NCBI GenBank assembly: GCA_029219245.1
Contig: JAQXTA010000050.1
Span: forward strand, 62,001 to 126,000
Reading direction: 5' to 3'
DNA: 64,000 nt
DNA from: Lachnospiraceae bacterium
GTDB taxonomy: Bacteria; Bacillota; Clostridia; Lachnospirales; Lachnospiraceae
Shown in pieces: positions 1-64,000 of the stretch (its first letter is position 1; each line of letters opens with the position of its first letter). Below the pieces are notes generated by a model. It made no database searches and was not told where the DNA came from. It saw only the letters and a program-made list of their open reading frames with translations. Position numbers and translations under genes: made by a program.

Positions 1-77
1 TTTTGCTTATCCAATATTTTTATACTTATAGGAATATAAGCTTTTACTTATAAAAAAGATGATATATATAAAATTTA

Positions 78-977
78 TTATAAAACAGTATCCCGGTAAA
101 CGAGTGGTGTAAGTCCGGTCTCTTTTTTAAACAAATTGATAAAATGATTGGTATTTTCAAAGCCAACTTCATTTGCAATTTCATGGATGTGCTTGTCACT
201 CGACAAAAGCAAATTTCTTGCGATTTCCATACGGCGTTTGTTCAGATATTTAAGCGGTGGCATACCAAAGGCTGCCGAAAATTCCCGGCAGATACGGTAT
301 TTGCTGATATGATATTTGTTTTCCAAATCCTCCAGACGAAGGGGATTCATGAAAAAAGTATCTAAGGACTGTCTGATTTCCAATAAATAGGAAGAACATT
401 TTTGTGTATCAGTTTCCAGATGAAACCCTTCGATGAATAATTCGGTAAGAATACTGTTTAAGATACTGGCATCGGTCAGCTTGTTGCGCAACGTGGCACT
501 GTTACCGGATTGGAGCAGTTTCTCTAAACCGGGAAGAACATCGGAATAGGGATAAACCTTTATAAGAAGCATGTGGGAAAAAGCTACAAAAGATTCATAA
601 TGGGAAAGCAAATCCCCTTTTATAAAGAAAACGGTATATTTCCATTCGATATCGGATAAGCCGATTTCCCAGAGGGGAGGTGTGCTGCAATTTAAATAGA
701 GAAGTGTTCCGGGTTCTAGACGATAACTTTTTTTCGGAAGCCTTAGAATACCACTGCCCTGTCTGGTATAAAGCAACATACGGCAGTCAAGCGGCAAAAG
801 AGAAAACGCAAATTCTTCCTTTGCTTCTATCGTGCCTCCGGATAAAATGGTAAGTAGCTTGTTTTCTGTTTCTTCTAATAGAGAATAGGGATTTCCGAGA
901 AACATGAAAGGAGATATACCTTCCGGAAGGCGGGGGTTTTCTGTCAGTGCCTGGAAAAAAGAATCTGCAAAATTCAT
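78..977 (-). CDS. AraC family transcriptional regulator
   Basis: A 299-residue protein with a C-terminal AraC/XylS double helix-turn-helix (about residues 205-295; motifs YHISKYRICREF and IANEVGFENTNHFINLFKKE) and an N-terminal cupin-like sensor region of the sugar-binding type. It is divergent from the mannan-oligosaccharide operon that starts at 1378, so it is the obvious candidate regulator of that operon, probably an activator responding to an imported saccharide. The ATG at 977 follows a good AAGGAGG on the minus strand. Family assignment is secure; the ligand is inferred from position only. Bases 1-77 downstream hold nothing I can assign. Confidence 0.9.
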   Translation of the reverse strand: MNFADSFFQALTENPRLPEGISPFMFLGNPYSLLEETENKLLTILSGGTIEAKEEFAFSLLPLDCRMLLYTRQGSGILRLPKKSYRLEPGTLLYLNCSTPPLWEIGLSDIEWKYTVFFIKGDLLSHYESFVAFSHMLLIKVYPYSDVLPGLEKLLQSGNSATLRNKLTDASILNSILTELFIEGFHLETDTQKCSSYLLEIRQSLDTFFMNPLRLEDLENKYHISKYRICREFSAAFGMPPLKYLNKRRMEIARNLLLSSDKHIHEIANEVGFENTNHFINLFKKETGLTPLVYRDTVL

Positions 978-1377
978 GGATTTTCCTCCTTATATTATAG
1001 CATCTTATATTATGGCAAAGCAGTCTGTTATAATGTTATGGTACAATAATGATATTTATAATGCAAGAATGATTCATAAAAAACTAAAAAATAGTTTTGC
1101 AGAATGAGATAAAAGAGAAAAGAAAAACGTTTAACTTAAATGTTTAATTAAAATAAAGGTGCAAAAAAACTAAAAGTAATGGAAAAGGGTGCTAAAATGC
1201 ACAAAAATTGGTAAGTAAAATTAGTAAAATGGTAAAAATAAACAATAAAAACAATAATAATATACAATTAACAAGAATAGTTGATGATTAAAAAATAAAG
1301 TAATGTATACTTAAATTAAGTTAATTGAATTAACTTAAAGCTTAATAACAAGCAAACAAAAAGGAGGAAAATTTATT
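978..1377. promoter_or_regulatory. AT-rich divergent control region
   Basis: A 400-base, very AT-rich gap between the AraC gene and the binding-protein gene. It holds the araC ribosome site, a pair of TTTAACTTAAA-like half-sites near 1128-1150, a possible -10 (TATACT, 1306-1311) with a weak TTGATG -35 at 1281, and the perfect palindrome at 1316-1338. No coding sequence is credible here. It presumably carries both promoters and the operator(s) for the mannan locus. Confidence 0.6.
1316..1338. promoter_or_regulatory. 23-bp perfect palindrome, likely operator
   Basis: TTAAGTTAATT-G-AATTAACTTAA: 11-bp arms around one central base, ending 39 bases before the binding-protein ATG and just after a possible -10. 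A repressor bound here would sit over the transcription start. A related half-site TTTAACTTAAA lies near 1128-1138. The palindrome is seen directly; its protein partner is unknown. AraC proteins more often use direct repeats, so a second regulator (for example LacI type encoded elsewhere) is possible. Confidence 0.55.
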
Positions 1378-2853
1378 ATGAAACTGAGAAAAGTTTTAGC
1401 ACTGACTTTAGCAGCAGCAATGACATTCTCTTTAGCAGGATGTGGTTCTTCTGATGACAGTGCAGCAGCAACAGACAACACAGCTACAGATGCAGCAGAG
1501 GAAGAAGCTCCTGCAGAAGATGCAGAAGAAGCTCCTGCAGAAGATGCATCGGAAGCTCCTGCAGAAGATGCAGCGGAAGCTACGGGAGTTCCTACATACT
1601 CTCAGATTACATTGGGTGAAGATTATACAGACTTAACAGCGTCCATCAAATGGATTCACCACAAAACCGACCGCGAAGAAGATGGTACAATCGCAAACTT
1701 AGTTGCAGAATTTAACAAGGTATATCCGGGTATTACTGTTGAAACAGAAGGTGTTACTGATTATGCAGAAGACGCACTGCTTCGTCTTTCCACAGGTGAC
1801 TGGGGTGACATTATGTTTATCCCGGCAGTAGATAAAGCAGAACTTTCTACTTACTTCCAGCCATTGGATACATTGGATAATATGAAGAAAGAAATCAACT
1901 TTGCTGATGCATGGCAGTTTGATGGAACATCTTATGGTGTACCTTATATGGCAAATGCACAGGGTGTTCTTTATAATAAAGCAGTTTTTGAAGCAGCAGG
2001 TATTACAGAGCTTCCTAAAACACCTACAGAGTTTTTAGAGGCATTACAGGCTATCAAAGATAACACTGATGCTATTCCGCTTTACACAAACTATGCAGCA
2101 GGTTGGACAATGGGTGCATGGGATGCTTACATTGGTGTTGTATCAAACGGTGATGATACTTATATGAATCAGAAATTCGTCCATACAGAAGATCCGTTTG
2201 CAGATCCTGGCGATGATTCCGGCGCATACAACTTATACAGAATTCTTTTCGACGCAGTTGCTAATGGCTTAATCGAAGAAGACTATACAACAACTGACTG
2301 GGAAGGCTGTAAAGCAATGTTGAACAATGGTGAAATTGGTACAATGGTACTTGGTTCCTGGGCATATGCACAGATGGTAGAAGCAGGAGAACATGGTGAA
2401 GATGTTGGTTATATGCCATTCCCGATTACAGTAAACGGAACACAGTATGCTTTGGCAGGTGGTGACTATAACTACGCAATCAATGTAAACTCTTCTGATG
2501 ACAACAAGACAGCTGCTATGGTATTCATTAAATGGATGACAGAAGAATCCGGATGGTGCTATAACGAAGGTGGTTACACAGTAGCTATCGATGGAGAAAA
2601 TCCTGATATGTATGCAGCATTTGATGGTTGTACCGTTCTTTCTGACCAGCCGGCTTTGGCAGGTGAAGAAACCTTATTGAATGACATGAATGCTGAATCT
2701 GAACTTTCCTTCAATGCAGGCGGAAACACTAAGGTTCAGAGAATCGTTGAGGCAGCAGCTACAGGTTCTGAGACCTTCGATGATATTATGGCAGATTGGA
2801 AACAGGCTTGGAATGATGCACAGGATTCATGTGGTGTTGAAGTTTTATATTAA
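1378..2853 (+). CDS. Sugar ABC transporter substrate-binding lipoprotein
   Basis: A 491-residue extracellular solute-binding protein of family 1. It has a lipoprotein signal with lipobox LAGC (Cys near residue 22), then an Ala/Glu/Pro-rich linker built from three octapeptide repeats (EEAPAEDA type), then the binding domain (for example NKVYPGITVETEG and GTMVLGSWAYAQM). It would sit on the outer face of the membrane and deliver oligosaccharide to the two permeases that follow. Given the enzymes downstream, beta-manno-oligosaccharides are the likely ligand. The start has an AAGGAGGA ribosome site. A stem-loop follows the stop. Confidence 0.92.
   Translation: MKLRKVLALTLAAAMTFSLAGCGSSDDSAAATDNTATDAAEEEAPAEDAEEAPAEDASEAPAEDAAEATGVPTYSQITLGEDYTDLTASIKWIHHKTDREEDGTIANLVAEFNKVYPGITVETEGVTDYAEDALLRLSTGDWGDIMFIPAVDKAELSTYFQPLDTLDNMKKEINFADAWQFDGTSYGVPYMANAQGVLYNKAVFEAAGITELPKTPTEFLEALQAIKDNTDAIPLYTNYAAGWTMGAWDAYIGVVSNGDDTYMNQKFVHTEDPFADPGDDSGAYNLYRILFDAVANGLIEEDYTTTDWEGCKAMLNNGEIGTMVLGSWAYAQMVEAGEHGEDVGYMPFPITVNGTQYALAGGDYNYAINVNSSDDNKTAAMVFIKWMTEESGWCYNEGGYTVAIDGENPDMYAAFDGCTVLSDQPALAGEETLLNDMNAESELSFNAGGNTKVQRIVEAAATGSETFDDIMADWKQAWNDAQDSCGVEVLY
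1501..1581 (+). repeat. 24-bp in-frame tandem repeat (3.4 copies)
   Basis: Units at 1501-1524, 1525-1548 and 1549-1572, plus a partial fourth, encode (E/S)EAPAEDA. They form the acidic linker between the lipid anchor and the binding domain. Near-identical copies suggest slippage, so linker length may vary between strains. Confidence 0.9.
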
Positions 2854-2897
2854 GATGTAACAATCTTATAGGGAAGTAGTAATTGATGAATATTGGG

Positions 2898-2919
2898 CCA
2901 AGGGGAGGTCTCTCCTTGG
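2898..2919 (+). other. Intercistronic stem-loop
   Basis: A 9-bp stem (CCAAGGGGA with TCTCCTTGG, one G-U pair) with a 4-base loop lies between the binding-protein stop and the first permease. There is no T-run, so it is probably not a terminator. Such hairpins commonly protect the binding-protein mRNA and lower permease expression. Confidence 0.6.
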
Positions 2920-2945
2920 CTCAAGTTATCAGGAGGAGAGTGTGT

Positions 2946-3947
2946 ATGGCAGCAATAACTCAGACGGCAAAAAGAAAAAGAACATTTGGGGAGTGGGCAA
3001 GGAGCAGAGACGGACAGAAAGTATTCGTTATGGTAGCTTTCATGATTATTCCACTGTTACTGTTATTTACCTTTACATATCTGCCATTTGCAGAAATGTT
3101 CGGATTTAGTTTCTACAAAATGAAATATATCGGTGCAAGAAAATTCATCGGACTTGACAATTACATAAAAGTATTTCAGAGAAAAGACTGTTTTGGTGCT
3201 CTGAAACTGAGCTTATATTACATGGGCGGTTCCATTGTACAGCTTGCATTATCCTTATACCTTGCAACGGTGTTAAGTTTTAAAGTAAAAGGTGGCAGCA
3301 TTTTTAAAGGATTTATGTTTTTTCCTTACTTAATCAATGGTATCGCAATTGGTTTTATCTTTAAATTTTTCTACACCAGAGGCTTTGTATTTGATACCGT
3401 ACTTCAGTGGTGTGGATTTGAACTTGAAAATCTTCCATATTGGTTAAAAGACCAGAGTATTAATAATATCTCTCTGGTAGGCACATCGGTGTGGCGTTAC
3501 TTCGGACAGAATATGGTACTTTTCATTGGTGCAATTATGTCTGTAGACTCTGAGTTGTATGAAGCAGCTATGCTCGATGGCGCGAATAGATTCCAGCAGT
3601 TTAAATATATTATTCTGCCAAGTATTAAAACGATTATTACTTTAAATGTTATTTTATCAATCACAGGTTCCTTAAGTGCATTTGAACCTCCCTATGTTAT
3701 TACAAGCGGTGCAAATGGAACCGGTACGTATTTCGTAGTTATGCATGAAATTGCTCATACGCAGCAGAAGGTAGGTCTGGCATCGGCGATGGCAATTGTT
3801 CTGTTAATGATAATTTTTGCAGCAACTATTTTACAGAAGCTGTTCTTCAAGTATGTATTTAAGAATGCAGAAGATGAAGATTTGAACGCAACAGCAAGAC
3901 GTGATAAAAAACTGGCAAAATTAGCAAAGAGAAAGGCGGGAAGATAA
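2946..3947 (+). CDS. Sugar ABC transporter permease (MalF/MsmF type)
   Basis: A 333-residue inner-membrane permease with about six transmembrane helices and the EAA loop that contacts the ATPase (YEAAMLDGANRFQQFKYIILP). The ATG at 2946 is chosen because AGGAGGA lies 8 bases upstream; an in-frame TTG at 2883 has no such site and would run through the stem-loop. It pairs with the next permease to form the membrane channel. The C-terminus is basic. No ATP-binding gene is in the locus, so a shared MsmK/MalK-type ATPase encoded elsewhere is likely. Confidence 0.92.
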   Translation: MAAITQTAKRKRTFGEWARSRDGQKVFVMVAFMIIPLLLLFTFTYLPFAEMFGFSFYKMKYIGARKFIGLDNYIKVFQRKDCFGALKLSLYYMGGSIVQLALSLYLATVLSFKVKGGSIFKGFMFFPYLINGIAIGFIFKFFYTRGFVFDTVLQWCGFELENLPYWLKDQSINNISLVGTSVWRYFGQNMVLFIGAIMSVDSELYEAAMLDGANRFQQFKYIILPSIKTIITLNVILSITGSLSAFEPPYVITSGANGTGTYFVVMHEIAHTQQKVGLASAMAIVLLMIIFAATILQKLFFKYVFKNAEDEDLNATARRDKKLAKLAKRKAGR

Positions 3948-4796
3948 ATGACAGTAGTACAGAAGTTTGGAAAGTACCTATTAGTTTTTCTTAAATATTT
4001 TTCATTGGTATTCTTTTCTTTCGTGGCAATTTTGCCGATTGTGTCCTGTGTTATTACGGCTTTTAAGACAGACACAGAATATCAACAGACCAATGTAATG
4101 GTAATGCCGGAAAGCTGGTTGAACTTCAGTAATTTTACGCAGGCTTTCACCAAAGCAAATATGGGAAGAGCGTTTGTGAACTCTGCTATCATTCTTGTTT
4201 GTGTATTGGTTGTATCTGTATTAGTCGGAACGCAGCTTGCTTATGTATTAAACCGTTTTAAATTTCCGGGCAATAATCTGATTCGTAACCTGTTTCTGTT
4301 TGCAACTCTGTTACCGGGTGTTGCTATGCAGGTTGCGGTTTATGAGATTATGTACAATCTGCACTTTATTAATTCTCTGGTAGGATACATTATTATGATG
4401 TGTGGTACCGATGTTATTTCTATCTATATTTACATTCAGTTCTTTGAAAATATAGATATTTCACTGGACGAGTCGGCGATTGTGGATGGTGCATCTTATT
4501 TTACCATTTTCTATAAGATTCTGCTTCCGCTTTTGAAACCGGCAATCGTTACATCCTGTATCTTGAAGGGCGTAGGAACCTATAATGAATACTATTCCGC
4601 AAACCTGTATTTACAGGATAAAAAGTTGTTGCCTACAGTAGCGACTTCCCTTTATACTTTTGTAGGACCTCTGGGAAGTAAGTACAACTTGATTTGTGCG
4701 GGTGTTATTATTTCCCTGTTACCGGCATTAATTGTATTTATTACATGCCAGAAGCAGATTTACAGCGGACTTACCGCAGGAGCAGTCAAAGGATAA
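3948..4796 (+). CDS. Sugar ABC transporter permease (MalG/MsmG type)
   Basis: A 282-residue second permease of the carbohydrate uptake ABC family, starting directly after the stop of the first. About six membrane helices; the EAA loop reads DESAIVDGASYFTIFYKILLP near residue 180. It forms the heterodimeric channel with the preceding protein. Translation is probably coupled to the first permease. Confidence 0.92.
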   Translation: MTVVQKFGKYLLVFLKYFSLVFFSFVAILPIVSCVITAFKTDTEYQQTNVMVMPESWLNFSNFTQAFTKANMGRAFVNSAIILVCVLVVSVLVGTQLAYVLNRFKFPGNNLIRNLFLFATLLPGVAMQVAVYEIMYNLHFINSLVGYIIMMCGTDVISIYIYIQFFENIDISLDESAIVDGASYFTIFYKILLPLLKPAIVTSCILKGVGTYNEYYSANLYLQDKKLLPTVATSLYTFVGPLGSKYNLICAGVIISLLPALIVFITCQKQIYSGLTAGAVKG

Positions 4797-4827
4797 TAAT
4801 TATATATTAAGAAAGGTTGCGACTACT

Positions 4828-6003
4828 ATGATGGTAGAGGAAATTAAGAAGCATCTTACGGAGGGGATTATCCCATTCTGGAAAAAGTTGCGTGATGATG
4901 AATTCGGCGGTTATTATGGTTGGATGGATCATGATTTAACTGTAGATAAAAAAGCAGTAAAAGGGTGTATTTTGAATAGCCGTATTACTTGGTTTTTTGC
5001 AAATGCTTACATGCTTTTAAAGGATGAAAGTCTACTGGAAGAAGCAAAGCATGGCTATGAGTTTATGCAGAAATATTGTGTGGATAAGGAAAAGGGTGGT
5101 GTTTATTGGTCGGTAAACTATGACGGAACACCGGAAGATACGACGAAACATACATATAATCAGGCTTTTTCCATTTATGCACTGTCCTCTTATTATGATG
5201 CATCCAAAGACAAAAGTGCACTGGATACGGCAATGGAATTATTCCATATTATAGAAGAACGCTGTATGGATGAAATTGGTTATAAAGAAGCATTTGACAG
5301 AGATTTTGTAGAAGTCGAAAACGATAAGCTGTCGGAAAATGGTGTCATTGCGGAAAAAACCATGAATACATTATTGCATGTATTTGAAGCTTATACGGAG
5401 TTGTATCGTGTCAGCAAAAATGAAGAGGTAAAGAAAAGACTGGAGTGGATTCTGGATACGATAGCAGAGAAGATTTATAATCCAAAGCTGCATCGGCAGG
5501 AAGTTTTTTTTGACAGAGAAATGCATTCCATTCTGGATTTGCATTCTTATGGACATGACATCGAAACAGCATGGTTAATCCGGAGAGGCACTGACATTTT
5601 AGGGGAGAAAAAATATGAAGATAAAATGCTGCCGATTATTCTGGATTTGACGAATCAGGTTTATAAGGTAGCTTTTGACGGACATTCGCTTGCAAATGAG
5701 TGTGAAAAAGGTGTGGTAGACCAGAATCGTATCTGGTGGGTACAGGCAGAAACCGTTGTTGGTTTCTTAAATGGTTATATGCTTGTCCCGGAAAGAACCG
5801 AATATCTGGAGGCAGCGAAAGCAGAATGGGAGTTCATCAAGGAACATGTGATTGATAAACGTCCCGGTTCTGAATGGTTCTGGGATGTTACAAGGGATGG
5901 TAAGTCGGTAAGTGGCAAGCCAATCGTTGAACCTTGGAAGTGTCCGTATCATAACGGCAGAATGTGCATCGAAGTAATAAGGAGGAGCAGTGATGTTGCA
6001 TAA
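4828..6003 (+). CDS. AGE-family epimerase, probably cellobiose 2-epimerase
   Basis: A 391-residue member of the N-acylglucosamine 2-epimerase family, an (alpha/alpha)6-barrel. Conserved pieces include [40 protein letters not shown] and RIWWVQAE. Next to two GH130 phosphorylases it most likely epimerises the reducing-end mannose of beta-1,4-mannobiose to glucose, as shown for cellobiose 2-epimerases of Ruminococcus and Roseburia. The ATG at 4828 (or 4831) follows GAAAGG; an earlier in-frame start would overlap the permease without a ribosome site. The 3' end overlaps the next gene. Confidence 0.88.
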
Positions 6004-7168
6004 AAAGTATTATGAAGAATTGGAAAAATACGAAAAGCTAATTGCCAGAAAAAATGTAAAATCCGATTTTTATAACGGTATTTATGACAGATATGAATAT
6101 CCGGTTTTAACAAGAGAACATATTCCACTTACCTGGCGCTATGATTTAAACCCGGAAACCAATCCTTATTTTATGGAACGTCTGGGAATCAATGCGGTTA
6201 TGAACTCCGGTGCCATTGAGTTAAACGGAAAATATTATCTGGTTGCCCGTATCGAAGGAAATGACAGAAAATCCTTCTTTGGTGTGGCAGAGAGTGATAA
6301 CGGTATTGATGGTTTCAAATTCTGGGATTACCCGATTCTTTTACCGGATACCTGCCCGGAGGAAACCAATGTCTATGATATGCGTCTGACAAAACACGAA
6401 GATGGCTATATTTATGGCGTTTTCTGCTCGGAGAGCAAGGATACTTCCGTAAATGACCTTTCTGCTGCAGTAGCAGCCGCCGGTATTGTCAGAACGAAAG
6501 ATTTGAAGACCTGGGAAAGATTACCGAATCTTGTGACATTGAATTCCCCGCAGCAGAGAAACGTAGTACTTCACCCGGAATTTGTAAACGGAAAGTATGC
6601 TTTCTATACAAGACCGATGGATGATTTCATTGAAACAGGCTCCGGCGGCGGTATTGGTTTTGGTCTGTGCGATGATATAACACATGCGGTTATTGATGAG
6701 GAGAAGATGACAAGTCTTCGTAAGTACCACACGATTACGGAGGCCAAAAATGGTGCCGGTGCTGTTCCGATTAAGACAGAAAGAGGATGGATTCACATTG
6801 CCCATGGTGTCCGGAATACGGCAGCAGGACTTCGTTATGTCATCTATGCGTTTGCAACGGATTTAAACGATCCATCCAAAGTGATTGCAGAGCCTTCCGG
6901 CCTTTTGATTGGACCAAGAGGAGAGGAACGTGTTGGCGATGTTTCTAACGTGGTATTTACAAATGGTGCCATCGCTACAGAAAATGGTGATGTTTATATT
7001 TACTATGCATCCAGCGATACCAGAATGCATGTAGCAACTACAACGGTAGATAAGCTGATTGATTATGTATTTAATACACCGAAGGATCCGCTTCGTTCCG
7101 TTGAGTGTGTGGCACAGAGATGTGATTTGATTCAGAAAAATCTGGAGTTTTTGGAGAAACAAAAATAA
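5993..7168 (+). CDS. GH130 4-O-beta-D-mannosyl-D-glucose phosphorylase
   Basis: A 391-residue five-bladed beta-propeller of glycoside hydrolase family 130. The general-acid aspartate is seen in VYDMRL (about residue 129), and there is a long N-terminal helix region typical of the mannosylglucose phosphorylase subgroup. It should split mannosyl-glucose with phosphate into mannose-1-phosphate and glucose, the step after the epimerase. The ATG at 5993 is preceded by AAGGAGG and overlaps the epimerase stop by 11 bases. Subgroup assignment is by length and context. Confidence 0.88.
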
Positions 7169-7194
7169 TAGGAAAGAAAAATGAGGGAAACAAA

Positions 7195-8217
7195 ATGAGC
7201 GAAATTAAAATGATTAGTCCTGTTGTAAAAAATGTACCTTGGCAGGAAAAACCGGAAGGATTGAAGGGTGCGCCCATTTGGCGATATAGGGAAAACCCTA
7301 TTATCGGGAGAAATCCGATAGAAGGTGTAGCAAGAATTTTTAACAGTGCAGTTATGCCTTACGGCGATGAATTTATCGGTGTATTCCGTGGCGAGCAGAC
7401 AAATGGAATTCCTTATATTTATTTAGGACACAGCAAGGATGCTATTCACTGGGAATTTGAACCGAATAAAATTCCTTTCAAGGATGAAAACGGCAATGAC
7501 TTTATGCCGGTATATGCATACGATCCACGTCTGGTAAAAGTGGAAGATACTTACTATATTATCTGGTGCCAGGATTTTTACGGTGCGTCTATCGGTATGG
7601 CAAAAACAACTGATTTTAAGACTTTTACCAGAATTGAGAATCCGTTTATTCCATTTAACAGAAATGCAGTATTGTTCCCGAGAAAAATTAACGGAAAATA
7701 TATGTTACTCAGCCGTCCGTCCGATTCCGGACATACACCTTTTGGTGATATTTTCTTGAGTGAAAGTCCGGATATGGTTTACTGGGGCAAACACAGACAC
7801 GTTATGGGCAGAAGCTCCGAATGGTGGGAATCTGTTAAGATTGGCGGCGGTGCAGCACCGATTGAGACAAGCGAAGGCTGGCTGTTATTCTATCATGGTG
7901 TAAGCGGTACCTGTAACGGTTTCGTATATTCTATTGGCGGAGCGATTTTGGACATTGATAATCCGTCTAAGGTACTTTATCGCTGCGAGAATTTCCTGTT
8001 AACACCGGAAGAATGGTATGAGGAAAGAGGATTCGTGCCGAATGTATGTTTCCCATGTGCAACCATTCATGATTCTGAAAGTGGAAAGATTGCATTGTAT
8101 TATGGATGTGCAGACAGCTATGTAGGTCTGGCATTTACCAAACTGGATGAAATTGTAGCTTATATTAAAGAGCATAGTCATGTAACCGAGTCCGATACAG
8201 AAATCGGAATTCGTTAA
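7195..8217 (+). CDS. GH130 beta-1,4-manno-oligosaccharide phosphorylase
   Basis: A 340-residue second GH130 protein, lacking the long N-terminal helix and carrying the motif AYDPRL (Asp about residue 110). Its length fits the subgroup that phosphorolyses longer beta-1,4-mannooligosaccharides to mannose-1-phosphate. Together with the preceding two genes this gives a cytoplasmic route that conserves glycosidic-bond energy. The start follows ATGAGGGAAACAAA after a 26-base gap; the gene is cotranscribed with its neighbours. Confidence 0.88.
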   Translation: MSEIKMISPVVKNVPWQEKPEGLKGAPIWRYRENPIIGRNPIEGVARIFNSAVMPYGDEFIGVFRGEQTNGIPYIYLGHSKDAIHWEFEPNKIPFKDENGNDFMPVYAYDPRLVKVEDTYYIIWCQDFYGASIGMAKTTDFKTFTRIENPFIPFNRNAVLFPRKINGKYMLLSRPSDSGHTPFGDIFLSESPDMVYWGKHRHVMGRSSEWWESVKIGGGAAPIETSEGWLLFYHGVSGTCNGFVYSIGGAILDIDNPSKVLYRCENFLLTPEEWYEERGFVPNVCFPCATIHDSESGKIALYYGCADSYVGLAFTKLDEIVAYIKEHSHVTESDTEIGIR

Positions 8218-8268
8218 TAACGGGTAAAAGGATTGATTCTGAACGGAAACGGAAAGGAACGATACAAC

Positions 8269-9318
8269 ATGTTTGTTTCACCGAACAATTCCTGTTTGCA
8301 GTATAGCGGCAGAATTGATTTTGATAACCCGGAAGTACCGGAATTTGTATACCCATGCAGCTTCGTGAGAATGCGTTTTCAAGGAACCTCCCTTAAAGTT
8401 ACTGTTGAAAATCATAAAAACTACTGGAGCTGCTATCTTGGGTATATTCTGGACGGGAAACAGGATAAAATCAAATTGCCGGATGCAGGGAAAACAACGA
8501 TAACACTGGCAGAGGGTCTGGAAGATACCGAACATGATCTTCTTTTCTTTAAACGGATGGACTCCTGCCATACATTTCAATTTTATGGGTTTGAACTTTC
8601 GGAAGGTGCAAAGCTTTTTCCGGTAGAAGCAAAACCGGTAAGAAGAATCGAAGTATATGGAGACAGCGTTTCGGCGGGCGAGGTTTCGGAAGCAATTGAG
8701 TATGTGGGAAAACCCGATCCGGAACATGATGGGGAATATTCCAACAGCTATTATTCTTATAGCTGGATGACTGCCAGAAAGCTGCACGCTGAAATTCATG
8801 ATATTGCACAGGGTGGAGCAGCACTTCTGCATAATACCGGATGGTTTTCGGCACCCGAATATGTCGGTATGGAGGATATCTATGATAAAATCCAGTACAA
8901 TCCACAGCTTGGACCTTCCAAAAAGTGGGATTTTGCAAAATACCGTCCTCATGTGGTAATTGTGGCGATCGGACAAAACGACAGTCATCCCGAAGACTAT
9001 ATGGCAGAGGATTATGAAGGTGCCAAAGCCTGTCACTGGAGAGCAGAATACAAAGATTTTTTGCGGAAGCTTCGCGAGCTTTATCCGAATGCAACGATAG
9101 TACTTACAACAACGATTTTAAATCATCATGCAAACTGGGACAGAGCCATTGACCAGGTCTGCATGGAAATGCAAGATAATAAGGTGCACCATTTCCTGTA
9201 TTCGAAGAATGGAATCGGTACACCGGGGCATATCCGGATTCCGGAAGCAGAGCAGATGTCGGATGAACTGACAGCTTTTATTACGTCTTTAGGAGAAGAA
9301 ATCTGGATGGATGCCTGA
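8269..9318 (+). CDS. CE2-type carbohydrate acetyl esterase (SGNH fold)
   Basis: A 349-residue two-domain esterase: an N-terminal jelly-roll (about residues 10-115) and a C-terminal SGNH hydrolase with the nucleophile block GDSVSAGE, the Asn block GQNDSHPEDY and a late histidine in GTPGHIRIPEAEQM. This layout matches carbohydrate esterase family 2. No signal peptide is seen, so it should deacetylate imported acetylated manno-oligosaccharides in the cytoplasm before phosphorolysis. The ATG at 8269 (AAAGGA upstream) is preferred over a TTG at 8233. A terminator follows. Confidence 0.85.
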   Translation: MFVSPNNSCLQYSGRIDFDNPEVPEFVYPCSFVRMRFQGTSLKVTVENHKNYWSCYLGYILDGKQDKIKLPDAGKTTITLAEGLEDTEHDLLFFKRMDSCHTFQFYGFELSEGAKLFPVEAKPVRRIEVYGDSVSAGEVSEAIEYVGKPDPEHDGEYSNSYYSYSWMTARKLHAEIHDIAQGGAALLHNTGWFSAPEYVGMEDIYDKIQYNPQLGPSKKWDFAKYRPHVVIVAIGQNDSHPEDYMAEDYEGAKACHWRAEYKDFLRKLRELYPNATIVLTTTILNHHANWDRAIDQVCMEMQDNKVHHFLYSKNGIGTPGHIRIPEAEQMSDELTAFITSLGEEIWMDA

Positions 9319-9352
9319 ATGAAATATGGCAGCAATTCACACAAACCTCATA

Positions 9353-9396
9353 ACAACCCGGTGGAAAACGGATAGTTTTCCGCCGGGTTGTATTTT
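9353..9396 (+). terminator. Rho-independent terminator of the mannan operon
   Basis: A 16-bp stem (ACAACCCGGTGGAAAA with its complement, one G-U pair), a 7-base loop, then a short T-rich tail. It lies 35 bases after the acetyl-esterase stop. Confidence 0.9.
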
Positions 9397-9435
9397 GCTG
9401 TAAAATTTTTTATTTGATATTTTTTATAATATGTA

Positions 9436-9464
9436 TTGACAAATAATATTATATAACGTATAGT
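9436..9464 (+). promoter_or_regulatory. Sigma-A promoter of the padR operon
   Basis: TTGACA (9436-9441), a 17-base spacer, TATAGT (9459-9464). It precedes the PadR gene at 9658 with a leader of about 190 bases that contains repeated AT-rich motifs. Confidence 0.75.
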
Positions 9465-9548
9465 ATGTTTGAAAACAATATTATACAACATATAATATTA
9501 TATAATTTTACAATACTATATCAAATAATAATATTATATAAACATATA
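9445..9548. repeat. Three copies of an AATATTATA-AAC-TATA motif
   Basis: Near-identical 18-19 base motifs lie at 9445-9462, 9477-9494 and 9530-9548. The first overlaps the promoter spacer and -10. The first and third copies are also both followed by a GTTTGAAA(A)CA segment, so the duplicated unit is about 38 bases. These are plausible operators for the PadR protein encoded just downstream. The stretch 9319-9657 contains no gene. Confidence 0.6.
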
Positions 9549-9657
9549 ATGAGTTTGAAACAGATATTGGCTAAGAAAGTGGATTTAGCCTTGCAATGGG
9601 AATCTGGAAGCGGGTTTGCTTATGAGATGTGTAAAAGGGAAGAAAGGAGTATATCGT

Positions 9658-9984
9658 ATGGTATTTAACACAGGTGCTGCCTTATTGGATGCGATTGTCC
9701 TGGCGGTTGTATCAAGTGAGCAGGAAGGCACATACGGATACAAAATAACGCAGGAAGTACGGCAGGTTATTGAATTGTCAGAATCTACTTTGTATCCGGT
9801 GCTTCGCAGATTGCAGAAGGATGAATGTCTGGAAGTGTACGACATGGAATGTGCCGGACGGAACAGGCGGTATTACAAGGTAACGGAAAAGGGGCGTGCG
9901 CAGCTGAATTTATACATCAGTGAGTGGTATCGTTATTCTGCTAAATTGAATCGTATTTTTGAGGGAGGATTGAAAAATGACTAG
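9658..9984 (+). CDS. PadR family transcriptional regulator
   Basis: A 108-residue winged-helix protein with the PadR signature (GTYGYKITQEVRQVIELSESTLYPVLRRL). The ATG at 9658 follows AAAGGAG. It overlaps the next gene by 8 bases. In Firmicutes, short PadR regulators are often encoded directly ahead of HAAS/DUF1700 membrane proteins and repress their own operon; the repeated motifs upstream would suit that role. Confidence 0.9.
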   Translation: MVFNTGAALLDAIVLAVVSSEQEGTYGYKITQEVRQVIELSESTLYPVLRRLQKDECLEVYDMECAGRNRRYYKVTEKGRAQLNLYISEWYRYSAKLNRIFEGGLKND

Positions 9985-10714
9985 AGCAGAATTTATGGAA
10001 AGACTGGCGGAATTGTTAAATGATGTGTCACCGTCGGAGAGAGAAGAAGCTATTCAGTATTACAATGATTACTTTGATGATGCAGGAGTAGAAAATGAGC
10101 AGGGGGTGATTTCATCCCTTGGGACACCGGAGCAGGTTGCAAAGACAATTAAGGCAGGGCTTGCTGAAGGAGGAAACATAGGAGAGTTTACGGAAAAAGG
10201 CTTTCGCAGCAACTGCGAAGGAAAGGATACCAATGAAGTCTTGGATCCGCAGCAGAAAAAGAATAGTTATCATGACACCGGTTATCAGAATCCATATAAG
10301 AGTCAGCAGACAGAGGAAAGCACACAGAAGAAGAAAATGTCCGGTGGTATGATTGCTTTGATCGTTATTCTGTGCATTTTGGCTTCTCCGGTTTTACTTG
10401 GTTTTGCAGGCACAATATTTGGTATCCTTGTAGGTATATTAGGTGCATTGTTTGGAATTATTATCGGTTTTGGTGTTGCGGCTGTTTCCTTAATTGTTGT
10501 AGGGGTATGCCTGTTCATATATGGTATTGTGCTGTTATTCAGCATACCGCTTGGCGGCCTTTGCATGCTGGGCATCGCTATGGTGTGTGTGGCAATCGGA
10601 CTGGTATTTTTATGGCTTACAGTACTGATCTGCGGTGGATTGATACCGGTAGTGGTAAGAGGAATCGTGAAGCTGATTCAGAGTATTTTCCATATAGGAG
10701 GGGAGAAAGCATGA
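9977..10714 (+). CDS. HAAS-domain (DUF1700) membrane protein
   Basis: A 245-residue protein with an N-terminal HAAS/DUF1700 domain (RAEFMERLAELLNDVSPSER, about residues 1-65), a polar Gln/Ser-rich linker (75-115), and three to four hydrophobic segments (about 118-240). HAAS domains accompany PadR regulators and are thought to act in membrane signalling. It overlaps padR by 8 bases and the next gene by 4 (ATGA), so the three are translationally coupled. Exact function unknown. Confidence 0.85.
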   Translation: MTRAEFMERLAELLNDVSPSEREEAIQYYNDYFDDAGVENEQGVISSLGTPEQVAKTIKAGLAEGGNIGEFTEKGFRSNCEGKDTNEVLDPQQKKNSYHDTGYQNPYKSQQTEESTQKKKMSGGMIALIVILCILASPVLLGFAGTIFGILVGILGALFGIIIGFGVAAVSLIVVGVCLFIYGIVLLFSIPLGGLCMLGIAMVCVAIGLVFLWLTVLICGGLIPVVVRGIVKLIQSIFHIGGEKA

Positions 10715-11727
10715 AAAAATTCACAAAGGGCTGTTTGGTTGCAGCATTGATCTTATTTCTTGTAGGTGCCGTTTTTTGCGGTGTATTCGGAGTGCTGGGT
10801 GGTTATGAACAGTTGGATCAATATGGACAACGGGTTTATGACATCGGTTTTGGTGGTTTGAAATTCGGCTATCACGAAAATCAATTTGGCTTCGGTTACT
10901 GGGATGATGATTGGGAGATATCTTCCGGAGCATTAAACCTCTTGGATACTACTCGGGAGATGGTAAAGACATCCTGTAAAGCCTCCGATGTTACCGACAT
11001 ACTTGTTTCGATTGGTGGCAACAATCTGGTCATCGAAGAATCGGAGGATGAATTCATCTGGGTTCAAAACGACAGTTCTGTCAAAGCCGTTAAATATGGG
11101 ATGGAAAATGGTGTATTTGAACTCAGAACAGGGACACAATTTCATTTTTTTGGAATCAAATATGGCGATAGCGGTAATAATGGAAAAATTTATCTTTATC
11201 TGCCAAAAGGAATGAAGCTCGAAACCTTTGATTTGGAACTGGGCGGCGGTAATATCGAAAGTATTGCATTGGAAGCAGATGAAATGATTCTGGAGGTCGG
11301 TGCAGGCAAGATGAAGATGGACGGATTGACAGCGGAAACCATGGACGTTTCCATCGGAGCAGGAAAGGCAGATATCAGTACATTAAATGCGCAGGATGTA
11401 ACGCTGGAAATCGGTGCGGGTACCATGAAGATGGACGAATTTGAAGTAGACAATATGGTACTTCAAGTTGGTATGGGTGACCTGGATGCAGAGGGAAATA
11501 TCAGAAAAAATGCAGATATAGAATGTGGTATGGGAAATATTGATCTGATACTTCATGGAAAAGAAAGCGATTATAACTATAATGTAGAATGTGCTATGGG
11601 AAATATCCGAATCGGCGAAAGTAAATTTAGCAACCTTGCCGCAGAACGTTCTGTTAATAATGGAAGCAATTGTGATTTTGATGTAGAATGCGGTATGGGT
11701 AATATTACCATTGATTTTAAAAATTAA
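10711..11727 (+). CDS. DUF4097-type beta-strand repeat membrane protein
   Basis: A 338-residue protein with an N-terminal membrane segment (about residues 9-30) and a long beta-helix-like domain of short repeats (ECGMGNI, DVSIGAGKADI, LEIGAGTMKM). This is the DUF4097/DUF4098 pattern found beside HAAS and PspC proteins. The ATG at 10711 follows AGGAGGGG and overlaps the previous stop. Likely an envelope-stress or adhesin-like protein; its ligand is unknown. Confidence 0.82.
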   Translation: MKKFTKGCLVAALILFLVGAVFCGVFGVLGGYEQLDQYGQRVYDIGFGGLKFGYHENQFGFGYWDDDWEISSGALNLLDTTREMVKTSCKASDVTDILVSIGGNNLVIEESEDEFIWVQNDSSVKAVKYGMENGVFELRTGTQFHFFGIKYGDSGNNGKIYLYLPKGMKLETFDLELGGGNIESIALEADEMILEVGAGKMKMDGLTAETMDVSIGAGKADISTLNAQDVTLEIGAGTMKMDEFEVDNMVLQVGMGDLDAEGNIRKNADIECGMGNIDLILHGKESDYNYNVECAMGNIRIGESKFSNLAAERSVNNGSNCDFDVECGMGNITIDFKN

Positions 11728-11748
11728 AAAGGAAAGGAAGAATATATT

Positions 11749-11946
11749 ATGAGTGATGATTATAAGAAACTGACACGTTCTAAGAGTAACCGGATGGTTT
11801 GTGGGGTATGCGGCGGAATCGGAGAATATCTGAATATTGATCCTACGATTGTACGCATTATCTGGCTGTTATGCTCATTAGCCAGTCTTGGTACCGGTGC
11901 AATTGTTTATTTGATTGCGGCGATTGTAGTACCGGAAGAGGTGTAG
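11749..11946 (+). CDS. PspC domain protein
   Basis: A 65-residue protein that is almost entirely a PspC domain (LTRSKSNRMVCGVCGGIGEYL, then one or two membrane helices). In other bacteria PspC domains act in membrane-stress responses. It closes the padR-HAAS-DUF4097 operon with a 21-base gap and is followed by a terminator. Confidence 0.9.
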   Translation: MSDDYKKLTRSKSNRMVCGVCGGIGEYLNIDPTIVRIIWLLCSLASLGTGAIVYLIAAIVVPEEV

Positions 11947-11982
11947 AACGGACAGAAGGTAAAATAAGAAGACGGTAACATG

Positions 11983-12033
11983 AACGGACCTCCATTCACC
12001 AGATTTTGTCTGATATGTGGAGGCCCGTTTTTT
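11983..12033 (+). terminator. Rho-independent terminator after pspC-like gene
   Basis: Arms AACGGACCTCCA and TGGAGGCCCGTT (one mismatch) followed by six Ts. It lies between convergent genes. Confidence 0.85.
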
Positions 12034-12056
12034 ATGGCATATTATGGCAAATCCTA

Positions 12057-12674
12057 TTAAGCATTTTTATCTTCGGAGTTTTCAGCTCCCTTTTTACCGA
12101 TTACAAAAAACAAACCGGATTTTTTCAGTGCCGGACGCAGTGCCATGTATACAAGAACGGATACAATGGTTGAGGTTACGGCATTGATAGAAGTAGAAGC
12201 TACGTTCCATGCCAGTGTCAGTTCTGCAGCCGGTTTGCCTAAAATAAGCAGTTTGTAGAAATAACCAACAAGCGGATCAAAGATGACGTTGAATAACAGA
12301 CCGCCGATAGCTGCAAGAATGGTCCATTTTAATACTTTCCCAGTATCTTTTTCGGTAGAAATATGTCCTAGCTTATGGGCGATAATACCGGTAATTAGGC
12401 CGATGCATAATTTCAAAATGAAAGTTTTGGGTGCATAGACAATGTATACAGGATCTAATAAATCACCGATTGTCATACCGATGGCACCACCCAGACCACC
12501 ATAGAAACCACCGAGAAGCAAAGCACCGAGAACGCATACAGCATTGCCAAGATGAATGGAGGTTGCATCACCACCGGGCAGTGTGATTTTGATTTGCAGG
12601 AAAGTAAATACTACATAGGACAGTGCAGCAAACAGACCTGTCATAACGATTTTTTGAACTTTTTCATTTCTCAT
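12057..12674 (-). CDS. ECF transporter S component
   Basis: A 205-residue membrane protein with about six helices; the start (VQKIVMTGLFAALSYVVF) and the segment TSIHLGNAVCVLGALLLGGF are typical of substrate-binding S components of energy-coupling-factor vitamin transporters. The general EcfA/EcfT module is not nearby, so it would share a module encoded elsewhere. The ATG at 12674 follows AGAGGAG on the minus strand. No riboswitch is evident upstream; an inverted repeat near the promoter (12740-12781) may regulate it. Substrate not determinable. Confidence 0.85.
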   Translation of the reverse strand: MRNEKVQKIVMTGLFAALSYVVFTFLQIKITLPGGDATSIHLGNAVCVLGALLLGGFYGGLGGAIGMTIGDLLDPVYIVYAPKTFILKLCIGLITGIIAHKLGHISTEKDTGKVLKWTILAAIGGLLFNVIFDPLVGYFYKLLILGKPAAELTLAWNVASTSINAVTSTIVSVLVYMALRPALKKSGLFFVIGKKGAENSEDKNA

Positions 12675-12739
12675 AAGATTCTCCTCTTTTCTTAAGTTAA
12701 TTGATTGATGTATGTATGTTCCCTATTATACTTACTAAT

Positions 12740-12781
12740 GGCATGGTTGAAAGTGCCAAAATAGAAATTTTTAACCATGCC
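12740..12781. promoter_or_regulatory. Inverted repeat near minus-strand promoter
   Basis: GGCATGGTT (12740-12748) and AACCATGCC (12773-12781), nine perfect pairs 24 bases apart. On the minus strand the second arm lies between a poor -35 region and a TATAAT-like -10 near 12728-12733. The spacing suits a dimeric repressor site for the ECF S-component gene. Neither arm is followed by a T-run, so it is not a terminator. Confidence 0.5.
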
Positions 12782-12913
12782 AGTTTAAAGAGATGCTGCT
12801 TTTGTGCAACTTGGCGCAATATAGTTTTGATTCGTGTTGCGATTTGTGTAAAATGATGATAGAATAATAAAAATGGAGAGTATAAAGAAACATTGGGGAT
12901 AGGTGAAAATGAT

Positions 12914-14929
12914 ATGGTCTGGTATTCGCTTGTATATTATTTTGTTGTAGTATGTCTGATTTGTACAGCAGTCAAAGCATTTTCTCATAAAACAAAAACA
13001 GGAAATGAACTTGCCACAGTTCAACTCGTTGCCGCTGGTGTGATTTTGCTTCATACCCTGACATTTTGGTTTGATTCTCTTAGGATGGTTACGATTATTA
13101 GCAGCTTTTTCCTTATTGCATTGGATTTCCTTTATATTGTAACATTGAGAGCTATTATTGATGTGGTACTGGGAAAAAGGGAAAGCAAATGGTGCGTTTT
13201 TCTTTTTGGAGGACTTTATAGTGCGGTAGTGGTGGATATCATTATCTTCATTGTAAATTTGTTCCATCGGATTTCCGTTTCTTATGTACCAATACGAAAA
13301 ATGGGGGGTCGAATTGTATATAACAGAGTTATCAGTCCGCCTTTTTATCTGCATCTTTTTATCTGTTATTTTTGTGCAGCGCTTGCAGTACTGTTTCTGA
13401 TCGTGAAGATTGCCGGTATGCCAAAACTATATCGTAGCCGTTACAGCAGCATGCTTTGGACTTTTCTTATAATGGTAGTTCTGGATTATATGTTAAAAAC
13501 GGGATATATCAGTGTAAGATATGGGAATATTATGACATTGGCTTATGGATTTGCCAGTCTGTTGCTCTATTGGAGTACCTATGACTATACTTCCAAAGGG
13601 GTTATGAATACTATACGCCGAATGATTTTAGAGTATATGGATATGCCGATGATTTTATTTGATTATGAGGGTTATGTGGCAGATTCCAATAAAGATATGA
13701 GAAAAATATTCCCGATTCTGGAAAAGCCTAAATCAAAGATGCGGTTGATTGATTTTTTGCAAGTTGGAGCATTTAAGGAACTGCAGAATACGGAAACAGA
13801 CCAGAATTTTGAATGGTATAATCCAAATGAAAACGGTGCCAGAGTATATCATTGTAATTTCCTATGTCTGCGTGATGAAAAGAAACGTGTTATAGGACAT
13901 CTTCTGATGTTGCGTAATGTGGAAATTGAGAAGGATTCCCTGACACAGCTTTATACGAAGCAAGGATTCTGGCAAAAGCTGCAGATATTGGAAAGAGAAG
14001 AGATTTACCCGGTTACGATTATTGTATGCAATGCAAACAGTATTGGGTTAATCAATGACTTATTTGGCTGGATCAAAGGAAATGAAATGCTTCGCATGGT
14101 AGCCGATTTATTAAGAGAACATCTTCCGCAATCTGCTTTTCTGGCAAGACTGGAAGATGGAGATATGGCGGCTGTCTTTACAGAGGTAGAGCAACAATAT
14201 GCGGGATTTTTGTTTGAAAATATCAGGAAGTTATACAAAGAAGCGAATGATACCGGAATAGATACCGATTTGGAATATGGTATTGCCGTATCCAGAAGCA
14301 AAGAGAAATCTTTAGAAGAAACCTATAGGGAAGCTATCGACAGTATGCGTACGAAGAAGTTGATGAACGGAAGTTCCAAAAAGAGTTCGCTGATGGATTC
14401 CTTAACACAGACCTTATCAGAAAGTGATTATGAAACGGAAGAACATGTGGAGCGTACCAAAGAGATGGCAATTAAGTTGGGGAAAGCCTTGAATCTTGCA
14501 GATGCGGATTTGGGAAAACTTGCATTGTTAGCTGTGTTGCATGATATTGGTAAGATTGCAATTCCACATTCTATTTTGTCAAAGCCCGGCAAACTGACTC
14601 CGGAAGAATGGGAAATTATGAAAAGCCATACGGAGAAGGGATATCGGATTGCCAGTGCCTCTCCGGAACTGGATTCTATTGCCGAATACATATTGCATCA
14701 CCATGAAAGATGGGATGGAAATGGTTATCCGGGAGCATTGAAGGGAGAAGATATTCCACTTTTGTCCCGTATTATTACGGTGGTTGATTCCCATGATGTT
14801 ATGGTACATGACAGACCATATCATAAGGCAATGACGGAAGAGGAGGCTCAGGAAGAACTGTTGCGCTGCTCCGGTACACAATTTGATCCGCATCTGGTTA
14901 CGGTATTCTTGGAAGTGATTAATTCTTAA
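12914..14929 (+). CDS. Membrane HD-GYP phosphodiesterase with degenerate GGDEF
   Basis: A 671-residue protein: about seven N-terminal membrane helices (to residue 230), a PAS-like stretch (to 330), a GGDEF-like domain, and an HD-GYP domain (about 500-665). The diguanylate cyclase motif is degraded (EDGDM near residue 413), so that domain is probably sensory. The HD-GYP domain keeps HDIGK (H543/D544) and HHERWDGNGYP, so c-di-GMP hydrolysis is likely. The ATG at 12914 follows AGGTGA by 8 bases; a TTG at 12893 lacks a good site. A terminator follows. Confidence 0.87.
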   Translation: MVWYSLVYYFVVVCLICTAVKAFSHKTKTGNELATVQLVAAGVILLHTLTFWFDSLRMVTIISSFFLIALDFLYIVTLRAIIDVVLGKRESKWCVFLFGGLYSAVVVDIIIFIVNLFHRISVSYVPIRKMGGRIVYNRVISPPFYLHLFICYFCAALAVLFLIVKIAGMPKLYRSRYSSMLWTFLIMVVLDYMLKTGYISVRYGNIMTLAYGFASLLLYWSTYDYTSKGVMNTIRRMILEYMDMPMILFDYEGYVADSNKDMRKIFPILEKPKSKMRLIDFLQVGAFKELQNTETDQNFEWYNPNENGARVYHCNFLCLRDEKKRVIGHLLMLRNVEIEKDSLTQLYTKQGFWQKLQILEREEIYPVTIIVCNANSIGLINDLFGWIKGNEMLRMVADLLREHLPQSAFLARLEDGDMAAVFTEVEQQYAGFLFENIRKLYKEANDTGIDTDLEYGIAVSRSKEKSLEETYREAIDSMRTKKLMNGSSKKSSLMDSLTQTLSESDYETEEHVERTKEMAIKLGKALNLADADLGKLALLAVLHDIGKIAIPHSILSKPGKLTPEEWEIMKSHTEKGYRIASASPELDSIAEYILHHHERWDGNGYPGALKGEDIPLLSRIITVVDSHDVMVHDRPYHKAMTEEEAQEELLRCSGTQFDPHLVTVFLEVINS

Positions 14930-14970
14930 AGAAGCCAGTGAGAAGTAGACAATTTAAGTAGAAAAAATTG

Positions 14971-15000
14971 AAAAGCAGGGAACTTTTTCCCTGCTTTTCC
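14971..15000 (+). terminator. Rho-independent terminator
   Basis: Ten perfect pairs (AAAAGCAGGG with CCCTGCTTTT) around an 8-base loop, 40 bases after the HD-GYP gene. Confidence 0.88.
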
Positions 15001-15042
15001 TGTCTTATAAGTAGAAGCCGGCAAAACGAAGGAGGTTGGGCA

Positions 15043-15240
15043 GTGTCTACGATAGACAAGAAAACGTTTGAAAAACTAATACATGAGTATACGCCGAATA
15101 TGTACCGACTTGCTTACGGAATTTTACATAATCGGGAAGATGCAGATAACGGCCAATGGAGCAAAAATCATGGAGATTCTGCAACGGTAACGGCGGTTGT
15201 GGGTCCATTGAAGCATAAGTCAAGTATGCGGGAGGAATAG
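15043..15240 (+). pseudogene. Truncated ECF sigma factor gene
   Basis: A 65-codon frame starting at GTG 15043 behind AAGGAGG. The first 40 residues match the start of sigma-70 region 2 of ECF sigma factors (FEKLIHEYTPNMYRLAYGIL, then HNREDAD). After that the homology stops and an unrelated tail runs to a stop at 15240. Everything needed for -10 and -35 recognition beyond region 2.1 is missing. An internal deletion is the simplest explanation. A following ribosome site (GGGAGGA) and a 17-codon frame at 15241-15294 may be the stump of an anti-sigma gene. Confidence 0.7.
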
Positions 15241-15269
15241 ATGAAGTATCATTTCGCCAGGAAGGCATA

Positions 15270-15319
15270 TATGTTATCCAAGGAGGGATCTTAAAAAACG
15301 CCGGTTCTTGGATAACATA
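15270..15319. repeat. 13-bp inverted repeat, 24-base loop
   Basis: TATGTTATCCAAG (15270-15282) and CTTGGATAACATA (15307-15319) are exact complements. It follows the broken sigma gene and ends 64 bases before the GH31 stop. No T-run on either side, so not a standard terminator. It could be an operator, an RNA structure, or the scar of a lost element. Confidence 0.6.
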
Positions 15320-15383
15320 ATGACTGCCTATTGAAAATGCGATAAGAACTATGTCCTATATTTTACTTGACTTGGTATCGTAT

Positions 15384-17648
15384 CTAGCTTATATAGTTTA
15401 TTTTAATATCCGGATAATCCCGGTAGCCTTCGTGTACTCTGGTGATGGAAAGGTTACCGTTTCCTTTGTTTTCAAAGAGGTATTCGTTATAGGCTCCATC
15501 CAGATATGCGAAGTCTTCACCGTTGTCCTGATAGTGAGTATAGGAACCACAGCCCGGGTATACATCCAGAATCAGTTCCGGATTTTCGATTTCACCTACG
15601 TACATTTGTGCCGGAGCTTTTGGCAGAATACTGCCTGCTTTGACGAAAATCGGACAAGTATCTAATGGGGCATCTGTCAGATAATATTGATTTCCCATAT
15701 ACTCTTTGTTTGTCCAGTAGTCATACCAGATACCTTCCGGCAGATAGACCATGCGCTTTACGGCACCCTGTTCTACAACCGGAGCGACTAACAACTGTTC
15801 TCCGACTAAAAATTCATCGTTTAAGTTCCGGACATTTTTGTCGTTCTCATAATGCAGTACAAGAGGGCGGATAACCGGAAGACCTGTCTTTTCACATACG
15901 CGGCACAAATCATAGAAGTATGGCAGCAGGCTGTATCGCAGTTCCACATATTTACGATAAATATTCAAAACATCTTCGCCGAATAACCAAGGTTCTTGGT
16001 TCATATTACCCTTTGCACAGTGGTTACGGAAAAGGGGTGAGAAGCAGCCGACTTCTACCCAGCGGGCAAGAAGCTCCGGTGTGGTGTCGGCACCAAAACC
16101 GCCGATATCTGTTCCGACAAATGCCATACCGCTTAATCCCAGATTACACTGCTGTGGAATGGCCATACGAAGATGCGTCCAAAGACTCTGGTTATCGCCG
16201 GTCCATGCGGTTGTATACTTCTGGGAACCGCTGTAGCAGGCTCTGGTAATCACGAAAGGTCTTTTACCGGTCAACTTTTTCCAGCCTTCATAGGTTGCTT
16301 TTGCCATATTATGTCCATAGACATTGTGCATCTCACCATGTGTGGAAGGTCTGTCTTCATCGGTAAAAATAACATCGTTTGGCAGTGGACCATTGAAGCT
16401 TGCCGGTTCGTTCATGTCGTTCCAGACACCATTTACACCTAAGTCTGTATAGAACTCTAAATGACTGCCCCACCAGTCGCGTACCTTTGGATTACCAAAA
16501 TCCGGATATACCGCATCGCCCGGCCAGACTGCATTCACATAGACACTGCCGTCCGGCGCTTTGGCATAGTAACCGTTTTTCATGCCTTCTTCATACATAT
16601 TATAGTCTTTTTCCACTTTAACACCGGGATCGATAATTGTAACCGCTTTGATTCCCTGTGCCTTTAGGTCGGACAGCAGCGTACGGGCATCGGTAAAGCG
16701 TTCTTTGTTCCAGGTAAAGACCTTGTAATGATCCATATAGTCGATATCAAAATGCAGAGCATCGCAGGGAATGCGACATTCTTTTAATTTGGCAGCCAGA
16801 GTGCGGAATGTTTCCTCACTGTCATAACCCCAGCGGGACTGGTGATAGCCAAGAGTCCATTTCTGCGGCAGCGGCATGCGACCGGTCAGATAGGTATAGT
16901 TTGCCAGAATGTCCGGCATGGAATTGCCACCGATAAAATAATAATCCAGATTGCCGTTGTCACTACCGAAACTGTAATAACTGTTATTCTCTTTTCCAAA
17001 GTTAAAATAACTTTTAAAAGTGTTGTCATAGAAAATACCATATACTCCGTTTTCCTTCAAAGTAATGAAAAAAGGAATACTTTTATAAAGAGATTTGAAG
17101 CAGTCTTCGTGTGGATCCGGAATGTCACTGTTCCAGTTTTCATATTCATAATAACGTTTGTTCAAAACGCCGGTCTTGTCACCCAGACCATAGATACAGT
17201 CTTTTTCATCCAGTTCCTTGACACACTGTACCGGATAATCCATGCTGCCTGCCATGTCTACCTCGTGACCTTCCTGTTTGATAAATTCAATGAAGGATTC
17301 CTGTAACTCAAAACGGGGAATTCGCTTTTGGCGATAATCTGCACAAAGAAGATTGCCTGCTTTGTCGTAGAAATCAATCATACCATTATCGTATGCTTTG
17401 CAGACAAGAACATCTGTGGTTAACATAATACAATTCTCGCGACCTGTCTGACTGATTTCCTCTATCCGGAAAGTAGTCGGCAGTTCTTTATTACCCTCAA
17501 TGGCTTTGGAACGGTGCTCCTTCGTGTAAAAAGGAACAAAAACATTGATAATTTCGGGTGTGAGTACATGCAGAGTCATGTCCTGTTTTTCATAATGAAT
17601 TGTAACAAGCTGACCGTTTTTTTCATAACCTGTTAATTTACCATACAT
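15384..17648 (-). CDS. GH31 alpha-glucosidase
   Basis: A 754-residue glycoside hydrolase family 31 enzyme. The catalytic nucleophile is in GVWNDMNEPASF (Asp about 411), and the acid/base region is TTAWTGDNQSLW. The substrate-shaping blocks HFDIDYMDHYKVFTW and FVGTDIGGFG are also present. No signal peptide, so it acts inside the cell on alpha-glucosides such as maltose- or isomaltose-type oligosaccharides. The ATG at 17648 follows GGAGGGA. It stands alone on the minus strand, not linked to the mannan genes. Confidence 0.93.
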   Translation of the reverse strand: MYGKLTGYEKNGQLVTIHYEKQDMTLHVLTPEIINVFVPFYTKEHRSKAIEGNKELPTTFRIEEISQTGRENCIMLTTDVLVCKAYDNGMIDFYDKAGNLLCADYRQKRIPRFELQESFIEFIKQEGHEVDMAGSMDYPVQCVKELDEKDCIYGLGDKTGVLNKRYYEYENWNSDIPDPHEDCFKSLYKSIPFFITLKENGVYGIFYDNTFKSYFNFGKENNSYYSFGSDNGNLDYYFIGGNSMPDILANYTYLTGRMPLPQKWTLGYHQSRWGYDSEETFRTLAAKLKECRIPCDALHFDIDYMDHYKVFTWNKERFTDARTLLSDLKAQGIKAVTIIDPGVKVEKDYNMYEEGMKNGYYAKAPDGSVYVNAVWPGDAVYPDFGNPKVRDWWGSHLEFYTDLGVNGVWNDMNEPASFNGPLPNDVIFTDEDRPSTHGEMHNVYGHNMAKATYEGWKKLTGKRPFVITRACYSGSQKYTTAWTGDNQSLWTHLRMAIPQQCNLGLSGMAFVGTDIGGFGADTTPELLARWVEVGCFSPLFRNHCAKGNMNQEPWLFGEDVLNIYRKYVELRYSLLPYFYDLCRVCEKTGLPVIRPLVLHYENDKNVRNLNDEFLVGEQLLVAPVVEQGAVKRMVYLPEGIWYDYWTNKEYMGNQYYLTDAPLDTCPIFVKAGSILPKAPAQMYVGEIENPELILDVYPGCGSYTHYQDNGEDFAYLDGAYNEYLFENKGNGNLSITRVHEGYRDYPDIKINYIS

Positions 17649-17800
17649 CCTGTAATCCCTCCAACAATAGAATGATTTTTTCGTAAATTTTAGTTACTTG
17701 TATTGTAGTGGAAATAGGTAGAAGATGCAAGGGTGAATTGGAAAAAAAGAATAGGTCCGGGTATAACGTGATGAAAGATAAAAATTGGCGAAGTCTGCCC

Positions 17801-17829
17801 TTGACAAAAAAACACCAATTTACTATAGT
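17801..17829 (+). promoter_or_regulatory. Sigma-A promoter of the T-box leader
   Basis: TTGACA (17801-17806), a 17-base spacer, TATAGT (17824-17829). Transcription would start near 17836, at the beginning of the T-box leader. The rest of 17649-17800 shows nothing further. Confidence 0.85.
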
Positions 17830-17839
17830 TGTACTATAT

Positions 17840-18100
17840 CAATATGTTTTTTGAAAGGTAATGACAAAGAGGAGTACATGATGACCGCCGCCAGAGAGAG
17901 CAGCCATAAGCTGGAAGGCAGCTTCGGAGAGGAATGATGGAAGGTAGCTTTGGAACCGGGATGCTGAAAAGCCAGTAAGTGTCCACGCTTTATCCCCGTT
18001 AACGGATAGGATTCTGTTAGGAATCATGGAGTGAAAAATGAAGGTGGTACCGCGTATAATGCGCCCTTTGCTGACAATGTCGGCAGAGGGCGTTTACCAT
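17840..18100 (+). ncRNA. T-box riboswitch upstream of valS
   Basis: A structured leader of about 260 bases containing the conserved T-box sequence AGGTGGTACCGCG (18042-18054), followed by a terminator stem. T-boxes sense uncharged tRNA; the position ahead of valS says tRNA-Val. A GTA triplet at 17944-17946 is a candidate specifier, but the stem I fold was not confirmed. Uncharged tRNA-Val should stabilise the antiterminator that uses the T-box sequence and so raise valS expression. Confidence 0.92.
18062..18096 (+). terminator. T-box attenuator terminator
   Basis: CGCCCTTTGCTGAC pairs with GTCGGCAGAGGGCG (two G-U pairs, 3-base loop), followed by only three Ts. It is the terminator half of the valS T-box switch. 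Confidence 0.8.
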
Positions 18101-18133
18101 TTATGCGTGCAGAGTATGAGGAAGGAGTAAGAT

Positions 18134-20830
18134 ATGAGCAAAGAATTAGCAAAGACCTATGACCCGAAGGGCATAGAAGACAGATTGTATCAGAAGTGGC
18201 TGGATAAAAAATATTTTCATGCCGAAGTAGATAAGACGAAGACACCGTTTACCATTGTGATTCCGCCCCCAAACATTACCGGACAGCTTCACATGGGACA
18301 TGCACTGGATAACACTATGCAGGATATTTTAATCCGCTATAAGAGAATGCAGGGCTATAATGCACTCTGGCAGCCGGGTACCGACCATGCTTCCATTGCA
18401 ACGGAAGTAAAGATTATTGAGAAGCTCAAAGAAGAAGGCATCAACAAAGAGGATTTGGGACGTGAAGGTTTCTTGGAGCGTGCCTGGGAGTGGAAAAAAG
18501 AATACGGCGGACGGATTATCAGCCAGCTGAAAAAACTGGGTTCTTCCTGTGACTGGGACAGAGAACGTTTTACTATGGACGAAGGCTGCAACAAGGCAGT
18601 TACGGAAGTTTTCTGTAAGATGCATGAGAAAGGATGGATTTACAAGGGAAGCCGAATTATCAATTGGTGCCCGGTATGTAATACTTCCATTTCCGATGCG
18701 GAGGTAGAATATGAGGAGCAGGCAGGACATTTCTGGCACATCAAATATCCGTTGGTAGATGAGAATGGGCAGCCAAGCAAGACAGAGTTCCTTGAATTTG
18801 CAACAACCCGTCCGGAAACGATGCTCGGTGATACGGCGGTAGCGGTTAATCCGAAGGATGAAAGATATACTTATTTAAAAGGCAGACAGGTATGGCTTCC
18901 TATCGTAAACAAACCGATTCCGGTAATCGAAGATGAGTATGTAGATATGGAATTTGGTACCGGTGTTGTTAAGATTACACCGGCGCATGATCCTAACGAC
19001 TTTGAAGTTGGTAAACGACACAATCTGCCGGAAATCAATATCATGAACGACGATGCTACCATCAATGCAAACGGCGGCAAATACGAAGGGCTTGACCGTT
19101 ATGAGGCCAGAAAGCAGATCGTTGCGGAACTGGAAAAAGAAGGTCTTCTGGTACGCATTGAAGATTACACCCATAATGTAGGTACCCATGATCGTTGTAA
19201 GACAACCATTGAGCCATTGATTAAAAAACAGTGGTTTGTAAAAATGGATGAATTAATCAAACCGGCAGTAGAGGCTGTAAAAAACGGTGATATTAAGCTG
19301 ATTCCGGAACGTATGGAAAAAACCTATTTTAACTGGACGGATAACATCCGCGACTGGTGTATCAGCCGTCAGCTTTGGTGGGGACACCGGATTCCGGCAT
19401 ATTACTGTGATAAGTGCGGTGAGGTAATTGTCGCTAAAGAGGCTCCAACCGTATGTCCGAAATGCGGTGAAACGCATTTTACGCAGGACCCGGATACCCT
19501 GGATACCTGGTTCTCTTCTGCACTTTGGCCGTTTTCAACTCTGGGTTGGCCGGACAAAACAGAGGATTTGGAATATTTTTATCCAACCGATGTGCTGGTA
19601 ACCGGTTATGATATTATTTTCTTCTGGGTTATCCGTATGATTTTCTCAGGGTTTGAGCAGATGGGAGAAAAGCCGTTTAAGACCGTATTGTTCCATGGTC
19701 TTGTAAGAGATTCCCAGGGGCGTAAAATGAGCAAATCACTGGGGAATGGTATTGACCCGCTTGAGATTATTGATCAGTATGGTGCGGATGCGCTTCGTCT
19801 GACCTTGATTACCGGTAATGCACCGGGTAATGATATGCGTTTCTATTACGAAAGGGTAGAGGCAAGCCGTAACTTTGCCAATAAAGTATGGAATGCATCC
19901 CGTTTTATTATGATGAACATGTCCCAGGCAGAGGAAAAGACAGGTTCCCGAGGATGGGAAGTTCCTTATGATACAATCAAGGAAAGTCTGGAGCCGGTAG
20001 ATAAATGGATTCTTTCTAAGTTAAATACATTGATTCAGGATGTTACCGATAATATGGATCATTTTGAACTGGGTATTGCGGTACAGAAGGTTTATGACTT
20101 TATCTGGGATGAATTCTGCGACTGGTATATTGAGATGGTAAAGCCCCGTCTTTACAGCAAAGAGGAAGCGGATGAGAATAGTAGAAATGCAGCACTCTGG
20201 ACACTGAAAAATGTACTGATCGATGCACTCAAGCTGTTACATCCTTATATGCCGTTTATTACGGAAGAAATTTTCTGTACGATTCAGTCCGAGGAAGAAT
20301 CTATTATGATTTCCAAATGGCCGGAATATGTACAGGAGAGAAATTTTGCCAAAGAAGAAACGGCGATTGAGTTAATCAAAGAAGCGGTTCGCGGCATTCG
20401 TAACGTGCGTACCCAGATGAATGTTGCACCGAGCCGGAAAGCAGCCGTTTTTGTAGTAAGTGATAAAGAAGAAATCCGTCAGATATTTGTAAACGGTAAG
20501 CTGTTCTTTGCTTCCTTAGCAGGTGCTTCTGAGGTAACAGTACAGGCAGACAAGACAGGCATTGCCGACGATGCGGTATCAGTAGTGATTCCAAATGCGA
20601 CACTATATATTCCGTTTGCAGAATTGGTTGACATAAAACAAGAAATTGAACGTCTGGAAAAGGAACAGAAACGTCTGGAAGGAGAGCTGGCGCGTGTCAA
20701 CGGTATGCTAAATAATGAACGTTTCATGTCCAAAGCACCGGAAGCTAAGGTGGCAGAGGAACGTGCCAAGTTGGAAAAATACACCCAGATGATGGAACAG
20801 GTAAAAGAACGCCTGGCACAATTACAATAA
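18134..20830 (+). CDS. valS: Valyl-tRNA synthetase
   Basis: An 898-residue class I aminoacyl-tRNA synthetase that charges tRNA-Val with valine. It has the HIGH-type motif in [16 protein letters not shown], the KMSKS loop ([14 protein letters not shown]), an editing domain between them, and a C-terminal coiled coil (about residues 835-898) typical of ValRS. A CxxC zinc pair set occurs near YYCDKCGEV and VCPKCGETH. Length is normal for clostridial ValRS. The ATG follows GAGGAAGGAG. It is controlled by the T-box leader. Confidence 0.98.
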
Positions 20831-20910
20831 AAATGCTGTTAGGACTGGAAAAGAGTTTCTTTTTAGTATAAAATAAGAAAAAAGGAAAAGGTATAAAGGA
20901 GGTGAGTCAC

Positions 20911-22416
20911 GTGAATGAACAATTTTCTTCGGAACAGATTGATAAATTGAAATCGGCTATGGCGAAGGTCCAGGATGTGATTTCCGGTGAAACGGAAGAA
21001 ACATCGGAGATGGCAGAAGAAATGATTGATTCGGTTCTGGCACCCGGGACCTATCTAAATGTGGATGAAGATGAAATGGCAGCGTGGCTCTATCTTATGC
21101 CGCCTGAGAAAGACCAGAGTTATACGAAACAGGATTTGATTGATTATCTTGCAAGAAACGGAGTAACGGATGGTCTGCATCAGTCGAACCTTTCTGCCAT
21201 GATTAAGAAAAAAGTATATAATCGCGAAATTCTGGTTGCAAAGGGACGGCCGGTGAAGGAAGGTGCAGACGGCTATTTTGAATATCTTTTCACACCGGAA
21301 GAATATGGTGTGCCAAAAGTCAGAGAAGACGGTTCTGTCGATTATACAAATATTAATGCATTGCAGAATGTGCGTGCGGGAGAAAAGGTTGCAATCTATC
21401 ATCAGGCAGTGCAGGGTGTAGATGGGATAACCGTATTGGGACACGAACTGAAGGCTAGACTGTACCGGGATCTGCCACCAATGCGTGGTAAGGGTATCCG
21501 ACGCGAGAATGAGTTTTATTTTGCACAGTCAGACGGTAAGATAGAAGTAAAAGACGGTAAGATAGATATCCAGAATGTACACGAAGTTTCCGGAGATGTC
21601 AATGCAATTATCGGAAAAGTGGAATTTTTTGGAGATGTAGTTATTTATGGAAATGTAGAAGAGGGTGTTGTGATTCGTGCCGGAAGGAATCTGGAGATTC
21701 ATGGTTCCACCAGTACGGCGAATCTGTATGCCGGTGGTGATATTATTCTGTCCCGTGGTATTCAGGGTGGTAATAAGGCTAAGATATCGGCAAGAGGAAG
21801 TGTATTTGCGGACTTTATTGAGCACGCTACCGTAGAGGCAGGCGGCAATGTACAGGCCAATACATTTTTAAATGCCCGTATTTTTGCCAAAGAAAAGGTA
21901 ATTGCAACCGGCAAAAAGGGAGCGATTATCGGTGGTGAGGCACATGGAATCAAAGGAATAGAAGCGGCTACGGCAGGAAATGATGTAGAGGTAAAGACAA
22001 TTCTGCATTGTGGTTATGCACCGGAAACGCATGAACAATTGCTGGATATTCGTAGAAGAGAAATTGAAATCAAGGAAAACATTGCGAATCTGGTAGATAC
22101 CATGACCGAAGCCCTTCGGGAAAAACGATTGCGGGGTGCGAATACTCCGGACACTACGGAAGCGAAGCTTTCGGAATGGAATAAACAAAAGGATCAGTAT
22201 TTTGCGGAGTTAGACAAAGTAGAAAGTGAAAGAGAAAGTCTGGAGGAATTGATAGAAAAGAGCAAAGGTGCAGAAATCAAGGTAGACGGGAATATATACC
22301 GGAATGTGGTTATCTGTATCAATGCAGAGCAGATGCTACTGGATCGTAATACCTGCTTTATGAAATATCAGGCTGACAGAGGAGTTATAGAGGGGAAAGT
22401 CATTGTCCACAATTGA
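20911..22416 (+). CDS. FapA-family (DUF342) protein
   Basis: A 501-residue protein of the DUF342/FapA family: a mixed N-terminal region and a right-handed beta-helix core (about residues 185-340; turns such as GDVVIYGNVEEGVVIRAG and GGNVQANTFLNARI), then a coiled coil (about 380-455). The GTG at 20911 is preferred because AAAGGAGG at 20895-20902 overlaps the alternative GTG at 20902. FapA proteins are linked to flagellar assembly or polymer-forming scaffolds, but no flagellar genes are near. The end overlaps folC by 14 bases. Confidence 0.82.
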   Translation: MNEQFSSEQIDKLKSAMAKVQDVISGETEETSEMAEEMIDSVLAPGTYLNVDEDEMAAWLYLMPPEKDQSYTKQDLIDYLARNGVTDGLHQSNLSAMIKKKVYNREILVAKGRPVKEGADGYFEYLFTPEEYGVPKVREDGSVDYTNINALQNVRAGEKVAIYHQAVQGVDGITVLGHELKARLYRDLPPMRGKGIRRENEFYFAQSDGKIEVKDGKIDIQNVHEVSGDVNAIIGKVEFFGDVVIYGNVEEGVVIRAGRNLEIHGSTSTANLYAGGDIILSRGIQGGNKAKISARGSVFADFIEHATVEAGGNVQANTFLNARIFAKEKVIATGKKGAIIGGEAHGIKGIEAATAGNDVEVKTILHCGYAPETHEQLLDIRRREIEIKENIANLVDTMTEALREKRLRGANTPDTTEAKLSEWNKQKDQYFAELDKVESERESLEELIEKSKGAEIKVDGNIYRNVVICINAEQMLLDRNTCFMKYQADRGVIEGKVIVHN

Positions 22417-23740
22417 TACAATAAATACCTATGCGGCAGCAGAGGAATACATTTTGGGGATTCCAAAATTTACCAGGAAAAACAATATGGAGCATACCAG
22501 AACTTTCTTGAAGCATCTGGGAAATTTGCAGGAAGAAGTTAAAACAATTCATGTAGCAGGCACAAACGGAAAAGGTTCCGTTTGTGCTTATTTGCGCTCG
22601 ATTTTGCAGGAAGCCGGTTTTACAACGGGAATGTTTATTTCACCACATCTGGTTTCCATGCGGGAACGGTTTCAGATTAACGGCGAGATGGTTTCGGAAG
22701 ATGCGTTTTTGTGGGCCTTTAAGAAGGTGGCAGACAAGCTTGCCGATATGCCGGAAAACCTAAGAGAGATAGCGTATCACCCAACTTTTTTTGAATATTT
22801 ATTTTTTATGGCAATGGTATTATTTGATCGTTATCGGGTAGATTATGTCATTATGGAAACCGGACTTGGCGGCAGATTGGATGCAACCAATTCCATTGAC
22901 CAAAAAGAAGTGTGCATAATTACGTCCATTGGCTACGACCATATGGAATATCTGGGAGAAACACTATCAGATATTGCAGCAGAAAAAGCAGGCATTTTTC
23001 GGAAAAATGTCCCGGTAGTCTATTTTGATAAAAACAAGGAAGTAACGGAAACCTTGGAAAAATGTGCCAAACAGGTGGAAACGAAAACATTTCCGGTAAG
23101 TTTTCAGGCGATAAAAGAAATAAATACTGCTCATAAAACTATTGATTTTTCGTTCCAATCAAATTATTATGGTTATATTAGGTTACGTGTGTCTACCATA
23201 GCATTGTATCAGATAGAAAATGCTGTGCTGGCCGTCAATGCCATTGCACAGATAGCAGACCGGGAAAAGGTCACTGTTAAAAACCTTCAGGAAGGCATAC
23301 GGAAAGCGCACTGGGAAGGCAGAATGGAAGAGATTATGCCTTCGGTTTATCTGGACGGTGCGCATAATACCGATGGAATACAGGCATTTCTTCGTACGGT
23401 GGAGAAAGACGGATGTACCGGTAGACGAAGGCTGTTGTTTTCCATGGTAAAAGAAAAACAATATCAGACAGTGATTGCCATGCTTGTGCAGGCAGGATTG
23501 TTTGATGAGATTGGCATCGTGGCTTTGCAGGATGCAAGGGCACTGCCACTACAGGAATTAGAAGATACTTTCAGACAATATACAGAAGCAGCGATACAGA
23601 AATATGACAGAATAGAAAATGCTTTGCAAGATATTATTTCGGGCAGACATGTGGAGGATAGAGTGTATGTTGTCGGTTCATTATATTTGGTGGGCGAAGT
23701 GAAAGCCCTTTTAAGGAGGCACTCGCATGATAAATTTTGA
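22403..23740 (+). CDS. folC: Folylpolyglutamate synthase / dihydrofolate synthase
   Basis: A 445-residue Mur-ligase-fold enzyme that adds glutamate to folates (and to dihydropteroate in bifunctional members). Signature blocks are VAGTNGKGSVCAYL (P-loop), ISPHLVSMRERFQING, METGLGGRLDATN and LDGAHNTDGI. Start TTG at 22403 follows GAGGGGAAA and gives the expected N-terminus before YILGIPKF. It overlaps the FapA-like gene, so the two are coupled. Confidence 0.95.
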   Translation: MSTIDTINTYAAAEEYILGIPKFTRKNNMEHTRTFLKHLGNLQEEVKTIHVAGTNGKGSVCAYLRSILQEAGFTTGMFISPHLVSMRERFQINGEMVSEDAFLWAFKKVADKLADMPENLREIAYHPTFFEYLFFMAMVLFDRYRVDYVIMETGLGGRLDATNSIDQKEVCIITSIGYDHMEYLGETLSDIAAEKAGIFRKNVPVVYFDKNKEVTETLEKCAKQVETKTFPVSFQAIKEINTAHKTIDFSFQSNYYGYIRLRVSTIALYQIENAVLAVNAIAQIADREKVTVKNLQEGIRKAHWEGRMEEIMPSVYLDGAHNTDGIQAFLRTVEKDGCTGRRRLLFSMVKEKQYQTVIAMLVQAGLFDEIGIVALQDARALPLQELEDTFRQYTEAAIQKYDRIENALQDIISGRHVEDRVYVVGSLYLVGEVKALLRRHSHDKF

Positions 23741-23885
23741 AGAGGAATTAAAAAAATTCCACCCGAGTCTTGAGGTGGAAGATGCAGAAGAAGCAATTTA
23801 TAATCAGGATTTAACCGATATGGCAGATTTGATGATAAAAGTGGTAAAAGAATCCAAGGCAGCAGAGGAACAGGGGATATCATAG
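23727..23885 (+). CDS. Small acidic protein, unknown
   Basis: A 52-codon gene starting at ATG 23727, with AAGGAGG 9-15 bases upstream, overlapping the folC end by 14 bases and stopping immediately before the next ATG. The product is acidic and helical (FEEELKKFHPSLEVEDAEEA, then DLTDMADLMIKVVKE) with no cysteines or membrane segment. Ribosome site and tight packing argue that it is real. I do not recognise a family; context suggests coexpression with folC and the TPR protein. Confidence 0.7.
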   Translation: MINFEEELKKFHPSLEVEDAEEAIYNQDLTDMADLMIKVVKESKAAEEQGIS

Positions 23886-25304
23886 ATGAGATGTTATAAT
23901 TGCGGATGTAACTTGTCAGAACATGATTTTTGTACTAGTTGCGGTGCGGATGTATCCCTTTACAAAAAAATCATTTATATCTCGAATCGTTTTTATAATG
24001 AGGGATTGGAGAAGGCTACTGTCAGAGATTTGACAGGTGCCATTTCAAGCTTACGTCAGAGTTTAAAATTTAATAAAAATAATGTAGAAGCAAGAAATCT
24101 GTTGGGACTGGTTTATTTTGAAACCGGTGAGGTAGTAGCCGCACTTAGTGAATGGGTTATCAGTAAAAATTTACGGCCTAAGAAAAATATTGCGGATGAT
24201 TATATTGATATGATCCAGAATAATCCTTCCAGGCTTGATACGATTAACCAGACCATCAAAAAATATAATCAGGCATTAACCTACTGTCATCAGGACAGTC
24301 TGGATCTGGCAATTATCCAGTTAAAGAAGGTACTGTCTTTGAATCCGAAATTTATCCGGGCACATCAGTTGCTGGCACTTCTTTTCATCAACAATGAAGA
24401 ATGGGAAAAAGCGAAAAGAGAACTGACCAAATGTGTGCAGATTGATACGAATAATACCATTACCCTGCGGTATCTCAAAGAAGTGGATGAGATGCTTATG
24501 CCCGAGGAGGGTGTAAAGAACGGCGGTAAGAAGAAAAACCAGTCAGATGAGATTATTAAGTACCAAAGCGGAAATGAGACAATTATCCAGCCTATGAATA
24601 TGAAAGAGACCAAAGGAGTAAGCTCGCTTCTGAATCTCGGAATTGGTCTTCTGATTGGTATTGCCATTGCGTACTGTCTGATTCTTCCGGCGCGAATTCA
24701 ATCGGCAAAGGCAAATATTAACGATGAACTGCGTATTATCAGTGAGCAGTCAGATGCCAAGACGGCAACGATTGATGAATTGCAGCAACAGTTAAATGAA
24801 TTACAGGAATCTAACAGTAATCTGGAACAGGATTTGGAAGCATATATGGGTAAAGACGGTAGCTTACAGTCGCTTGACAGCCTTATGAAAGCCGCCAATG
24901 CCTATCTGACGAATCCGGAGGATATAACGGCGGTTGCCGATTATCTGGAAGAAATTGATCTGGATACACAGAGTGAAGATGTTGAAAAATCCGAGGCTTT
25001 TGAAGGATTGTATAATACGTTGTTAGCTTTAGTAGGTCCGATGGTAGCGGAATCCTATTATAACGATGGCTACGAAGCATACAGACAGGAAAATTATGAA
25101 GATGCCATTCCGAATCTGCAGAAGGCATTCCAGTATGATCCGACCAATGGAGAGGCACTTTATAATCTGGCAAATGCCTATTACCGGTTAGGCAAAGAAG
25201 GGGAAGCCAAAGCGGCTTATCAGCAGATTATTGAACTTTTCCCGGGAACGGAAAAGGCGAGCAAATCAGAAAACTTCTTAGCGGAGCTGGAAGCGGAAGA
25301 TTAA
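23886..25304 (+). CDS. Zinc-ribbon TPR membrane protein
   Basis: A 472-residue protein with an N-terminal CxxC...CxxC zinc ribbon (CYNCGC and CTSCGA, residues 3-20), TPR-like helices (about 25-200), one membrane helix (about 245-268, LLNLGIGLLIGIAIAYCLIL), a coiled coil (about 285-320) and two more TPR repeats near the C-terminus (YEDAIPNLQKAFQYDPTNGEAL). It probably scaffolds a membrane-associated complex. No specific partner is visible. The ATG directly follows the preceding stop, and a terminator follows. Confidence 0.82.
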   Translation: MRCYNCGCNLSEHDFCTSCGADVSLYKKIIYISNRFYNEGLEKATVRDLTGAISSLRQSLKFNKNNVEARNLLGLVYFETGEVVAALSEWVISKNLRPKKNIADDYIDMIQNNPSRLDTINQTIKKYNQALTYCHQDSLDLAIIQLKKVLSLNPKFIRAHQLLALLFINNEEWEKAKRELTKCVQIDTNNTITLRYLKEVDEMLMPEEGVKNGGKKKNQSDEIIKYQSGNETIIQPMNMKETKGVSSLLNLGIGLLIGIAIAYCLILPARIQSAKANINDELRIISEQSDAKTATIDELQQQLNELQESNSNLEQDLEAYMGKDGSLQSLDSLMKAANAYLTNPEDITAVADYLEEIDLDTQSEDVEKSEAFEGLYNTLLALVGPMVAESYYNDGYEAYRQENYEDAIPNLQKAFQYDPTNGEALYNLANAYYRLGKEGEAKAAYQQIIELFPGTEKASKSENFLAELEAED

Positions 25305-25326
25305 AAACTGAATCAATATGATTACG

Positions 25327-25362
25327 AAAGAGAACAGGGAAATTCCCTTGTTCTCTTTTTTT
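25327..25362 (+). terminator. Rho-independent terminator
   Basis: GAGAACAGGGA with TCCCTTGTTCTC (one bulge), then seven to eight Ts; separates the TPR gene from the sigma-F operon. Confidence 0.88.
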
Positions 25363-25411
25363 GTGATAAAAAGGAGCACATATGTAGTGAAAAGCAGTAG
25401 GAGGAAAGAAA

Positions 25412-25720
25412 ATGGAAGATGATTTTAAAGTCATTGACAATTACCTGATGATAAGGCTGCCGGATGAAATCGATCACCATAAATCGGTTGACATAAGTAA
25501 AAAGGCGGATCAATATATTATGAATGAAAAAGTAGGAAACGTGGTGTTTGATTTTGAACGGACAACCTTTATGGATAGTTCGGGAATCGGCATTATTGTT
25601 GGGAGATATAAGAAAATTTCCTGCTTTGGCGGAAAAGTATATGCGATTAACGCAGACAACCGCATCCGACGTATTTTATTGCTGTCTGGGTTACATAAGA
25701 TTGTTGAAATAATGGATTGA
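25412..25720 (+). CDS. spoIIAA: Anti-sigma F factor antagonist (SpoIIAA)
   Basis: A 102-residue STAS-domain protein. In its unphosphorylated form SpoIIAA binds SpoIIAB and frees sigma F in the forespore. The phosphorylated serine lies in FMDSSGIGIIVGRYK. AGGAGGAAAG precedes the ATG. It is first in a canonical spoIIAA-spoIIAB-sigF order. I could not find a convincing sigma-H promoter in the 50 bases between the upstream terminator and this gene. Confidence 0.95.
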   Translation: MEDDFKVIDNYLMIRLPDEIDHHKSVDISKKADQYIMNEKVGNVVFDFERTTFMDSSGIGIIVGRYKKISCFGGKVYAINADNRIRRILLLSGLHKIVEIMD

Positions 25721-25751
25721 TTAAGAAAAAACGGAAAGAAAGGGAAGAACA

Positions 25752-26240
25752 ATGATTGAAATTGTGAGTATGAAACAGGACAGGCAGGTCAAAAATGAAA
25801 TGAAAATGGAGTTTCGAGCGGTATCCGCCAACGAGTCGTTTGCAAGAACGGCTGTTGCCGCTTTTGTGACACAGCTTAATCCGACACTGGAGGAAATTTC
25901 GGATATTAAGACGGCGGTTTCGGAAGCGGTTACCAATGCGATTATTCATGGCTATGAAGGAGAAGATGGTGAGGAATGTAAGGTGTGGTTAAGCTGCGTG
26001 ATTCGTAACGACGTGCTGGAGGTAGAGATTCGTGATACCGGTGTGGGAATTGAAAATGTAGACAAGGCAATGGAACCGCTCTTTACCACCAAACCACAGC
26101 TAGACCGTTCCGGTATGGGCTTTGCCTTTATGGAAGCGTTTATGGATGATTTGGAAGTCATTTCAGAGGTTGGACAGGGTACGGTAGTACGTATGCAGAA
26201 AAAAGTAGGAACAACCTCCTGGATTATGAGAGAGGACTAG
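25752..26240 (+). CDS. spoIIAB: Anti-sigma F factor, serine kinase (SpoIIAB)
   Basis: A GHKL-type kinase that binds and inhibits sigma F and phosphorylates SpoIIAA. Conserved parts: NESFARTAVAAFVTQLNPTL, the N-box KTAVSEAVTNAIIHGYEG, and the G-boxes DTGVGI and RSGMGFAF. The 162 residues include about a dozen more at the N-terminus than usual; ATG 25770 would remove six of them. AAGGGAAG precedes 25752. Confidence 0.95.
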   Translation: MIEIVSMKQDRQVKNEMKMEFRAVSANESFARTAVAAFVTQLNPTLEEISDIKTAVSEAVTNAIIHGYEGEDGEECKVWLSCVIRNDVLEVEIRDTGVGIENVDKAMEPLFTTKPQLDRSGMGFAFMEAFMDDLEVISEVGQGTVVRMQKKVGTTSWIMRED

Positions 26241-26243
26241 CCT

Positions 26244-27029
26244 ATGGAAGAAACTGCCGTATTGATTGGACGTTCACAGGCAGGAGATAAAGAGGCAAGA
26301 GAGAAACTGATAGAGGAAAATCTGGGACTGGTAAGACATATCGTGAAGCGTTTTCTGGACAGGGGCTATGAAGCAGAGGATTTGTTTCAAATTGGCTGTA
26401 TCGGATTGATGAAAGCGATAGATAAATTTGATTTGAATTATGATGTGCGTTTTTCCACTTATGCAGTGCCCATGATACAAGGAGAAATCAAACGCTTTTT
26501 GCGGGATGATGGAATGGTAAAGGTAAGCCGTACGTTAAAAGAAAACGGTTGGAAGATTAAGCAGGCAGCAGAACGACTGGCACATACACTTGGAAGAGAT
26601 GCGACCTTACAGGAAATTTCTGAGGAGACAGAGTTAAGCGTGGAAGACATTGTTCTGGCACTGGATGCAAACGTGGAGGTAGAATCCATTTATAAATCAG
26701 TCTATCAATCGGACGGCAATGAAATTTATCTGGTAGATCAGGTGGTTGGTAAAGCCGGTGGTGTCGGACAGTCGGTACTGGAAGGCGGATTGCTTAATGA
26801 CAATGGTGTCTGTGAAGATACGGAGAAAGAAGAACTGTTAAACCATATGCTGCTGGAACAACTTTTAGAAGGTCTGGATGAACAGGAACGGGAGCTTATT
26901 ACGTTACGATATTTCCAGGAAAAAACGCAGGTAGAGGTTGCAAAAAGAATGGGAATCAGCCAGGTACAGGTCAGTCGGATGGAGAAACGGATCCTTTTGC
27001 GGCTCAGAAAGGAGGTATGTACCTGCTAA
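26244..27029 (+). CDS. sigF: RNA polymerase sigma-F factor (SpoIIAC)
   Basis: A 261-residue sigma-70 family factor with regions 2 (LVRHIVKRFLDRGYEAEDLFQIG), 3 and 4 (LITLRYFQEKTQVEVAKRMGIS). It is the first forespore-specific sigma. Position after spoIIAB fixes identity. An insertion of about 20 residues, including VGKAGGVGQSVLEGG, lies between regions 3 and 4. Its targets in this window may include the forespore-type promoters at 29351, 58438 and 63045, or those may be read by the related sigma G. Confidence 0.96.
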   Translation: MEETAVLIGRSQAGDKEAREKLIEENLGLVRHIVKRFLDRGYEAEDLFQIGCIGLMKAIDKFDLNYDVRFSTYAVPMIQGEIKRFLRDDGMVKVSRTLKENGWKIKQAAERLAHTLGRDATLQEISEETELSVEDIVLALDANVEVESIYKSVYQSDGNEIYLVDQVVGKAGGVGQSVLEGGLLNDNGVCEDTEKEELLNHMLLEQLLEGLDEQERELITLRYFQEKTQVEVAKRMGISQVQVSRMEKRILLRLRKEVCTC

Positions 27030-27047
27030 AAATTTGAATGAATATAC

Positions 27048-27076
27048 TTGTCAGAGAGTGTGGGGTGTGCTAGAAT
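27048..27076 (+). promoter_or_regulatory. Sigma-A promoter of the ABC-F leader
   Basis: TTGTCA (27048-27053), a 17-base spacer, TAGAAT (27071-27076). Transcription would begin near 27083, giving a leader of about 170 bases before the ABC-F gene. Confidence 0.82.
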
Positions 27077-27082
27077 ACAGTC

Positions 27083-27254
27083 AGAAAAATGAAAGAGGTG
27101 GGAAGATGCGGAAATAGTCTACTTTTGAAACATGAACAGTTGTAAGAAGCAAAGCGCGCAGGGTGTTTTGTTTTGTCATGTTGCCAAAAGTGGATTGTGT
27201 TTTCCAAGTCCCCTCTTTTTTTTGTGCGCGGAAAAGTTTAGGTAATGAGGTAAA
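27083..27254 (+). promoter_or_regulatory. Probable attenuator leader of the ABC-F gene
   Basis: The leader contains a three-codon uORF (27106-27117), a long helix between 27118-27135 and 27177-27194 (ACTTTTG/CAAAAGT and CATGA/TCATG blocks), a six-pair GC helix (27155-27160 with 27225-27230) that cannot form together with it without a pseudoknot, and a hairpin ending in eight Ts (27187-27223). This mix of uORF, competing helices and a T-run is the layout of ribosome-mediated attenuation described for ABC-F genes such as vmlR. Which fold is ON is not resolved here. Confidence 0.65.
27106..27117 (+). CDS. Three-codon upstream ORF (MRK-stop)
   Basis: ATG CGG AAA TAG with a strong AGAGGTGGG ribosome site ending 3 bases before the start. 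It is too short to encode a functional protein; its likely role is to place a ribosome beside the leader helix that begins at 27118, so that a drug-stalled ribosome changes the downstream fold. Confidence 0.55.
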   Translation: MRK

Positions 27255-28766
27255 ATGTCTAAAATTAGTGTATCGAATCTTACATTCTGCTATGAGGGCA
27301 GCTTTGATAATATTTTTGAAAACGTTTCTTTCTGCATAAATACGGACTGGAAACTTGGTTTTATCGGCAGAAATGGGAAGGGGAAAACAACTTTTTTAAA
27401 TCTTTTATTGGGAAAATATGAGTTTCAGGGTAGCATTTCAGCCAGTACGGCATTTGATTATTTTCCTTATGTATTGAATGAAAAGCAGATGCAGGAATGT
27501 ATAGCAGATGTTCTGGAGGAGATGAAGCCGGATTGTGAACTGTGGCGGGTTATGATGGAACTTGAGAAAATGCAGATGGATGCCGAAGTCCTATACCGCC
27601 CATTTGCAACACTGAGTCATGGAGAACGTACCAGAGTGATGCTTGCCATTCTTTTTTCGCGGGAAAATTACTTTCTGCTAATTGATGAGCCGACGAATCA
27701 TCTGGATCAAGCTTCCAGAGAAATCGTGAAAGAATACTTGCAGCAGAAAAAAGGCTTTTTGTTAGTATCCCATGATAGAGATTTGCTGGATGCCTGTATC
27801 GACCATGTCCTTGTTTTAAACCGCGTCAGCATTGAAGTGCAGAAAGGAAATTTTTCTTCCTGGTGGGAAAACAAGGAACGGCTTGACCGTTTTCGGACAG
27901 CGGAAAATGAGAAACATCGAAGAGAAATCGATAAGCTGAAGCTTACGGCAGAACGTACCAGAAACTGGGCGGAAAAAAATGAACGCACCAAAATTGGATT
28001 TGATCCGGTTAAAGAACCGGACCGATGCATTTCAACCAGAGCTTATATTGGTGCCAAAACGAAAAAAATGCAGAGCCGCGTGAAAAATACGGAAAGACGG
28101 ATTCAAACGGAAATTGAGGAAAAGGAAGGACTGCTTCAGGATATTGAGAATCCGGCAGACTTGAAGATTATGCCGTTACAGCATCATAAAGAGGTTCTGC
28201 TTCGTGCTGAAAAATATGGATTATCCTATGGAGACCATGTTGTTTTACAGGATTTTAATCTGGAACTTTGTCAGGGAGAACGGGTTGTCCTGTGTGGAAA
28301 GAACGGCTGCGGAAAGTCCAGCTTTATCAAAGCTATTTTGAGAGAAACCCAGGAGAAAGACATGGTGCGGGAGTGTGGAAGTCTTCAGACAGCCAGTGGA
28401 TTGATTATTTCTTATGTAAACCAAGATACCTCGATGCTCCAGGGAAGTCTGGCGGATTTTTGCCAAAAAAGAAATCTGGAGGAAAGCCTGTTAAAAGCCG
28501 TTTTAAGACAGCTTGACTTTGAGAGAGTCCAGTTTGTGAAAAACATGGAAACGTACTCAGAGGGGCAGAAGAAAAAAGTGCTGATTGCCGCAAGTCTGTT
28601 AAAACAGGCACATTTATATATTTGGGATGAGCCTCTTAACTACATTGATGTCTTTTCCAGAATCCAGATAGAAGACCTGATTCTTCGCTATCAGCCGACC
28701 ATGCTTCTGGTAGAACATGATGTACGTTTTCAGGAGAAGATAGCGACAAGAATGGTTGCAATGTGA
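27255..28766 (+). CDS. ABC-F ATPase of the Lsa type
   Basis: A 503-residue cytoplasmic protein with two ABC ATPase domains and no membrane part. First domain: GRNGKGKTT, LSHGERTRVML, LLIDEPTNHLD. Second: GKNGCGKSS, YSEGQKKKVLIA, IWDEPLNYID. The inter-domain linker (about residues 200-310, with RTRNWAEKNERTKIG) resembles the Lsa/CplR antibiotic-resistance ABC-Fs that act on ribosomes with lincosamides, pleuromutilins or streptogramin A. The attenuator leader supports drug-responsive control. Actual resistance spectrum is inferred. Confidence 0.88.
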   Translation: MSKISVSNLTFCYEGSFDNIFENVSFCINTDWKLGFIGRNGKGKTTFLNLLLGKYEFQGSISASTAFDYFPYVLNEKQMQECIADVLEEMKPDCELWRVMMELEKMQMDAEVLYRPFATLSHGERTRVMLAILFSRENYFLLIDEPTNHLDQASREIVKEYLQQKKGFLLVSHDRDLLDACIDHVLVLNRVSIEVQKGNFSSWWENKERLDRFRTAENEKHRREIDKLKLTAERTRNWAEKNERTKIGFDPVKEPDRCISTRAYIGAKTKKMQSRVKNTERRIQTEIEEKEGLLQDIENPADLKIMPLQHHKEVLLRAEKYGLSYGDHVVLQDFNLELCQGERVVLCGKNGCGKSSFIKAILRETQEKDMVRECGSLQTASGLIISYVNQDTSMLQGSLADFCQKRNLEESLLKAVLRQLDFERVQFVKNMETYSEGQKKKVLIAASLLKQAHLYIWDEPLNYIDVFSRIQIEDLILRYQPTMLLVEHDVRFQEKIATRMVAM

Positions 28767-28888
28767 TTGTTTTTCGTGTAAAATAGAAAACAGTTTAAAG
28801 GATAATTCAGGATACATTTTTGGTATATAACTTTTGGTATACAGAAGTTCCGATAAGGGTAAGAGAAATGCATCAAGGAGGTATTTTT

Positions 28889-29002
28889 ATGGAATTCATT
28901 TTATTGGCAGGCGGCTTACTGGTTATTATTATTGCAATTATTGTTGCGGTAGTATCTTCTGTAGCTGCGGCTGTTGCAGCTGACCAGGATGTGGAAGATT
29001 AA
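28889..29002 (+). CDS. 37-residue single-helix membrane protein
   Basis: ATG 28889 follows AAGGAGG by 8 bases. The product is one hydrophobic helix (ILLAGGLLVIIIAIIVAVVS) with an Ala-rich end and an acidic tail (ADQDVED). Size and ribosome site argue for a real small membrane protein; no family recognised. It lies between the ABC-F gene and another tiny gene. Two GTATA boxes upstream hint at forespore-type control, but the -10 match is weak. Confidence 0.65.
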   Translation: MEFILLAGGLLVIIIAIIVAVVSSVAAAVAADQDVED

Positions 29003-29027
29003 AAAGTAAATGGGAAGGTATGTTGTT

Positions 29028-29201
29028 ATGAATACTTTTCAATATCAAGTGGTAAGTATTGACGGCGATTATGCGAATTTGAAACGAATCGATATCGAAA
29101 GCGATGAAATCAAATTGGTGGCAAGAGCTTTGCTTCCACCGGAGATTGCCGAGGGTACGAAGCTGCTTTATGAATGTATGCAGTATCAGATTATGCAGTA
29201 G
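29028..29201 (+). CDS. Small conserved-looking protein, unknown
   Basis: A 57-residue protein (YQVVSIDGDYANLKRID, then LPPEIAEGTKLLYEC) starting at ATG 29028 with GGGAAGG upstream, 25 bases after the 37-residue membrane protein gene. Predicted as short beta strands plus a helix; resembles a small OB or SH3-like fold only by eye. Function unknown. A perfect terminator hairpin lies 94 bases downstream, so the two small genes form one unit. Confidence 0.65.
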   Translation: MNTFQYQVVSIDGDYANLKRIDIESDEIKLVARALLPPEIAEGTKLLYECMQYQIMQ

Positions 29202-29294
29202 TGTTTTGGAGATGCATTGATGTATTATCGGTAAGAAGAATCGTCTTTTGATTGTTGAGAAAAATTGATAGAAATTTTCCGTAAAAACGAAAGG

Positions 29295-29325
29295 ACAGAG
29301 TGAAAGAAATTTCACTCTGTTTTTG
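29295..29325 (+). terminator. Rho-independent terminator
   Basis: Eleven perfect pairs (ACAGAGTGAAA/TTTCACTCTGT), GAAA loop, T-run. Ends the small-gene unit before spoVAA. Confidence 0.92.
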
Positions 29326-29350
29326 TTTTTTCGGAGCATGCCTGTTTTAT

Positions 29351-29380
29351 GTATAAAAGTTTCTTAAAGCTGAGATAATA
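29351..29380 (+). promoter_or_regulatory. Forespore-type (sigma F/G) promoter of spoVAA
   Basis: GTATA (29351-29355), 15 bases, TGAGATAATA (29371-29380). The sigma-F consensus is GYATA, about 15 bases, GGNNANANTN; four of five fixed -10 bases match. It ends 35 bases ahead of spoVAA. Sigma G recognises a similar sequence and controls spoVA in Bacillus. Confidence 0.65.
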
Positions 29381-29414
29381 TGGAAAAGAAAAAAGAGAAT
29401 GGATGTGTTAGATT

Positions 29415-30050
29415 ATGTCAACTAATAGTGCGACTTTGTATTTGAAAGCAGAGCAGAATGTAGAATTACAATCCGATGATGTGTATCTGAAGGATATCGG
29501 CAAAATGACCTGCAGTGATGAGAATGTGCTGGCAAAGGTCAAAACGATTAAACTGCACCACTTTAAAGAAGGAGAGGAGAAAAGACAGGTTATCAGCATA
29601 TTAAAAGTCATTGAAGAAATTGAGAAACTGTATCCGAATGTTTCCGTAGAAAATCTCGGAGAAAGTGATGTACTGATAGAAAGAATTTATGTAAACCGGC
29701 ATAAAGGAATTGTCCAAGGATTGAAAGTTGTTTTTGTGTCGGGAATCAGCTTTTTTGGTACAGCATTTACGATTATGGCTTTTCATAATGATATCGGAAT
29801 CAATAAAGTCTTTTCCCGGATTTATGAACTGGTAACAGGGCAGATGGCAAGCGGCTATACAATTTTGGAATTTTCCTATTCCATTGGACTGGCAGCAGGC
29901 ATCATTCTTTTCTTCAACCATATCGGAGGCAGACGGATTACCAAGGATCCGACTCCGATTGAGGTAGAGATGCGGGTTTACGAAACAGATGTCAACAAAG
30001 CTTTGATAGAAACCGCAGACAGAGAGGGGAAGACCATAGATGTTCATTAG
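29415..30050 (+). CDS. spoVAA: Stage V sporulation protein AA
   Basis: A 211-residue protein with a soluble N-terminal part (VYLKDIGKM, EKLYPNVSVENLGESDVLI) and two C-terminal membrane helices. SpoVA proteins build the inner-membrane channel for dipicolinic acid movement during sporulation and germination. It overlaps spoVAB by 11 bases. The order AA-AB-AC matches Bacillus, but spoVAD and spoVAE are elsewhere in this window. Confidence 0.85.
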   Translation: MSTNSATLYLKAEQNVELQSDDVYLKDIGKMTCSDENVLAKVKTIKLHHFKEGEEKRQVISILKVIEEIEKLYPNVSVENLGESDVLIERIYVNRHKGIVQGLKVVFVSGISFFGTAFTIMAFHNDIGINKVFSRIYELVTGQMASGYTILEFSYSIGLAAGIILFFNHIGGRRITKDPTPIEVEMRVYETDVNKALIETADREGKTIDVH

Positions 30051-30537
30051 GTGGATTTTATTGGCTGTCTGTGGTATGAGCTTTGGGATGATTGTATCCG
30101 GTGGTGTTTTTACGGTACTGCTATCCGTAGGGCTGATTCCTCGTTTTGCCGGAAAAATGCATATTGCAAGACATGTTTTTATCCTGGAGGAAATGGTCGT
30201 TTTAGGGACGATTGTAGGGAATTTTATGAGCGTGTTCAGTGATTACAGCAGACTGGGAGAATGGGTTCGTGAAAAACAGCTCTTTGGCATGGGACAGACA
30301 AATGGCATATGGCATTTAATCAGTACGGTCCTACTCATTCTTTTTGGTGTGTTTGCGGGAATCTTCGTGGGATGTCTGGCACTTGCCATTGCCGAAATGT
30401 TAAACACGATTCCGATTTTCTCCAGAAGAATCGGATTCCGGCATGGACTTGGCCTTGCAATTCTGGCGGTAGCGTTTGGTAAAATGTTGGGAAGTATTAT
30501 TTATTTTACACAGGAAATCTTTTTGTATGGTGGATGA
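30040..30537 (+). CDS. spoVAB: Stage V sporulation protein AB
   Basis: A 165-residue membrane protein with four to five helices and the SpoVAB segments SGGVFTVLLSVGLIPRFAG and HIARHVFILEEMVVLGTI. Together with SpoVAA it is part of the DPA-channel system; precise role not known. The ATG lies inside the end of spoVAA. Confidence 0.87.
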   Translation: MFIRWILLAVCGMSFGMIVSGGVFTVLLSVGLIPRFAGKMHIARHVFILEEMVVLGTIVGNFMSVFSDYSRLGEWVREKQLFGMGQTNGIWHLISTVLLILFGVFAGIFVGCLALAIAEMLNTIPIFSRRIGFRHGLGLAILAVAFGKMLGSIIYFTQEIFLYGG

Positions 30538-30578
30538 TAAGCGGCAATATTTCAGATAGATATAGAACGGAGGGCATT

Positions 30579-31085
30579 ATGGAACAGAATCAGAAAATGA
30601 CAGAACAGGAAAAACAGCAACAGCAACAGAAGGAAGCCACAGACCAAAAGTACCAGGAGCGTGTCAAGGAGGTAACACCGACACACAATCTCTGGGTACA
30701 GATGACAAAAGCATTTGTAACCGGCGGAATTATCTGCTGTATCGGACAGGCCATCTTAAATTATGCGACCAACAGAGCGGGATTGGATAAAGAAACAGCC
30801 GGTGCATGGTGTTCGATGCTGTTAGTACTTTTAAGCGTAATATTGACCGGCTTTAATCTCTATCCGAAACTGGTAGAATGGGGTGGTGCCGGTGCACTTG
30901 TACCAATTACCGGATTTGCCAATTCGGTAGCAGCTCCGGCTATTGAGTACAAGAAGGAAGGACAGGTTTTTGGTATCGGCTGTAAGATATTCACGATAGC
31001 CGGACCGGTGATTTTGTATGGTATTTTTACAAGCTGGGTGCTTGGATTGATTTACTGGATTATGAAACTGATGGGAGCAGCGTAG
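30579..31085 (+). CDS. spoVAC: Stage V sporulation protein AC
   Basis: A 168-residue membrane protein. The first 40 residues are polar and Gln-rich; the rest is the SpoVAC/SpoVAEb fold (AFVTGGIICCIGQAILNYA, VPITGFANSVAAPAIEYKKEG). SpoVAC behaves as a mechanosensitive DPA channel in Bacillus. The ATG at 30579 follows GGAGGG; an upstream in-frame start at 30534 has no such site. It ends the spoVAA-AB-AC unit, with a terminator overlapping its stop codon. Confidence 0.92.
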   Translation: MEQNQKMTEQEKQQQQQKEATDQKYQERVKEVTPTHNLWVQMTKAFVTGGIICCIGQAILNYATNRAGLDKETAGAWCSMLLVLLSVILTGFNLYPKLVEWGGAGALVPITGFANSVAAPAIEYKKEGQVFGIGCKIFTIAGPVILYGIFTSWVLGLIYWIMKLMGAA

Positions 31086-31097
31086 GCTGCTCCTTTT
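31074..31097 (+). terminator. Terminator overlapping the spoVAC stop
   Basis: GGAGCAGC-GTAG-GCTGCTCC then TTTT. The stop codon TAG forms the loop. The unit therefore ends at spoVAC; spoVAD cannot be part of this transcript. Confidence 0.88.
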
Positions 31098-31247
31098 GCA
31101 TGTTGTAAAAGCATATAATTGGTTAATGATAGCATATTGATGAAAAACAGTTGAAATGGAGACTAATTTTCCAGTAGGGGCGATTGTGTATGGAAAGAAA
31201 ATGGTGTTATAGTAGAATTGCTCGAATGAAATTTCGTAAAAAAACAA

Positions 31248-31276
31248 TTGACAAATAATGAAATATATATTATGAT
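31248..31276 (+). promoter_or_regulatory. Orphan sigma-A promoter
   Basis: TTGACA, 17 bases, TATGAT. It reads toward the nuclease/transposase remnant at 31358 and probably belonged to the intact gene. Between them lies a short palindrome, AATGTAC-ATTTC-GTACATT, at about 31300-31319. No gene lies in 31098-31357. Confidence 0.65.
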
Positions 31277-31357
31277 AGGCTCATCAGAGAAATTCTAAAT
31301 AATGTACATTTCGTACATTCAGACAGTTTCTGTCAGATTTTCTTTTACTTTAATTAA

Positions 31358-31618
31358 ATAGGGCAGGAACTGAGGAAATATCGTGCAGAGGTGTTGGGAA
31401 TGATATTGGAAGAATTTGATGTAGAGAAATATGAGAGAACAATTAAGCGGGAAGGTTATGAGGATGGTTTGCAGGAAGGACGAGAACAAATGAACCAACT
31501 GACGATTATTCTGCTGGAACAGAACCGCACCGCGGACCTGCTTCGGGCAGCGAAGGACAAGGAATACCAGAAGCAACTGCTTAGGGAGTTTGATTTTGAC
31601 GTGGTAAAAAATAAATAA
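31358..31618 (+). pseudogene. C-terminal remnant of an Rpn/PD-(D/E)XK transposase-like nuclease
   Basis: An open frame from 31358, without its own start until ATG 31400, reads LRKYRAEVLGMILEEFDVEK, then REGYEDGLQEGREQ. This is the typical tail of Rpn-family recombination-promoting nuclease/putative transposase proteins of Clostridia, which end in a YEDG...EGRE coiled region. The catalytic N-terminal two thirds are missing. The upstream promoter remains, so an internal deletion is likely. Confidence 0.65.
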
Positions 31619-31640
31619 CCCTGGAGAAATTGGCATTACA

Positions 31641-31676
31641 AAGACAGATGGAGAAGGTTCCAGCTGTCTTTTTTGT
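31641..31676 (+). terminator. Rho-independent terminator
   Basis: AAGACAG-A-TGGA ... TTCCA-G-CTGTCTT with a GAAGG loop and six Ts, just after the remnant nuclease frame. Confidence 0.85.
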
Positions 31677-31823
31677 TATTAGAATACAATTTTTGACAAT
31701 TTTTGATACATTTTTGCTTTTTATTTGTTGTTTGAATTTACGAATGGTAAAATATAGTAAAAAAATAAAAAAAGACTTGCGACGATTCCGGATTAAGGCA
31801 TTTGAGAGTCTTGTTAATTCATA

Positions 31824-31891
31824 GAGGTGCAAAACGCAAAACAGAAGGAGCAATTGACTCTTTGGCAAGAATACTTGAAGAGGTGCAATAA
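31824..31891 (+). pseudogene. Possible C-terminal stump of a coupled gene
   Basis: The frame ending at TAA 31889-31891 reads RGAKRKTEGAIDSLARILEE, then VQ, a helical coding-like tail. Its stop overlaps the ATG of the next gene (TAATG), an arrangement typical of translational coupling. No start or 5' part is present. The rest of 31677-31823 shows nothing credible. Confidence 0.3.
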
Positions 31892-32163
31892 TGAAAGTAG
31901 ATGAAATTATTTTAGGAATAAAACAAGTAAGTAGTAATCCAGAATCCATATTCAGCTTATATGAAGAAGCTGAAAAACTGTCAGAAGATGATAGGGAGAA
32001 AATTAGAAATAGTGGATATGGTGAATCTCTTTATATGATTTATTCAGGAGCAATAGATATGATGGAAAAAGGTACATGGGATAACTATGTAGAAGAATGC
32101 AAGAGTCGCAGGAAAAAGACAGCAGAAGAAATAAAGATGGAACTTCTGGAGAAAGAGTGGTAA
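31891..32163 (+). CDS. Small hypothetical protein
   Basis: A 90-residue, mostly helical, charged protein (SLYEEAEKLSEDDREKIRNS, then a Lys/Glu-rich C-terminus). The ATG overlaps the preceding frame's stop (TAATG), with AGAGGTG upstream. A terminator hairpin begins inside its last codons. Not recognised; neighbours suggest it belongs to a decayed mobile island. Confidence 0.55.
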   Translation: MKVDEIILGIKQVSSNPESIFSLYEEAEKLSEDDREKIRNSGYGESLYMIYSGAIDMMEKGTWDNYVEECKSRRKKTAEEIKMELLEKEW

Positions 32164-32180
32164 TTTTGCCACTCTTTTTC
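32152..32180 (+). terminator. Rho-independent terminator
   Basis: AAAGAGTGG / CCACTCTTT with an 8-base loop and T-rich tail, overlapping the end of the 90-residue gene. Confidence 0.85.
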
Positions 32181-32254
32181 TTTGTATAAAAATGGTACAA
32201 ATTATTTTCTTTTATGTTGTAAAATAATAATAAATAACGTAGCGTGGTGTAAAG

Positions 32255-32538
32255 ATGCAGGACTGTGAAGTAGATATTTTAGGAACTAAATATAAAATTT
32301 CCATATGTAAGGAAGCGGAACACGAACTATTAAAAGGAAAATATCGTGATGGTTGCACAGATAAGTATAACTTAACAAAGTATGATGAGTTTGAGCCTGA
32401 CCAGATTGTACCGGATGGCTACTTTGGATTGTTCAGGTTGGTGCTTACAGGAGCTTTAGAAATGCACAGAAGCTGCACGACAGACTTGAAAAGATGGGAG
32501 TCATTTCTTTAATCAACAAGTATAAAGTAGAAGAATAA
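32255..32538 (+). pseudogene. Frameshifted gene remnant ending in a SPOR-like domain
   Basis: Frame 1 begins at ATG 32255 (QDCEVDILGTKYKISICKEA), resembling the N-terminus of small phage or ICE proteins. From about 32401 the coding signal moves to another frame and reads WIVQVGAYRSFRNAQKLHDR, then LEKMGVISLINKYKVEE, to a stop at 32536. The second part is the tail of a SPOR-type domain, as found at the end of phage or cell-wall amidases. So this is a join of two partial genes or a frameshifted one. The 85-codon single frame is not a real protein. Confidence 0.6.
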
Positions 32539-32545
32539 CTATAAA

Positions 32546-32574
32546 AAGGGCAGAATATAATAAATTCTGCCCTT
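32546..32574 (+). terminator. Hairpin after the SPOR remnant
   Basis: Eleven perfect pairs AAGGGCAGAAT/ATTCTGCCCTT with a 7-base loop; lacks a T-run, so termination is uncertain. Confidence 0.6.
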
Positions 32575-32593
32575 AATAGATAGATGTAAATTA

Positions 32594-32719
32594 TCAGATT
32601 AATCCTTTTGATATACATTTAGCTAGTTTCTCTTTCTTCTTGTTCCTTATCCATTGAAAATCTCCCTTTCTATCAGCATTATACGTATATATTTCGTGTT
32701 GCATTTTAGCGATTTTCAT
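32594..32719 (-). CDS. Possible 41-residue basic ORF
   Basis: A minus-strand frame from ATG 32719 to TGA 32594 encodes a very basic peptide (RKGDFQWIRNKKKEKLAKCI). There is no good ribosome site. It may be another gene fragment of the decayed island rather than a real gene. Confidence 0.25.
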   Translation of the reverse strand: MKIAKMQHEIYTYNADRKGDFQWIRNKKKEKLAKCISKGLI

Positions 32720-32780
32720 TGATTTATTCAGAAATATATTTCTATTCCATGCAATTCATTTATATATCAAAATAACTGGG

Positions 32781-32836
32781 AAGTGCCGTAAAATAGGTAT
32801 TTTAGCAAAACACCTAGATTTTACGGCACTTTTTAT
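32781..32836. terminator. Strong, probably bidirectional terminator
   Basis: A 14-bp perfect outer stem (AAGTGCCGTAAAAT / ATTTTACGGCACTT), with an inner AGGT/ACCT, and T-run. It lies immediately downstream of the minus-strand tRNA gene and ends that transcript. Confidence 0.85.
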
Positions 32837-32851
32837 TTGTACATAAAATAA

Positions 32852-32922
32852 AGCAGATAACGGGAATCGAACCCGCCTTTCCAGCTTGGGAAGCTAGCGT
32901 TCTACCGATGAACCATATCTGC
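32852..32922 (-). tRNA. tRNA-Gly (anticodon CCC)
   Basis: A complete cloverleaf on the minus strand: acceptor GCAGATA/TATCTGC, D arm with GGTTCATCGGTAGAAC, anticodon stem CTAGC/GCTGG with loop TTCCCAA (anticodon CCC, reads GGG), T arm with GGGTTCGATTCCC. CCA is not encoded. Such genes are frequent integration sites, fitting the debris next to it. Confidence 0.95.
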
Positions 32923-32973
32923 ATGGAAATTATTATAGCACATCCCGGTCAAAAATAACAGAAAAATTTTTCC

Positions 32974-33002
32974 TTGACATATATATCAGATTGATACATA
33001 AT
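32974..33002 (+). promoter_or_regulatory. Promoter of the polyferredoxin-padR operon
   Basis: TTGACA (32974-32979), a 17-base spacer, CATAAT (32997-33002). The leader to the first gene is about 60 bases. An inverted repeat overlaps the spacer and the start region. Confidence 0.8.
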
Positions 33003-33023
33003 CAATATATCAATATGATATAT
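32981..33023. promoter_or_regulatory. 16-bp inverted repeat, likely PadR operator
   Basis: ATATATCAGATTGATA (32981-32996) and TATCAATATGATATAT (33008-33023) pair at 15 of 16 positions. The repeat covers the promoter spacer, -10 and start, a repressor position. The PadR protein encoded second in this operon is the natural binder. Confidence 0.65.
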
Positions 33024-33066
33024 TTTGTGCTAAGATTTATATAAAAGGGAAAGGAACAAAAGTAAA

Positions 33067-33807
33067 ATGAAAAGACAACAAATCAGAAAACTTCTCCTTA
33101 TCATTTCTTTGATGCTGTTTCCAATCATAGCTTGGTATTTTTCACCATATCTGATTATACAGGGAGCAACGGAGGGAATCATTAACGGTAGTTTTATTGT
33201 GTTTTGCACGATGCTTGTCGGGTCGGTGTTCTTTGGCAGAATGTTTTGCGGATGGCTCTGCCCGATGGGCGGTATGCAGGAATGTCTCATGGCAGTGAAT
33301 GACAGACCGGCGAAGCAGGGGTGGCGTAACAGGATCAAATACATCATCTGGACAGTGTGGATTATGGCAGTTATTCTTTGTTTTGTCTTTCACAAGGGTA
33401 AAATACAAATGGACTTTTTCTATATGACTGACCATGGCATTTCGGTTGCTGATATCTACAATTATGTCATTTACTATGGTGTCATTTTCCTGGTATTGAT
33501 TCCTGCCGTCATCGGTGGACGTAGGACCTTTTGCCATTATTTTTGCTGGATGGCACCTTTTATGGCAATCGGAACGAAGGTGCGGAAGTTTTTACATCTT
33601 CCGGGTTTACATATCAAAGCGGAGAAGGAAAAGTGTATTTCTTGTAAAAAATGTAATCGGTCCTGTCCTATGGGACTGGATGTATGTACGATGATATCGG
33701 AGGAAAAGGACTTCGGGACAGAATGCATTCAGTGTGGTGTGTGTGTGGACAACTGTCCGAAAAAAGCACTTGCCTTTCGTATGGGATATTCTGATAAAAT
33801 GAAATAG
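33067..33807 (+). CDS. NapH/CcoG-like membrane polyferredoxin
   Basis: A 246-residue membrane iron-sulfur protein: about four to five helices, a CxxxCP motif after the second helix (FCGWLCPMGGMQE), and two C-terminal 4Fe-4S motifs (CISCKKCNRSCP and CIQCGVCVDNCP). Such proteins pass electrons across or along the membrane to redox partners. Its partner is not encoded nearby. RBS GGGAAAGGA. Expression is probably controlled by the PadR protein that follows. Confidence 0.85.
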   Translation: MKRQQIRKLLLIISLMLFPIIAWYFSPYLIIQGATEGIINGSFIVFCTMLVGSVFFGRMFCGWLCPMGGMQECLMAVNDRPAKQGWRNRIKYIIWTVWIMAVILCFVFHKGKIQMDFFYMTDHGISVADIYNYVIYYGVIFLVLIPAVIGGRRTFCHYFCWMAPFMAIGTKVRKFLHLPGLHIKAEKEKCISCKKCNRSCPMGLDVCTMISEEKDFGTECIQCGVCVDNCPKKALAFRMGYSDKMK

Positions 33808-33841
33808 CATCAGTAATAATGAAAGAGCAGGAAAAAGAAAG

Positions 33842-34390
33842 ATGGCAAATACGAAAAAAATGGATTATGTGATTATGGGGCTCTTAGACCATGAACCATT
33901 GACCGGCTATGAGATTAAGAAAAGAATGGATACGACACTGCGGTTTTTCTGGGGCGGAAGCTTTGGCAGCATTTATCCCACATTGGCAGAACTGGAAAAG
34001 ACCGGAAAGGTGGTCCGGGAAGATGCAAGTACGAACGGGAGAGAAAAAATAAGCTATTCGCTTACGGATTCCGGACGGAAAGCGTTAAAGGAATGGCTGA
34101 AGGAACCGGTGGAAAAGGATGAAATCCGATATGAAACACTTCTAAAGCTGTTTTTCGGAATGGAAAACGGACTGGATGGAACGTTGGAGCATATCAATCG
34201 GTTTGAAGAGAAAATCAAAAGCGAGCTTCCTCTTTTACAGATGTCGGTTGAAAATCTTTCTCACATTTTGGAAGACGATACGCATAAATATTACTATTTG
34301 ACAGCATCCTTCGGGGTTAAGACGTACGAAGCATATCTTGAGTGGTGCGAGGAAGCAAAGAAAAGAATTGAGGAATGGAAACAGAAATGA
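33842..34390 (+). CDS. PadR family regulator with C-terminal effector domain
   Basis: A 182-residue regulator: N-terminal winged helix (MDYVIMGLLDHEPLTGYEIKKR, GGSFGSIYPTLAELEKTGKV) and a C-terminal helical Vir-type domain (about 95-180). Larger PadR proteins of this kind bind small molecules. It is 34 bases after the polyferredoxin and likely represses the operon through the inverted repeat at 32981-33023. Confidence 0.92.
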   Translation: MANTKKMDYVIMGLLDHEPLTGYEIKKRMDTTLRFFWGGSFGSIYPTLAELEKTGKVVREDASTNGREKISYSLTDSGRKALKEWLKEPVEKDEIRYETLLKLFFGMENGLDGTLEHINRFEEKIKSELPLLQMSVENLSHILEDDTHKYYYLTASFGVKTYEAYLEWCEEAKKRIEEWKQK

Positions 34391-34439
34391 AGGCTTAATT
34401 CTTTCCAAAAAATAAACTTTCTAAAGAAAATATAAATTG

Positions 34440-34466
34440 TTAGCACTCGCCATTGACGAGTGCTAA
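34440..34466. promoter_or_regulatory. CIRCE element (HrcA operator)
   Basis: TTAGCACTC-N9-GAGTGCTAA, an exact match to the CIRCE consensus. HrcA binds it and represses heat-shock genes at normal temperature. It overlaps the hsp20 promoter, so this small heat-shock protein belongs to the HrcA regulon. Confidence 0.97.
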
Positions 34467-34481
34467 CAACGGTGTTATAAC
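34453..34481 (+). promoter_or_regulatory. hsp20 promoter embedded in CIRCE
   Basis: TTGACG (34453-34458) lies in the CIRCE spacer and reaches the first base of the right arm; 17 bases on is TATAAC (34476-34481). HrcA on CIRCE would block the -35 box directly. A TATAAA at 34431 lacks a matching -35. Confidence 0.8.
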
Positions 34482-34507
34482 ATATATAGAACGAAGGAAA
34501 GAGAGAA

Positions 34508-34558
34508 ATGAATAAGAAACCAGAGTATCTTTTCCGTAGTTTGCAACATAATAAATAA
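34508..34558 (+). CDS. Possible 16-codon leader peptide
   Basis: ATG 34508 follows GAAGGAAAGAGAGAA. The frame MNKKPEYLFRSLQHNK stops at 34556. It lies between the hsp20 promoter and gene, ahead of a hairpin CGGCAT-AG-ATGCCG (34565-34578). It might be a leader peptide influencing hsp20 translation; evidence is only the ribosome site and position. Confidence 0.35.
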   Translation: MNKKPEYLFRSLQHNK

Positions 34559-34602
34559 ATGATACGGCATAGATGCCGCGTGTTTGAATGGAGGAATGAA
34601 TT

Positions 34603-35046
34603 ATGTTAATGCCTAGTATTTTTGGAGAAAGTTTATTTGATGATTTCTTTGATGATTTTGCACGTCCGGCACGAAGCGTTGCGAGATACAGCACTCCGAC
34701 CATGAACGTCATGAGAACAGATGTCAAGGAAGATGAAAACGGTTATGAGCTCCATATTGAGCTGCCGGGTTATCAGAAAGAAGATGTGAAAGCACAACTG
34801 AAAGACGGATACCTGACAATCAATGCAGAGAGCAATCAGAACAAAGACCAGAAAGATGAAAACGGCAAGTTTATCCGTAGAGAAAGATATTACGGAACCT
34901 GCAGCCGGAGCTTCTATGTAGGCGAGGATATTACAGAGGAAGATATCAAGGCGAAATTTGAAAATGGTATCTTAAAGGTTACAGTGCCTAAGAAAGAAAA
35001 GGCGCCTGCAGTAGAAGAGAACAAATATATAGCAATTGATGGCTAA
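34603..35046 (+). CDS. Hsp20 small heat-shock protein
   Basis: A 147-residue alpha-crystallin-domain chaperone (about residues 35-130; YELHIELPGYQKEDVKAQL, GILKVTVPKKE). It binds unfolding proteins and holds them for refolding by ATP-dependent chaperones. RBS GGAGG. Transcribed from the CIRCE-controlled promoter with a 115-base leader. Confidence 0.96.
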   Translation: MLMPSIFGESLFDDFFDDFARPARSVARYSTPTMNVMRTDVKEDENGYELHIELPGYQKEDVKAQLKDGYLTINAESNQNKDQKDENGKFIRRERYYGTCSRSFYVGEDITEEDIKAKFENGILKVTVPKKEKAPAVEENKYIAIDG

Positions 35047-35060
35047 AGAAAAATAATGTG

Positions 35061-35100
35061 TGGCCGCACTTACGAGTAAATCGTAGTGCGGCCATATTTT
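35061..35100. terminator. Terminator between hsp20 and yeiH-type gene
   Basis: TGGCCGCAC-(T)-TACGA with TCGTA-GTGCGGCCA around a GTAAA loop, then T-rich; serves the convergent genes. Confidence 0.9.
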
Positions 35101-35105
35101 TTGTT

Positions 35106-36137
35106 TTACCAGATTCCTAGTACATGCTGTAAAATGAGGCTGACGGCTGTAATGCCAACCCAGCAGCAGGCACCCATGATAATTGGTTTACCTCCGGTTT
35201 TTATAAGTTTGACGATATCGGTATTTAAACCGATGGCAGCCATAGCAAGGACAATGAAAAATTTACTCAGCTCTTTGACAGGTTTAAACACATCGGCGGA
35301 TACGCCCAGACTGACCGCGATTGTAGTAATGATGGAAGCGGCAATAAAATACAGGATGAAAAACGGAAAAATCTGCTTAAAGCTGACTTTCTTCCCATCA
35401 GTGCCGCTTTCCTTGCGGGTACGAAGAAAAGCAAGAACTAAGGTAATCGGAATAATCGCTAATGTTCTGGTCAGTTTGACGGTTACGGCTTTGTCCAGGG
35501 TAGCGCTTCCCAGATTCCACATACTGTCCCATGTAGAGGCGGCCGCTGTTACGGAAGAAGTATCGTTGATTGCCGTCCCGGCGAAAATACCGAATGCATC
35601 ACCGGATAAGGTGTCAAAACCTACTAATTTTCCAAAGGTAGGAAAAAGAATTGCGGCGAGTACGTTGAAAAAGAAAATGACGGAAATAGCCTGTGCCACT
35701 TCTTCGTCATCGGCATCAATGACCGGTGCTGTTGCTGCGATGGCAGAACCGCCGCAGATAGAGGAACCTACACCTACCAGCGTGGAAATTTTAGATGGAA
35801 TGTGCATTACCTTATGCAAAACATAAGCAATGATAAGGGAAGTTGCAATCGTACACACAATAATCGGCAGAGACTGCTTTCCGGTTTCTAAAATGACATT
35901 CAGGTTCAGACCAAAGCCTAATAAAATAACGGCCCATTGCAGAATTTTTTTGGAAGTAAATTTGATGCCTTTTTCAAAGGAGCTCTTGTCCTTGAGAAAG
36001 AGAGTTACAATCATACCGGCAAGAATGGCAATAACGGCACCGCCGATAATCGGGAACTGCTTACCGAGAAACCAGGAAGGTACGGCAATCAGAAGGCATA
36101 ATAACAAACCTTTCGCATTTTGTTTCAGAAAACTCAT
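35106..36137 (-). CDS. YeiH/UPF0324 family membrane protein
   Basis: A 343-residue protein with about ten membrane helices of the UPF0324 family, often annotated as a putative sulfate exporter. Family features include [19 protein letters not shown] and GAAINDTS-like [17 protein letters not shown]. The substrate is unproven. ATG 36137 follows GGAAAGGA on the minus strand. The divergent gap to the next gene (36138-36368) carries a 15-base tandem repeat (AAAACATTGTAGA, 36241-36268) and a TATAAT box at 36216. Confidence 0.9.
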
Positions 36138-36368
36138 AAATTTTTTGTCCTTTCCATTAACTATTCTTTGTATTCACTATTTTTTGTGTCCATGATATGT
36201 TTTATTACATTTTGCTATAATAGTCAAATTTTTTTAGTAAAAACATTGTAGATGAAAACATTGTAGAAAGATATTCTCATGGGGAAAAGGTGTACATATT
36301 TGCGTTTCTTTGGTAAAATAAAAAAGAATATATCTGAAAGAATCAGTTGATAGAAAGAATAAAAATAG

Positions 36369-39104
36369 ATGGATAGGAAGAAATTGGTTATTGGCATTCT
36401 GGCTCATGTGGATGCCGGAAAAACGACATTAGCAGAAAGCATGCTGTATGTAAGCGGCAGTATCCGTAAAGCGGGCAGAGTGGACCATGGAGATGCCTTT
36501 TTAGATACGGACAGCCAGGAGAAAGAACGTGGTATTACGATTTTTTCAAAGCAGGCAGAATTTTCTCTTGAGGAAATGGATGTAACCTTATTAGATACAC
36601 CCGGGCATGTGGATTTTGGGGCGGAAATGGAGCGTACTCTTCAAGTACTGGATTATGCGATTCTTGTAGTCAGCGGCGCAGATGGTGTGCAGGGGCATGT
36701 GATGACGCTGTGGAATCTGCTGAAACGCTATCGGATTCCGGTCTTTTTATTTGTCAATAAAATGGATCAGCCCGGAACGGAGAAAAAGAAGCTTATGCAG
36801 GAACTGCAGGAGCGTTTAAGCGGGCAGTGCATTGATTTTTCAGTGGAACAGAATGAAACATTTGCGGAAAATATTGCTGTTTGCGATGAAGTGTTGTTGG
36901 AGCAATATCTGGAAAAGGGTGCTATAGAAGCAGAAGATATTGCAAAGCTGGTTGCCGGAAGAAAGATTTTCCCATGCTTTTTCGGTTCTGCACTGAGAAT
37001 CGAGGGTGTGGAAGCACTCTTGTCCGGTGTGAAACGATACAGTCTGCAAAAACGATATCCGGATGATTTTGCAGCCAGAGTCTTTAAGATTGCAAGAGAT
37101 GGGCAGGGAAACCGCCTGACTTATATGAAAATTACAGGCGGAAAGCTGAAGGTGAAGCAGACGCTGCAGAAAATAGAAGGTAGCAGAAATGGTGCATGGG
37201 AGGAGAAAGTCGACCAGATACGTATTTATTCCGGTGCAAAATACGAAACAATACCGGAAGCAGTGGCAGGAACAGTTTGTGCGGTAACGGGACTGGACCG
37301 GACTTATTCGGGAGAAGGACTCGGAACCGAGGAAGAGAGTGAAGAACCGGTGCTTACGCCGGTTATGACATATCGGATTCTTTTGCCTTTGGAAAGTGAT
37401 ATGCATATCATGTATAAGAAGTTATGTCAACTTGAAGAAGAGGAGCCGCAGCTTCACATTGTCTGGAAGGAACAGCTTGGTGAGATTCATGCCAAGCTTA
37501 TGGGAGAAGTACAGATAGAAATATTGAAAAGGCTGATTTTGGAGCGGTTTGGTGTGGAAGCAGAGTTTGATGAGGGAAGTATTGTCTATCAGGAAACGAT
37601 TGCTGTACCGGTAGAAGGAGTAGGTCATTTTGAACCGCTTCGGCATTATGCCGAGGTACATCTTTTACTGGAACCGGGTGAACCGGGCAGCGGGCTTGTT
37701 TTTGCAACGGACTGTAGTGAGGATATGTTAGATAAAAACTGGCAAAGATTGATTTTGACACATCTGGAAGAAAAGGAACATGTCGGAGTATTGACCGGAT
37801 CGCCGATTACCGATATGAAGATTACCTTAATTGCAGGCAGAGCCCATCAGAAGCATACCGAGGGCGGTGACTTCCGGCAGGCAACCTACCGCGCAATCAG
37901 ACAAGGACTTTGTCGGGCAGAAAGTATTTTGCTGGAGCCGGTATATGAATTCCGGTTGGAACTTCCGGCGGCTATGATTGGACGTGCTATGTCCGACATA
38001 CAGGCAAGAAAGGGAACTTTTGAACCGCCTGTGACCGAAGGGGAGATGGCAGTACTTAACGGTACGGCTCCCGTTGCAACGATGCAGGGGTATCAGAAAG
38101 AACTGGCAGCTTATTCCGGCGGCTGCGGCAGATTGTTCTGTAGTCTGAAGGGGTATGAGCCTTGTCATAATACACAAGAAGTCGTTGAAAAAATTGGTTA
38201 TGATGCGGAGCGGGATTTGGAAAATCCGGCGGCATCCGTTTTTTGTGCCCATGGTGCCGGTTTTCTGGTAAAATGGGATGAAGTAGAAAATTATATGCAT
38301 GTGGAAAGTCCTTTGGGCAAATCCGGGACAGCGGATTTGGAAATGCAGGACTGGCTGGATGATGGAAGAGAACCCTATGGAAAGGGTTGCCGGGCTGGCA
38401 GCAGCAGAACGGCAGCTTATGACTTTGATGCAGGCCGACAGGAGGACAAAGAACTGGAAGCCATTTTCAAACGTACCTACGGAACGGTTGAACGGCAGAA
38501 ACCGGGGTATCAGAAGACGATTCATGCACGAAAGGATACAGCCGGTTCGACAGGCAGATCGAGACCTCTGTCAGAGGAACAAAAACAGGAGTATCTGTTA
38601 GTAGACGGCTATAATATTATTTTTGCATGGGAAGAATTAACGGAGCTTGCCAAGGTAAATCTGGACAGTGCCAGGGGAAAGCTGATGGACATTCTAAGCA
38701 ACTATCAGGGCTATCGGCAGATGACTTTAATTCTTGTTTTTGATGCATACAAAGTAAAAGGAAATCCGGGCAGTACGTTCCCTTACCATAACATTCATGT
38801 GGTCTATACAAAGGAGGCAGAAACAGCAGATCAGTACATCGAGAAGGTAACGCATGAGATGGGCAGAAAATACCGGGTTACGGTAGCTACTTCGGATGGA
38901 CTTGAGCAGCTCATTATTATGGGACAGGGCGCACGCAGAATGTCTGCTCGGGAATTAAAAGATGATATTATGTCAACTAATGAAGAACTGCGGGAAGAAT
39001 TTCTGGAAAAACCCGTAAACGGAAAACAATATCTTTTTGACAAGCTTCCGGAAGAATTGGCGGAGCATATGGAAGATGTCAGGTTAGGAAAAAAGGAGTT
39101 TTAG
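36369..39104 (+). CDS. Tet(M)/EF-G-like GTPase fused to NYN (YacP/Rae1-type) nuclease domain
   Basis: A 911-residue fusion. Residues 1-650 are a translation-factor GTPase of the Tet(M)/Tet(W) branch: G1 AHVDAGKTTL, G3 DTPGHVDF, G4 NKMDQPG, domain IV with KITLIAGRAHQKHTEGGDFR, and the C-terminal AHGAGFLVKWDEVE. After a polar linker, residues 741-890 are a NYN/PIN-like domain of the YacP (Rae1) type: YLLVDGYNIIFAWEEL, ILVFDAYKVKG, ETADQYIEKV, VATSDGLEQ. Rae1 of Bacillus cuts mRNA in the ribosomal A site, where EF-G-like factors also bind. The fusion may couple ribosome rescue to mRNA cleavage. It lies 7 bases before an alarmone synthetase. Confidence 0.85.
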   Translation: MDRKKLVIGILAHVDAGKTTLAESMLYVSGSIRKAGRVDHGDAFLDTDSQEKERGITIFSKQAEFSLEEMDVTLLDTPGHVDFGAEMERTLQVLDYAILVVSGADGVQGHVMTLWNLLKRYRIPVFLFVNKMDQPGTEKKKLMQELQERLSGQCIDFSVEQNETFAENIAVCDEVLLEQYLEKGAIEAEDIAKLVAGRKIFPCFFGSALRIEGVEALLSGVKRYSLQKRYPDDFAARVFKIARDGQGNRLTYMKITGGKLKVKQTLQKIEGSRNGAWEEKVDQIRIYSGAKYETIPEAVAGTVCAVTGLDRTYSGEGLGTEEESEEPVLTPVMTYRILLPLESDMHIMYKKLCQLEEEEPQLHIVWKEQLGEIHAKLMGEVQIEILKRLILERFGVEAEFDEGSIVYQETIAVPVEGVGHFEPLRHYAEVHLLLEPGEPGSGLVFATDCSEDMLDKNWQRLILTHLEEKEHVGVLTGSPITDMKITLIAGRAHQKHTEGGDFRQATYRAIRQGLCRAESILLEPVYEFRLELPAAMIGRAMSDIQARKGTFEPPVTEGEMAVLNGTAPVATMQGYQKELAAYSGGCGRLFCSLKGYEPCHNTQEVVEKIGYDAERDLENPAASVFCAHGAGFLVKWDEVENYMHVESPLGKSGTADLEMQDWLDDGREPYGKGCRAGSSRTAAYDFDAGRQEDKELEAIFKRTYGTVERQKPGYQKTIHARKDTAGSTGRSRPLSEEQKQEYLLVDGYNIIFAWEELTELAKVNLDSARGKLMDILSNYQGYRQMTLILVFDAYKVKGNPGSTFPYHNIHVVYTKEAETADQYIEKVTHEMGRKYRVTVATSDGLEQLIIMGQGARRMSARELKDDIMSTNEELREEFLEKPVNGKQYLFDKLPEELAEHMEDVRLGKKEF

Positions 39105-39111
39105 AGTATAC

Positions 39112-39813
39112 ATGGAGAATCGTATTTGGGAACAATTACAGACAAAATTTGTGAGAGAGAGTATTTTATCGGATAGTTTCCTGGATTTTATGCAGGAAAA
39201 TAAACTGCCGGTGGATACTATGATGGCATATTACCGTTGTGCCATTATGGAGGTTGAAACCAAGTTTAAGGTGCTCAATGAGCAGTTTTCTCTCCGTTAT
39301 GACCGTAATCCGATTGAAAGTATCAAGACGCGAATCAAGTCGATGGAAAGCATTATGAAAAAGGTGCGGAATAAAAATCTGCCCCTTTCGCTTTCGTCAA
39401 TTGAAGAAAATATCCGGGATGTGGCAGGTGTACGGGTTGTCTGTTCTTTTCTGGATGATATTTATATGCTGGCAGACTGTTTGTTGCAGCAGGACGATAT
39501 TACATTATTGGAGAGGAAAGATTATATTCAGAATCCGAAAGAAAGCGGATACCGGAGTCTGCATCTGATTGTTGAAGTACCAATTTTTTTGCAAAATGAG
39601 AAGCGAAATATGAAGGTAGAAGTGCAGCTTCGGACGATTGCTATGGATTTCTGGGCGAGTCTGGAGCATAAGTTGCGCTATAAGAAAAATATTCCGGAGG
39701 AAGAAGCGGAACTGCTGGCAAAAGAAATGGTAGAATGTGCCAAAACAAGTGCCGCGCTGGACAGTCGGATGCAGGATATCAAAAATCGCATTGTGATGGG
39801 GGAAGAGGATTAA
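39112..39813 (+). CDS. Small alarmone synthetase (RelQ/YjbM type GTP pyrophosphokinase)
   Basis: A 233-residue single-domain (p)ppGpp synthetase lacking hydrolase, TGS and ACT domains. Conserved: RIKSMESIMKK, IRDVAGVRVVCSFLDDIYML, NPKESGYRSLHLIVE, EVQLRTIAMDFWASLEHKLRY. It follows the GTPase-NYN gene by 7 bases and precedes the antiporter operon by one base, so all are probably one transcription unit. Confidence 0.93.
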   Translation: MENRIWEQLQTKFVRESILSDSFLDFMQENKLPVDTMMAYYRCAIMEVETKFKVLNEQFSLRYDRNPIESIKTRIKSMESIMKKVRNKNLPLSLSSIEENIRDVAGVRVVCSFLDDIYMLADCLLQQDDITLLERKDYIQNPKESGYRSLHLIVEVPIFLQNEKRNMKVEVQLRTIAMDFWASLEHKLRYKKNIPEEEAELLAKEMVECAKTSAALDSRMQDIKNRIVMGEED

Positions 39814-39814
39814 A

Positions 39815-40276
39815 ATGTATTTGTTGTATTTTTGCCTATGGGTTATTTTTAATGGAAATCTGACACTTGAAATTGTTATTTTCGGGCTTGTAATTGCTGC
39901 AGTAATGTTTGCCTTTACCTGTAAATTTGCCGGTTACAGCGTGGCAAAAGAAAAAAGGCTTATCCGAAATATATTCCGTATTATCCGGTATATCATTGTA
40001 GTAGTGGTTGAGATTGTAAAAGCGAATCTGGCAGTGATACATCTGATTTTAACGGAAAAAGAGGAAGCAGAGCCAATGCTTGTAACCTTTCAGGGGGATT
40101 TGAAAACCGGAATCGGACAGGCATCATTAGCCAATGCAATTACGCTGACACCGGGAACCATTACGGTTTTGTTAGAAAACAATACCTATACGGTGCATTG
40201 TCTGGATGAAACGTTTGCAGAGGGAATTGACAGCTCAGTATTTGCAGATCGGTTAAAAGAAATAGAAGAACATTAA
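39815..40276 (+). CDS. Mrp/Mbh antiporter subunit E
   Basis: A 153-residue MnhE-like membrane protein: three helices at the N-terminus, then a cytoplasmic domain with the signature ANAITLTPGTITV. It starts one base after the alarmone synthetase stop with GGGGGAAGAGG as ribosome site. First of the multi-subunit cation/proton antiporter genes. Confidence 0.93.
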   Translation: MYLLYFCLWVIFNGNLTLEIVIFGLVIAAVMFAFTCKFAGYSVAKEKRLIRNIFRIIRYIIVVVVEIVKANLAVIHLILTEKEEAEPMLVTFQGDLKTGIGQASLANAITLTPGTITVLLENNTYTVHCLDETFAEGIDSSVFADRLKEIEEH

Positions 40277-40289
40277 AGAGTAGGAAAGA

Positions 40290-40646
40290 ATGGAGGAAAA
40301 GATGGGAAAGGGAATTCAGGGGCTGGAGCAGGCATACCATGTTTTATTTGTGGCAGTTCTGATTGTACTGGCGATTATGGTTATTCTGTGTCTGATTCGT
40401 GCCATTATCGGACCTCGTGTAGCAGACCGTATTGTGGCAACGAATATGATGGGAACGATTGTTATGGTCATCATTGCGATTCTTGCCATTATGCTGGAAG
40501 AAGGTTATCTGGCAGACATCTGTATTATTTATGCGATGATAAGCTTTCTTGCGGTAATTGTACTGACGAAGGTTTACATGGGCGTTTACCGGGAGAGAAA
40601 ACAGGAAAAAGAAAAGAAGGAGGAAGGAAAAGATGGAAATCGTTGA
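40290..40646 (+). CDS. Mrp/Mbh antiporter subunit F
   Basis: A 118-residue MnhF-like protein with three helices; the typical segment IIGPRVADRIVATNMMGT is present. A second ATG at 40302 is also well placed behind GGAGGAAAAG, so the first four residues are uncertain. The end overlaps the next gene by 14 bases. Confidence 0.92.
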   Translation: MEEKMGKGIQGLEQAYHVLFVAVLIVLAIMVILCLIRAIIGPRVADRIVATNMMGTIVMVIIAILAIMLEEGYLADICIIYAMISFLAVIVLTKVYMGVYRERKQEKEKKEEGKDGNR

Positions 40647-40992
40647 ATGGATACGCTTCCTTTTGGGTGCATTGTTCCTGCTGTGTGGTCTGGGAATTTT
40701 TGTGATAGAGTTGATAGGTGTTTTCCGCTTTCAGTATGTTTTAAACCGGATGCATGCGGCTGCCATGGGAGATACCCTCGGAATTGCATTTTCTTTTTTG
40801 GGACTGATTATCATGAATGGTTTGAATTTTACATCCCTAAAACTGTTCTGCGTCATTGCATTTTTATGGTTTTCTTCGCCGACCTCTTCGCATCTGATTG
40901 CAAGATTGGAGATTGCAACGGATGAAGAGAGGGATAAACATTATCGTACCATTCATTTAGAGAAAGCTGAAAAGAAAGCGGAGGAGAGATAA
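40633..40992 (+). CDS. Mrp/Mbh antiporter subunit G
   Basis: A 119-residue MnhG-like protein with three helices (FRFQYVLNRMHAAAMGDTLG, SSPTSSHLIARLE). It lies inside the E-F-G order that is conserved in Mrp and in membrane-bound hydrogenases. Confidence 0.92.
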   Translation: MEIVEWIRFLLGALFLLCGLGIFVIELIGVFRFQYVLNRMHAAAMGDTLGIAFSFLGLIIMNGLNFTSLKLFCVIAFLWFSSPTSSHLIARLEIATDEERDKHYRTIHLEKAEKKAEER

Positions 40993-40993
40993 A

Positions 40994-41290
40994 ATGCAGC
41001 TGTTTACGGATGTTTTATTAGTTTTTTTAGTTATCTGCGCGATTGCAGCCAGCTTATCCAAAAATCTGTTAAATTCTATTTTGATTTTTATGTCGTACAG
41101 TCTGGTCATGTCCATCATATGGGTTTTGTTAGAGTCACCGGACCTGGCAATTACAGAAGCAGCAGTAGGAGCAGGAGTTACCAGTATTTTGTTCTTTGTA
41201 ACCCTGAAAAAAATACATGCAATGGTAAAAACAGATGAAAAGAAAGGGGAGGAAGGCCATGAGCAGAAAAGTTCCGGATCAGGAGTATGA
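40994..41290 (+). CDS. MbhD-like (DUF4040) subunit
   Basis: A 98-residue, three-helix protein of the DUF4040/MbhD family (SLVMSIIWVLLESPDLAITE AAVGAG region), equivalent to the end of MrpA in Bacillus-type Mrp. Separate MbhD genes are typical of archaeal Mbh/Mrp-like complexes. It overlaps the next gene by 32 bases. Confidence 0.85.
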   Translation: MQLFTDVLLVFLVICAIAASLSKNLLNSILIFMSYSLVMSIIWVLLESPDLAITEAAVGAGVTSILFFVTLKKIHAMVKTDEKKGEEGHEQKSSGSGV

Positions 41291-42227
41291 AAAAACACTT
41301 TCCTTTCACCTGAAGCAGTGGCTGGATGGAACAAAGGATTTCTATGTAGAACGTGTGGAAATGAAGCCACAGGAAGAATTTCATGAGGAAGAAAGCGTAA
41401 AAATTGACAGGAACAAAGAACGTAGACAACGGATGGCGAGAATTTATGATATTGCCAACAATTGGGAATTAACGGGATTTCGAAGATTTTACAAGATATT
41501 CTGCGTATTTTTCTGTTTGTTTCTGGTTTTTATGCTGTTAAGTGCCGTATCCTATATGCCTTCTTATGGACATCCGGAGAATCCGGTAAATAATGAGGTT
41601 TCGGAGAGGTATATTGAAAGTGGCATACAGGAAACCGGTGCGATAAATATTGTAACGGGTATGATTCTGGATTACAGAGCTTTTGATACGCTGGGAGAAT
41701 CGCATGTGCTTTTTATAGCAACTTGTACGGTTCTGATTTTGCTACGCAAGGACAAAAAGAAGGATGAAAACGGAAACGATATTGAAGAAAATGACCGTAT
41801 TTATGAACCCAAAAATGATTTGATTCTGCAGACGGCAGCGCGTATTTTAGTACCACCGATTATCATATTTGGTATTTATGTTATTCTCTGCGGTCATCTT
41901 GGACCAGGAGGCGGTTTTTCCGGCGGTGCGATTATCGGAGCAGGGTTGATTCTGTATCTGAATGCATTTGGGTTCAAAAAGACCGAGCGGTTTTTCTCGG
42001 AGAAAACCTATAAAAGACTCAGTGTGGGTGCTCTTGGATGCTATTGTCTTGCCAAAAGCTATTCTTTTTACACCGGGGCCAACCATATTGAAAGTGTGAT
42101 ACCCCTTGGAACACCGGGAAATATTATAAGCAGCGGGCTGATTCTGATTCTGAATATCTGTGTCGGTATTGTAGTTGCCGGAACGATGTACACCTTCTAT
42201 GTCATGTTCCGGAAGGGAGGCTATTAA
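41259..42227 (+). CDS. MbhE-MnhB fusion subunit
   Basis: A 322-residue protein. The middle part (about residues 75-170; ILDYRAFDTLGESHVLFIAT) matches MbhE, the last piece of MrpA, and the C-terminal part (VPPIIIFGIYVILCGHLGPG, then GGFSGGAIIGAG) is MnhB. These are two genes in Pyrococcus Mbh. The N-terminal 70 residues are charged and cytoplasmic. ATG 41259 follows GGGGAGGAAGG. Confidence 0.85.
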   Translation: MSRKVPDQEYEKTLSFHLKQWLDGTKDFYVERVEMKPQEEFHEEESVKIDRNKERRQRMARIYDIANNWELTGFRRFYKIFCVFFCLFLVFMLLSAVSYMPSYGHPENPVNNEVSERYIESGIQETGAINIVTGMILDYRAFDTLGESHVLFIATCTVLILLRKDKKKDENGNDIEENDRIYEPKNDLILQTAARILVPPIIIFGIYVILCGHLGPGGGFSGGAIIGAGLILYLNAFGFKKTERFFSEKTYKRLSVGALGCYCLAKSYSFYTGANHIESVIPLGTPGNIISSGLILILNICVGIVVAGTMYTFYVMFRKGGY

Positions 42228-42228
42228 A

Positions 42229-42606
42229 ATGAATTTTGCCAATTTATTATGTAATTATGAAGAGGCGGTGGCAATGATTTTATTTGGTATCGGCTTCTCG
42301 AATCTGCTGATGCAGAAAAATTTAATTAAAAAAATCATCGGTATGAATATCATGGACACGTCCATTTACCTTTTCCTGGCGGTAAAAGGGTATATTTCCG
42401 GCCGTAAGGCACCGATTGTAGTGGATGGGATACAGAGCGTGGAAGCCTATATTAATCCGATTCCGAGTGGTCTTGTTCTGACGGGAATTGTTGTGTCGGT
42501 ATCGGTAACGGCACTGATGCTTTCTCTGACAATACGATTATATAACCGTTATCATACACTGGATCTGGATGAAATCTCCACACAGTTAAAGAAGGAGGGA
42601 AGATAA
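42229..42606 (+). CDS. Mrp/Mbh antiporter subunit C (NuoK-like)
   Basis: A 125-residue three-helix protein of the MnhC/NuoK family (FGIGFSNLLMQKNLIKKIIG, NPIPSGLVLTGIVVSVSV). ATG 42229 is one base after the preceding stop with GGAAGGGAGG upstream. The last base overlaps the next ATG. Confidence 0.93.
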   Translation: MNFANLLCNYEEAVAMILFGIGFSNLLMQKNLIKKIIGMNIMDTSIYLFLAVKGYISGRKAPIVVDGIQSVEAYINPIPSGLVLTGIVVSVSVTALMLSLTIRLYNRYHTLDLDEISTQLKKEGR

Positions 42607-44114
42607 TGGAGTTTGTACAGAATTTTCCCTTTATGTCGATTATTTTATCCTTGTTTGCAGGTCCGGTTTCCACTGTTTTGAACGGAAAATGGGCAAAACG
42701 GCTGAATCTTTTTGTGATTACGGCAGTCGGCTGTATGTCGGCAGCAGTACTTGCCTTTGAACTGCGGACAAAACAGGAATATGTATATATGATGGGGCAT
42801 TTTCCGGCACCTTGGGGCAATGAAATACGAGTGGGTATTTTAGAGGCGGCAATGGCACTGTTTTTCTGCATTATTATGCTGCTGTGTGTGATAAGTGGTG
42901 TTCTGGAGAGAGAACGGGAAATTGAAGAGGGCAAGCAGAATCTGTATTACGTCATGGTAAATCTGTTGCTTTGTTCTCTGTTAGCATTGATTTATACCAA
43001 CGATTTGTTTACGGCGTATGTATTTGTAGAAATCAATACGATTTCCGCCTGCGGTCTGATTATGATAAGGCAGACAGGAAGAACCATTGAGGCGGCAACA
43101 CGCTATATGATTATGAGTCTTTTAGGTTCCGGTCTTCTGCTTCTGGGAATCTGTTTTTTGTATGGCCTGACAGGGCATTTGTTAATGAGCAATATTAAGG
43201 AACAGGTAGCTGTTTTACAAGCTTCGGGGGAATACCATATTCCGCTGCTGGTTGCTATTTGCCTGATGTCCGTAGGTATTGCCATTAAAAGTGCGCTTTA
43301 CCCGTTTCACACATGGCTGCCGGATGCTTATGGCTATTCCACTTTGTCTTCAGCGGCGATTTTGTCATCTCTGGTATCCAAGGGATATATTTTCCTGCTG
43401 ATTAAAATTTTTTACCGGGTCATTGGTTTCGATATCATCCGGGACAGCAAAGTCATCAATGTGCTGTTTGTATTTGGTATTGCCGGAATGATTATGGGGT
43501 CGCTAAGTGCCATTAAGGAAAATGATATTCGGAGAATGATAGCCTATTCTTCCGTAGCGCAGATTGGCTATATTTATATGGGATTTGGTCTGGGAACAAC
43601 GTTTGGCATCATTGCAAGTATTTATCATATCGTTTCGCATGCGGCAACCAAATCACTGCTTTTTGTGGCTGCTTCGGGACTGACCGATGCATCCGGTAAA
43701 AACAAACTTTTTGCGGAACTGACCGGTTCCGGCTACCGGAACAAACTGGCTGGGGTGGCATTTACGGTAGGCTCGTTGTCCATGGTAGGTTTTCCGATGT
43801 TTTCCGGTTTCATTTCCAAACTGCTATTTGCACAGGCAGCAATGGAAAATCAACATAAGATGTTAATTACGTTGATAGCACTGGCAATTAGTACGATTTT
43901 GAATGCGGTTTATTTTATGAAAACCGTTATCCGCATTTATACACCGGAGAAAAGGGAAGTTATTCAGGAAAAAGGATTTGATGATATTGCTTTCTGGGAG
44001 CAGCCGGTCAAAAGTGCTGCACTGGTATGCTTTATTGTGCTGAATGTTTTTTTGGGCTTAAGCTCAGAACCGGTTATTCATTTAATTCAAATCGGTCTTA
44101 GCATGTTTGCGTAG
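42606..44114 (+). CDS. Antiporter subunit D (first of three)
   Basis: A 502-residue NuoN/NuoM/MnhD-type proton-translocating protein with about 14 helices. The key lysine region is GIAIKSALYPFHTWLPDAYG, and the second is KENDIRRMIAYSSVAQIGYI. Such subunits move H+ or Na+ through broken helices. Directly follows subunit C. Confidence 0.92.
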   Translation: MEFVQNFPFMSIILSLFAGPVSTVLNGKWAKRLNLFVITAVGCMSAAVLAFELRTKQEYVYMMGHFPAPWGNEIRVGILEAAMALFFCIIMLLCVISGVLEREREIEEGKQNLYYVMVNLLLCSLLALIYTNDLFTAYVFVEINTISACGLIMIRQTGRTIEAATRYMIMSLLGSGLLLLGICFLYGLTGHLLMSNIKEQVAVLQASGEYHIPLLVAICLMSVGIAIKSALYPFHTWLPDAYGYSTLSSAAILSSLVSKGYIFLLIKIFYRVIGFDIIRDSKVINVLFVFGIAGMIMGSLSAIKENDIRRMIAYSSVAQIGYIYMGFGLGTTFGIIASIYHIVSHAATKSLLFVAASGLTDASGKNKLFAELTGSGYRNKLAGVAFTVGSLSMVGFPMFSGFISKLLFAQAAMENQHKMLITLIALAISTILNAVYFMKTVIRIYTPEKREVIQEKGFDDIAFWEQPVKSAALVCFIVLNVFLGLSSEPVIHLIQIGLSMFA

Positions 44115-44123
44115 GAGGGTATC

Positions 44124-45656
44124 ATGGAGAAGCATATTGTGAATTATTGGATTTTATTACCCATACTGTTATCCGGTATGACAGGAATCGGACTTCTTCT
44201 GTCTTCTCTGCGCGGACACATCAGAAACAAAGAGGAGAATGTGGCAGAAAAGAGCATGGCAGATAAAAGTTTGTTTCGCCTCCATCTGCTTGTAGGCATT
44301 GTACTTGTAATTTCGGTAGTACTTGCACTGCTTGCAGCTTGGTCGGGGGAAAGAAGCCTGACATTGTTTTACCTGATGGATGAGATTCCGGTCTATTTTC
44401 ATGTGGATGCCGTCGGCAGATTATTTCTGACAATCACCAGTATTGTCTGGGTGACGGTTGCCTTTTATGCTTTTGTCTATATGAAGCATGAGGGCGATGA
44501 AAAAAGATTTTTCGGCTTTTTTCTGTTACTGTATAGTGTGTTGGTTTCTTTGGATTTTGCAGGGAATCTGATTACGTTCTATTTCTTTTATGAATTGATG
44601 ACTTTAACTTCCATGCCGCTTGTTCTGCACAGCGGAACGAAAGAAGCCATTATGGCGGCTTTGAAATATTTGTTTTATTCGATGTTAGGTGCCTATTGTG
44701 CTCTGTTTGGTATTTATTTTCTTTACCAGAACTGTGACAGCCTTACCTTTACGGCGGGCGGCACCTTAAATGCGGGGCTGACAGCATCAAACAGCGGTAT
44801 TTTACTACTGGCTGTTTTTGTCATGTTAATTGGATTTGGTGCCAAAGCGGGTATGTTTCCGTTGCATGCATGGCTTTCCACTGCCCATCCGGTAGCACCG
44901 GCTCCGGCTTCGGCGGCGCTTTCTTCGATTATTGTAAAAAGTGGTGTGTTAGCACTTATCCGTAGTGTTTTTTACATTGTAGGACCGGAATTTATCCGGG
45001 GAACGTGGGTACAGAACGTCTGGATATTCCTGGCACTCTTAACTGTTTTTATGGGTTCTATGTTAGCCTATCGGGAGAAAGTATTCAAGAAAAGACTGGC
45101 CTATTCTACCGTCAGTCAGGTATCCTATATCTTATTTGGTTTATCGCTTTTAGAGCCAACGGCAATGGCGGGTTCTTTATTACATGTTGTTTTTCATGCT
45201 TTGATTAAGTGCTCGTTGTTTATGACAGCCGGAATCTTTATTTTCCGTACCGGAAAGACCAGAGTGGATGCGTATGACGGAATCGGCAGACAGATGCCGG
45301 TGACACTGTGGTGTTATACCTTTGCTTCCCTTGCCTTGATTGGAATTCCGCCAACCAGCGGCTTTGTGAGCAAGTGGTATCTGGCGCAGGGAGCCTTGCA
45401 GTCGGATACCGGAGTTTTCCGGATTTTGGGACCGGTTGTATTGTTAGTCAGCGCGTTGTTAACGGCAGGCTATTTATTACCGATTACCATCAAAGGGTTC
45501 CTGCCGGGAAAAGAGTGCAGGGTAGAAACCCAAAAAGAAACCATGGACAAGATGGTAATTTCGTTGCTTGTTTTGGCGGTGTTGGCAGTACTGCTTGGTG
45601 TCCTGCCCAATCCGCTGATACAATATGTCGGTGAAATCGCGGAATCGGTAATGTAG
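44124..45656 (+). CDS. Antiporter subunit D-like (second)
   Basis: A 510-residue second proton-channel paralog (GFGAKAGMFPLHAWLSTAHP, FKKRLAYSTVSQVSYILFGL). It carries its own ribosome site (GGAGGG) 9 bases after the previous gene. Sequence differs clearly from the first copy, so it is an old paralog and not a recent duplication. Confidence 0.9.
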   Translation: MEKHIVNYWILLPILLSGMTGIGLLLSSLRGHIRNKEENVAEKSMADKSLFRLHLLVGIVLVISVVLALLAAWSGERSLTLFYLMDEIPVYFHVDAVGRLFLTITSIVWVTVAFYAFVYMKHEGDEKRFFGFFLLLYSVLVSLDFAGNLITFYFFYELMTLTSMPLVLHSGTKEAIMAALKYLFYSMLGAYCALFGIYFLYQNCDSLTFTAGGTLNAGLTASNSGILLLAVFVMLIGFGAKAGMFPLHAWLSTAHPVAPAPASAALSSIIVKSGVLALIRSVFYIVGPEFIRGTWVQNVWIFLALLTVFMGSMLAYREKVFKKRLAYSTVSQVSYILFGLSLLEPTAMAGSLLHVVFHALIKCSLFMTAGIFIFRTGKTRVDAYDGIGRQMPVTLWCYTFASLALIGIPPTSGFVSKWYLAQGALQSDTGVFRILGPVVLLVSALLTAGYLLPITIKGFLPGKECRVETQKETMDKMVISLLVLAVLAVLLGVLPNPLIQYVGEIAESVM

Positions 45657-45669
45657 GGAGGGAGAGAAA

Positions 45670-47145
45670 ATGAATGCATATTTTATGGTAATTGCAGTGT
45701 TGCTGCCGATGCTTGGCGGTGTGTTAATTCCTTTGCTGCCTTTCCGGAAAAGAAATACGATGCTTGTCTATATTGAGTTTTTAGTATTGGTGACTTCTCT
45801 GCTGGTGTTTGGCTTGATTTTAAACAGACCGGAGGAAGCCTTTGTGCTGTTCCGATTTACCGGACAATTAAGCATCAGCTTTAAGTTGGATTCCGTAGGA
45901 AGCGTGTTTGCAACGATTGTGGCTTTTTTGTGGCCGTTTGCTACCCTATATTCCTTTGAATATATGAAGCATGAAGGTCATGAGAAAACTTTCTTTATGT
46001 TTTATATACTTACTTATGGTGTTACGCTTGGTATTGCGATGGCAGAGGATCTTGTTACCCTGTATTTCTTTTATGAAATGTTAACCATGGTAACCTTGCC
46101 GTTAATTCTGCACACGCTTACAAGAGAGGCGGTTCTGGCGAGTCGGACTTATATGTATTATTCGCTTGGCGGAGCAGCTTTTGCCTTTATCGGCTTGATT
46201 TTTATTTTAACCTATGGAACGACACCTGATTTTACGCCGGGTGGTGTCATTGATATGGCAAAGCTGGGAGGTCGGATGAACTTACTGCTTTGTATTTATG
46301 TGCTGTGCTTCTGCGGCTTCAGCGTCAAAGCAGCAATGTGTCCGTTTTCTGCATGGCTGCCCAAAGCCGGTGTTGCACCGACTCCGGTAACGGCATTGTT
46401 ACATGCGGTAGCCGTTGTAAAAGCGGGAGCATTTGCAACGTTGCGTGTGACGTATTTCAGTTTCGGAACAGAGCTGTTACGGGGAACCTGGGCGCAGCAT
46501 CTGCTTATGATACTGATTATCTTTACCATTGTATTCGGCTGTAGCCGGGCCTTGAAGGAAACACACTTGAAACGTCGGCTGGCGTGGTCAACGGTAAGTA
46601 ATCTTTCCTATATTTTGTTTGGCGTAATCCTGATGACACCACTTGGTTTATACGGTGCATTAAGTCATATGGTGTGTCATGCCCTGATGAAAATCTGCTC
46701 CTTCTTCTGTGCGGGAGCCATTATTTACAAGAGTGGAAGAACCTATATCCATCAGTTGAACGGCTTTGGAAGAAAGATGCCGAAAGTTTGCAGCATTTTT
46801 GCAATATCCGGTATGGCACTGATGGGAGTGCCGGGCTTATGCGGCTTTGTCAGCAAATGGAATCTGGCAAAGGGAGCCGTAGAAAGTGGCAATCCGCTTG
46901 CCTACGCAGGACTGGCGGCGATTTTGATTTCTGCACTTTTAACGGCTATTTATATGATGAGTATTGTGGTACGGGCATTTTTCCCGGGAAAAGATTTTGA
47001 TTACAGTACTATCGGTGATGTGGAGGATCCGAACTGGATGATGCTTCTTCCGCTGACGGTATTCGTTATTCTTATGTTTGCAATCGGATTGCATCCACAG
47101 TTTCTTACCGATGCGCTGACCAATGTGGTAGCAGCGGTATTCTAG
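45670..47145 (+). CDS. Antiporter subunit D-like (third)
   Basis: A 491-residue third paralog (GFSVKAAMCPFSAWLPKAGV, LKRRLAWSTVSNLSYILFGV). Note cysteine in place of the usual residue before PF. 14 bases after the second copy, with GGGAGGGAGAG as ribosome site. Confidence 0.9.
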   Translation: MNAYFMVIAVLLPMLGGVLIPLLPFRKRNTMLVYIEFLVLVTSLLVFGLILNRPEEAFVLFRFTGQLSISFKLDSVGSVFATIVAFLWPFATLYSFEYMKHEGHEKTFFMFYILTYGVTLGIAMAEDLVTLYFFYEMLTMVTLPLILHTLTREAVLASRTYMYYSLGGAAFAFIGLIFILTYGTTPDFTPGGVIDMAKLGGRMNLLLCIYVLCFCGFSVKAAMCPFSAWLPKAGVAPTPVTALLHAVAVVKAGAFATLRVTYFSFGTELLRGTWAQHLLMILIIFTIVFGCSRALKETHLKRRLAWSTVSNLSYILFGVILMTPLGLYGALSHMVCHALMKICSFFCAGAIIYKSGRTYIHQLNGFGRKMPKVCSIFAISGMALMGVPGLCGFVSKWNLAKGAVESGNPLAYAGLAAILISALLTAIYMMSIVVRAFFPGKDFDYSTIGDVEDPNWMMLLPLTVFVILMFAIGLHPQFLTDALTNVVAAVF

Positions 47146-47159
47146 GGAGGGAGAAGAGA

Positions 47160-49223
47160 ATGAAAGAAAGTATGATTCTTGCTATATTGGTTTTTTATCC
47201 TTTTCTGGGGGCTTTGCTTGTATGGCTTGTGGGGAGGAAAAGGGAAATCATAAGGGATTATCTGGCAGATTTTGTGGTAATCAGCGAATTTGCCATAACG
47301 CTTGCCCTGTTTGTACAGAATACGAATAATGGCAGGGTACTAGCTTCTTATGACTGGGTGATTCCGGAAATATGTGGTTTCGGACTGCATTTTACAATGG
47401 AAGGTTTTCGCCTGGTTTACGGCATGATTGCTGCCTTCATGTGGATGATGACAACCGTTCTTTCCAGAGAGTATTTTATACACCATGAAAACCGGAACCG
47501 TTTTTATCTGTTTCTGCTTTTAACATTGGGAGCAACGATGGGGGTCTTCTTATCGGCGGATTTGTATACCACCTTTATTTTCTTCGAAATAATGTCCTTT
47601 ACTTCCTATGTGTGGGTGGCACAGGAGGAAAACGAGGTCTCTTTAAGGGCGGCAGCAACCTATCTTGCGGTTGCCATTATTGGCGGACTTGTGATGTTAA
47701 TGGGTATTTTCCTGTTGTACCATGAGCTTGGTACATTGCAGATGGATGAACTTCTTTATGCAGCAGAGATTTATGATAATAAGCCATTACTCTACGCGGC
47801 AGGTGCCTGTCTGCTGGTTGGTTTCGGAGCCAAAGCAGGTGCTTTCCCGCTGCATATCTGGCTGCCCAAAGCCCATCCGGTAGCACCCGCACCGGCTTCG
47901 GCACTGTTGTCCGGTATTCTGACTAAAACCGGCATTTTCGGTATGCTGGTGGTAAGCTGCAATTTATTCTGGCATGATACCAAATGGGGCAAATTGATTC
48001 TTGCTCTTGGCGTACTTACCATGTTTGGCGGTGCTGCGCTTGCTGTTTTCTCAATCGACCTAAAGCGCACGTTGGCATGTTCTTCCATGTCACAGATTGG
48101 CTTTATCATGGTAGGTATCGGTATGCAGGGACTGCTTGGAGAGGAAAATGCAATGGCGGTTCATGGAACCTTTCTACATATGATAAACCATTCTTTGATT
48201 AAGCTGGTACTGTTTATGGCAGCCGGTGTGATTTTCATGAATGCACATGCACTGGATTTGAATGAAATCCGCGGGTTTGGATGCAAAAAACCGCTGTTAA
48301 AGGTTATTTTCTTAATCGGCGCGCTGGCAATCGGCGGTATTCCGCTGTTTGGCGGCTATATCAGCAAAACACTTCTTCATGAGAGTATCGTGGAATTTGG
48401 CGGCGGCAGCGTGATGAAAGCCATAGAAGTCATTTTCCTGTTCAGCGGCGGCCTTACCATTGCTTATATGACGAAGCTTTTTGTGGCTGTTTTTGTAGAG
48501 AAGAATGCGGATGAGGGCAGACAGAAAAAGTTTGATGAAATGAAAAAGTATATGAATGTGGAAAGTGGGTTTGCCTTGACGGCGAGTGCCCTGGTATTGC
48601 TTGTCTGGGGCTTGTTCCCACATACGATTATGGATAAAGTAGCAAGGCTTGGAGAAGAGTTTATGAATTTCTTAAGTCATGGGTCTTCGGAGCATGTGGT
48701 AGCTTATTTCAGTCTGGAAAATCTGAAAGGAGCACTGATTTCGATTGTGATAGGCACCCTGGTCTATGGAGTGATTATCCGGAAATGCCTGCTCCGGAAA
48801 GGTGCTTATGTGGATGCATGGCCGAAGTGGCTGGATTTGGAGAATCTGTTGTATCGTCCGTTGCTTCTTGTGTTCCTGCCGTTTGTCTGCGGTGTTGTGT
48901 GCCGGATTTTTGACAGTATCGTAGATATTATAGCAGTGGTTCTGCGAAAGAGTTTTTATCGGGATTCCCGACTGCCGCATGAGAGGACGGAAGGCAATAC
49001 CCTTACGGATGCGATTGGGCATTTGCTGAATTTCTTCCAGAAACTTCGGAATCATACCTGGGGCAGAAAGAATCCGACCCATAAGAATTTTGTTCATATG
49101 GCGGCTTCTGCCAGCGAAGAACTTCAGGAGAATACTATGATTATCCAGAGGAGTCTTTCCTTTGGTCTGCTGATGTTCGGCATTGGACTTATGCTGACTT
49201 TGATTTATATTATCTGGTGGTAA
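47160..49223 (+). CDS. Antiporter large subunit (NuoL/MnhA-like)
   Basis: A 687-residue NuoL/MnhA N-terminal-type subunit with the channel region GFGAKAGAFPLHIWLPKAHP and LKRTLACSSMSQIGFI. After the core it has an extra C-terminal part (about 500-687) with further membrane helices and a lateral amphipathic stretch. It ends the antiporter genes. No hydrogenase or quinone-site subunits are encoded here. Confidence 0.9.
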   Translation: MKESMILAILVFYPFLGALLVWLVGRKREIIRDYLADFVVISEFAITLALFVQNTNNGRVLASYDWVIPEICGFGLHFTMEGFRLVYGMIAAFMWMMTTVLSREYFIHHENRNRFYLFLLLTLGATMGVFLSADLYTTFIFFEIMSFTSYVWVAQEENEVSLRAAATYLAVAIIGGLVMLMGIFLLYHELGTLQMDELLYAAEIYDNKPLLYAAGACLLVGFGAKAGAFPLHIWLPKAHPVAPAPASALLSGILTKTGIFGMLVVSCNLFWHDTKWGKLILALGVLTMFGGAALAVFSIDLKRTLACSSMSQIGFIMVGIGMQGLLGEENAMAVHGTFLHMINHSLIKLVLFMAAGVIFMNAHALDLNEIRGFGCKKPLLKVIFLIGALAIGGIPLFGGYISKTLLHESIVEFGGGSVMKAIEVIFLFSGGLTIAYMTKLFVAVFVEKNADEGRQKKFDEMKKYMNVESGFALTASALVLLVWGLFPHTIMDKVARLGEEFMNFLSHGSSEHVVAYFSLENLKGALISIVIGTLVYGVIIRKCLLRKGAYVDAWPKWLDLENLLYRPLLLVFLPFVCGVVCRIFDSIVDIIAVVLRKSFYRDSRLPHERTEGNTLTDAIGHLLNFFQKLRNHTWGRKNPTHKNFVHMAASASEELQENTMIIQRSLSFGLLMFGIGLMLTLIYIIWW

Positions 49224-49271
49224 ATTGTTGAAACAAAAGAATGTAAACACGAAATAACGGGGTAATATACT

Positions 49272-49802
49272 ATGATATTGGAAACGGAGCGTTTGATTAT
49301 CCGATATTTTGAGGAAACCGATGCAGAGGATTTATATGCGTATTTATCGGATGCAGAAGTGGTAAAATATGAGCCTTATGAGCCATTTTCTTATGAAGAA
49401 GCAAGGAAAGAAGCAAAGCGCAGGGCAGAGGATAAGAATTTTTATGCGGTAGCATTAAAATCCGGTAAGGTCATCGGGAATCTTTATTTTGCCAAAGGAG
49501 AATTTGATACATGGGAGCTTGGATACGTTTTTAACCGGGAGTATTGGGGAAAGGGCTATGCCTCGGAAGCAGCGAAAGCATTGTTAAAGGAGGCATTTAC
49601 CAAGTGGAATGCCAGAAGGGTAATTGCCATGTGTAATCCGAAAAATGAAGGCTCTTGGAAACTTCTGGAAAGAATTGGTATGCGAAGAGAGGGACATCTG
49701 CGGCAGAATATTTACTTTTTTCAGAATGAAAAGGGAGAACCGGTCTGGCAGGATACTTATGAGTATGGCATCTTGAAGAATGAAATTTCCGAAGGAAAAT
49801 AG
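49272..49802 (+). CDS. GNAT family N-acetyltransferase
   Basis: A 176-residue GNAT of the RimJ/RimL type (LETERLIIRYFEETDAEDLY, ELGYVFNREYWGKGYASEAA, NEGSWKLLERIGMRREGHLR). It transfers acetyl from acetyl-CoA to an amine; target not determinable. 48 bases after the antiporter genes, without a clear terminator between them. Confidence 0.92.
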   Translation: MILETERLIIRYFEETDAEDLYAYLSDAEVVKYEPYEPFSYEEARKEAKRRAEDKNFYAVALKSGKVIGNLYFAKGEFDTWELGYVFNREYWGKGYASEAAKALLKEAFTKWNARRVIAMCNPKNEGSWKLLERIGMRREGHLRQNIYFFQNEKGEPVWQDTYEYGILKNEISEGK

Positions 49803-49911
49803 GTTTTGCGCATACAGATAAAACCTGATAGGCGGGCATGGAGTGCCGGAAGACAAAATTTAAAAAGAGAAATTGTGAGTAATGAGGGATATAGGAGGAG
49901 ATACTTAATTT

Positions 49912-51315
49912 ATGAAAGAAACAAAAAGAAATTCATTTACCGGTTCTATCGGTTTCGTTCTGGCAGCAGCAGGGAGTGCTGTCGGTCTTGGAAATATCTG
50001 GAGATTTCCTTATCTTGCGGCAAAGGATGGCGGTGGGCTGTTTCTTGTAATTTACCTGATTCTGGCCCTTACCTTTGGATTTACGTTGTTAACGACAGAG
50101 GTTGCTATTGGCCGCAAGGTCAAACAGAGTCCTCTGACGGCCTATAATCAGTTGAAGAAAGGATGGAAATGGCTGGGGATTGTGGCATGCCTTGTCCCGG
50201 TCATCATTCTGCCTTATTATTGTGCAATCGGTGGCTGGGTACTGAAATATTTTATTGCCTACCTTACCGGTGATGGTATGAATGCAGCAACAGAGGGCTA
50301 TTTTACAAACTATATTACCAGTGATGTGGAACCTGTTATCTGGATGTTTGTTTTTCTGTTTATCGTTGCGTTTGTCATATTCCGGGGAATTAACAGTGGG
50401 ATAGAATCCTTTTCCAAAGTCATTATGCCGGTGCTGCTTATATTGGTAGTGGCAATTGCGATTTTTTCCCTGACCATACAACATACGGATGCAGAAGGCA
50501 TTACCAGAACAGGATTACAGGGGTTAAAAGTCTATGTAGTTCCAAATCTGGAAGGATTGACTGTCAAAGATTTCTTCAGTGTGCTGTTAGATGCTATGGG
50601 ACAGTTGTTTTTTAGTCTCAGTGTGGCGATGGGTATTATGATTGCATACGGTTCTTATGTAAAGGATGATGCTAATCTGGGCAAGTCAATTAACCAGATA
50701 GAAATTTGTGACACGCTGGTTGCCTTTTTAGCAGGTGTCATGATTATTCCGGCGGTTTATACCTTCATGGGGACTGAGGGAATGCAGGCATCCGGACCGA
50801 GTCTGATGTTTATCTCCTTACCGAAGGTTTTTGCGGCAATGGGCAGAATCGGGAATGTGGTAGGCTGCCTTTTCTTTGCTATGGTTTTGTTTGCGGCACT
50901 GACCAGTGCGGTGTCGGTTATGGAGGCGGTGGTTGCCAGTTTCATGGACCAGTTTCATGTAACCAGAACAAAAGCTACTATTATCGAGTTTGTGATTGCT
51001 TTGATTGCCGGTGTAGTGGTTTGTCTGGGATATAATGCATTGTATTTTGAGGTCATTCTTCCCAACGGTGCGATAGGTCAGATTCTTGATATCATGGATT
51101 ATATCAGTAATAATTTCCTGATGCCGATTGTGGCAATCGGTACCTGTATTTTAATCGGTTGGATTGTGAAGCCGAAGACCGTGATTGAAGAAGTGGAAAA
51201 AAGCGGTTGTAAATTTGGGCGGAAGAGGCTGTACATTGTCATGATTAAAGTAATTGCACCGATTTTGTTAGTAATTCTTTTCTTGAAATCTGTCGGGATT
51301 CTTACGGTGATTTAG
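49912..51315 (+). CDS. Sodium-dependent (NSS family) amino-acid transporter
   Basis: A 467-residue neurotransmitter:sodium symporter family protein, about 11 helices. The helix 1 signature GSAVGLGNIWRFPYLA, which forms the Na+ and substrate sites, is intact. Likely imports an amino acid with Na+; the short 11-helix form resembles bacterial Tyt1. RBS AGGAGGAG. Na+ coupling fits the antiporter upstream, which would help maintain the sodium gradient. Confidence 0.92.
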   Translation: MKETKRNSFTGSIGFVLAAAGSAVGLGNIWRFPYLAAKDGGGLFLVIYLILALTFGFTLLTTEVAIGRKVKQSPLTAYNQLKKGWKWLGIVACLVPVIILPYYCAIGGWVLKYFIAYLTGDGMNAATEGYFTNYITSDVEPVIWMFVFLFIVAFVIFRGINSGIESFSKVIMPVLLILVVAIAIFSLTIQHTDAEGITRTGLQGLKVYVVPNLEGLTVKDFFSVLLDAMGQLFFSLSVAMGIMIAYGSYVKDDANLGKSINQIEICDTLVAFLAGVMIIPAVYTFMGTEGMQASGPSLMFISLPKVFAAMGRIGNVVGCLFFAMVLFAALTSAVSVMEAVVASFMDQFHVTRTKATIIEFVIALIAGVVVCLGYNALYFEVILPNGAIGQILDIMDYISNNFLMPIVAIGTCILIGWIVKPKTVIEEVEKSGCKFGRKRLYIVMIKVIAPILLVILFLKSVGILTVI

Positions 51316-51363
51316 AAGGTGCTTACAGGGAGAATTCCTGAATGACGGATGGGGGAACGGTCA

Positions 51364-53289
51364 ATGGAGAAAGTTGCAAATGAGAAAATAGAAGCGGTCT
51401 GGTGCGTTTATGAGGAAGCTTTTTTGAAAATCCCGTATACCAAGCAGAAGAAATTTGTGAAAAGTTGTGAGCGCGCCATTAAGCTGTTGGAGCAGCGTAT
51501 TGCCCGGAAAAAGAAACTGGAGCCGCATCAGATTTTGAATGATATGAAGGAACTGCATAAAAGGGCAGCCGATATCGGGTATACCGTTTCCAACAAGGAA
51601 CACCGGTTATACAGTAGGTATAAGCATGCCATGCGCAGACTGATACAGCTGGATTTGTCCTTTCTGGAGATGATGGCGCCGTCTTCTTTTGCAGAAGAGC
51701 TTATACAGATGAAGGGTATCGGTCAATTGCTTCGGGAAAAATCTTTGTATGAAATCTACAAAGACGATTACATGCAGTATCTGGTAGGACAGAAAATAGA
51801 AGAATTGATGGAAGCGGAGCCGGAGAAACAGTATCCGGAAGCACGCGGTATGCATAGGCATTTCATTCTGCATATCGGGGCAACTAACAGTGGCAAAACC
51901 TATCAGGCCTTGCAAAGATTGAAAAGAGCCTATCAAGGTATCTATCTTGGACCGCTCCGGCTTCTCGCGCTGGAGGTTTATGATACGATGACGGCAGCGG
52001 GCATTCCCTGTAGTATGGTAACCGGAGAAGAAAGTATCCGGACACCCGGCAGCTTCTGCCAGGCTTCTACGGTTGAAATACTGGATTTGAAAGAAGTCTA
52101 TGATATTGCGGTCATTGATGAAGCACAGATGATAGGAGATGAGAACCGGGGAAGCTCGTGGACCAGGGCGATTCTGGGGATTCGCGCGGAAGAAATACAT
52201 GTCTGCGCTTCGCCGGTAGCGGAAAAATTGTTGATACAGATGATAAAGAGGTGCGGTGATTCTTATGAGGTGGTGCATCATGAAAGAAATACGGCACTGG
52301 AATTCGTACCGGAAAAGTACGATATGAATAAGCATGTACAAAAGGGAGATGCGCTGATTACTTTTTCTAAGAAAAATGTCCTTGCCATTGCGGCGGCTCT
52401 GGAGGCAAAAGGGATAAGAGCCAGTGTGATTTACGGTAATCTGCCGCCTAAGACAAGACGGGAACAGGTAGAACTCTTTGCAGAAGGCATCAATGAAGTT
52501 GTTGTAGCTACGGATGCAATCGGAATGGGCATCAATCTGCCGATACGTCGTATTATATTTATGAATACGATTAAATTTGATGGTACGAAGAAACGCCGCC
52601 TTGCTGCCGAGGAAATCCGGCAGATTGCCGGCAGGGCAGGACGTTATGGTTTTTATGAAACCGGTTATGTACAGTCGGTTATGGATATTGATTATATTGG
52701 GAAAAAGCTAAAAGAACCTTTTTACCCGATGAAAAAAGCCAGAATCGGGTTTCCGGAAGTGCTTCTGGATATAAACATGGAACTGGATGAGGTTATGGAA
52801 ATTTGGGAAAATGCGGACGATACATCATTTTACGAAAAGGTTTCCATGGCTGAAAGTGTGAAAAAATACCGCTATCTGCGAAATTACAGGAAAGCCGCTG
52901 CCAGTATGGAGGATAAGAAACTACTGCTTTCGTTGATAACCTGTCCATTTGACCTTGGAGATAAAGAAGTATTGAGGCTGTGGTTAAAATATTGTGAGAA
53001 CCCCATGTGGGAGATGGAATGTCCCCGTTTCCCGGTGGATGCATCTTTGGAAGAACTGGAATCTTATTATAAGAAGCTGGATTTATACCATCAGTTTGCA
53101 GGCCGGATGAACTGGATGATAAACCGGGAAGAATTGGATGCCAACAGGGAAGAGGCACAGCGTGCAATTGGCAAATTATTAAAAGAGGATAAGCAACAGT
53201 TTGAGAAACGCTGTAAATGCTGCAATGATCCTTTGCCATGGGATTATCCGTACCGGATATGTGAAGATTGTTTTATGCTGGAAGAGTAA
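51364..53289 (+). CDS. SUV3-like DExH helicase
   Basis: A 641-residue superfamily 2 helicase of the SUV3 type. Walker A GATNSGKT (172-179), [14 protein letters not shown], motif [12 protein letters not shown], motif [16 protein letters not shown], motif [12 protein letters not shown], and a SUV3-like C-terminal part. It ends in a zinc knuckle ([10 protein letters not shown] ... CEDC). SUV3 unwinds RNA in the mitochondrial degradosome; bacterial relatives are little studied. ATG 51364 follows GGGGGAA; ATG 51349 would add five residues. Confidence 0.85.
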
Positions 53290-53296
53290 ATTTCCT

Positions 53297-53326
53297 TTGC
53301 AAACTTTAAGCGGTACATTATATAAT
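53297..53326 (+). promoter_or_regulatory. Promoter of rubrerythrin
   Basis: TTGCAA (53297-53302), 18 bases, TATAAT (53321-53326), 37 bases ahead of the rubrerythrin ATG. The -10 lies in a short TTATATAA palindrome. No clear PerR box. Confidence 0.7.
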
Positions 53327-53362
53327 AAGAAGAAAACAGGAAATAGAAAAGGAGAAAATAAA

Positions 53363-53902
53363 ATGGCAGATTTAAAAGGAACAAAAACCGAAGCAAATTT
53401 ACAGACCGCTTTTGCAGGCGAATCCATGGCGAGAAACAAATATACCTATTTTGCTTCCAAAGCAAAAAAGGATGGCTATGTACAGATTGCATCCATCTTT
53501 GAAGAAACCGCAGCTAATGAAAAAGAGCATGCAAAAATGTGGTATAAGCTGTTAAACGACGGTATAGGCTCCACCGTAGAGAACCTGAAAGCAGCAGCAG
53601 AAGGTGAAAACTACGAATGGACAGATATGTATGATACTTTTGCAAAAGAAGCAAGAGAAGAAGGGTTTGAAGACATTGCAAAACTGTTTGAAGGAGTAGC
53701 GGCAATCGAGAAAGAGCATGAAGAAAGATATCGTAAGCTGCTTGCAAACATAGAAGGTGATCTTGTATTCTCCAAAGACGGCGATGTTATCTGGCAGTGT
53801 ACTAACTGCGGACATATCTGCGTTGGCAAGAAAGCACCGGAAGTATGCCCGGTATGTAACCATCCACAGTCTTATTTCCAGGTAAAAGCACAAAATTACT
53901 AA
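53363..53902 (+). CDS. rbr: Rubrerythrin
   Basis: A 179-residue non-haem iron peroxidase: a four-helix ferritin-like domain with di-iron ligands in [27 protein letters not shown] and EKEHEERY, and a C-terminal rubredoxin domain (CTNCGH ... CPVCNH). It reduces hydrogen peroxide in anaerobes. ATG 53363 follows AAGGAG; longer upstream frames overlap the helicase gene and are not coding. A terminator follows. Confidence 0.97.
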
Positions 53903-53954
53903 AACCGGAAGCGGTCGAAAGAAAGAGAAAAATAAGAAATATAAGAAATATAAG

Positions 53955-53997
53955 AAAAGAACAGGCATATGAATTTTCCTTCAGCCTGTTCTTTTTT
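53955..53997. terminator. Bidirectional terminator
   Basis: AAAAGAACAGGC / GCCTGTTCTTTT, a 17-base loop and T-run; serves rubrerythrin and the minus-strand ABC operon. Confidence 0.9.
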
Positions 53998-54013
53998 AGT
54001 GTTTTATTTTATA

Positions 54014-54799
54014 TCAGCCCTGCGTAAACCGGGATAAGAATTGTCTGGTCCGTTCTTCCTTCGGATGTTCCATTACCTGAATGGGGTCGCCCTGCTCCAA
54101 AATATGTCCGTCATCCATGAAAATGACATGGTTGGCAACATCTCTTGCAAAAGCCATTTCATGTGTGACAATAATCATGGTTGTTTTTTTGTTGGCAAGC
54201 TCCTTAATAACCTTTAACACTTCTCCGGTCAGTTCCGGATCAAGTGCGGAAGTGGGTTCATCAAAACAGAGAATATCCGGGTTTAAGGCGAGGGCACGTG
54301 CGATGGCAACCCGCTGACATTGCCCGCCGGAAAGCTGGTGCGGATAATTCTGCATACGATCGGACAAACCCATCTGTTTTAACAAGTTTATCGCTTGCGC
54401 TTCTATTTCCTGATGGATTTCCTTTTTTCTGGCTTTATAATCCGGTTGTTCCTTTGCCAGAAGTTCTCCGGCTAGCATGACATTCTGCAATGCCGTATAC
54501 TGCGGGAACAGATTGAAAGACTGAAATACCAGACCGAAGTGCAGCCGTTTTTTACGGATTTCCGACTCTTTTGTCGTAGAAGGAGAATCGGTATCCAATA
54601 AGGTCTCGCCGTTTACGCGGATAATGCCTGCATCCGGACGTTCCAGAAAGTTCAAACAACGAAGCAACGTTGTTTTACCGCTTCCGGAAGAACCGATGAT
54701 AGAAAGCACCTGACCTTTTTCCAGAGAAAAACTGATATCCTTCAACACTTCCGTACCTTCAAAACATTTACGGATGTGTTCTACTTCTAAAATAGACAT
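54014..54799 (-). CDS. Polar amino-acid ABC transporter ATPase
   Basis: A 261-residue GlnQ/ArtP-type ATPase: Walker A GSSGSGKTT, signature LSGGQCQRVAIARAL, Walker B LCFDEPTSALD, H-loop VTHEMAFARDVA. ATG 54799 is preferred (AAAGGAGG nine bases upstream); TTG 54808 is an alternative. Third gene of the binding protein-permease-ATPase operon on the minus strand. Confidence 0.96.
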   Translation of the reverse strand: MSILEVEHIRKCFEGTEVLKDISFSLEKGQVLSIIGSSGSGKTTLLRCLNFLERPDAGIIRVNGETLLDTDSPSTTKESEIRKKRLHFGLVFQSFNLFPQYTALQNVMLAGELLAKEQPDYKARKKEIHQEIEAQAINLLKQMGLSDRMQNYPHQLSGGQCQRVAIARALALNPDILCFDEPTSALDPELTGEVLKVIKELANKKTTMIIVTHEMAFARDVANHVIFMDDGHILEQGDPIQVMEHPKEERTRQFLSRFTQG

Positions 54800-54814
54800 G
54801 GCATCCAACCTCCT

Positions 54815-55501
54815 TTATCGAAAATAGTTCAATTTCTTTTCCAGACGTCCAAGCAGAACCGTCAAAATGCCGTTACAAATAAGATAGTAAACAGCGGTAA
54901 AGAAAAGGGGCCAGATAGCTCCGGAAATTCCCTGGGAACCTTTCATGAATGCCTGACCTGCCCAGATGATTTCCTGTAAGGCTATAATACGGGCAAGTGA
55001 GGTGTCTTTTACGAGGGTAATAATCTCATTGGACATTGGCGGAACAATTCGTTTAATCATCTGCAATAAAGTTACCTTGAAAAAAATCTGGTTTTTTGTC
55101 ATGCCGAGTACCAGTCCTGCTTCCGTCTGACCGATAGGAACACCCTGAATACCGCCCCGGTAAATTTCGGAGAAGTAACAGGCATAGTTCAGAATAAAGG
55201 AAACGGATGCCGCGAAAAAGCGACCGGTTTCACCGCCGCCCCAGATTGGATTGTGCAGTACCAGTCCGGGAAAATAATAAATAATCAACAGCTGGATCAT
55301 AAGCGGTGTACCGCGAACAATCCAGACAATGATTTTGGTAAAACAACTAAGCGGTTTGAAACGGGACATTGAACCGAAGGCAATTACTAATCCAAGTGGG
55401 AATGCCCCGATTAAGGTTACAAAAAATAACTTCAATGTCTGTAAAAAACCAATATTTAAAGCATGAATAACAATGGGAAATTGTTCCAGAAACAGTTCCA
55501 T
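54815..55501 (-). CDS. Polar amino-acid ABC transporter permease
   Basis: A 228-residue permease of the His/Glu/Gln/Arg family (about five helices; EAA-like region AGLVLGMTKNQIFFKVTLLQ). Probably homodimeric. AAGGAG lies 15 bases ahead of the ATG. Between the binding-protein and ATPase genes. Confidence 0.95.
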   Translation of the reverse strand: MELFLEQFPIVIHALNIGFLQTLKLFFVTLIGAFPLGLVIAFGSMSRFKPLSCFTKIIVWIVRGTPLMIQLLIIYYFPGLVLHNPIWGGGETGRFFAASVSFILNYACYFSEIYRGGIQGVPIGQTEAGLVLGMTKNQIFFKVTLLQMIKRIVPPMSNEIITLVKDTSLARIIALQEIIWAGQAFMKGSQGISGAIWPLFFTAVYYLICNGILTVLLGRLEKKLNYFR

Positions 55502-55536
55502 GAGCTTATCCTGTTTTCTCCTTTCGGCGAAATATC

Positions 55537-56382
55537 TTACTGTTCTACAATAGCAGCCTGAACACCATAGGTCTCAGCGCATGTCATCATGGAACCGTCT
55601 GCGTAGCTTTCTGCAAAGAAATTATTTAAGGAAGCTGCAAGGTCGGAGCCTTTCCGGAAACCAACACCATATTCTTCCTTATTTAAACCGATTGTATAAG
55701 TCAGGTCAGCATAGCCGGTGCCTTCTCCTACCATAGCAGCAGCCATCAGGGAATCAATAATAGCGGCATCGGAGGTTCCGGCAGCTACTTCCATTAAGGC
55801 ATCAGACTGTGCTTTGACAGGGGTGTAATTAAGACCAAGAGCAGTTGCCTGTTCTTCACCCGCACTGCCTGCTTCTACAGCAAAGCTCAAGTCGGTAAGG
55901 CTTGCTTCATCCTGATATTGATCTGCAACATCAGTTGGCACGATAACAACCTGCGCATTGTTGCAGTAAGCATTGGAACATTCCATAGCACTTGTTACTT
56001 CATCGGTAAGTGTCATGCCGTTCCATACGCAGTCGATTGTTTTACCATCTAATTCCATAATTTTGTTATCCCAGTCAATTTCTACGAATTCAACATCAAC
56101 ACCGAGATATTTTGCATAGGCTTTTGCCATGTCGGCATCAAAGCCAATCCATTCACCATTTTCATCCTTGTAATCCATTGGGGCAAAATCGGTAATTCCG
56201 ACTACCAGAGTCCCTTTGTTCAGAACATACGTTAAATCGCTTTCTTCCGAAGCGGTTTCCTCCGCAACAGTTTCTTCGGTAGAAGCAACTGCCTCTGTGG
56301 TTTCTGCTGTTTCAGTGTTTCCGCAGCCGATGAGAGATAAAGTCATCATCAGGGCGGCTGTCATAGCAATCTTTTTTTTCAT
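55537..56382 (-). CDS. Amino-acid ABC transporter binding lipoprotein
   Basis: A 281-residue periplasmic-binding-type lipoprotein (signal MKKKIAMTAALMMTLSLIGC), then an acidic Thr/Glu linker and a family 3 binding domain (VVGITDFAPMDYKDENGEWI, GFDADMAKAYAKYLGV, TIDCVWNGMTLT). The ATG at 56382 follows GGAGG; an in-frame ATG 12 bases upstream is less well placed. The ligand is probably a polar amino acid or cystine. Confidence 0.95.
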   Translation of the reverse strand: MKKKIAMTAALMMTLSLIGCGNTETAETTEAVASTEETVAEETASEESDLTYVLNKGTLVVGITDFAPMDYKDENGEWIGFDADMAKAYAKYLGVDVEFVEIDWDNKIMELDGKTIDCVWNGMTLTDEVTSAMECSNAYCNNAQVVIVPTDVADQYQDEASLTDLSFAVEAGSAGEEQATALGLNYTPVKAQSDALMEVAAGTSDAAIIDSLMAAAMVGEGTGYADLTYTIGLNKEEYGVGFRKGSDLAASLNNFFAESYADGSMMTCAETYGVQAAIVEQ

Positions 56383-56443
56383 AATTTCCTCCATCCTTTT
56401 CTACTATATATTATATAAAATACGTTATCATATTAGCAGTTTA

Positions 56444-57601
56444 CTAAAGTAAAGTCAATACGGCATATGCCGCATCTGCCATGGTCTGATAAGCATTGGT
56501 ACTTGGATGCAGATGGTCCCCGCTGTCAAAACCTTTTGCAAAAGCGGCAGGGTTCTGTTCATCCCGCAAAGCCTTGTCAAAATCAATGCAACCGTCAATC
56601 AGTGAGGTACGGCGAATCCATTCGTTTACTTCGTTTTTCATATCTTCCCGGAATGGGGCATAAGTGCGCCAACCGTAAATCGGAAGCAGTGTACCCATAT
56701 AGACAGCAAGGTTAAGTTTTCTTGCTTCTTTCACATACCGGGTAAGCCCATCTGTCAGTTCCTGCACCGTAGGCAGGTCGCTCATAGGGCGGAATGGATT
56801 GACATCGGTTCCTACCGGGTGAATGATGTCGTTGATACCTTGCTGGATAATGACCGTATCGGCACCGGCTACCGTTAGCTCCCGCGGAACGCGGTGATTT
56901 CCCTGTAAGCCGTAGGATTCGTAAGTAATACAATGATATTCCCGGAGAATCCGGGTACCGCTGGCGGCGCGGCGGATAACAGAAGCATTGGTGATGCCTT
57001 CTCTTTTTAATTTTAAGGTAAGGTAATCGGGCCAGTCCTGTGCGGTAATGGAATCACCGTAGCAGATGATGGCATGATTTTTTTCTTCCGTAAGAATGTC
57101 GATTGTACTCAGAAAATAATACCAGTTGGTTTTTCTTGTGGTAGAAAGCGGCAGAGTTTCTTCGCCACACACATCACCAACGGAATAGAAACCTCCGGAA
57201 AGCGGGCCGGTTATAAGAACGGCAGAGCGCATCTGGGTAAAATCGGACAGATAGAAGCTTATTGTTAGTGTCTGCCCTGCCTGTACAGGAAAAGAAACCG
57301 CATCACTTAAGAGTGTCTGACCAGACGGAATGGTACAGGAAGGTTGTCCGTTAAAGGTTATGGTGGCAGTTGTTGTGGTGTCAATGCTGCGTTCTCCTGT
57401 AGAAACGGCAACAACAGCGCGCGTAATGGCAATCGCCTCTGTGCCGCAGAAATTGTCAAAGGTAAACCGGAGTGCGCTGCCGCTAAAGGGTGCGTACACC
57501 GGATAGCGGAGAGTCAGATTTTTGCTGTATTCCTCCGCCTTGTGTTCGGCAATTGACATGGCATTGCCCCACATGGCGGTCCATTTTGTATTGTCTGGCA
57601 T
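56444..57601 (-). CDS. SGNH/GDSL-type hydrolase
   Basis: A 385-residue protein: an N-terminal beta-sandwich (about 1-165) and a C-terminal SGNH hydrolase with AIICYGDSITAQDWP, the QQGINDI block, and the catalytic DHLHPS near the end. No signal peptide. Such enzymes deacylate carbohydrates or lipids. It precedes the ABC operon on the same strand but is unlikely to be functionally tied to it. Confidence 0.85.
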   Translation of the reverse strand: MPDNTKWTAMWGNAMSIAEHKAEEYSKNLTLRYPVYAPFSGSALRFTFDNFCGTEAIAITRAVVAVSTGERSIDTTTTATITFNGQPSCTIPSGQTLLSDAVSFPVQAGQTLTISFYLSDFTQMRSAVLITGPLSGGFYSVGDVCGEETLPLSTTRKTNWYYFLSTIDILTEEKNHAIICYGDSITAQDWPDYLTLKLKREGITNASVIRRAASGTRILREYHCITYESYGLQGNHRVPRELTVAGADTVIIQQGINDIIHPVGTDVNPFRPMSDLPTVQELTDGLTRYVKEARKLNLAVYMGTLLPIYGWRTYAPFREDMKNEVNEWIRRTSLIDGCIDFDKALRDEQNPAAFAKGFDSGDHLHPSTNAYQTMADAAYAVLTLL

Positions 57602-57714
57602 AAAAATTGCTCCTTTATCATTTTGATGGTGCGAATTGCACTTTTCTTCGTTTTATGGTCTAATAATACCAGAAAATATTATAGCAGAGAATCGGAAAGA
57701 GAAAAGATTAAATT

Positions 57715-58413
57715 ATGATAAAAACATATTTTATGGATATCAGGCAATTGCAGGAGAATACAGTCTATGAGAAAGCACTTTCCCATATTTCTCCTTACAG
57801 GCGGCAGAAGATTGCATTGTTGAAGCATCAGAAGGATAAAGACAGAAGTCTTGCAGCAGCATTATCACTTCATCAGGCACTTACAGAATACGGGTTAGAG
57901 GAGCGGATGATGGAGTATGATATCGGGGAGCAGGGAAAACCGTATTTCCGTTATCACCCGGAAATCTGTTTCTCCCTTTCCCATTCCGGGGATTATGCCA
58001 TCTGCAGCATTGGAGAGGAAACCATCGGAAATGATATTGAACAGATACGGGACGGAAGGCTACGGGTAGCAGAGCGTTTCTTTGCAGAAGATGAGGTTTT
58101 GTGGATAAAACAGGCAGAAACAGCGGAAGAAAAGGATGAGAGAATGTTCCGTCTCTGGACTTTGAAAGAAAGCTTCTTAAAGGTAACGGGACTTGGCATG
58201 TCATTGCCATTAAAGGATTTCACTGTCTCTATTACAGGAAATGGAACCGTCCGGATCAGGCAAAGTGTTGATGAAAAAAATTATTTTGCCAAAGAATATC
58301 AGATGCCTGTGTTAGAAAGTGAGGGATATAAAATTTCGGTGTGCAGTACATCCGATGACTTTGCAATGGAGATAGAACAGACGCAGGTTCGGAATATTAT
58401 CGGAATGCTGTGA
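57715..58413 (+). CDS. Sfp-type 4'-phosphopantetheinyl transferase
   Basis: A 232-residue PPTase that transfers phosphopantetheine from CoA to carrier proteins. Signature blocks: GNDIEQI (Mg2+ site) and FRLWTLKESFLKVTG. No polyketide, NRPS or carrier-protein gene is in the window, so the partner is unknown. Weak ribosome site (AGAGAAAAG). Confidence 0.92.
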   Translation: MIKTYFMDIRQLQENTVYEKALSHISPYRRQKIALLKHQKDKDRSLAAALSLHQALTEYGLEERMMEYDIGEQGKPYFRYHPEICFSLSHSGDYAICSIGEETIGNDIEQIRDGRLRVAERFFAEDEVLWIKQAETAEEKDERMFRLWTLKESFLKVTGLGMSLPLKDFTVSITGNGTVRIRQSVDEKNYFAKEYQMPVLESEGYKISVCSTSDDFAMEIEQTQVRNIIGML

Positions 58414-58437
58414 AAATCTAATTAGAATCGAAGGAAG

Positions 58438-58467
58438 GTATATATTTTGGGAGATTTGCAGATACTA
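58438..58467 (+). promoter_or_regulatory. Forespore-type (sigma F/G) promoter of spoVAD
   Basis: GTATA (58438-58442), 15 bases, GCAGATACTA (58458-58467), 40 bases ahead of the spoVAD ATG. Layout and sequence match the element ahead of spoVAA. Confidence 0.65.
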
Positions 58468-58507
58468 CTTCCGGAAAGATAACATGGAACGGAAGGAGCA
58501 TTTGCAA

Positions 58508-59524
58508 ATGTTTGGGAAACAAAGTATTCAGTTTGAAAATCCGCCTTTTTTAGTAAACAGTGGCTCAATTGTAGGCAGCAAAGAGGGACAGGGCCCGATG
58601 GGAAAGCTGTTTGATAGGGTGGGACAGGATGACATGTTTGGAGCACAGACATGGGAAGAGGCAGAAAGTACGCTGCAGAAGGAGGCTGTGCAGATTGTAC
58701 TGGAGAAAGAGAATATGAAAATAGAGGAGATTGAGCTTCTTTTTGCAGGCGACTTGCTGGGACAGTCAATTGCCAGCAGTTTTGGAATTGCTTCTTTTCA
58801 AACACCGCATATCGGTTTGTACGGAGCCTGTTCTACCTGTGGACTTTCCATTGCGGTGGGAAGCCTGACGATAGCCGGTGGCTTTGCGGACAAGGTTATT
58901 TGTGTTACCTCCAGTCATTTTGCCAGTGCGGAGAAAGAATTCCGGTTTCCTTTGGCGTATGGGAATCAGCGACCGCTTTCTGCAACCTGGACGGTAACGG
59001 GAAGTGCCGCTTTTCTGTTAGCCTCCAGACCGGACCGGACAGCGCGTGCTGTGGTAAGCGGTGTAACTTTTGGGAAAATCATGGATTATGGATTAAAGGA
59101 TTCCATGAATATGGGAGCTTGCATGGCTCCTGCTGCAGTAGATACCATAAGACAGCATTTACAGGATTTTGGCAGGAAGCCGGAGGATTATGATAAAATC
59201 ATTACCGGAGATTTGGGAGTGGTCGGTCAGAAACTCTTATTTGAATTGTTAGCCAAAGATGGGATTGATATCAAAAAACAGCATATGGACTGTGGCATGG
59301 AGATTTTCGACAGTGAGAAGCAGAATACGAATGCGGGTGGTTCCGGTTGTGGCTGTGCAGCAGTTACTTTATCAGCGTATATTCTGAAAAAGTTAGAAGA
59401 AGGTGTCTGGAAGCGGGTTCTTTTCCTGCCGACCGGAGCACTTCTTAGCAAAACCAGCTTTAACGAAGGACAGTCAATTCCGGGAATTGCCCATGCTGTT
59501 GTATTGGAGCATTGGAAAGGTTAA
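58508..59524 (+). CDS. spoVAD: Stage V sporulation protein AD
   Basis: A 338-residue thiolase-fold protein, the same length as Bacillus SpoVAD, that binds dipicolinic acid. Typical opening KQSIQFENPPFLVNSGSIVG and SpoVAD blocks GLYGACSTCGLSIAVGSLTI and HMDCGMEIFDS. ATG 58508 has AAGGAG 9 bases upstream. It is unlinked from spoVAC (29 kb away), with its own forespore-type promoter. Confidence 0.95.
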   Translation: MFGKQSIQFENPPFLVNSGSIVGSKEGQGPMGKLFDRVGQDDMFGAQTWEEAESTLQKEAVQIVLEKENMKIEEIELLFAGDLLGQSIASSFGIASFQTPHIGLYGACSTCGLSIAVGSLTIAGGFADKVICVTSSHFASAEKEFRFPLAYGNQRPLSATWTVTGSAAFLLASRPDRTARAVVSGVTFGKIMDYGLKDSMNMGACMAPAAVDTIRQHLQDFGRKPEDYDKIITGDLGVVGQKLLFELLAKDGIDIKKQHMDCGMEIFDSEKQNTNAGGSGCGCAAVTLSAYILKKLEEGVWKRVLFLPTGALLSKTSFNEGQSIPGIAHAVVLEHWKG

Positions 59525-59591
59525 AAACAGTTGAAAAACCGCGTGCCCGAATATATAATGGAAATAGTAGCAGATTAAAGGACATATTACG

Positions 59592-61892
59592 ATGAGTTTA
59601 TATATTGCACTATTTCTTTTTGCCATCAGCATCCTGATTCTTATCTGGGGATTCAAGGCCGGGATGCTTCATAATGGGCGTAACAAACAGAACGATGCAT
59701 ATTTTATCATGTCACTGTCGGTATGTATGTGGACCGGCTCTCTGGCAATGATGATGCTATGCCCGAAAGAACAGGCTGTTTTTTATGTGGCACTCAGCAT
59801 CTGGGGTGTAATTCAGTTTACGGTTCAGGTGCTTCTTTTCATGCTGGCGCTATATGCAGAATCACGGTTTTATAAAATTATGAGGGTTTTGTGTCCGCTT
59901 GTCGGTATGCTTGTATGGGCAGCCCGCGTTTTCGGGAATGGTTCGATTCTGGTAGAAACCAAATTCGGAACATCCTATAAAGACAGGGTATGTATGGCCA
60001 ATTATTTTTTTTATGGTTATATTTTTTTGCTGGCGATTGGTGCGATTATTGTATTATGTTATTACCGCAGAAGAGCAGTACTGCATAGAGAAAAGATATG
60101 CTTAAATCTTTGGATTGGCATGATTATCCTTTTCGCAATCGGATTAAATGGTGTCTGCTTCTTTAATATGTTCCGGGGAATGCCTACCACACCCTTTGAA
60201 GGGGTTGTCGGTTGTATCGCGGATTTGTGTTTCTATTTTATTGCAGACTATGCAGATATGATGGAAATGCCCAGAACCAAAGTGGAATCCTATGTTACTT
60301 CTTATCTTACTACCCCGGTTGTGTTTGTGGATTATGCGGGAGATGTTACATATTATAATGAATCGTTTGAGAAGTTCTTTCAGCTGGAAAATGAGAAAAT
60401 TATCGGAACCAAAATATTTTATGACAGTATTCTGACGGAAGCCACCTTAGAGGAAGCCATCGAATATGTCCGGAAGATGGGATGGAGTGAAGGCTCTTTT
60501 TCGGCCAAGACAAAGGATGGCAAACACGATCTGGACATTAAGTATACGATTCTGTATGACCGTTTCGGGGATACAAGATGTGTTATCAATATTATTAATG
60601 ATGTAACAGAGACACAAAATCTTTTGCGGGATTTGGAAAAACAGAAGGCACTTGCGGAAGAACACCGTATGGAAGCGGTACATGCCAATCAGGCGAAAAG
60701 TGATTTCCTGGCACATATGAGTCATGAAATCAGAACGCCGATGAATGCCATTATCGGTATGAACGAAATGGTTATGCGGGAAGAAATATCCGATAAGGCG
60801 GCCCAGTATTCGCAGGATATCTACAATGCGGGACAAACCTTGTTGGCGATTATTAACGATATTCTGGATTTATCCAAAATTGAATCCGGCAAGATGGAAA
60901 TTGTACCGGTAACTTATGAATTAAGCTCTCTGTTAAATGATGTGCTTAACATGGTTGCCAAAAAGGTGCAGGATAAAGGTCTGCACCTTACGACAGATAT
61001 TGCATCCGATATACCGTATCAGCTGTGCGGCGATGAAGTAAGAATCCGGCAGATTATATTGAATCTGGTCAATAATGCGGTTAAGTATACGATGGAAGGA
61101 ACCGTTACTTTAAAGGTTGACTGGGAGCAGCGAAGTGAGAAAAAAATGGACTTAAGGATTGCGGTAATGGATACCGGCATCGGCATCCGGCAAGAAGATT
61201 TACAGAAATTGTTCCAAAGCTTTCAAAGAGTCGATTTGCGTGTTAACCGGAATATTGAGGGAACCGGGCTTGGTCTTTCGATTACCAGACAGCTGGCAGA
61301 GCAGATGGATGGCAGAATTGACGTAGAGAGTGAATATGGGAAGGGTTCCACTTTTTCCGTAGTCATACCACAGGAAATTGTAAATTCTACCCCTATGGGA
61401 GATTTTTCTGAGGCTTATAAGAAGATGCACCGCAAACATGATCGGGTGGTAGAAGAATTTACGGCACCGGATGCCAGAATGCTGATTGTTGATGATAACA
61501 GAGTAAACCTGGTTGTTGCCAAAGGGTTGATTAAATCTACGAAAATACAGATGGATACGGTATTGAGTGGAGCTGAGGCTCTGGAAAGAGTGAAAAAGAA
61601 TCAGTATCAGATTATACTGTTAGACCATATGATGCCGGGAATGGACGGTATGGAAACGCTCAGACGCATGCAGGAACAGGAAGAAAACGCCAGCAGGGAT
61701 GCGGCAATAATTGCCATGACTGCCAATGCTATTTCTGGTTCCAGAGAGCAATACCTTGCAGCAGGCTTTCGGGATTATTTATCCAAACCGATTGATGCCA
61801 TACGTTATATGGAAATGGTGAAAAGGTATCTACCGGAGGATATGATAAAGCCGATTGGAGGGACGGTAGAAGATGCGGGAAATGGAATTTAA
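59592..61892 (+). CDS. Hybrid sensor histidine kinase / response regulator
   Basis: A 766-residue protein: about seven N-terminal helices (7TM sensor, to 220), a PAS domain (about 235-345), HisKA (FLAHMSHEIRTPMNAIIGMN, His near 379), HATPase (NLVNNAVKYT, DTGIGI, GTGLGLSITRQ) and a C-terminal receiver (LIVDDN, ILLDHMMPGMDG). Signal and output unknown. It overlaps the following small ORF by 20 bases. RBS AAAGGA. Confidence 0.94.
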   Translation: MSLYIALFLFAISILILIWGFKAGMLHNGRNKQNDAYFIMSLSVCMWTGSLAMMMLCPKEQAVFYVALSIWGVIQFTVQVLLFMLALYAESRFYKIMRVLCPLVGMLVWAARVFGNGSILVETKFGTSYKDRVCMANYFFYGYIFLLAIGAIIVLCYYRRRAVLHREKICLNLWIGMIILFAIGLNGVCFFNMFRGMPTTPFEGVVGCIADLCFYFIADYADMMEMPRTKVESYVTSYLTTPVVFVDYAGDVTYYNESFEKFFQLENEKIIGTKIFYDSILTEATLEEAIEYVRKMGWSEGSFSAKTKDGKHDLDIKYTILYDRFGDTRCVINIINDVTETQNLLRDLEKQKALAEEHRMEAVHANQAKSDFLAHMSHEIRTPMNAIIGMNEMVMREEISDKAAQYSQDIYNAGQTLLAIINDILDLSKIESGKMEIVPVTYELSSLLNDVLNMVAKKVQDKGLHLTTDIASDIPYQLCGDEVRIRQIILNLVNNAVKYTMEGTVTLKVDWEQRSEKKMDLRIAVMDTGIGIRQEDLQKLFQSFQRVDLRVNRNIEGTGLGLSITRQLAEQMDGRIDVESEYGKGSTFSVVIPQEIVNSTPMGDFSEAYKKMHRKHDRVVEEFTAPDARMLIVDDNRVNLVVAKGLIKSTKIQMDTVLSGAEALERVKKNQYQIILLDHMMPGMDGMETLRRMQEQEENASRDAAIIAMTANAISGSREQYLAAGFRDYLSKPIDAIRYMEMVKRYLPEDMIKPIGGTVEDAGNGI

Positions 61893-62103
61893 GATGGAGC
61901 GCCCCGGTCTGTTAAAACAAGGCGACCATATTACGGTAACAGAAGGGGTGTTGCCAAGTAACTATTATTATACAATAGATCCTTCTCTTGCAATGTCGGG
62001 AAATTATCCGTTTCGTGAAAGGATGCTGGAAAGAGAAGGAGAAGTTTTAGAGGTCATTGAAAACGCCAGAGGGTTCTATGTTAAGGCAAGATTTGGCGAA
62101 TAA
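61873..62103 (+). CDS. Small protein overlapping the kinase gene
   Basis: A 76-residue protein (LLKQGDHITVTEGVLPSNYY, then RERMLEREGEVLEVIENARG) with GGAGGG ten bases before ATG 61873. It overlaps the kinase end. Beta-rich, no membrane segment; not recognised. Coupling suggests cotranslation with the kinase. Confidence 0.7.
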   Translation: MREMEFKMERPGLLKQGDHITVTEGVLPSNYYYTIDPSLAMSGNYPFRERMLEREGEVLEVIENARGFYVKARFGE

Positions 62104-62127
62104 AATAAAAGGAAAGAGGAGATTATT

Positions 62128-62505
62128 ATGTTAAAAAAAGTAGCAACCGACAAAGCACCGGCAGCAATCGGACCGTATTCACAGGGAATCATTGCAGATA
62201 AGATGTTGTTTGCATCCGGACAGATTCCGATTAATCCGGCGACCGGGGAAATTACCGGAAGCAATATAACCGAGCAGGCAGAGCAGGCAATTAAGAATGT
62301 TGGGGAAATATTGAAGGAAGCGGGAGCCGATTATTCCAAAGTGGTAAAGACGACCTGCTTCTTGGCGGAAATGGCAGATTTTGCCGCCTTTAATGCCGTT
62401 TATGAAAAATATTTTACCGAAAAACCGGCAAGAAGCTGTGTGGCAGTCAAACAGCTTCCCAAGGATGTACTTTGCGAGGTAGAAGTCATTGCTTACCTTG
62501 GATAA
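62128..62505 (+). CDS. ridA: RidA family protein
   Basis: A 125-residue enamine/imine deaminase of the RidA/YjgF family (GPYSQGIIADKMLFASGQIP, CEVEVIAYLG; the active-site arginine lies in PARSCVAV). It removes reactive enamines such as 2-aminoacrylate. RBS GAGGAG. Overlaps aroK slightly. Confidence 0.96.
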   Translation: MLKKVATDKAPAAIGPYSQGIIADKMLFASGQIPINPATGEITGSNITEQAEQAIKNVGEILKEAGADYSKVVKTTCFLAEMADFAAFNAVYEKYFTEKPARSCVAVKQLPKDVLCEVEVIAYLG

Positions 62506-63007
62506 GAAAGAAAATCTGGTTTTAATCGGTATGCCGGGAGCCGGGAAGAGTACCGTTGGTGTTGTGCTGGCCAAAAAACTGGGCTTTTCTTTTCTGGATT
62601 CCGATCTGGTCATTCAGGAAAGGGAAGGAAAGGTGCTTCATGAGATTATTTCCGAAAAAGGACTGGATGGCTTTTTACAGGTAGAAGAGGAAGTCAATGC
62701 CTCCCTTTTGGTTTCCCGCTGTGTCATTGCAACCGGCGGCAGTGTGATTTACGGAGAAAAGGCAATGAAACATCTGAAGGATATCGGTAAAATCGTTTAT
62801 CTGCAGCTGCCATGTGAGGAGATTGCCGAGAGACTGGGAGATTTAAACCAGCGAGGTGTTGCCTTAAAAGAGGGACAGAGTCTGGAAGCACTTTATGAGG
62901 AACGGATTCCGCTTTATGAGAAGTATGCGGATATGACAATTGCCTGTAAGCAGAAAATGCTACGGGAGATTGTAGAAGAAATTGCTCGTAACTTCGCAGA
63001 TTTATGA
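62489..63007 (+). CDS. aroK: Shikimate kinase
   Basis: A 172-residue P-loop kinase that phosphorylates shikimate. Walker A GMPGAGKST, substrate residues FLDSDLVIQ, and ATGGSVIYG in place of the usual GGG. Start is a TTG at 62489 or 62498; no ATG is in frame early. It overlaps ridA by 17 bases. Confidence 0.9.
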   Translation: MLTLDKKENLVLIGMPGAGKSTVGVVLAKKLGFSFLDSDLVIQEREGKVLHEIISEKGLDGFLQVEEEVNASLLVSRCVIATGGSVIYGEKAMKHLKDIGKIVYLQLPCEEIAERLGDLNQRGVALKEGQSLEALYEERIPLYEKYADMTIACKQKMLREIVEEIARNFADL

Positions 63008-63044
63008 GCAAATGGTGATATCGAAAAGCTAAGAGATGAAACAG

Positions 63045-63073
63045 GTATAAAAGATGCATGAATGCAGAAAATA
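63045..63073 (+). promoter_or_regulatory. Forespore-type promoter of spoVAE, overlapping a terminator
   Basis: GTATA (63045-63049), 14 bases, GCAGAAAATA (63064-63073), close to the spoVAD -10 (GCAGATACTA). The start would be near 63080, inside the loop side of the terminator hairpin, so the new transcript lacks the first arm. Confidence 0.5.
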
Positions 63074-63100
63074 ACAGATAGAAATATCTGTTATTTTTTT
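63068..63100 (+). terminator. Terminator of the upstream operon
   Basis: AAATAACAGATA-GAAA-TATCTGTTATTT followed by a run of Ts. It ends the kinase-ridA-aroK transcript 20 bases before spoVAE. Confidence 0.9.
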
Positions 63101-63120
63101 GTGGAAAGGAGAAGAGGAAA

Positions 63121-63477
63121 ATGGATTATGTGAATGCATTCTGGGTGGGAGGACTGATCTGTGCTCTGGCGCAGATTCTCATGGAGAAAACCAAAATGAT
63201 GCCGGGAAGGATTATGGTTCTATTGGTTTGTCTGGGAGCACTGATCAGTGCAGTCGGATGGTATGAGCCGTTTCAGGAATTTGCGGGAGCCGGTGCCGGC
63301 GTGCCGCTTCTTGGCTATGGAAATATTCTGATGAAAGGGGTAAAAGAAGCCGTTGATAAGGACGGTTTTATCGGACTTTTTAAGGGCGGTTTTACAAGTG
63401 GTGCCGTCGGATGTAGCGCGGCACTCATCTTTGGTTATTTGGCAAGCTTTGTTTTTCGCTCAAAGATGAAAAAATAA
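63121..63477 (+). CDS. spoVAE: Stage V sporulation protein AE (SpoVAEb type)
   Basis: A 118-residue, three-helix protein related to SpoVAC (FWVGGLICALAQILMEKTKM, GAGAGVPLLGYGNILMKGVK), a component of the DPA channel. RBS GGAAAGGAGAAGAGG. Preceded by a terminator and a candidate forespore promoter, so probably transcribed alone. A terminator is at 63558. Confidence 0.93.
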   Translation: MDYVNAFWVGGLICALAQILMEKTKMMPGRIMVLLVCLGALISAVGWYEPFQEFAGAGAGVPLLGYGNILMKGVKEAVDKDGFIGLFKGGFTSGAVGCSAALIFGYLASFVFRSKMKK

Positions 63478-63557
63478 TCCTGCAATTCCGGCATACGGAG
63501 ATAATAGAGGTTAAATAGAAAAAAGAGAACAGAGAACAGAATATAAGAGTAGTTACT

Positions 63558-63597
63558 GGAAAGTGTCAAACGAAAAAAGTTGACACTTTCCTTTTTA
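63558..63597 (+). terminator. Rho-independent terminator after spoVAE
   Basis: Twelve perfect pairs GGAAAGTGTCAA/TTGACACTTTCC, 10-base loop, five Ts. Confidence 0.92.
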
Positions 63598-63666
63598 CAT
63601 ATATGCTAAAAATATAGTTTTTATTTGTTTCTTGATTTTTTATTCTTTTTCGAGAAAGTTGAAGAC

Positions 63667-63686
63667 AACGGAAAAATATTTCCGTT
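63667..63686. promoter_or_regulatory. 20-bp palindrome ahead of the ECF sigma gene
   Basis: AACGGAAA-AATA-TTTCCGTT, eight perfect pairs about a 4-base centre, just upstream of the sigma gene. Could be an operator or a small RNA hairpin. Confidence 0.55.
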
Positions 63687-63693
63687 ATATCTT

Positions 63694-64000
63694 ATGAAGA
63701 TGCAAAAGTACAGAGGGGAGGCGGAGCATATTACAAGGGAAGAACAATTGACAGCGCTGATTGATTCTTACCAAAATCTTGTTTTTTCTATTTGTTATAA
63801 GATGACTGCAGACTATTTTGCTGCGGAAGATTTAGCGCAGGATACCTTCCTCTCTGCCTATGAGCACCTGAAAAGCTTTGACGGTCAGCATGAAAAGGCA
63901 TGGATTTGCAGGATAGCTACTAATAAGTGTATTGATTATATGAAAAACTCCGGAAGAAAAAGTATTCCGACAGAAGATGTTTATCTGGAGAAGGATAAGG
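63694..64000 (+). CDS. ECF-type RNA polymerase sigma factor (5' part)
   Basis: The window ends inside this gene. Region 2 of an ECF sigma factor is clear: ALIDSYQNLVFSICYKMTAD, YFAAEDLAQDTFLSAYEHLK, WICRIATNKCIDYMKN. Two starts are possible: ATG 63694, which has no ribosome site, or ATT 63730, which has a perfect GGGGAGG 8 bases upstream and gives the usual N-terminus (TREEQLTALIDS). The feature is given from ATG; the ATT start is likely the real one. Confidence 0.85.
   Translation, partial: MKMQKYRGEAEHITREEQLTALIDSYQNLVFSICYKMTADYFAAEDLAQDTFLSAYEHLKSFDGQHEKAWICRIATNKCIDYMKNSGRKSIPTEDVYLEKDK

Follow-up and report, generated by a model that had tools for sequence, protein, structure and literature searches.

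In eukaryotes, Dom34-Hbs1 and other GTPase-assisted no-go decay factors tie a translational GTPase to the clearing of stalled ribosomes; GTPase and nuclease are separate proteins there, and the comparison made below concerns how such systems work, no homology being claimed. In Bacillus subtilis, Rae1 (YacP) is a free protein of approximately 170 amino acids described as an A-site endonuclease, the available sections of PMC6613710 and PMC12320835 mentioning no GTPase partner. The joining of such a nuclease to a GTPase has been known since 2015: the Tet-NYN fusions of Atkinson 2015 (BMC Genomics 16:78, PMC4342817), which hold a Tet-like GTPase and a YacP-like NYN domain in one protein, appear in the available part of that article as Tet proteins from "ten species of clostridiales", in a short passage under tetracycline resistance that suggests an RNase resistance mechanism. 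That article is the sole description found by our literature search (which covered the literature on Rae1 distribution in part), and the search found no test of the fusion's function. What is new here is the wide distribution of the fusion, its probable single origin, the exclusion of standalone NYN_YacP, the divergence of the tip loop and the unfused relatives.

The fusion described here lies in the window – the whole stretch of 64,000 nucleotides analysed, from a Lachnospiraceae bacterium of the class Clostridia – and has the same architecture as those of Atkinson 2015. Its gene is a single open frame, without interruption, in which the Rae1-type part is C-terminal:

36369..39104, forward strand: fusion gene, 911 amino acids, comprising EF-G-like translational GTPase, linker and YacP/Rae1-type NYN nuclease (open reading frame and Pfam)
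36384..37040, forward strand: G domain, residues 6-224 (Pfam GTP_EFTU, E 1.7e-51)
37068..37310, forward strand: EF-G domain II, residues 234-314 (Pfam EF-G_D2)
37356..37571, forward strand: EF-G domain III, residues 330-401 (Pfam EFG_III)
37578..37919, forward strand: EF-G domain IV, residues 404-517, containing the loop GHFEPLRHYAEV (Pfam EFG_IV)
37845..37877, forward strand: domain IV tip loop, H493-x-K-H-T-E-G-G-D-F-R503 (alignment)
37929..38174, forward strand: EF-G domain V, residues 521-602 (Pfam EFG_C)
38175..38306, forward strand: C-terminal extension of the GTPase, residues 603-646, SVFC.HGAG..V.W..V...MH (alignment)
38313..38588, forward strand: linker, residues 649-740, mostly predicted disordered (alignment, AlphaFold2)
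38427..38480, forward strand: helix inside the linker, residues 687-704, ELxxIFxRTyG-like motif (alignment, AlphaFold2)
38595..39083, forward strand: NYN_YacP (Rae1-type) nuclease domain, residues 743-905 (Pfam, E 1.8e-52)

All six Pfam domains score above the curated cut-offs, narrowly so for domains II and III and with 178.2 bits against 24.6 for the nuclease domain. Motifs G1, G3 and G4 are present and domains II-V follow the EF-G order (Pfam, alignment), which identifies the first part as an EF-G-like (EF2-family) GTPase. In PDB sequence searches this part matches EF-G and TetO/TetM (E down to 3.5e-72), and the sole significant matches of the nuclease part are to B. subtilis YacP/Rae1 (5mq9 and 5mq8, E < 1e-25; E 4.5e-26 for the nuclease domain). 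Pfam and PDB searches thus agree on the two domains named in a preliminary description of this locus, and AlphaFold2 (83 sequences) likewise predicts two well-folded parts, with a mean pLDDT of 86.1. Among the best 50 of 1,956 Foldseek matches to this model there are EF-type structures (TM by query length 0.32-0.56) and no nuclease-type structure.

Searches for relatives found 114, of which 80 were kept. Since 78 of the 80 match beyond residue 859 and the other two (L031, L060) run into a contig end, the fusion is no assembly accident; the frame of one of the 78 (L076) stops early, near residue 833. Among aligned fusions the GTPase residues K18 (79/79) and H80, N130, K131 and D133 (81/81) are present throughout, and the domain IV loop PLRHYAEV is exact in 77/81. 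The nuclease aspartates, three of which (D746 and those of DAYK and SDG) had been picked out beforehand, are conserved in every aligned fusion that reaches the site: D746 in 81/81, D792 (DAYK) in 80/80, D821 (ETAD) in 80/80 and D843 (SDG) in 79/79. The fusion has all four of D7, D53, D81 and D104 of B. subtilis Rae1, which we take to be the catalytic acidic residues; these, with W15, R30 and Y40, are included in the 26 nuclease positions that are at least 90% identical in both 84 fused and 24 standalone proteins. Compared with one relative (L002), dN/dS is approximately 0.067 for the GTPase and 0.031 for the nuclease core, and the linker is 52% identical.

The early suggestion that similar fusions may exist in relatives was correct as to their existence and understated as to their extent: fusions are widespread, and had been reported in 2015. 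Of 293 genomes sampled from the window's class, 103 carry the fusion; the halves are apart in 13, in two frames in one and represented by a remnant in one, and the remaining genomes have the nuclease only (74), the GTPase only (7) or neither (94), the halves showing no clear co-occurrence among unfused genomes. The two parts are therefore not separated in most relatives, being fused in 103 of the 118 genomes that have both. Standalone NYN_YacP is found in 1/103 fused genomes vs 88/189 others (Fisher p 1.3e-19, phylogeny ignored), and the window genome's sole NYN_YacP is the fused copy. G284 alone combines the fusion with a standalone match that passes the cut-off; what looked like further nuclease copies in G120, G174 and G208 was discarded, each match scoring approximately 21 bits, under the cut-off of 24.6. 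The fusion thus stands in for standalone NYN_YacP on an almost one-to-one basis, a near-complete exclusion. This replacement, and the retention by the nuclease of the Rae1-family conserved set beyond the acidic residues, argue against the alternative that the GTPase delivers the nuclease to the ribosome for processing or destruction of rRNA or tRNA (maturation, ribosome quality control) and not of mRNA. EF-G-like proteins bind ribosomes irrespective of the nuclease substrate, and a role of NYN/YacP in rRNA and tRNA maturation has been proposed (cited in the available part of Atkinson 2015, PMC4342817); Rae1, however, is named in the accessible text of PMC12320835 as able to attack A-site mRNA, and we regard the alternative as unlikely.

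On balance we favor the reading that the protein is a resident Rae1-type ribosome-dependent mRNA endonuclease of the window bacterium and many of its relatives, fused probably once to an EF-G-like GTPase whose subfamily is akin to the Tet ribosomal protection proteins yet separate from them, and acting by a stepwise A-site mechanism. Its direct basis is the presence of both modules with conserved catalytic residues, a fused clade for each half, the exclusion of standalone NYN_YacP, the divergence from the TetM tip, and tmRNA, which is present in the window genome. The EF-G-like module would take Rae1 to the A site: the GTPase part would bind a stalled or paused ribosome at the factor site, put domain IV into the decoding center, hydrolyze GTP and withdraw, upon which the nuclease, on its flexible linker (approximately 65-157 residues), could enter the emptied A site and cut the codon there, after which tmRNA could rescue the ribosome. 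Ribosome binding, a succession of steps that depends on GTP, cleavage in the A site, the trigger and the hand-over to tmRNA are all features that we infer; the two-step order in particular is assumed because competition for the A site is expected between domain IV and the nuclease. The GTPase may be unnecessary for Rae1-type cleavage as such, given that B. subtilis Rae1 has been described without a GTPase partner.

Phylogenetic trees place the fused GTPases in one group (support 100/100; 35 of 81 sampled) and the fused nucleases in another (100/100, with one standalone protein inside). Because each half forms a single clade, the sequences point to probably one fusion event. In the trees, departures from the fused pattern number only two: G209, a genome of the window's family with a free nuclease of the fused type plus a separate GTPase, which is one clear later fission, and an unfused Ligilactobacillus salivarius protein that groups with the fused clade. 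The G209 arrangement, the presence of both halves as separate genes in 13 genomes and the character of the linker – long, variable (65-157 amino acids, median 88, in 81 fusions) and mostly disordered (pLDDT < 50 at 652-688 and 708-734 of the AlphaFold2 model) – are what might be seen if the halves were independent, fusion providing equal amounts or ribosome proximity only, without GTP-driven hand-over. Against such independence stand the persistence of the fusion in many families, where both of its halves are conserved, the fact that the tree departures are just two, and the linker helix motif, which is kept in 68/81 fusions; we think it rather unlikely.

Seven genomes carry the GTPase and no NYN_YacP match (one of them, G203, with the GTPase split over two frames). 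Together with the 13 in which the halves are apart, they show that a tethered nuclease does not always accompany this GTPase. We compared 20 unfused GTPases of the same subfamily from the window's class, plus WP_283475094.1 of an L. salivarius plasmid. Unfused members have the domain order and C-terminal extension of the fusion, but their frames (approximately 620-730 amino acids) end after the extension, without a nuclease. The H.KHT.GGDFR tip motif is present in 20/20 of those from the window's class; the L. salivarius protein has lost its first H and K.

The setting of the gene is chromosomal in style rather than mobile, as had been proposed. Neighbors vary among relative loci: an operon with the small alarmone synthetase gene (39112-39813; 7 bases after the fusion stop) was considered and rejected, a homologue occurring in 1/80 relative loci (L002; many flanks are short), as was linkage to an antiporter, the first antiporter gene occurring in 4/80 (L003-L006). 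A search for a known RNA leader gave no Rfam family at gathering score within 33000-47500; scans for promoters (8 sites vs 7.1 in shuffles) and terminators (8 vs 3.2) were not used. Coverage of at least 80% was reached in only 2/1308 matching plasmid records (the one listed, H1, being a 518-kb Monoglobus record) and 2/114 matching phage records (H61 and H62; human faecal, unannotated), and a mobile-gene reading was set aside on these counts. In our opinion the plasmid and phage copies are probably chromosome-like or passengers.

With TetM, TetO and TetS the fusion shares the EF-G domain order and approximately 28-30% identity over its residues 4 to 596-598; it differs in the domain IV tip, in its extra C-terminal extension (603-646 is absent from all four Tet-type sequences compared: TetM, TetO, TetS and an OtrA-like protein) and in belonging to a separate clade. 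In the GTPase tree, 56 rows of the fusion's subfamily group at 100/99 and the four Tet-type rows have their own group (100/98); no grouping of the fusion GTPase with these four was found. The term 'Tet(M)' in the preliminary description is over-specific, since the clade of this GTPase lies apart from TetM/O/S and the OtrA-like protein. At the tip, HxKHTEGGDFR stands in place of YYSPVSTPADFR of TetM, K495 aligning with Pro509 and H496 with Val510; in the available parts of PMC7456112 and PMC8161019, TetM Pro509 overlaps and displaces tetracycline. The fusion loop is exact in 78/81 fusions and H.KHT.GGDFR is found in 80/81, SPVSTPADFR of TetM is found in 0/81, and the TetM drug-contact tip residues are absent from the aligned fusion. 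Among the best 25 of 36 NCBIfam rows, none of five Tet models (tet_protect, OtrA, TetM/W/O/S, TetQ, TetM) reaches its cut-off. These far lower scores and the missing tip residues bear out the earlier view, which spoke against an acquired tetracycline gene. That the protein is instead an intrinsic tetracycline ribosomal protection protein, with the nuclease adding an RNase step to its action, was suggested by Atkinson 2015 (PMC4342817), the available part of which places the fusions in Tet; the best match among those 25 rows is indeed tet_protect, and the Tet clade is the nearest characterized neighbor of the GTPase among the few tested. Yet the tet_protect score is 404.7 bits against a cut-off of 775 and the other four models are also unmet, the Pro509 column holds lysine in 81/81 fusions, the gene is widespread with variable neighbors and has no Rfam family nearby in the interval searched, and the unfused L. 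salivarius relative, despite its Tet product name, has no predicted-resistance row in the PLSDB table. We consider an intrinsic resistance function quite improbable.

More tentatively – and as an idea that we doubt more than we trust – the favored endonuclease may be a one-chain bacterial no-go-decay factor, in which the GTPase would sense the stalled ribosome and clear the A site by GTP hydrolysis, so that the tethered Rae1 could cut the mRNA there and tmRNA could rescue the ribosome; separate GTPases that share the tip would then define a new class of stalled-ribosome factors outside the Tet proteins, and some of them might partner standalone Rae1. A natural fusion of Rae1 with an EF-G-like GTPase that occurs in many families, where it takes the place of free Rae1, provides a directly testable system. 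The data also suggest that the label of tetracycline-resistance protein, given by class or by name to a large group of proteins from gut bacteria, may be undeserved, which has a bearing on resistance-gene surveys.

The open reading frame that the preliminary description read as a GTPase joined to a nuclease proves intact across all 911 residues, and Pfam recognizes domains belonging to both parts:

36369-39104, + strand: fusion ORF, uninterrupted, 911 residues
residues 6-224: G domain (Pfam)
residues 234-602: EF-G domains II-V (Pfam)
residues 743-905: YacP-like NYN domain (Pfam)

Searches of PDB sequences matched the GTPase part to EF-G and TetO/TetM structures; for the nuclease part B. subtilis YacP/Rae1 was the sole significant match. 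The best named relatives are for the most part Lachnospiraceae, from which the window's class is taken to be Clostridia, and the fusion is the single NYN_YacP match of its assembly (2.79 Mb, 73 contigs, ~90% complete). The architecture is already known, being described by Atkinson 2015 (PMC4342817); no published functional test was found in the literature searched. What is said below of molecular function is a proposal from comparison.

Conservation was assessed in 81 aligned fusions, the window's plus the 80 best loci out of 114; because they were picked by similarity to the query, they favour close, full-length relatives. The catalytic aspartates of the NYN domain, whose loss in homologues would have counted against the first interpretation, are conserved throughout (D746 81/81; D792 80/80; D843 79/79), as are D821 (80/80) and, in the GTPase, K18 (79/79) and H80, N130, K131 and D133 (all 81/81). 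Two loci (L031, L060) reach a contig end within the nuclease; at a third (L076) the frame stops near residue 833, yet the tblastn match extends to 876. Identity to the nearest relative (locus L002) is 92% in the nuclease core (741-870), with dN/dS 0.031; 84% in the GTPase plus its C-terminal extension (603-646), with dN/dS 0.067; and 52% in the linker, where dS could not be estimated. With dS ~1.5, the two ratios are rough. In the other three pairs, dS was in most cases saturated or beyond estimation. Between fused (n = 84) and standalone (n = 24) nucleases 26 positions are common at ≥90%, with 29 more conserved among fused only and 5 among standalone only: on these alignments the fused domain retains the Rae1 family pattern beyond the active site.

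One set of 293 genomes from the window's class was searched both for NYN_YacP, matched in 192 (over the cut-off in 191), and for the extension profile, matched in 125. Parts lying separately in most relatives would have counted against the first interpretation; instead both lie in one frame in 103 genomes, versus 13 with separate genes. Among the 103 calls, 13 had the nuclease beyond the matches listed and were judged from a frame of 789-937 aa, and six rest on short frames (313-734 aa) common to both matches. The nuclease occurs without the GTPase in 74 genomes (none of the 44 frames listed exceeds 216 aa; 30 lay beyond those listed, and one, in G261, is a sub-threshold match), the GTPase without the nuclease in 7 (in one, G203, in two frames), and neither in 94. 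In genome G235 the nuclease and the GTPase lie in different frames. G206 combines a standalone nuclease with a remnant of the fusion's extension, 38 residues long, on another contig (L188, 4008-4121); an intact fusion is present in two other members of its genus (G017, G047). In a wider phylum sample searched for the extension, 18 of 249 genomes matched (five already in the class count); the frames were 857-911 aa long in 16 genomes and 651 and 657 aa in the other two.

Fusion and free nuclease are almost mutually exclusive. A standalone NYN_YacP gene is present in 1 of 103 fused genomes versus 88 of 189 others (Fisher P = 1.3e-19, shared ancestry ignored, G235 left out, and G206 and G261 taken as standalone). 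G284 is the only fused genome with a standalone match over the cut-off; apparent doubles in three others proved to be sub-threshold matches. The swap is seen within five mixed families (labels read by eye), with fused and standalone genomes numbering 12 and 1 (f1), 6 and 2 (f21), 1 and 4 (f22), 5 and 1 (f26), and 2 and 1 (f45); the G206 remnant aside, no genome of these families has both forms.

In the GTPase tree all 35 fused proteins sampled (of 81) fall in one 36-row group (100/100), outside which lie 20 unfused GTPases from the class (root drawn at midpoint). The 36th row is an unfused Ligilactobacillus salivarius GTPase, placed beside L063 on a long branch (87/92); transfer followed by nuclease loss is likely, if not certain given that branch and its moderate support. 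This gene (L112, 3998-5917) lies on a 214-kb plasmid and is annotated as a TetM/W/O/S resistance protein, yet groups with the fused clade; it lacks the TetM tip, and of the H-x-K-H-T motif it no longer has the first H or the K. All 38 fused nucleases likewise group together (100/100), the only standalone protein among them being L099 (1483-2004; 173 aa, 62% identical to the window's nuclease domain). It comes from G209, a genome of the window's own family in which an unfused GTPase of the same subfamily is encoded on a different contig, which looks like a gene fission. Since fused GTPases and fused nucleases each form one group with a single unfused member inside, one fusion event, seldom reversed, is probable. 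Near full-length fusions also occur in two unannotated human-faecal 'Bacteriophage sp.' records, MT835563.1 (5421-7958; 57% identity, 94% coverage) and MT835514.1 (15279-17795; 50%, 96%), probably as mis-assigned bacterial DNA or passenger genes.

The first interpretation is supported in part; the GTPase, described there as Tet(M)/EF-G-like, lacks the TetM tip. When aligned with TetM, TetS, TetO and an OtrA-like protein (TetM numbering checked), Lys495 of the fusion, at the domain IV tip, fills the column of TetM Pro509, the residue that overlaps the drug (PMC7456112, PMC8161019). The tip matches H.KHT.GGDFR in 80 of the 81 fusions, 78 of which have H-x-K-H-T-E-G-G-D-F-R; the TetM stretch SPVSTPADFR is found in none of the 81. 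None of the four Tet-type rows has the 44 residues that extend the fusion's GTPase past domain V. NCBIfam tet_protect scores 404.7 bits (cut-off 775), and a 62-row tree sets the four Tet-type rows (100/98) apart from 56 rows of the fusion's subfamily (100/99), the depth of the split being unsure with four Tet-type sequences and long-branched OtrA-like and EF-G2 rows. The GTPase is most safely called a 'Tet-like GTPase of a distinct subfamily'. H.KHT.GGDFR is kept in all 20 unfused GTPases from the class; the tip motif is therefore independent of the nuclease.

The neighbouring genes are:

upstream, divergent: membrane protein gene of PF03601 (Pfam; UPF0324)
39112-39813: small alarmone synthetase with a RelA_SpoT domain, separated from the stop codon of the fusion by 7 bases
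39815-47145: putative cation/proton antiporter (Mnh/Mrp-type) operon, directly past the synthetase (first gene MNHE by Pfam, rest by eye)

The synthetase scores 178 bits against GTPPhKinYjbM (NCBIfam; below the cut-off of 320). Many flanks being short, a synthetase homologue was seen at 1 of 80 relative loci (L002) and the first antiporter gene at 4 of 80: neither neighbour is conserved beside the fusion. The neighbour groups present at over 10 loci seem, from their coordinates, to consist of overlapping reading frames within the fusion gene. Rfam gave no family at gathering score over 33000-47500, and tmRNA was found in the window genome. Two mutually neighbouring ORFs (31891-32163, 90 aa; 32255-32512, 85 aa) had no Pfam match at E 0.001.

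An AlphaFold2 model (83 rows; mean pLDDT 86.1, pTM 0.68) resolves both domains confidently, with pLDDT below 50 at 652-688, 708-734 and 883-888 and a linker helix at 687-704; since the linker is disordered, it says little on the relative placement of the two parts. Linkers span 65-157 residues in the 81 fusions. The 50 Foldseek rows listed, of 1,956, are EF-G and EF-2 type structures.

The fusion is best read as a Rae1 that brings its own EF-G-like carrier. The nuclease half would do Rae1's work, because the Rae1 pattern is kept and the free form excluded; for the GTPase half, family membership implies action on the ribosome. The GTPase may clear or open the A site for the nuclease, and because competition between domain IV and the nuclease is expected there, the two halves would act in sequence across the flexible linker. 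A main weakness is that, in the literature consulted, B. subtilis Rae1 is described with no mention of a GTPase partner of this kind. Alternatively, the GTPase may have its own function, to which the nuclease was added, since GTPases of the subfamily occur in seven genomes without an NYN_YacP match.
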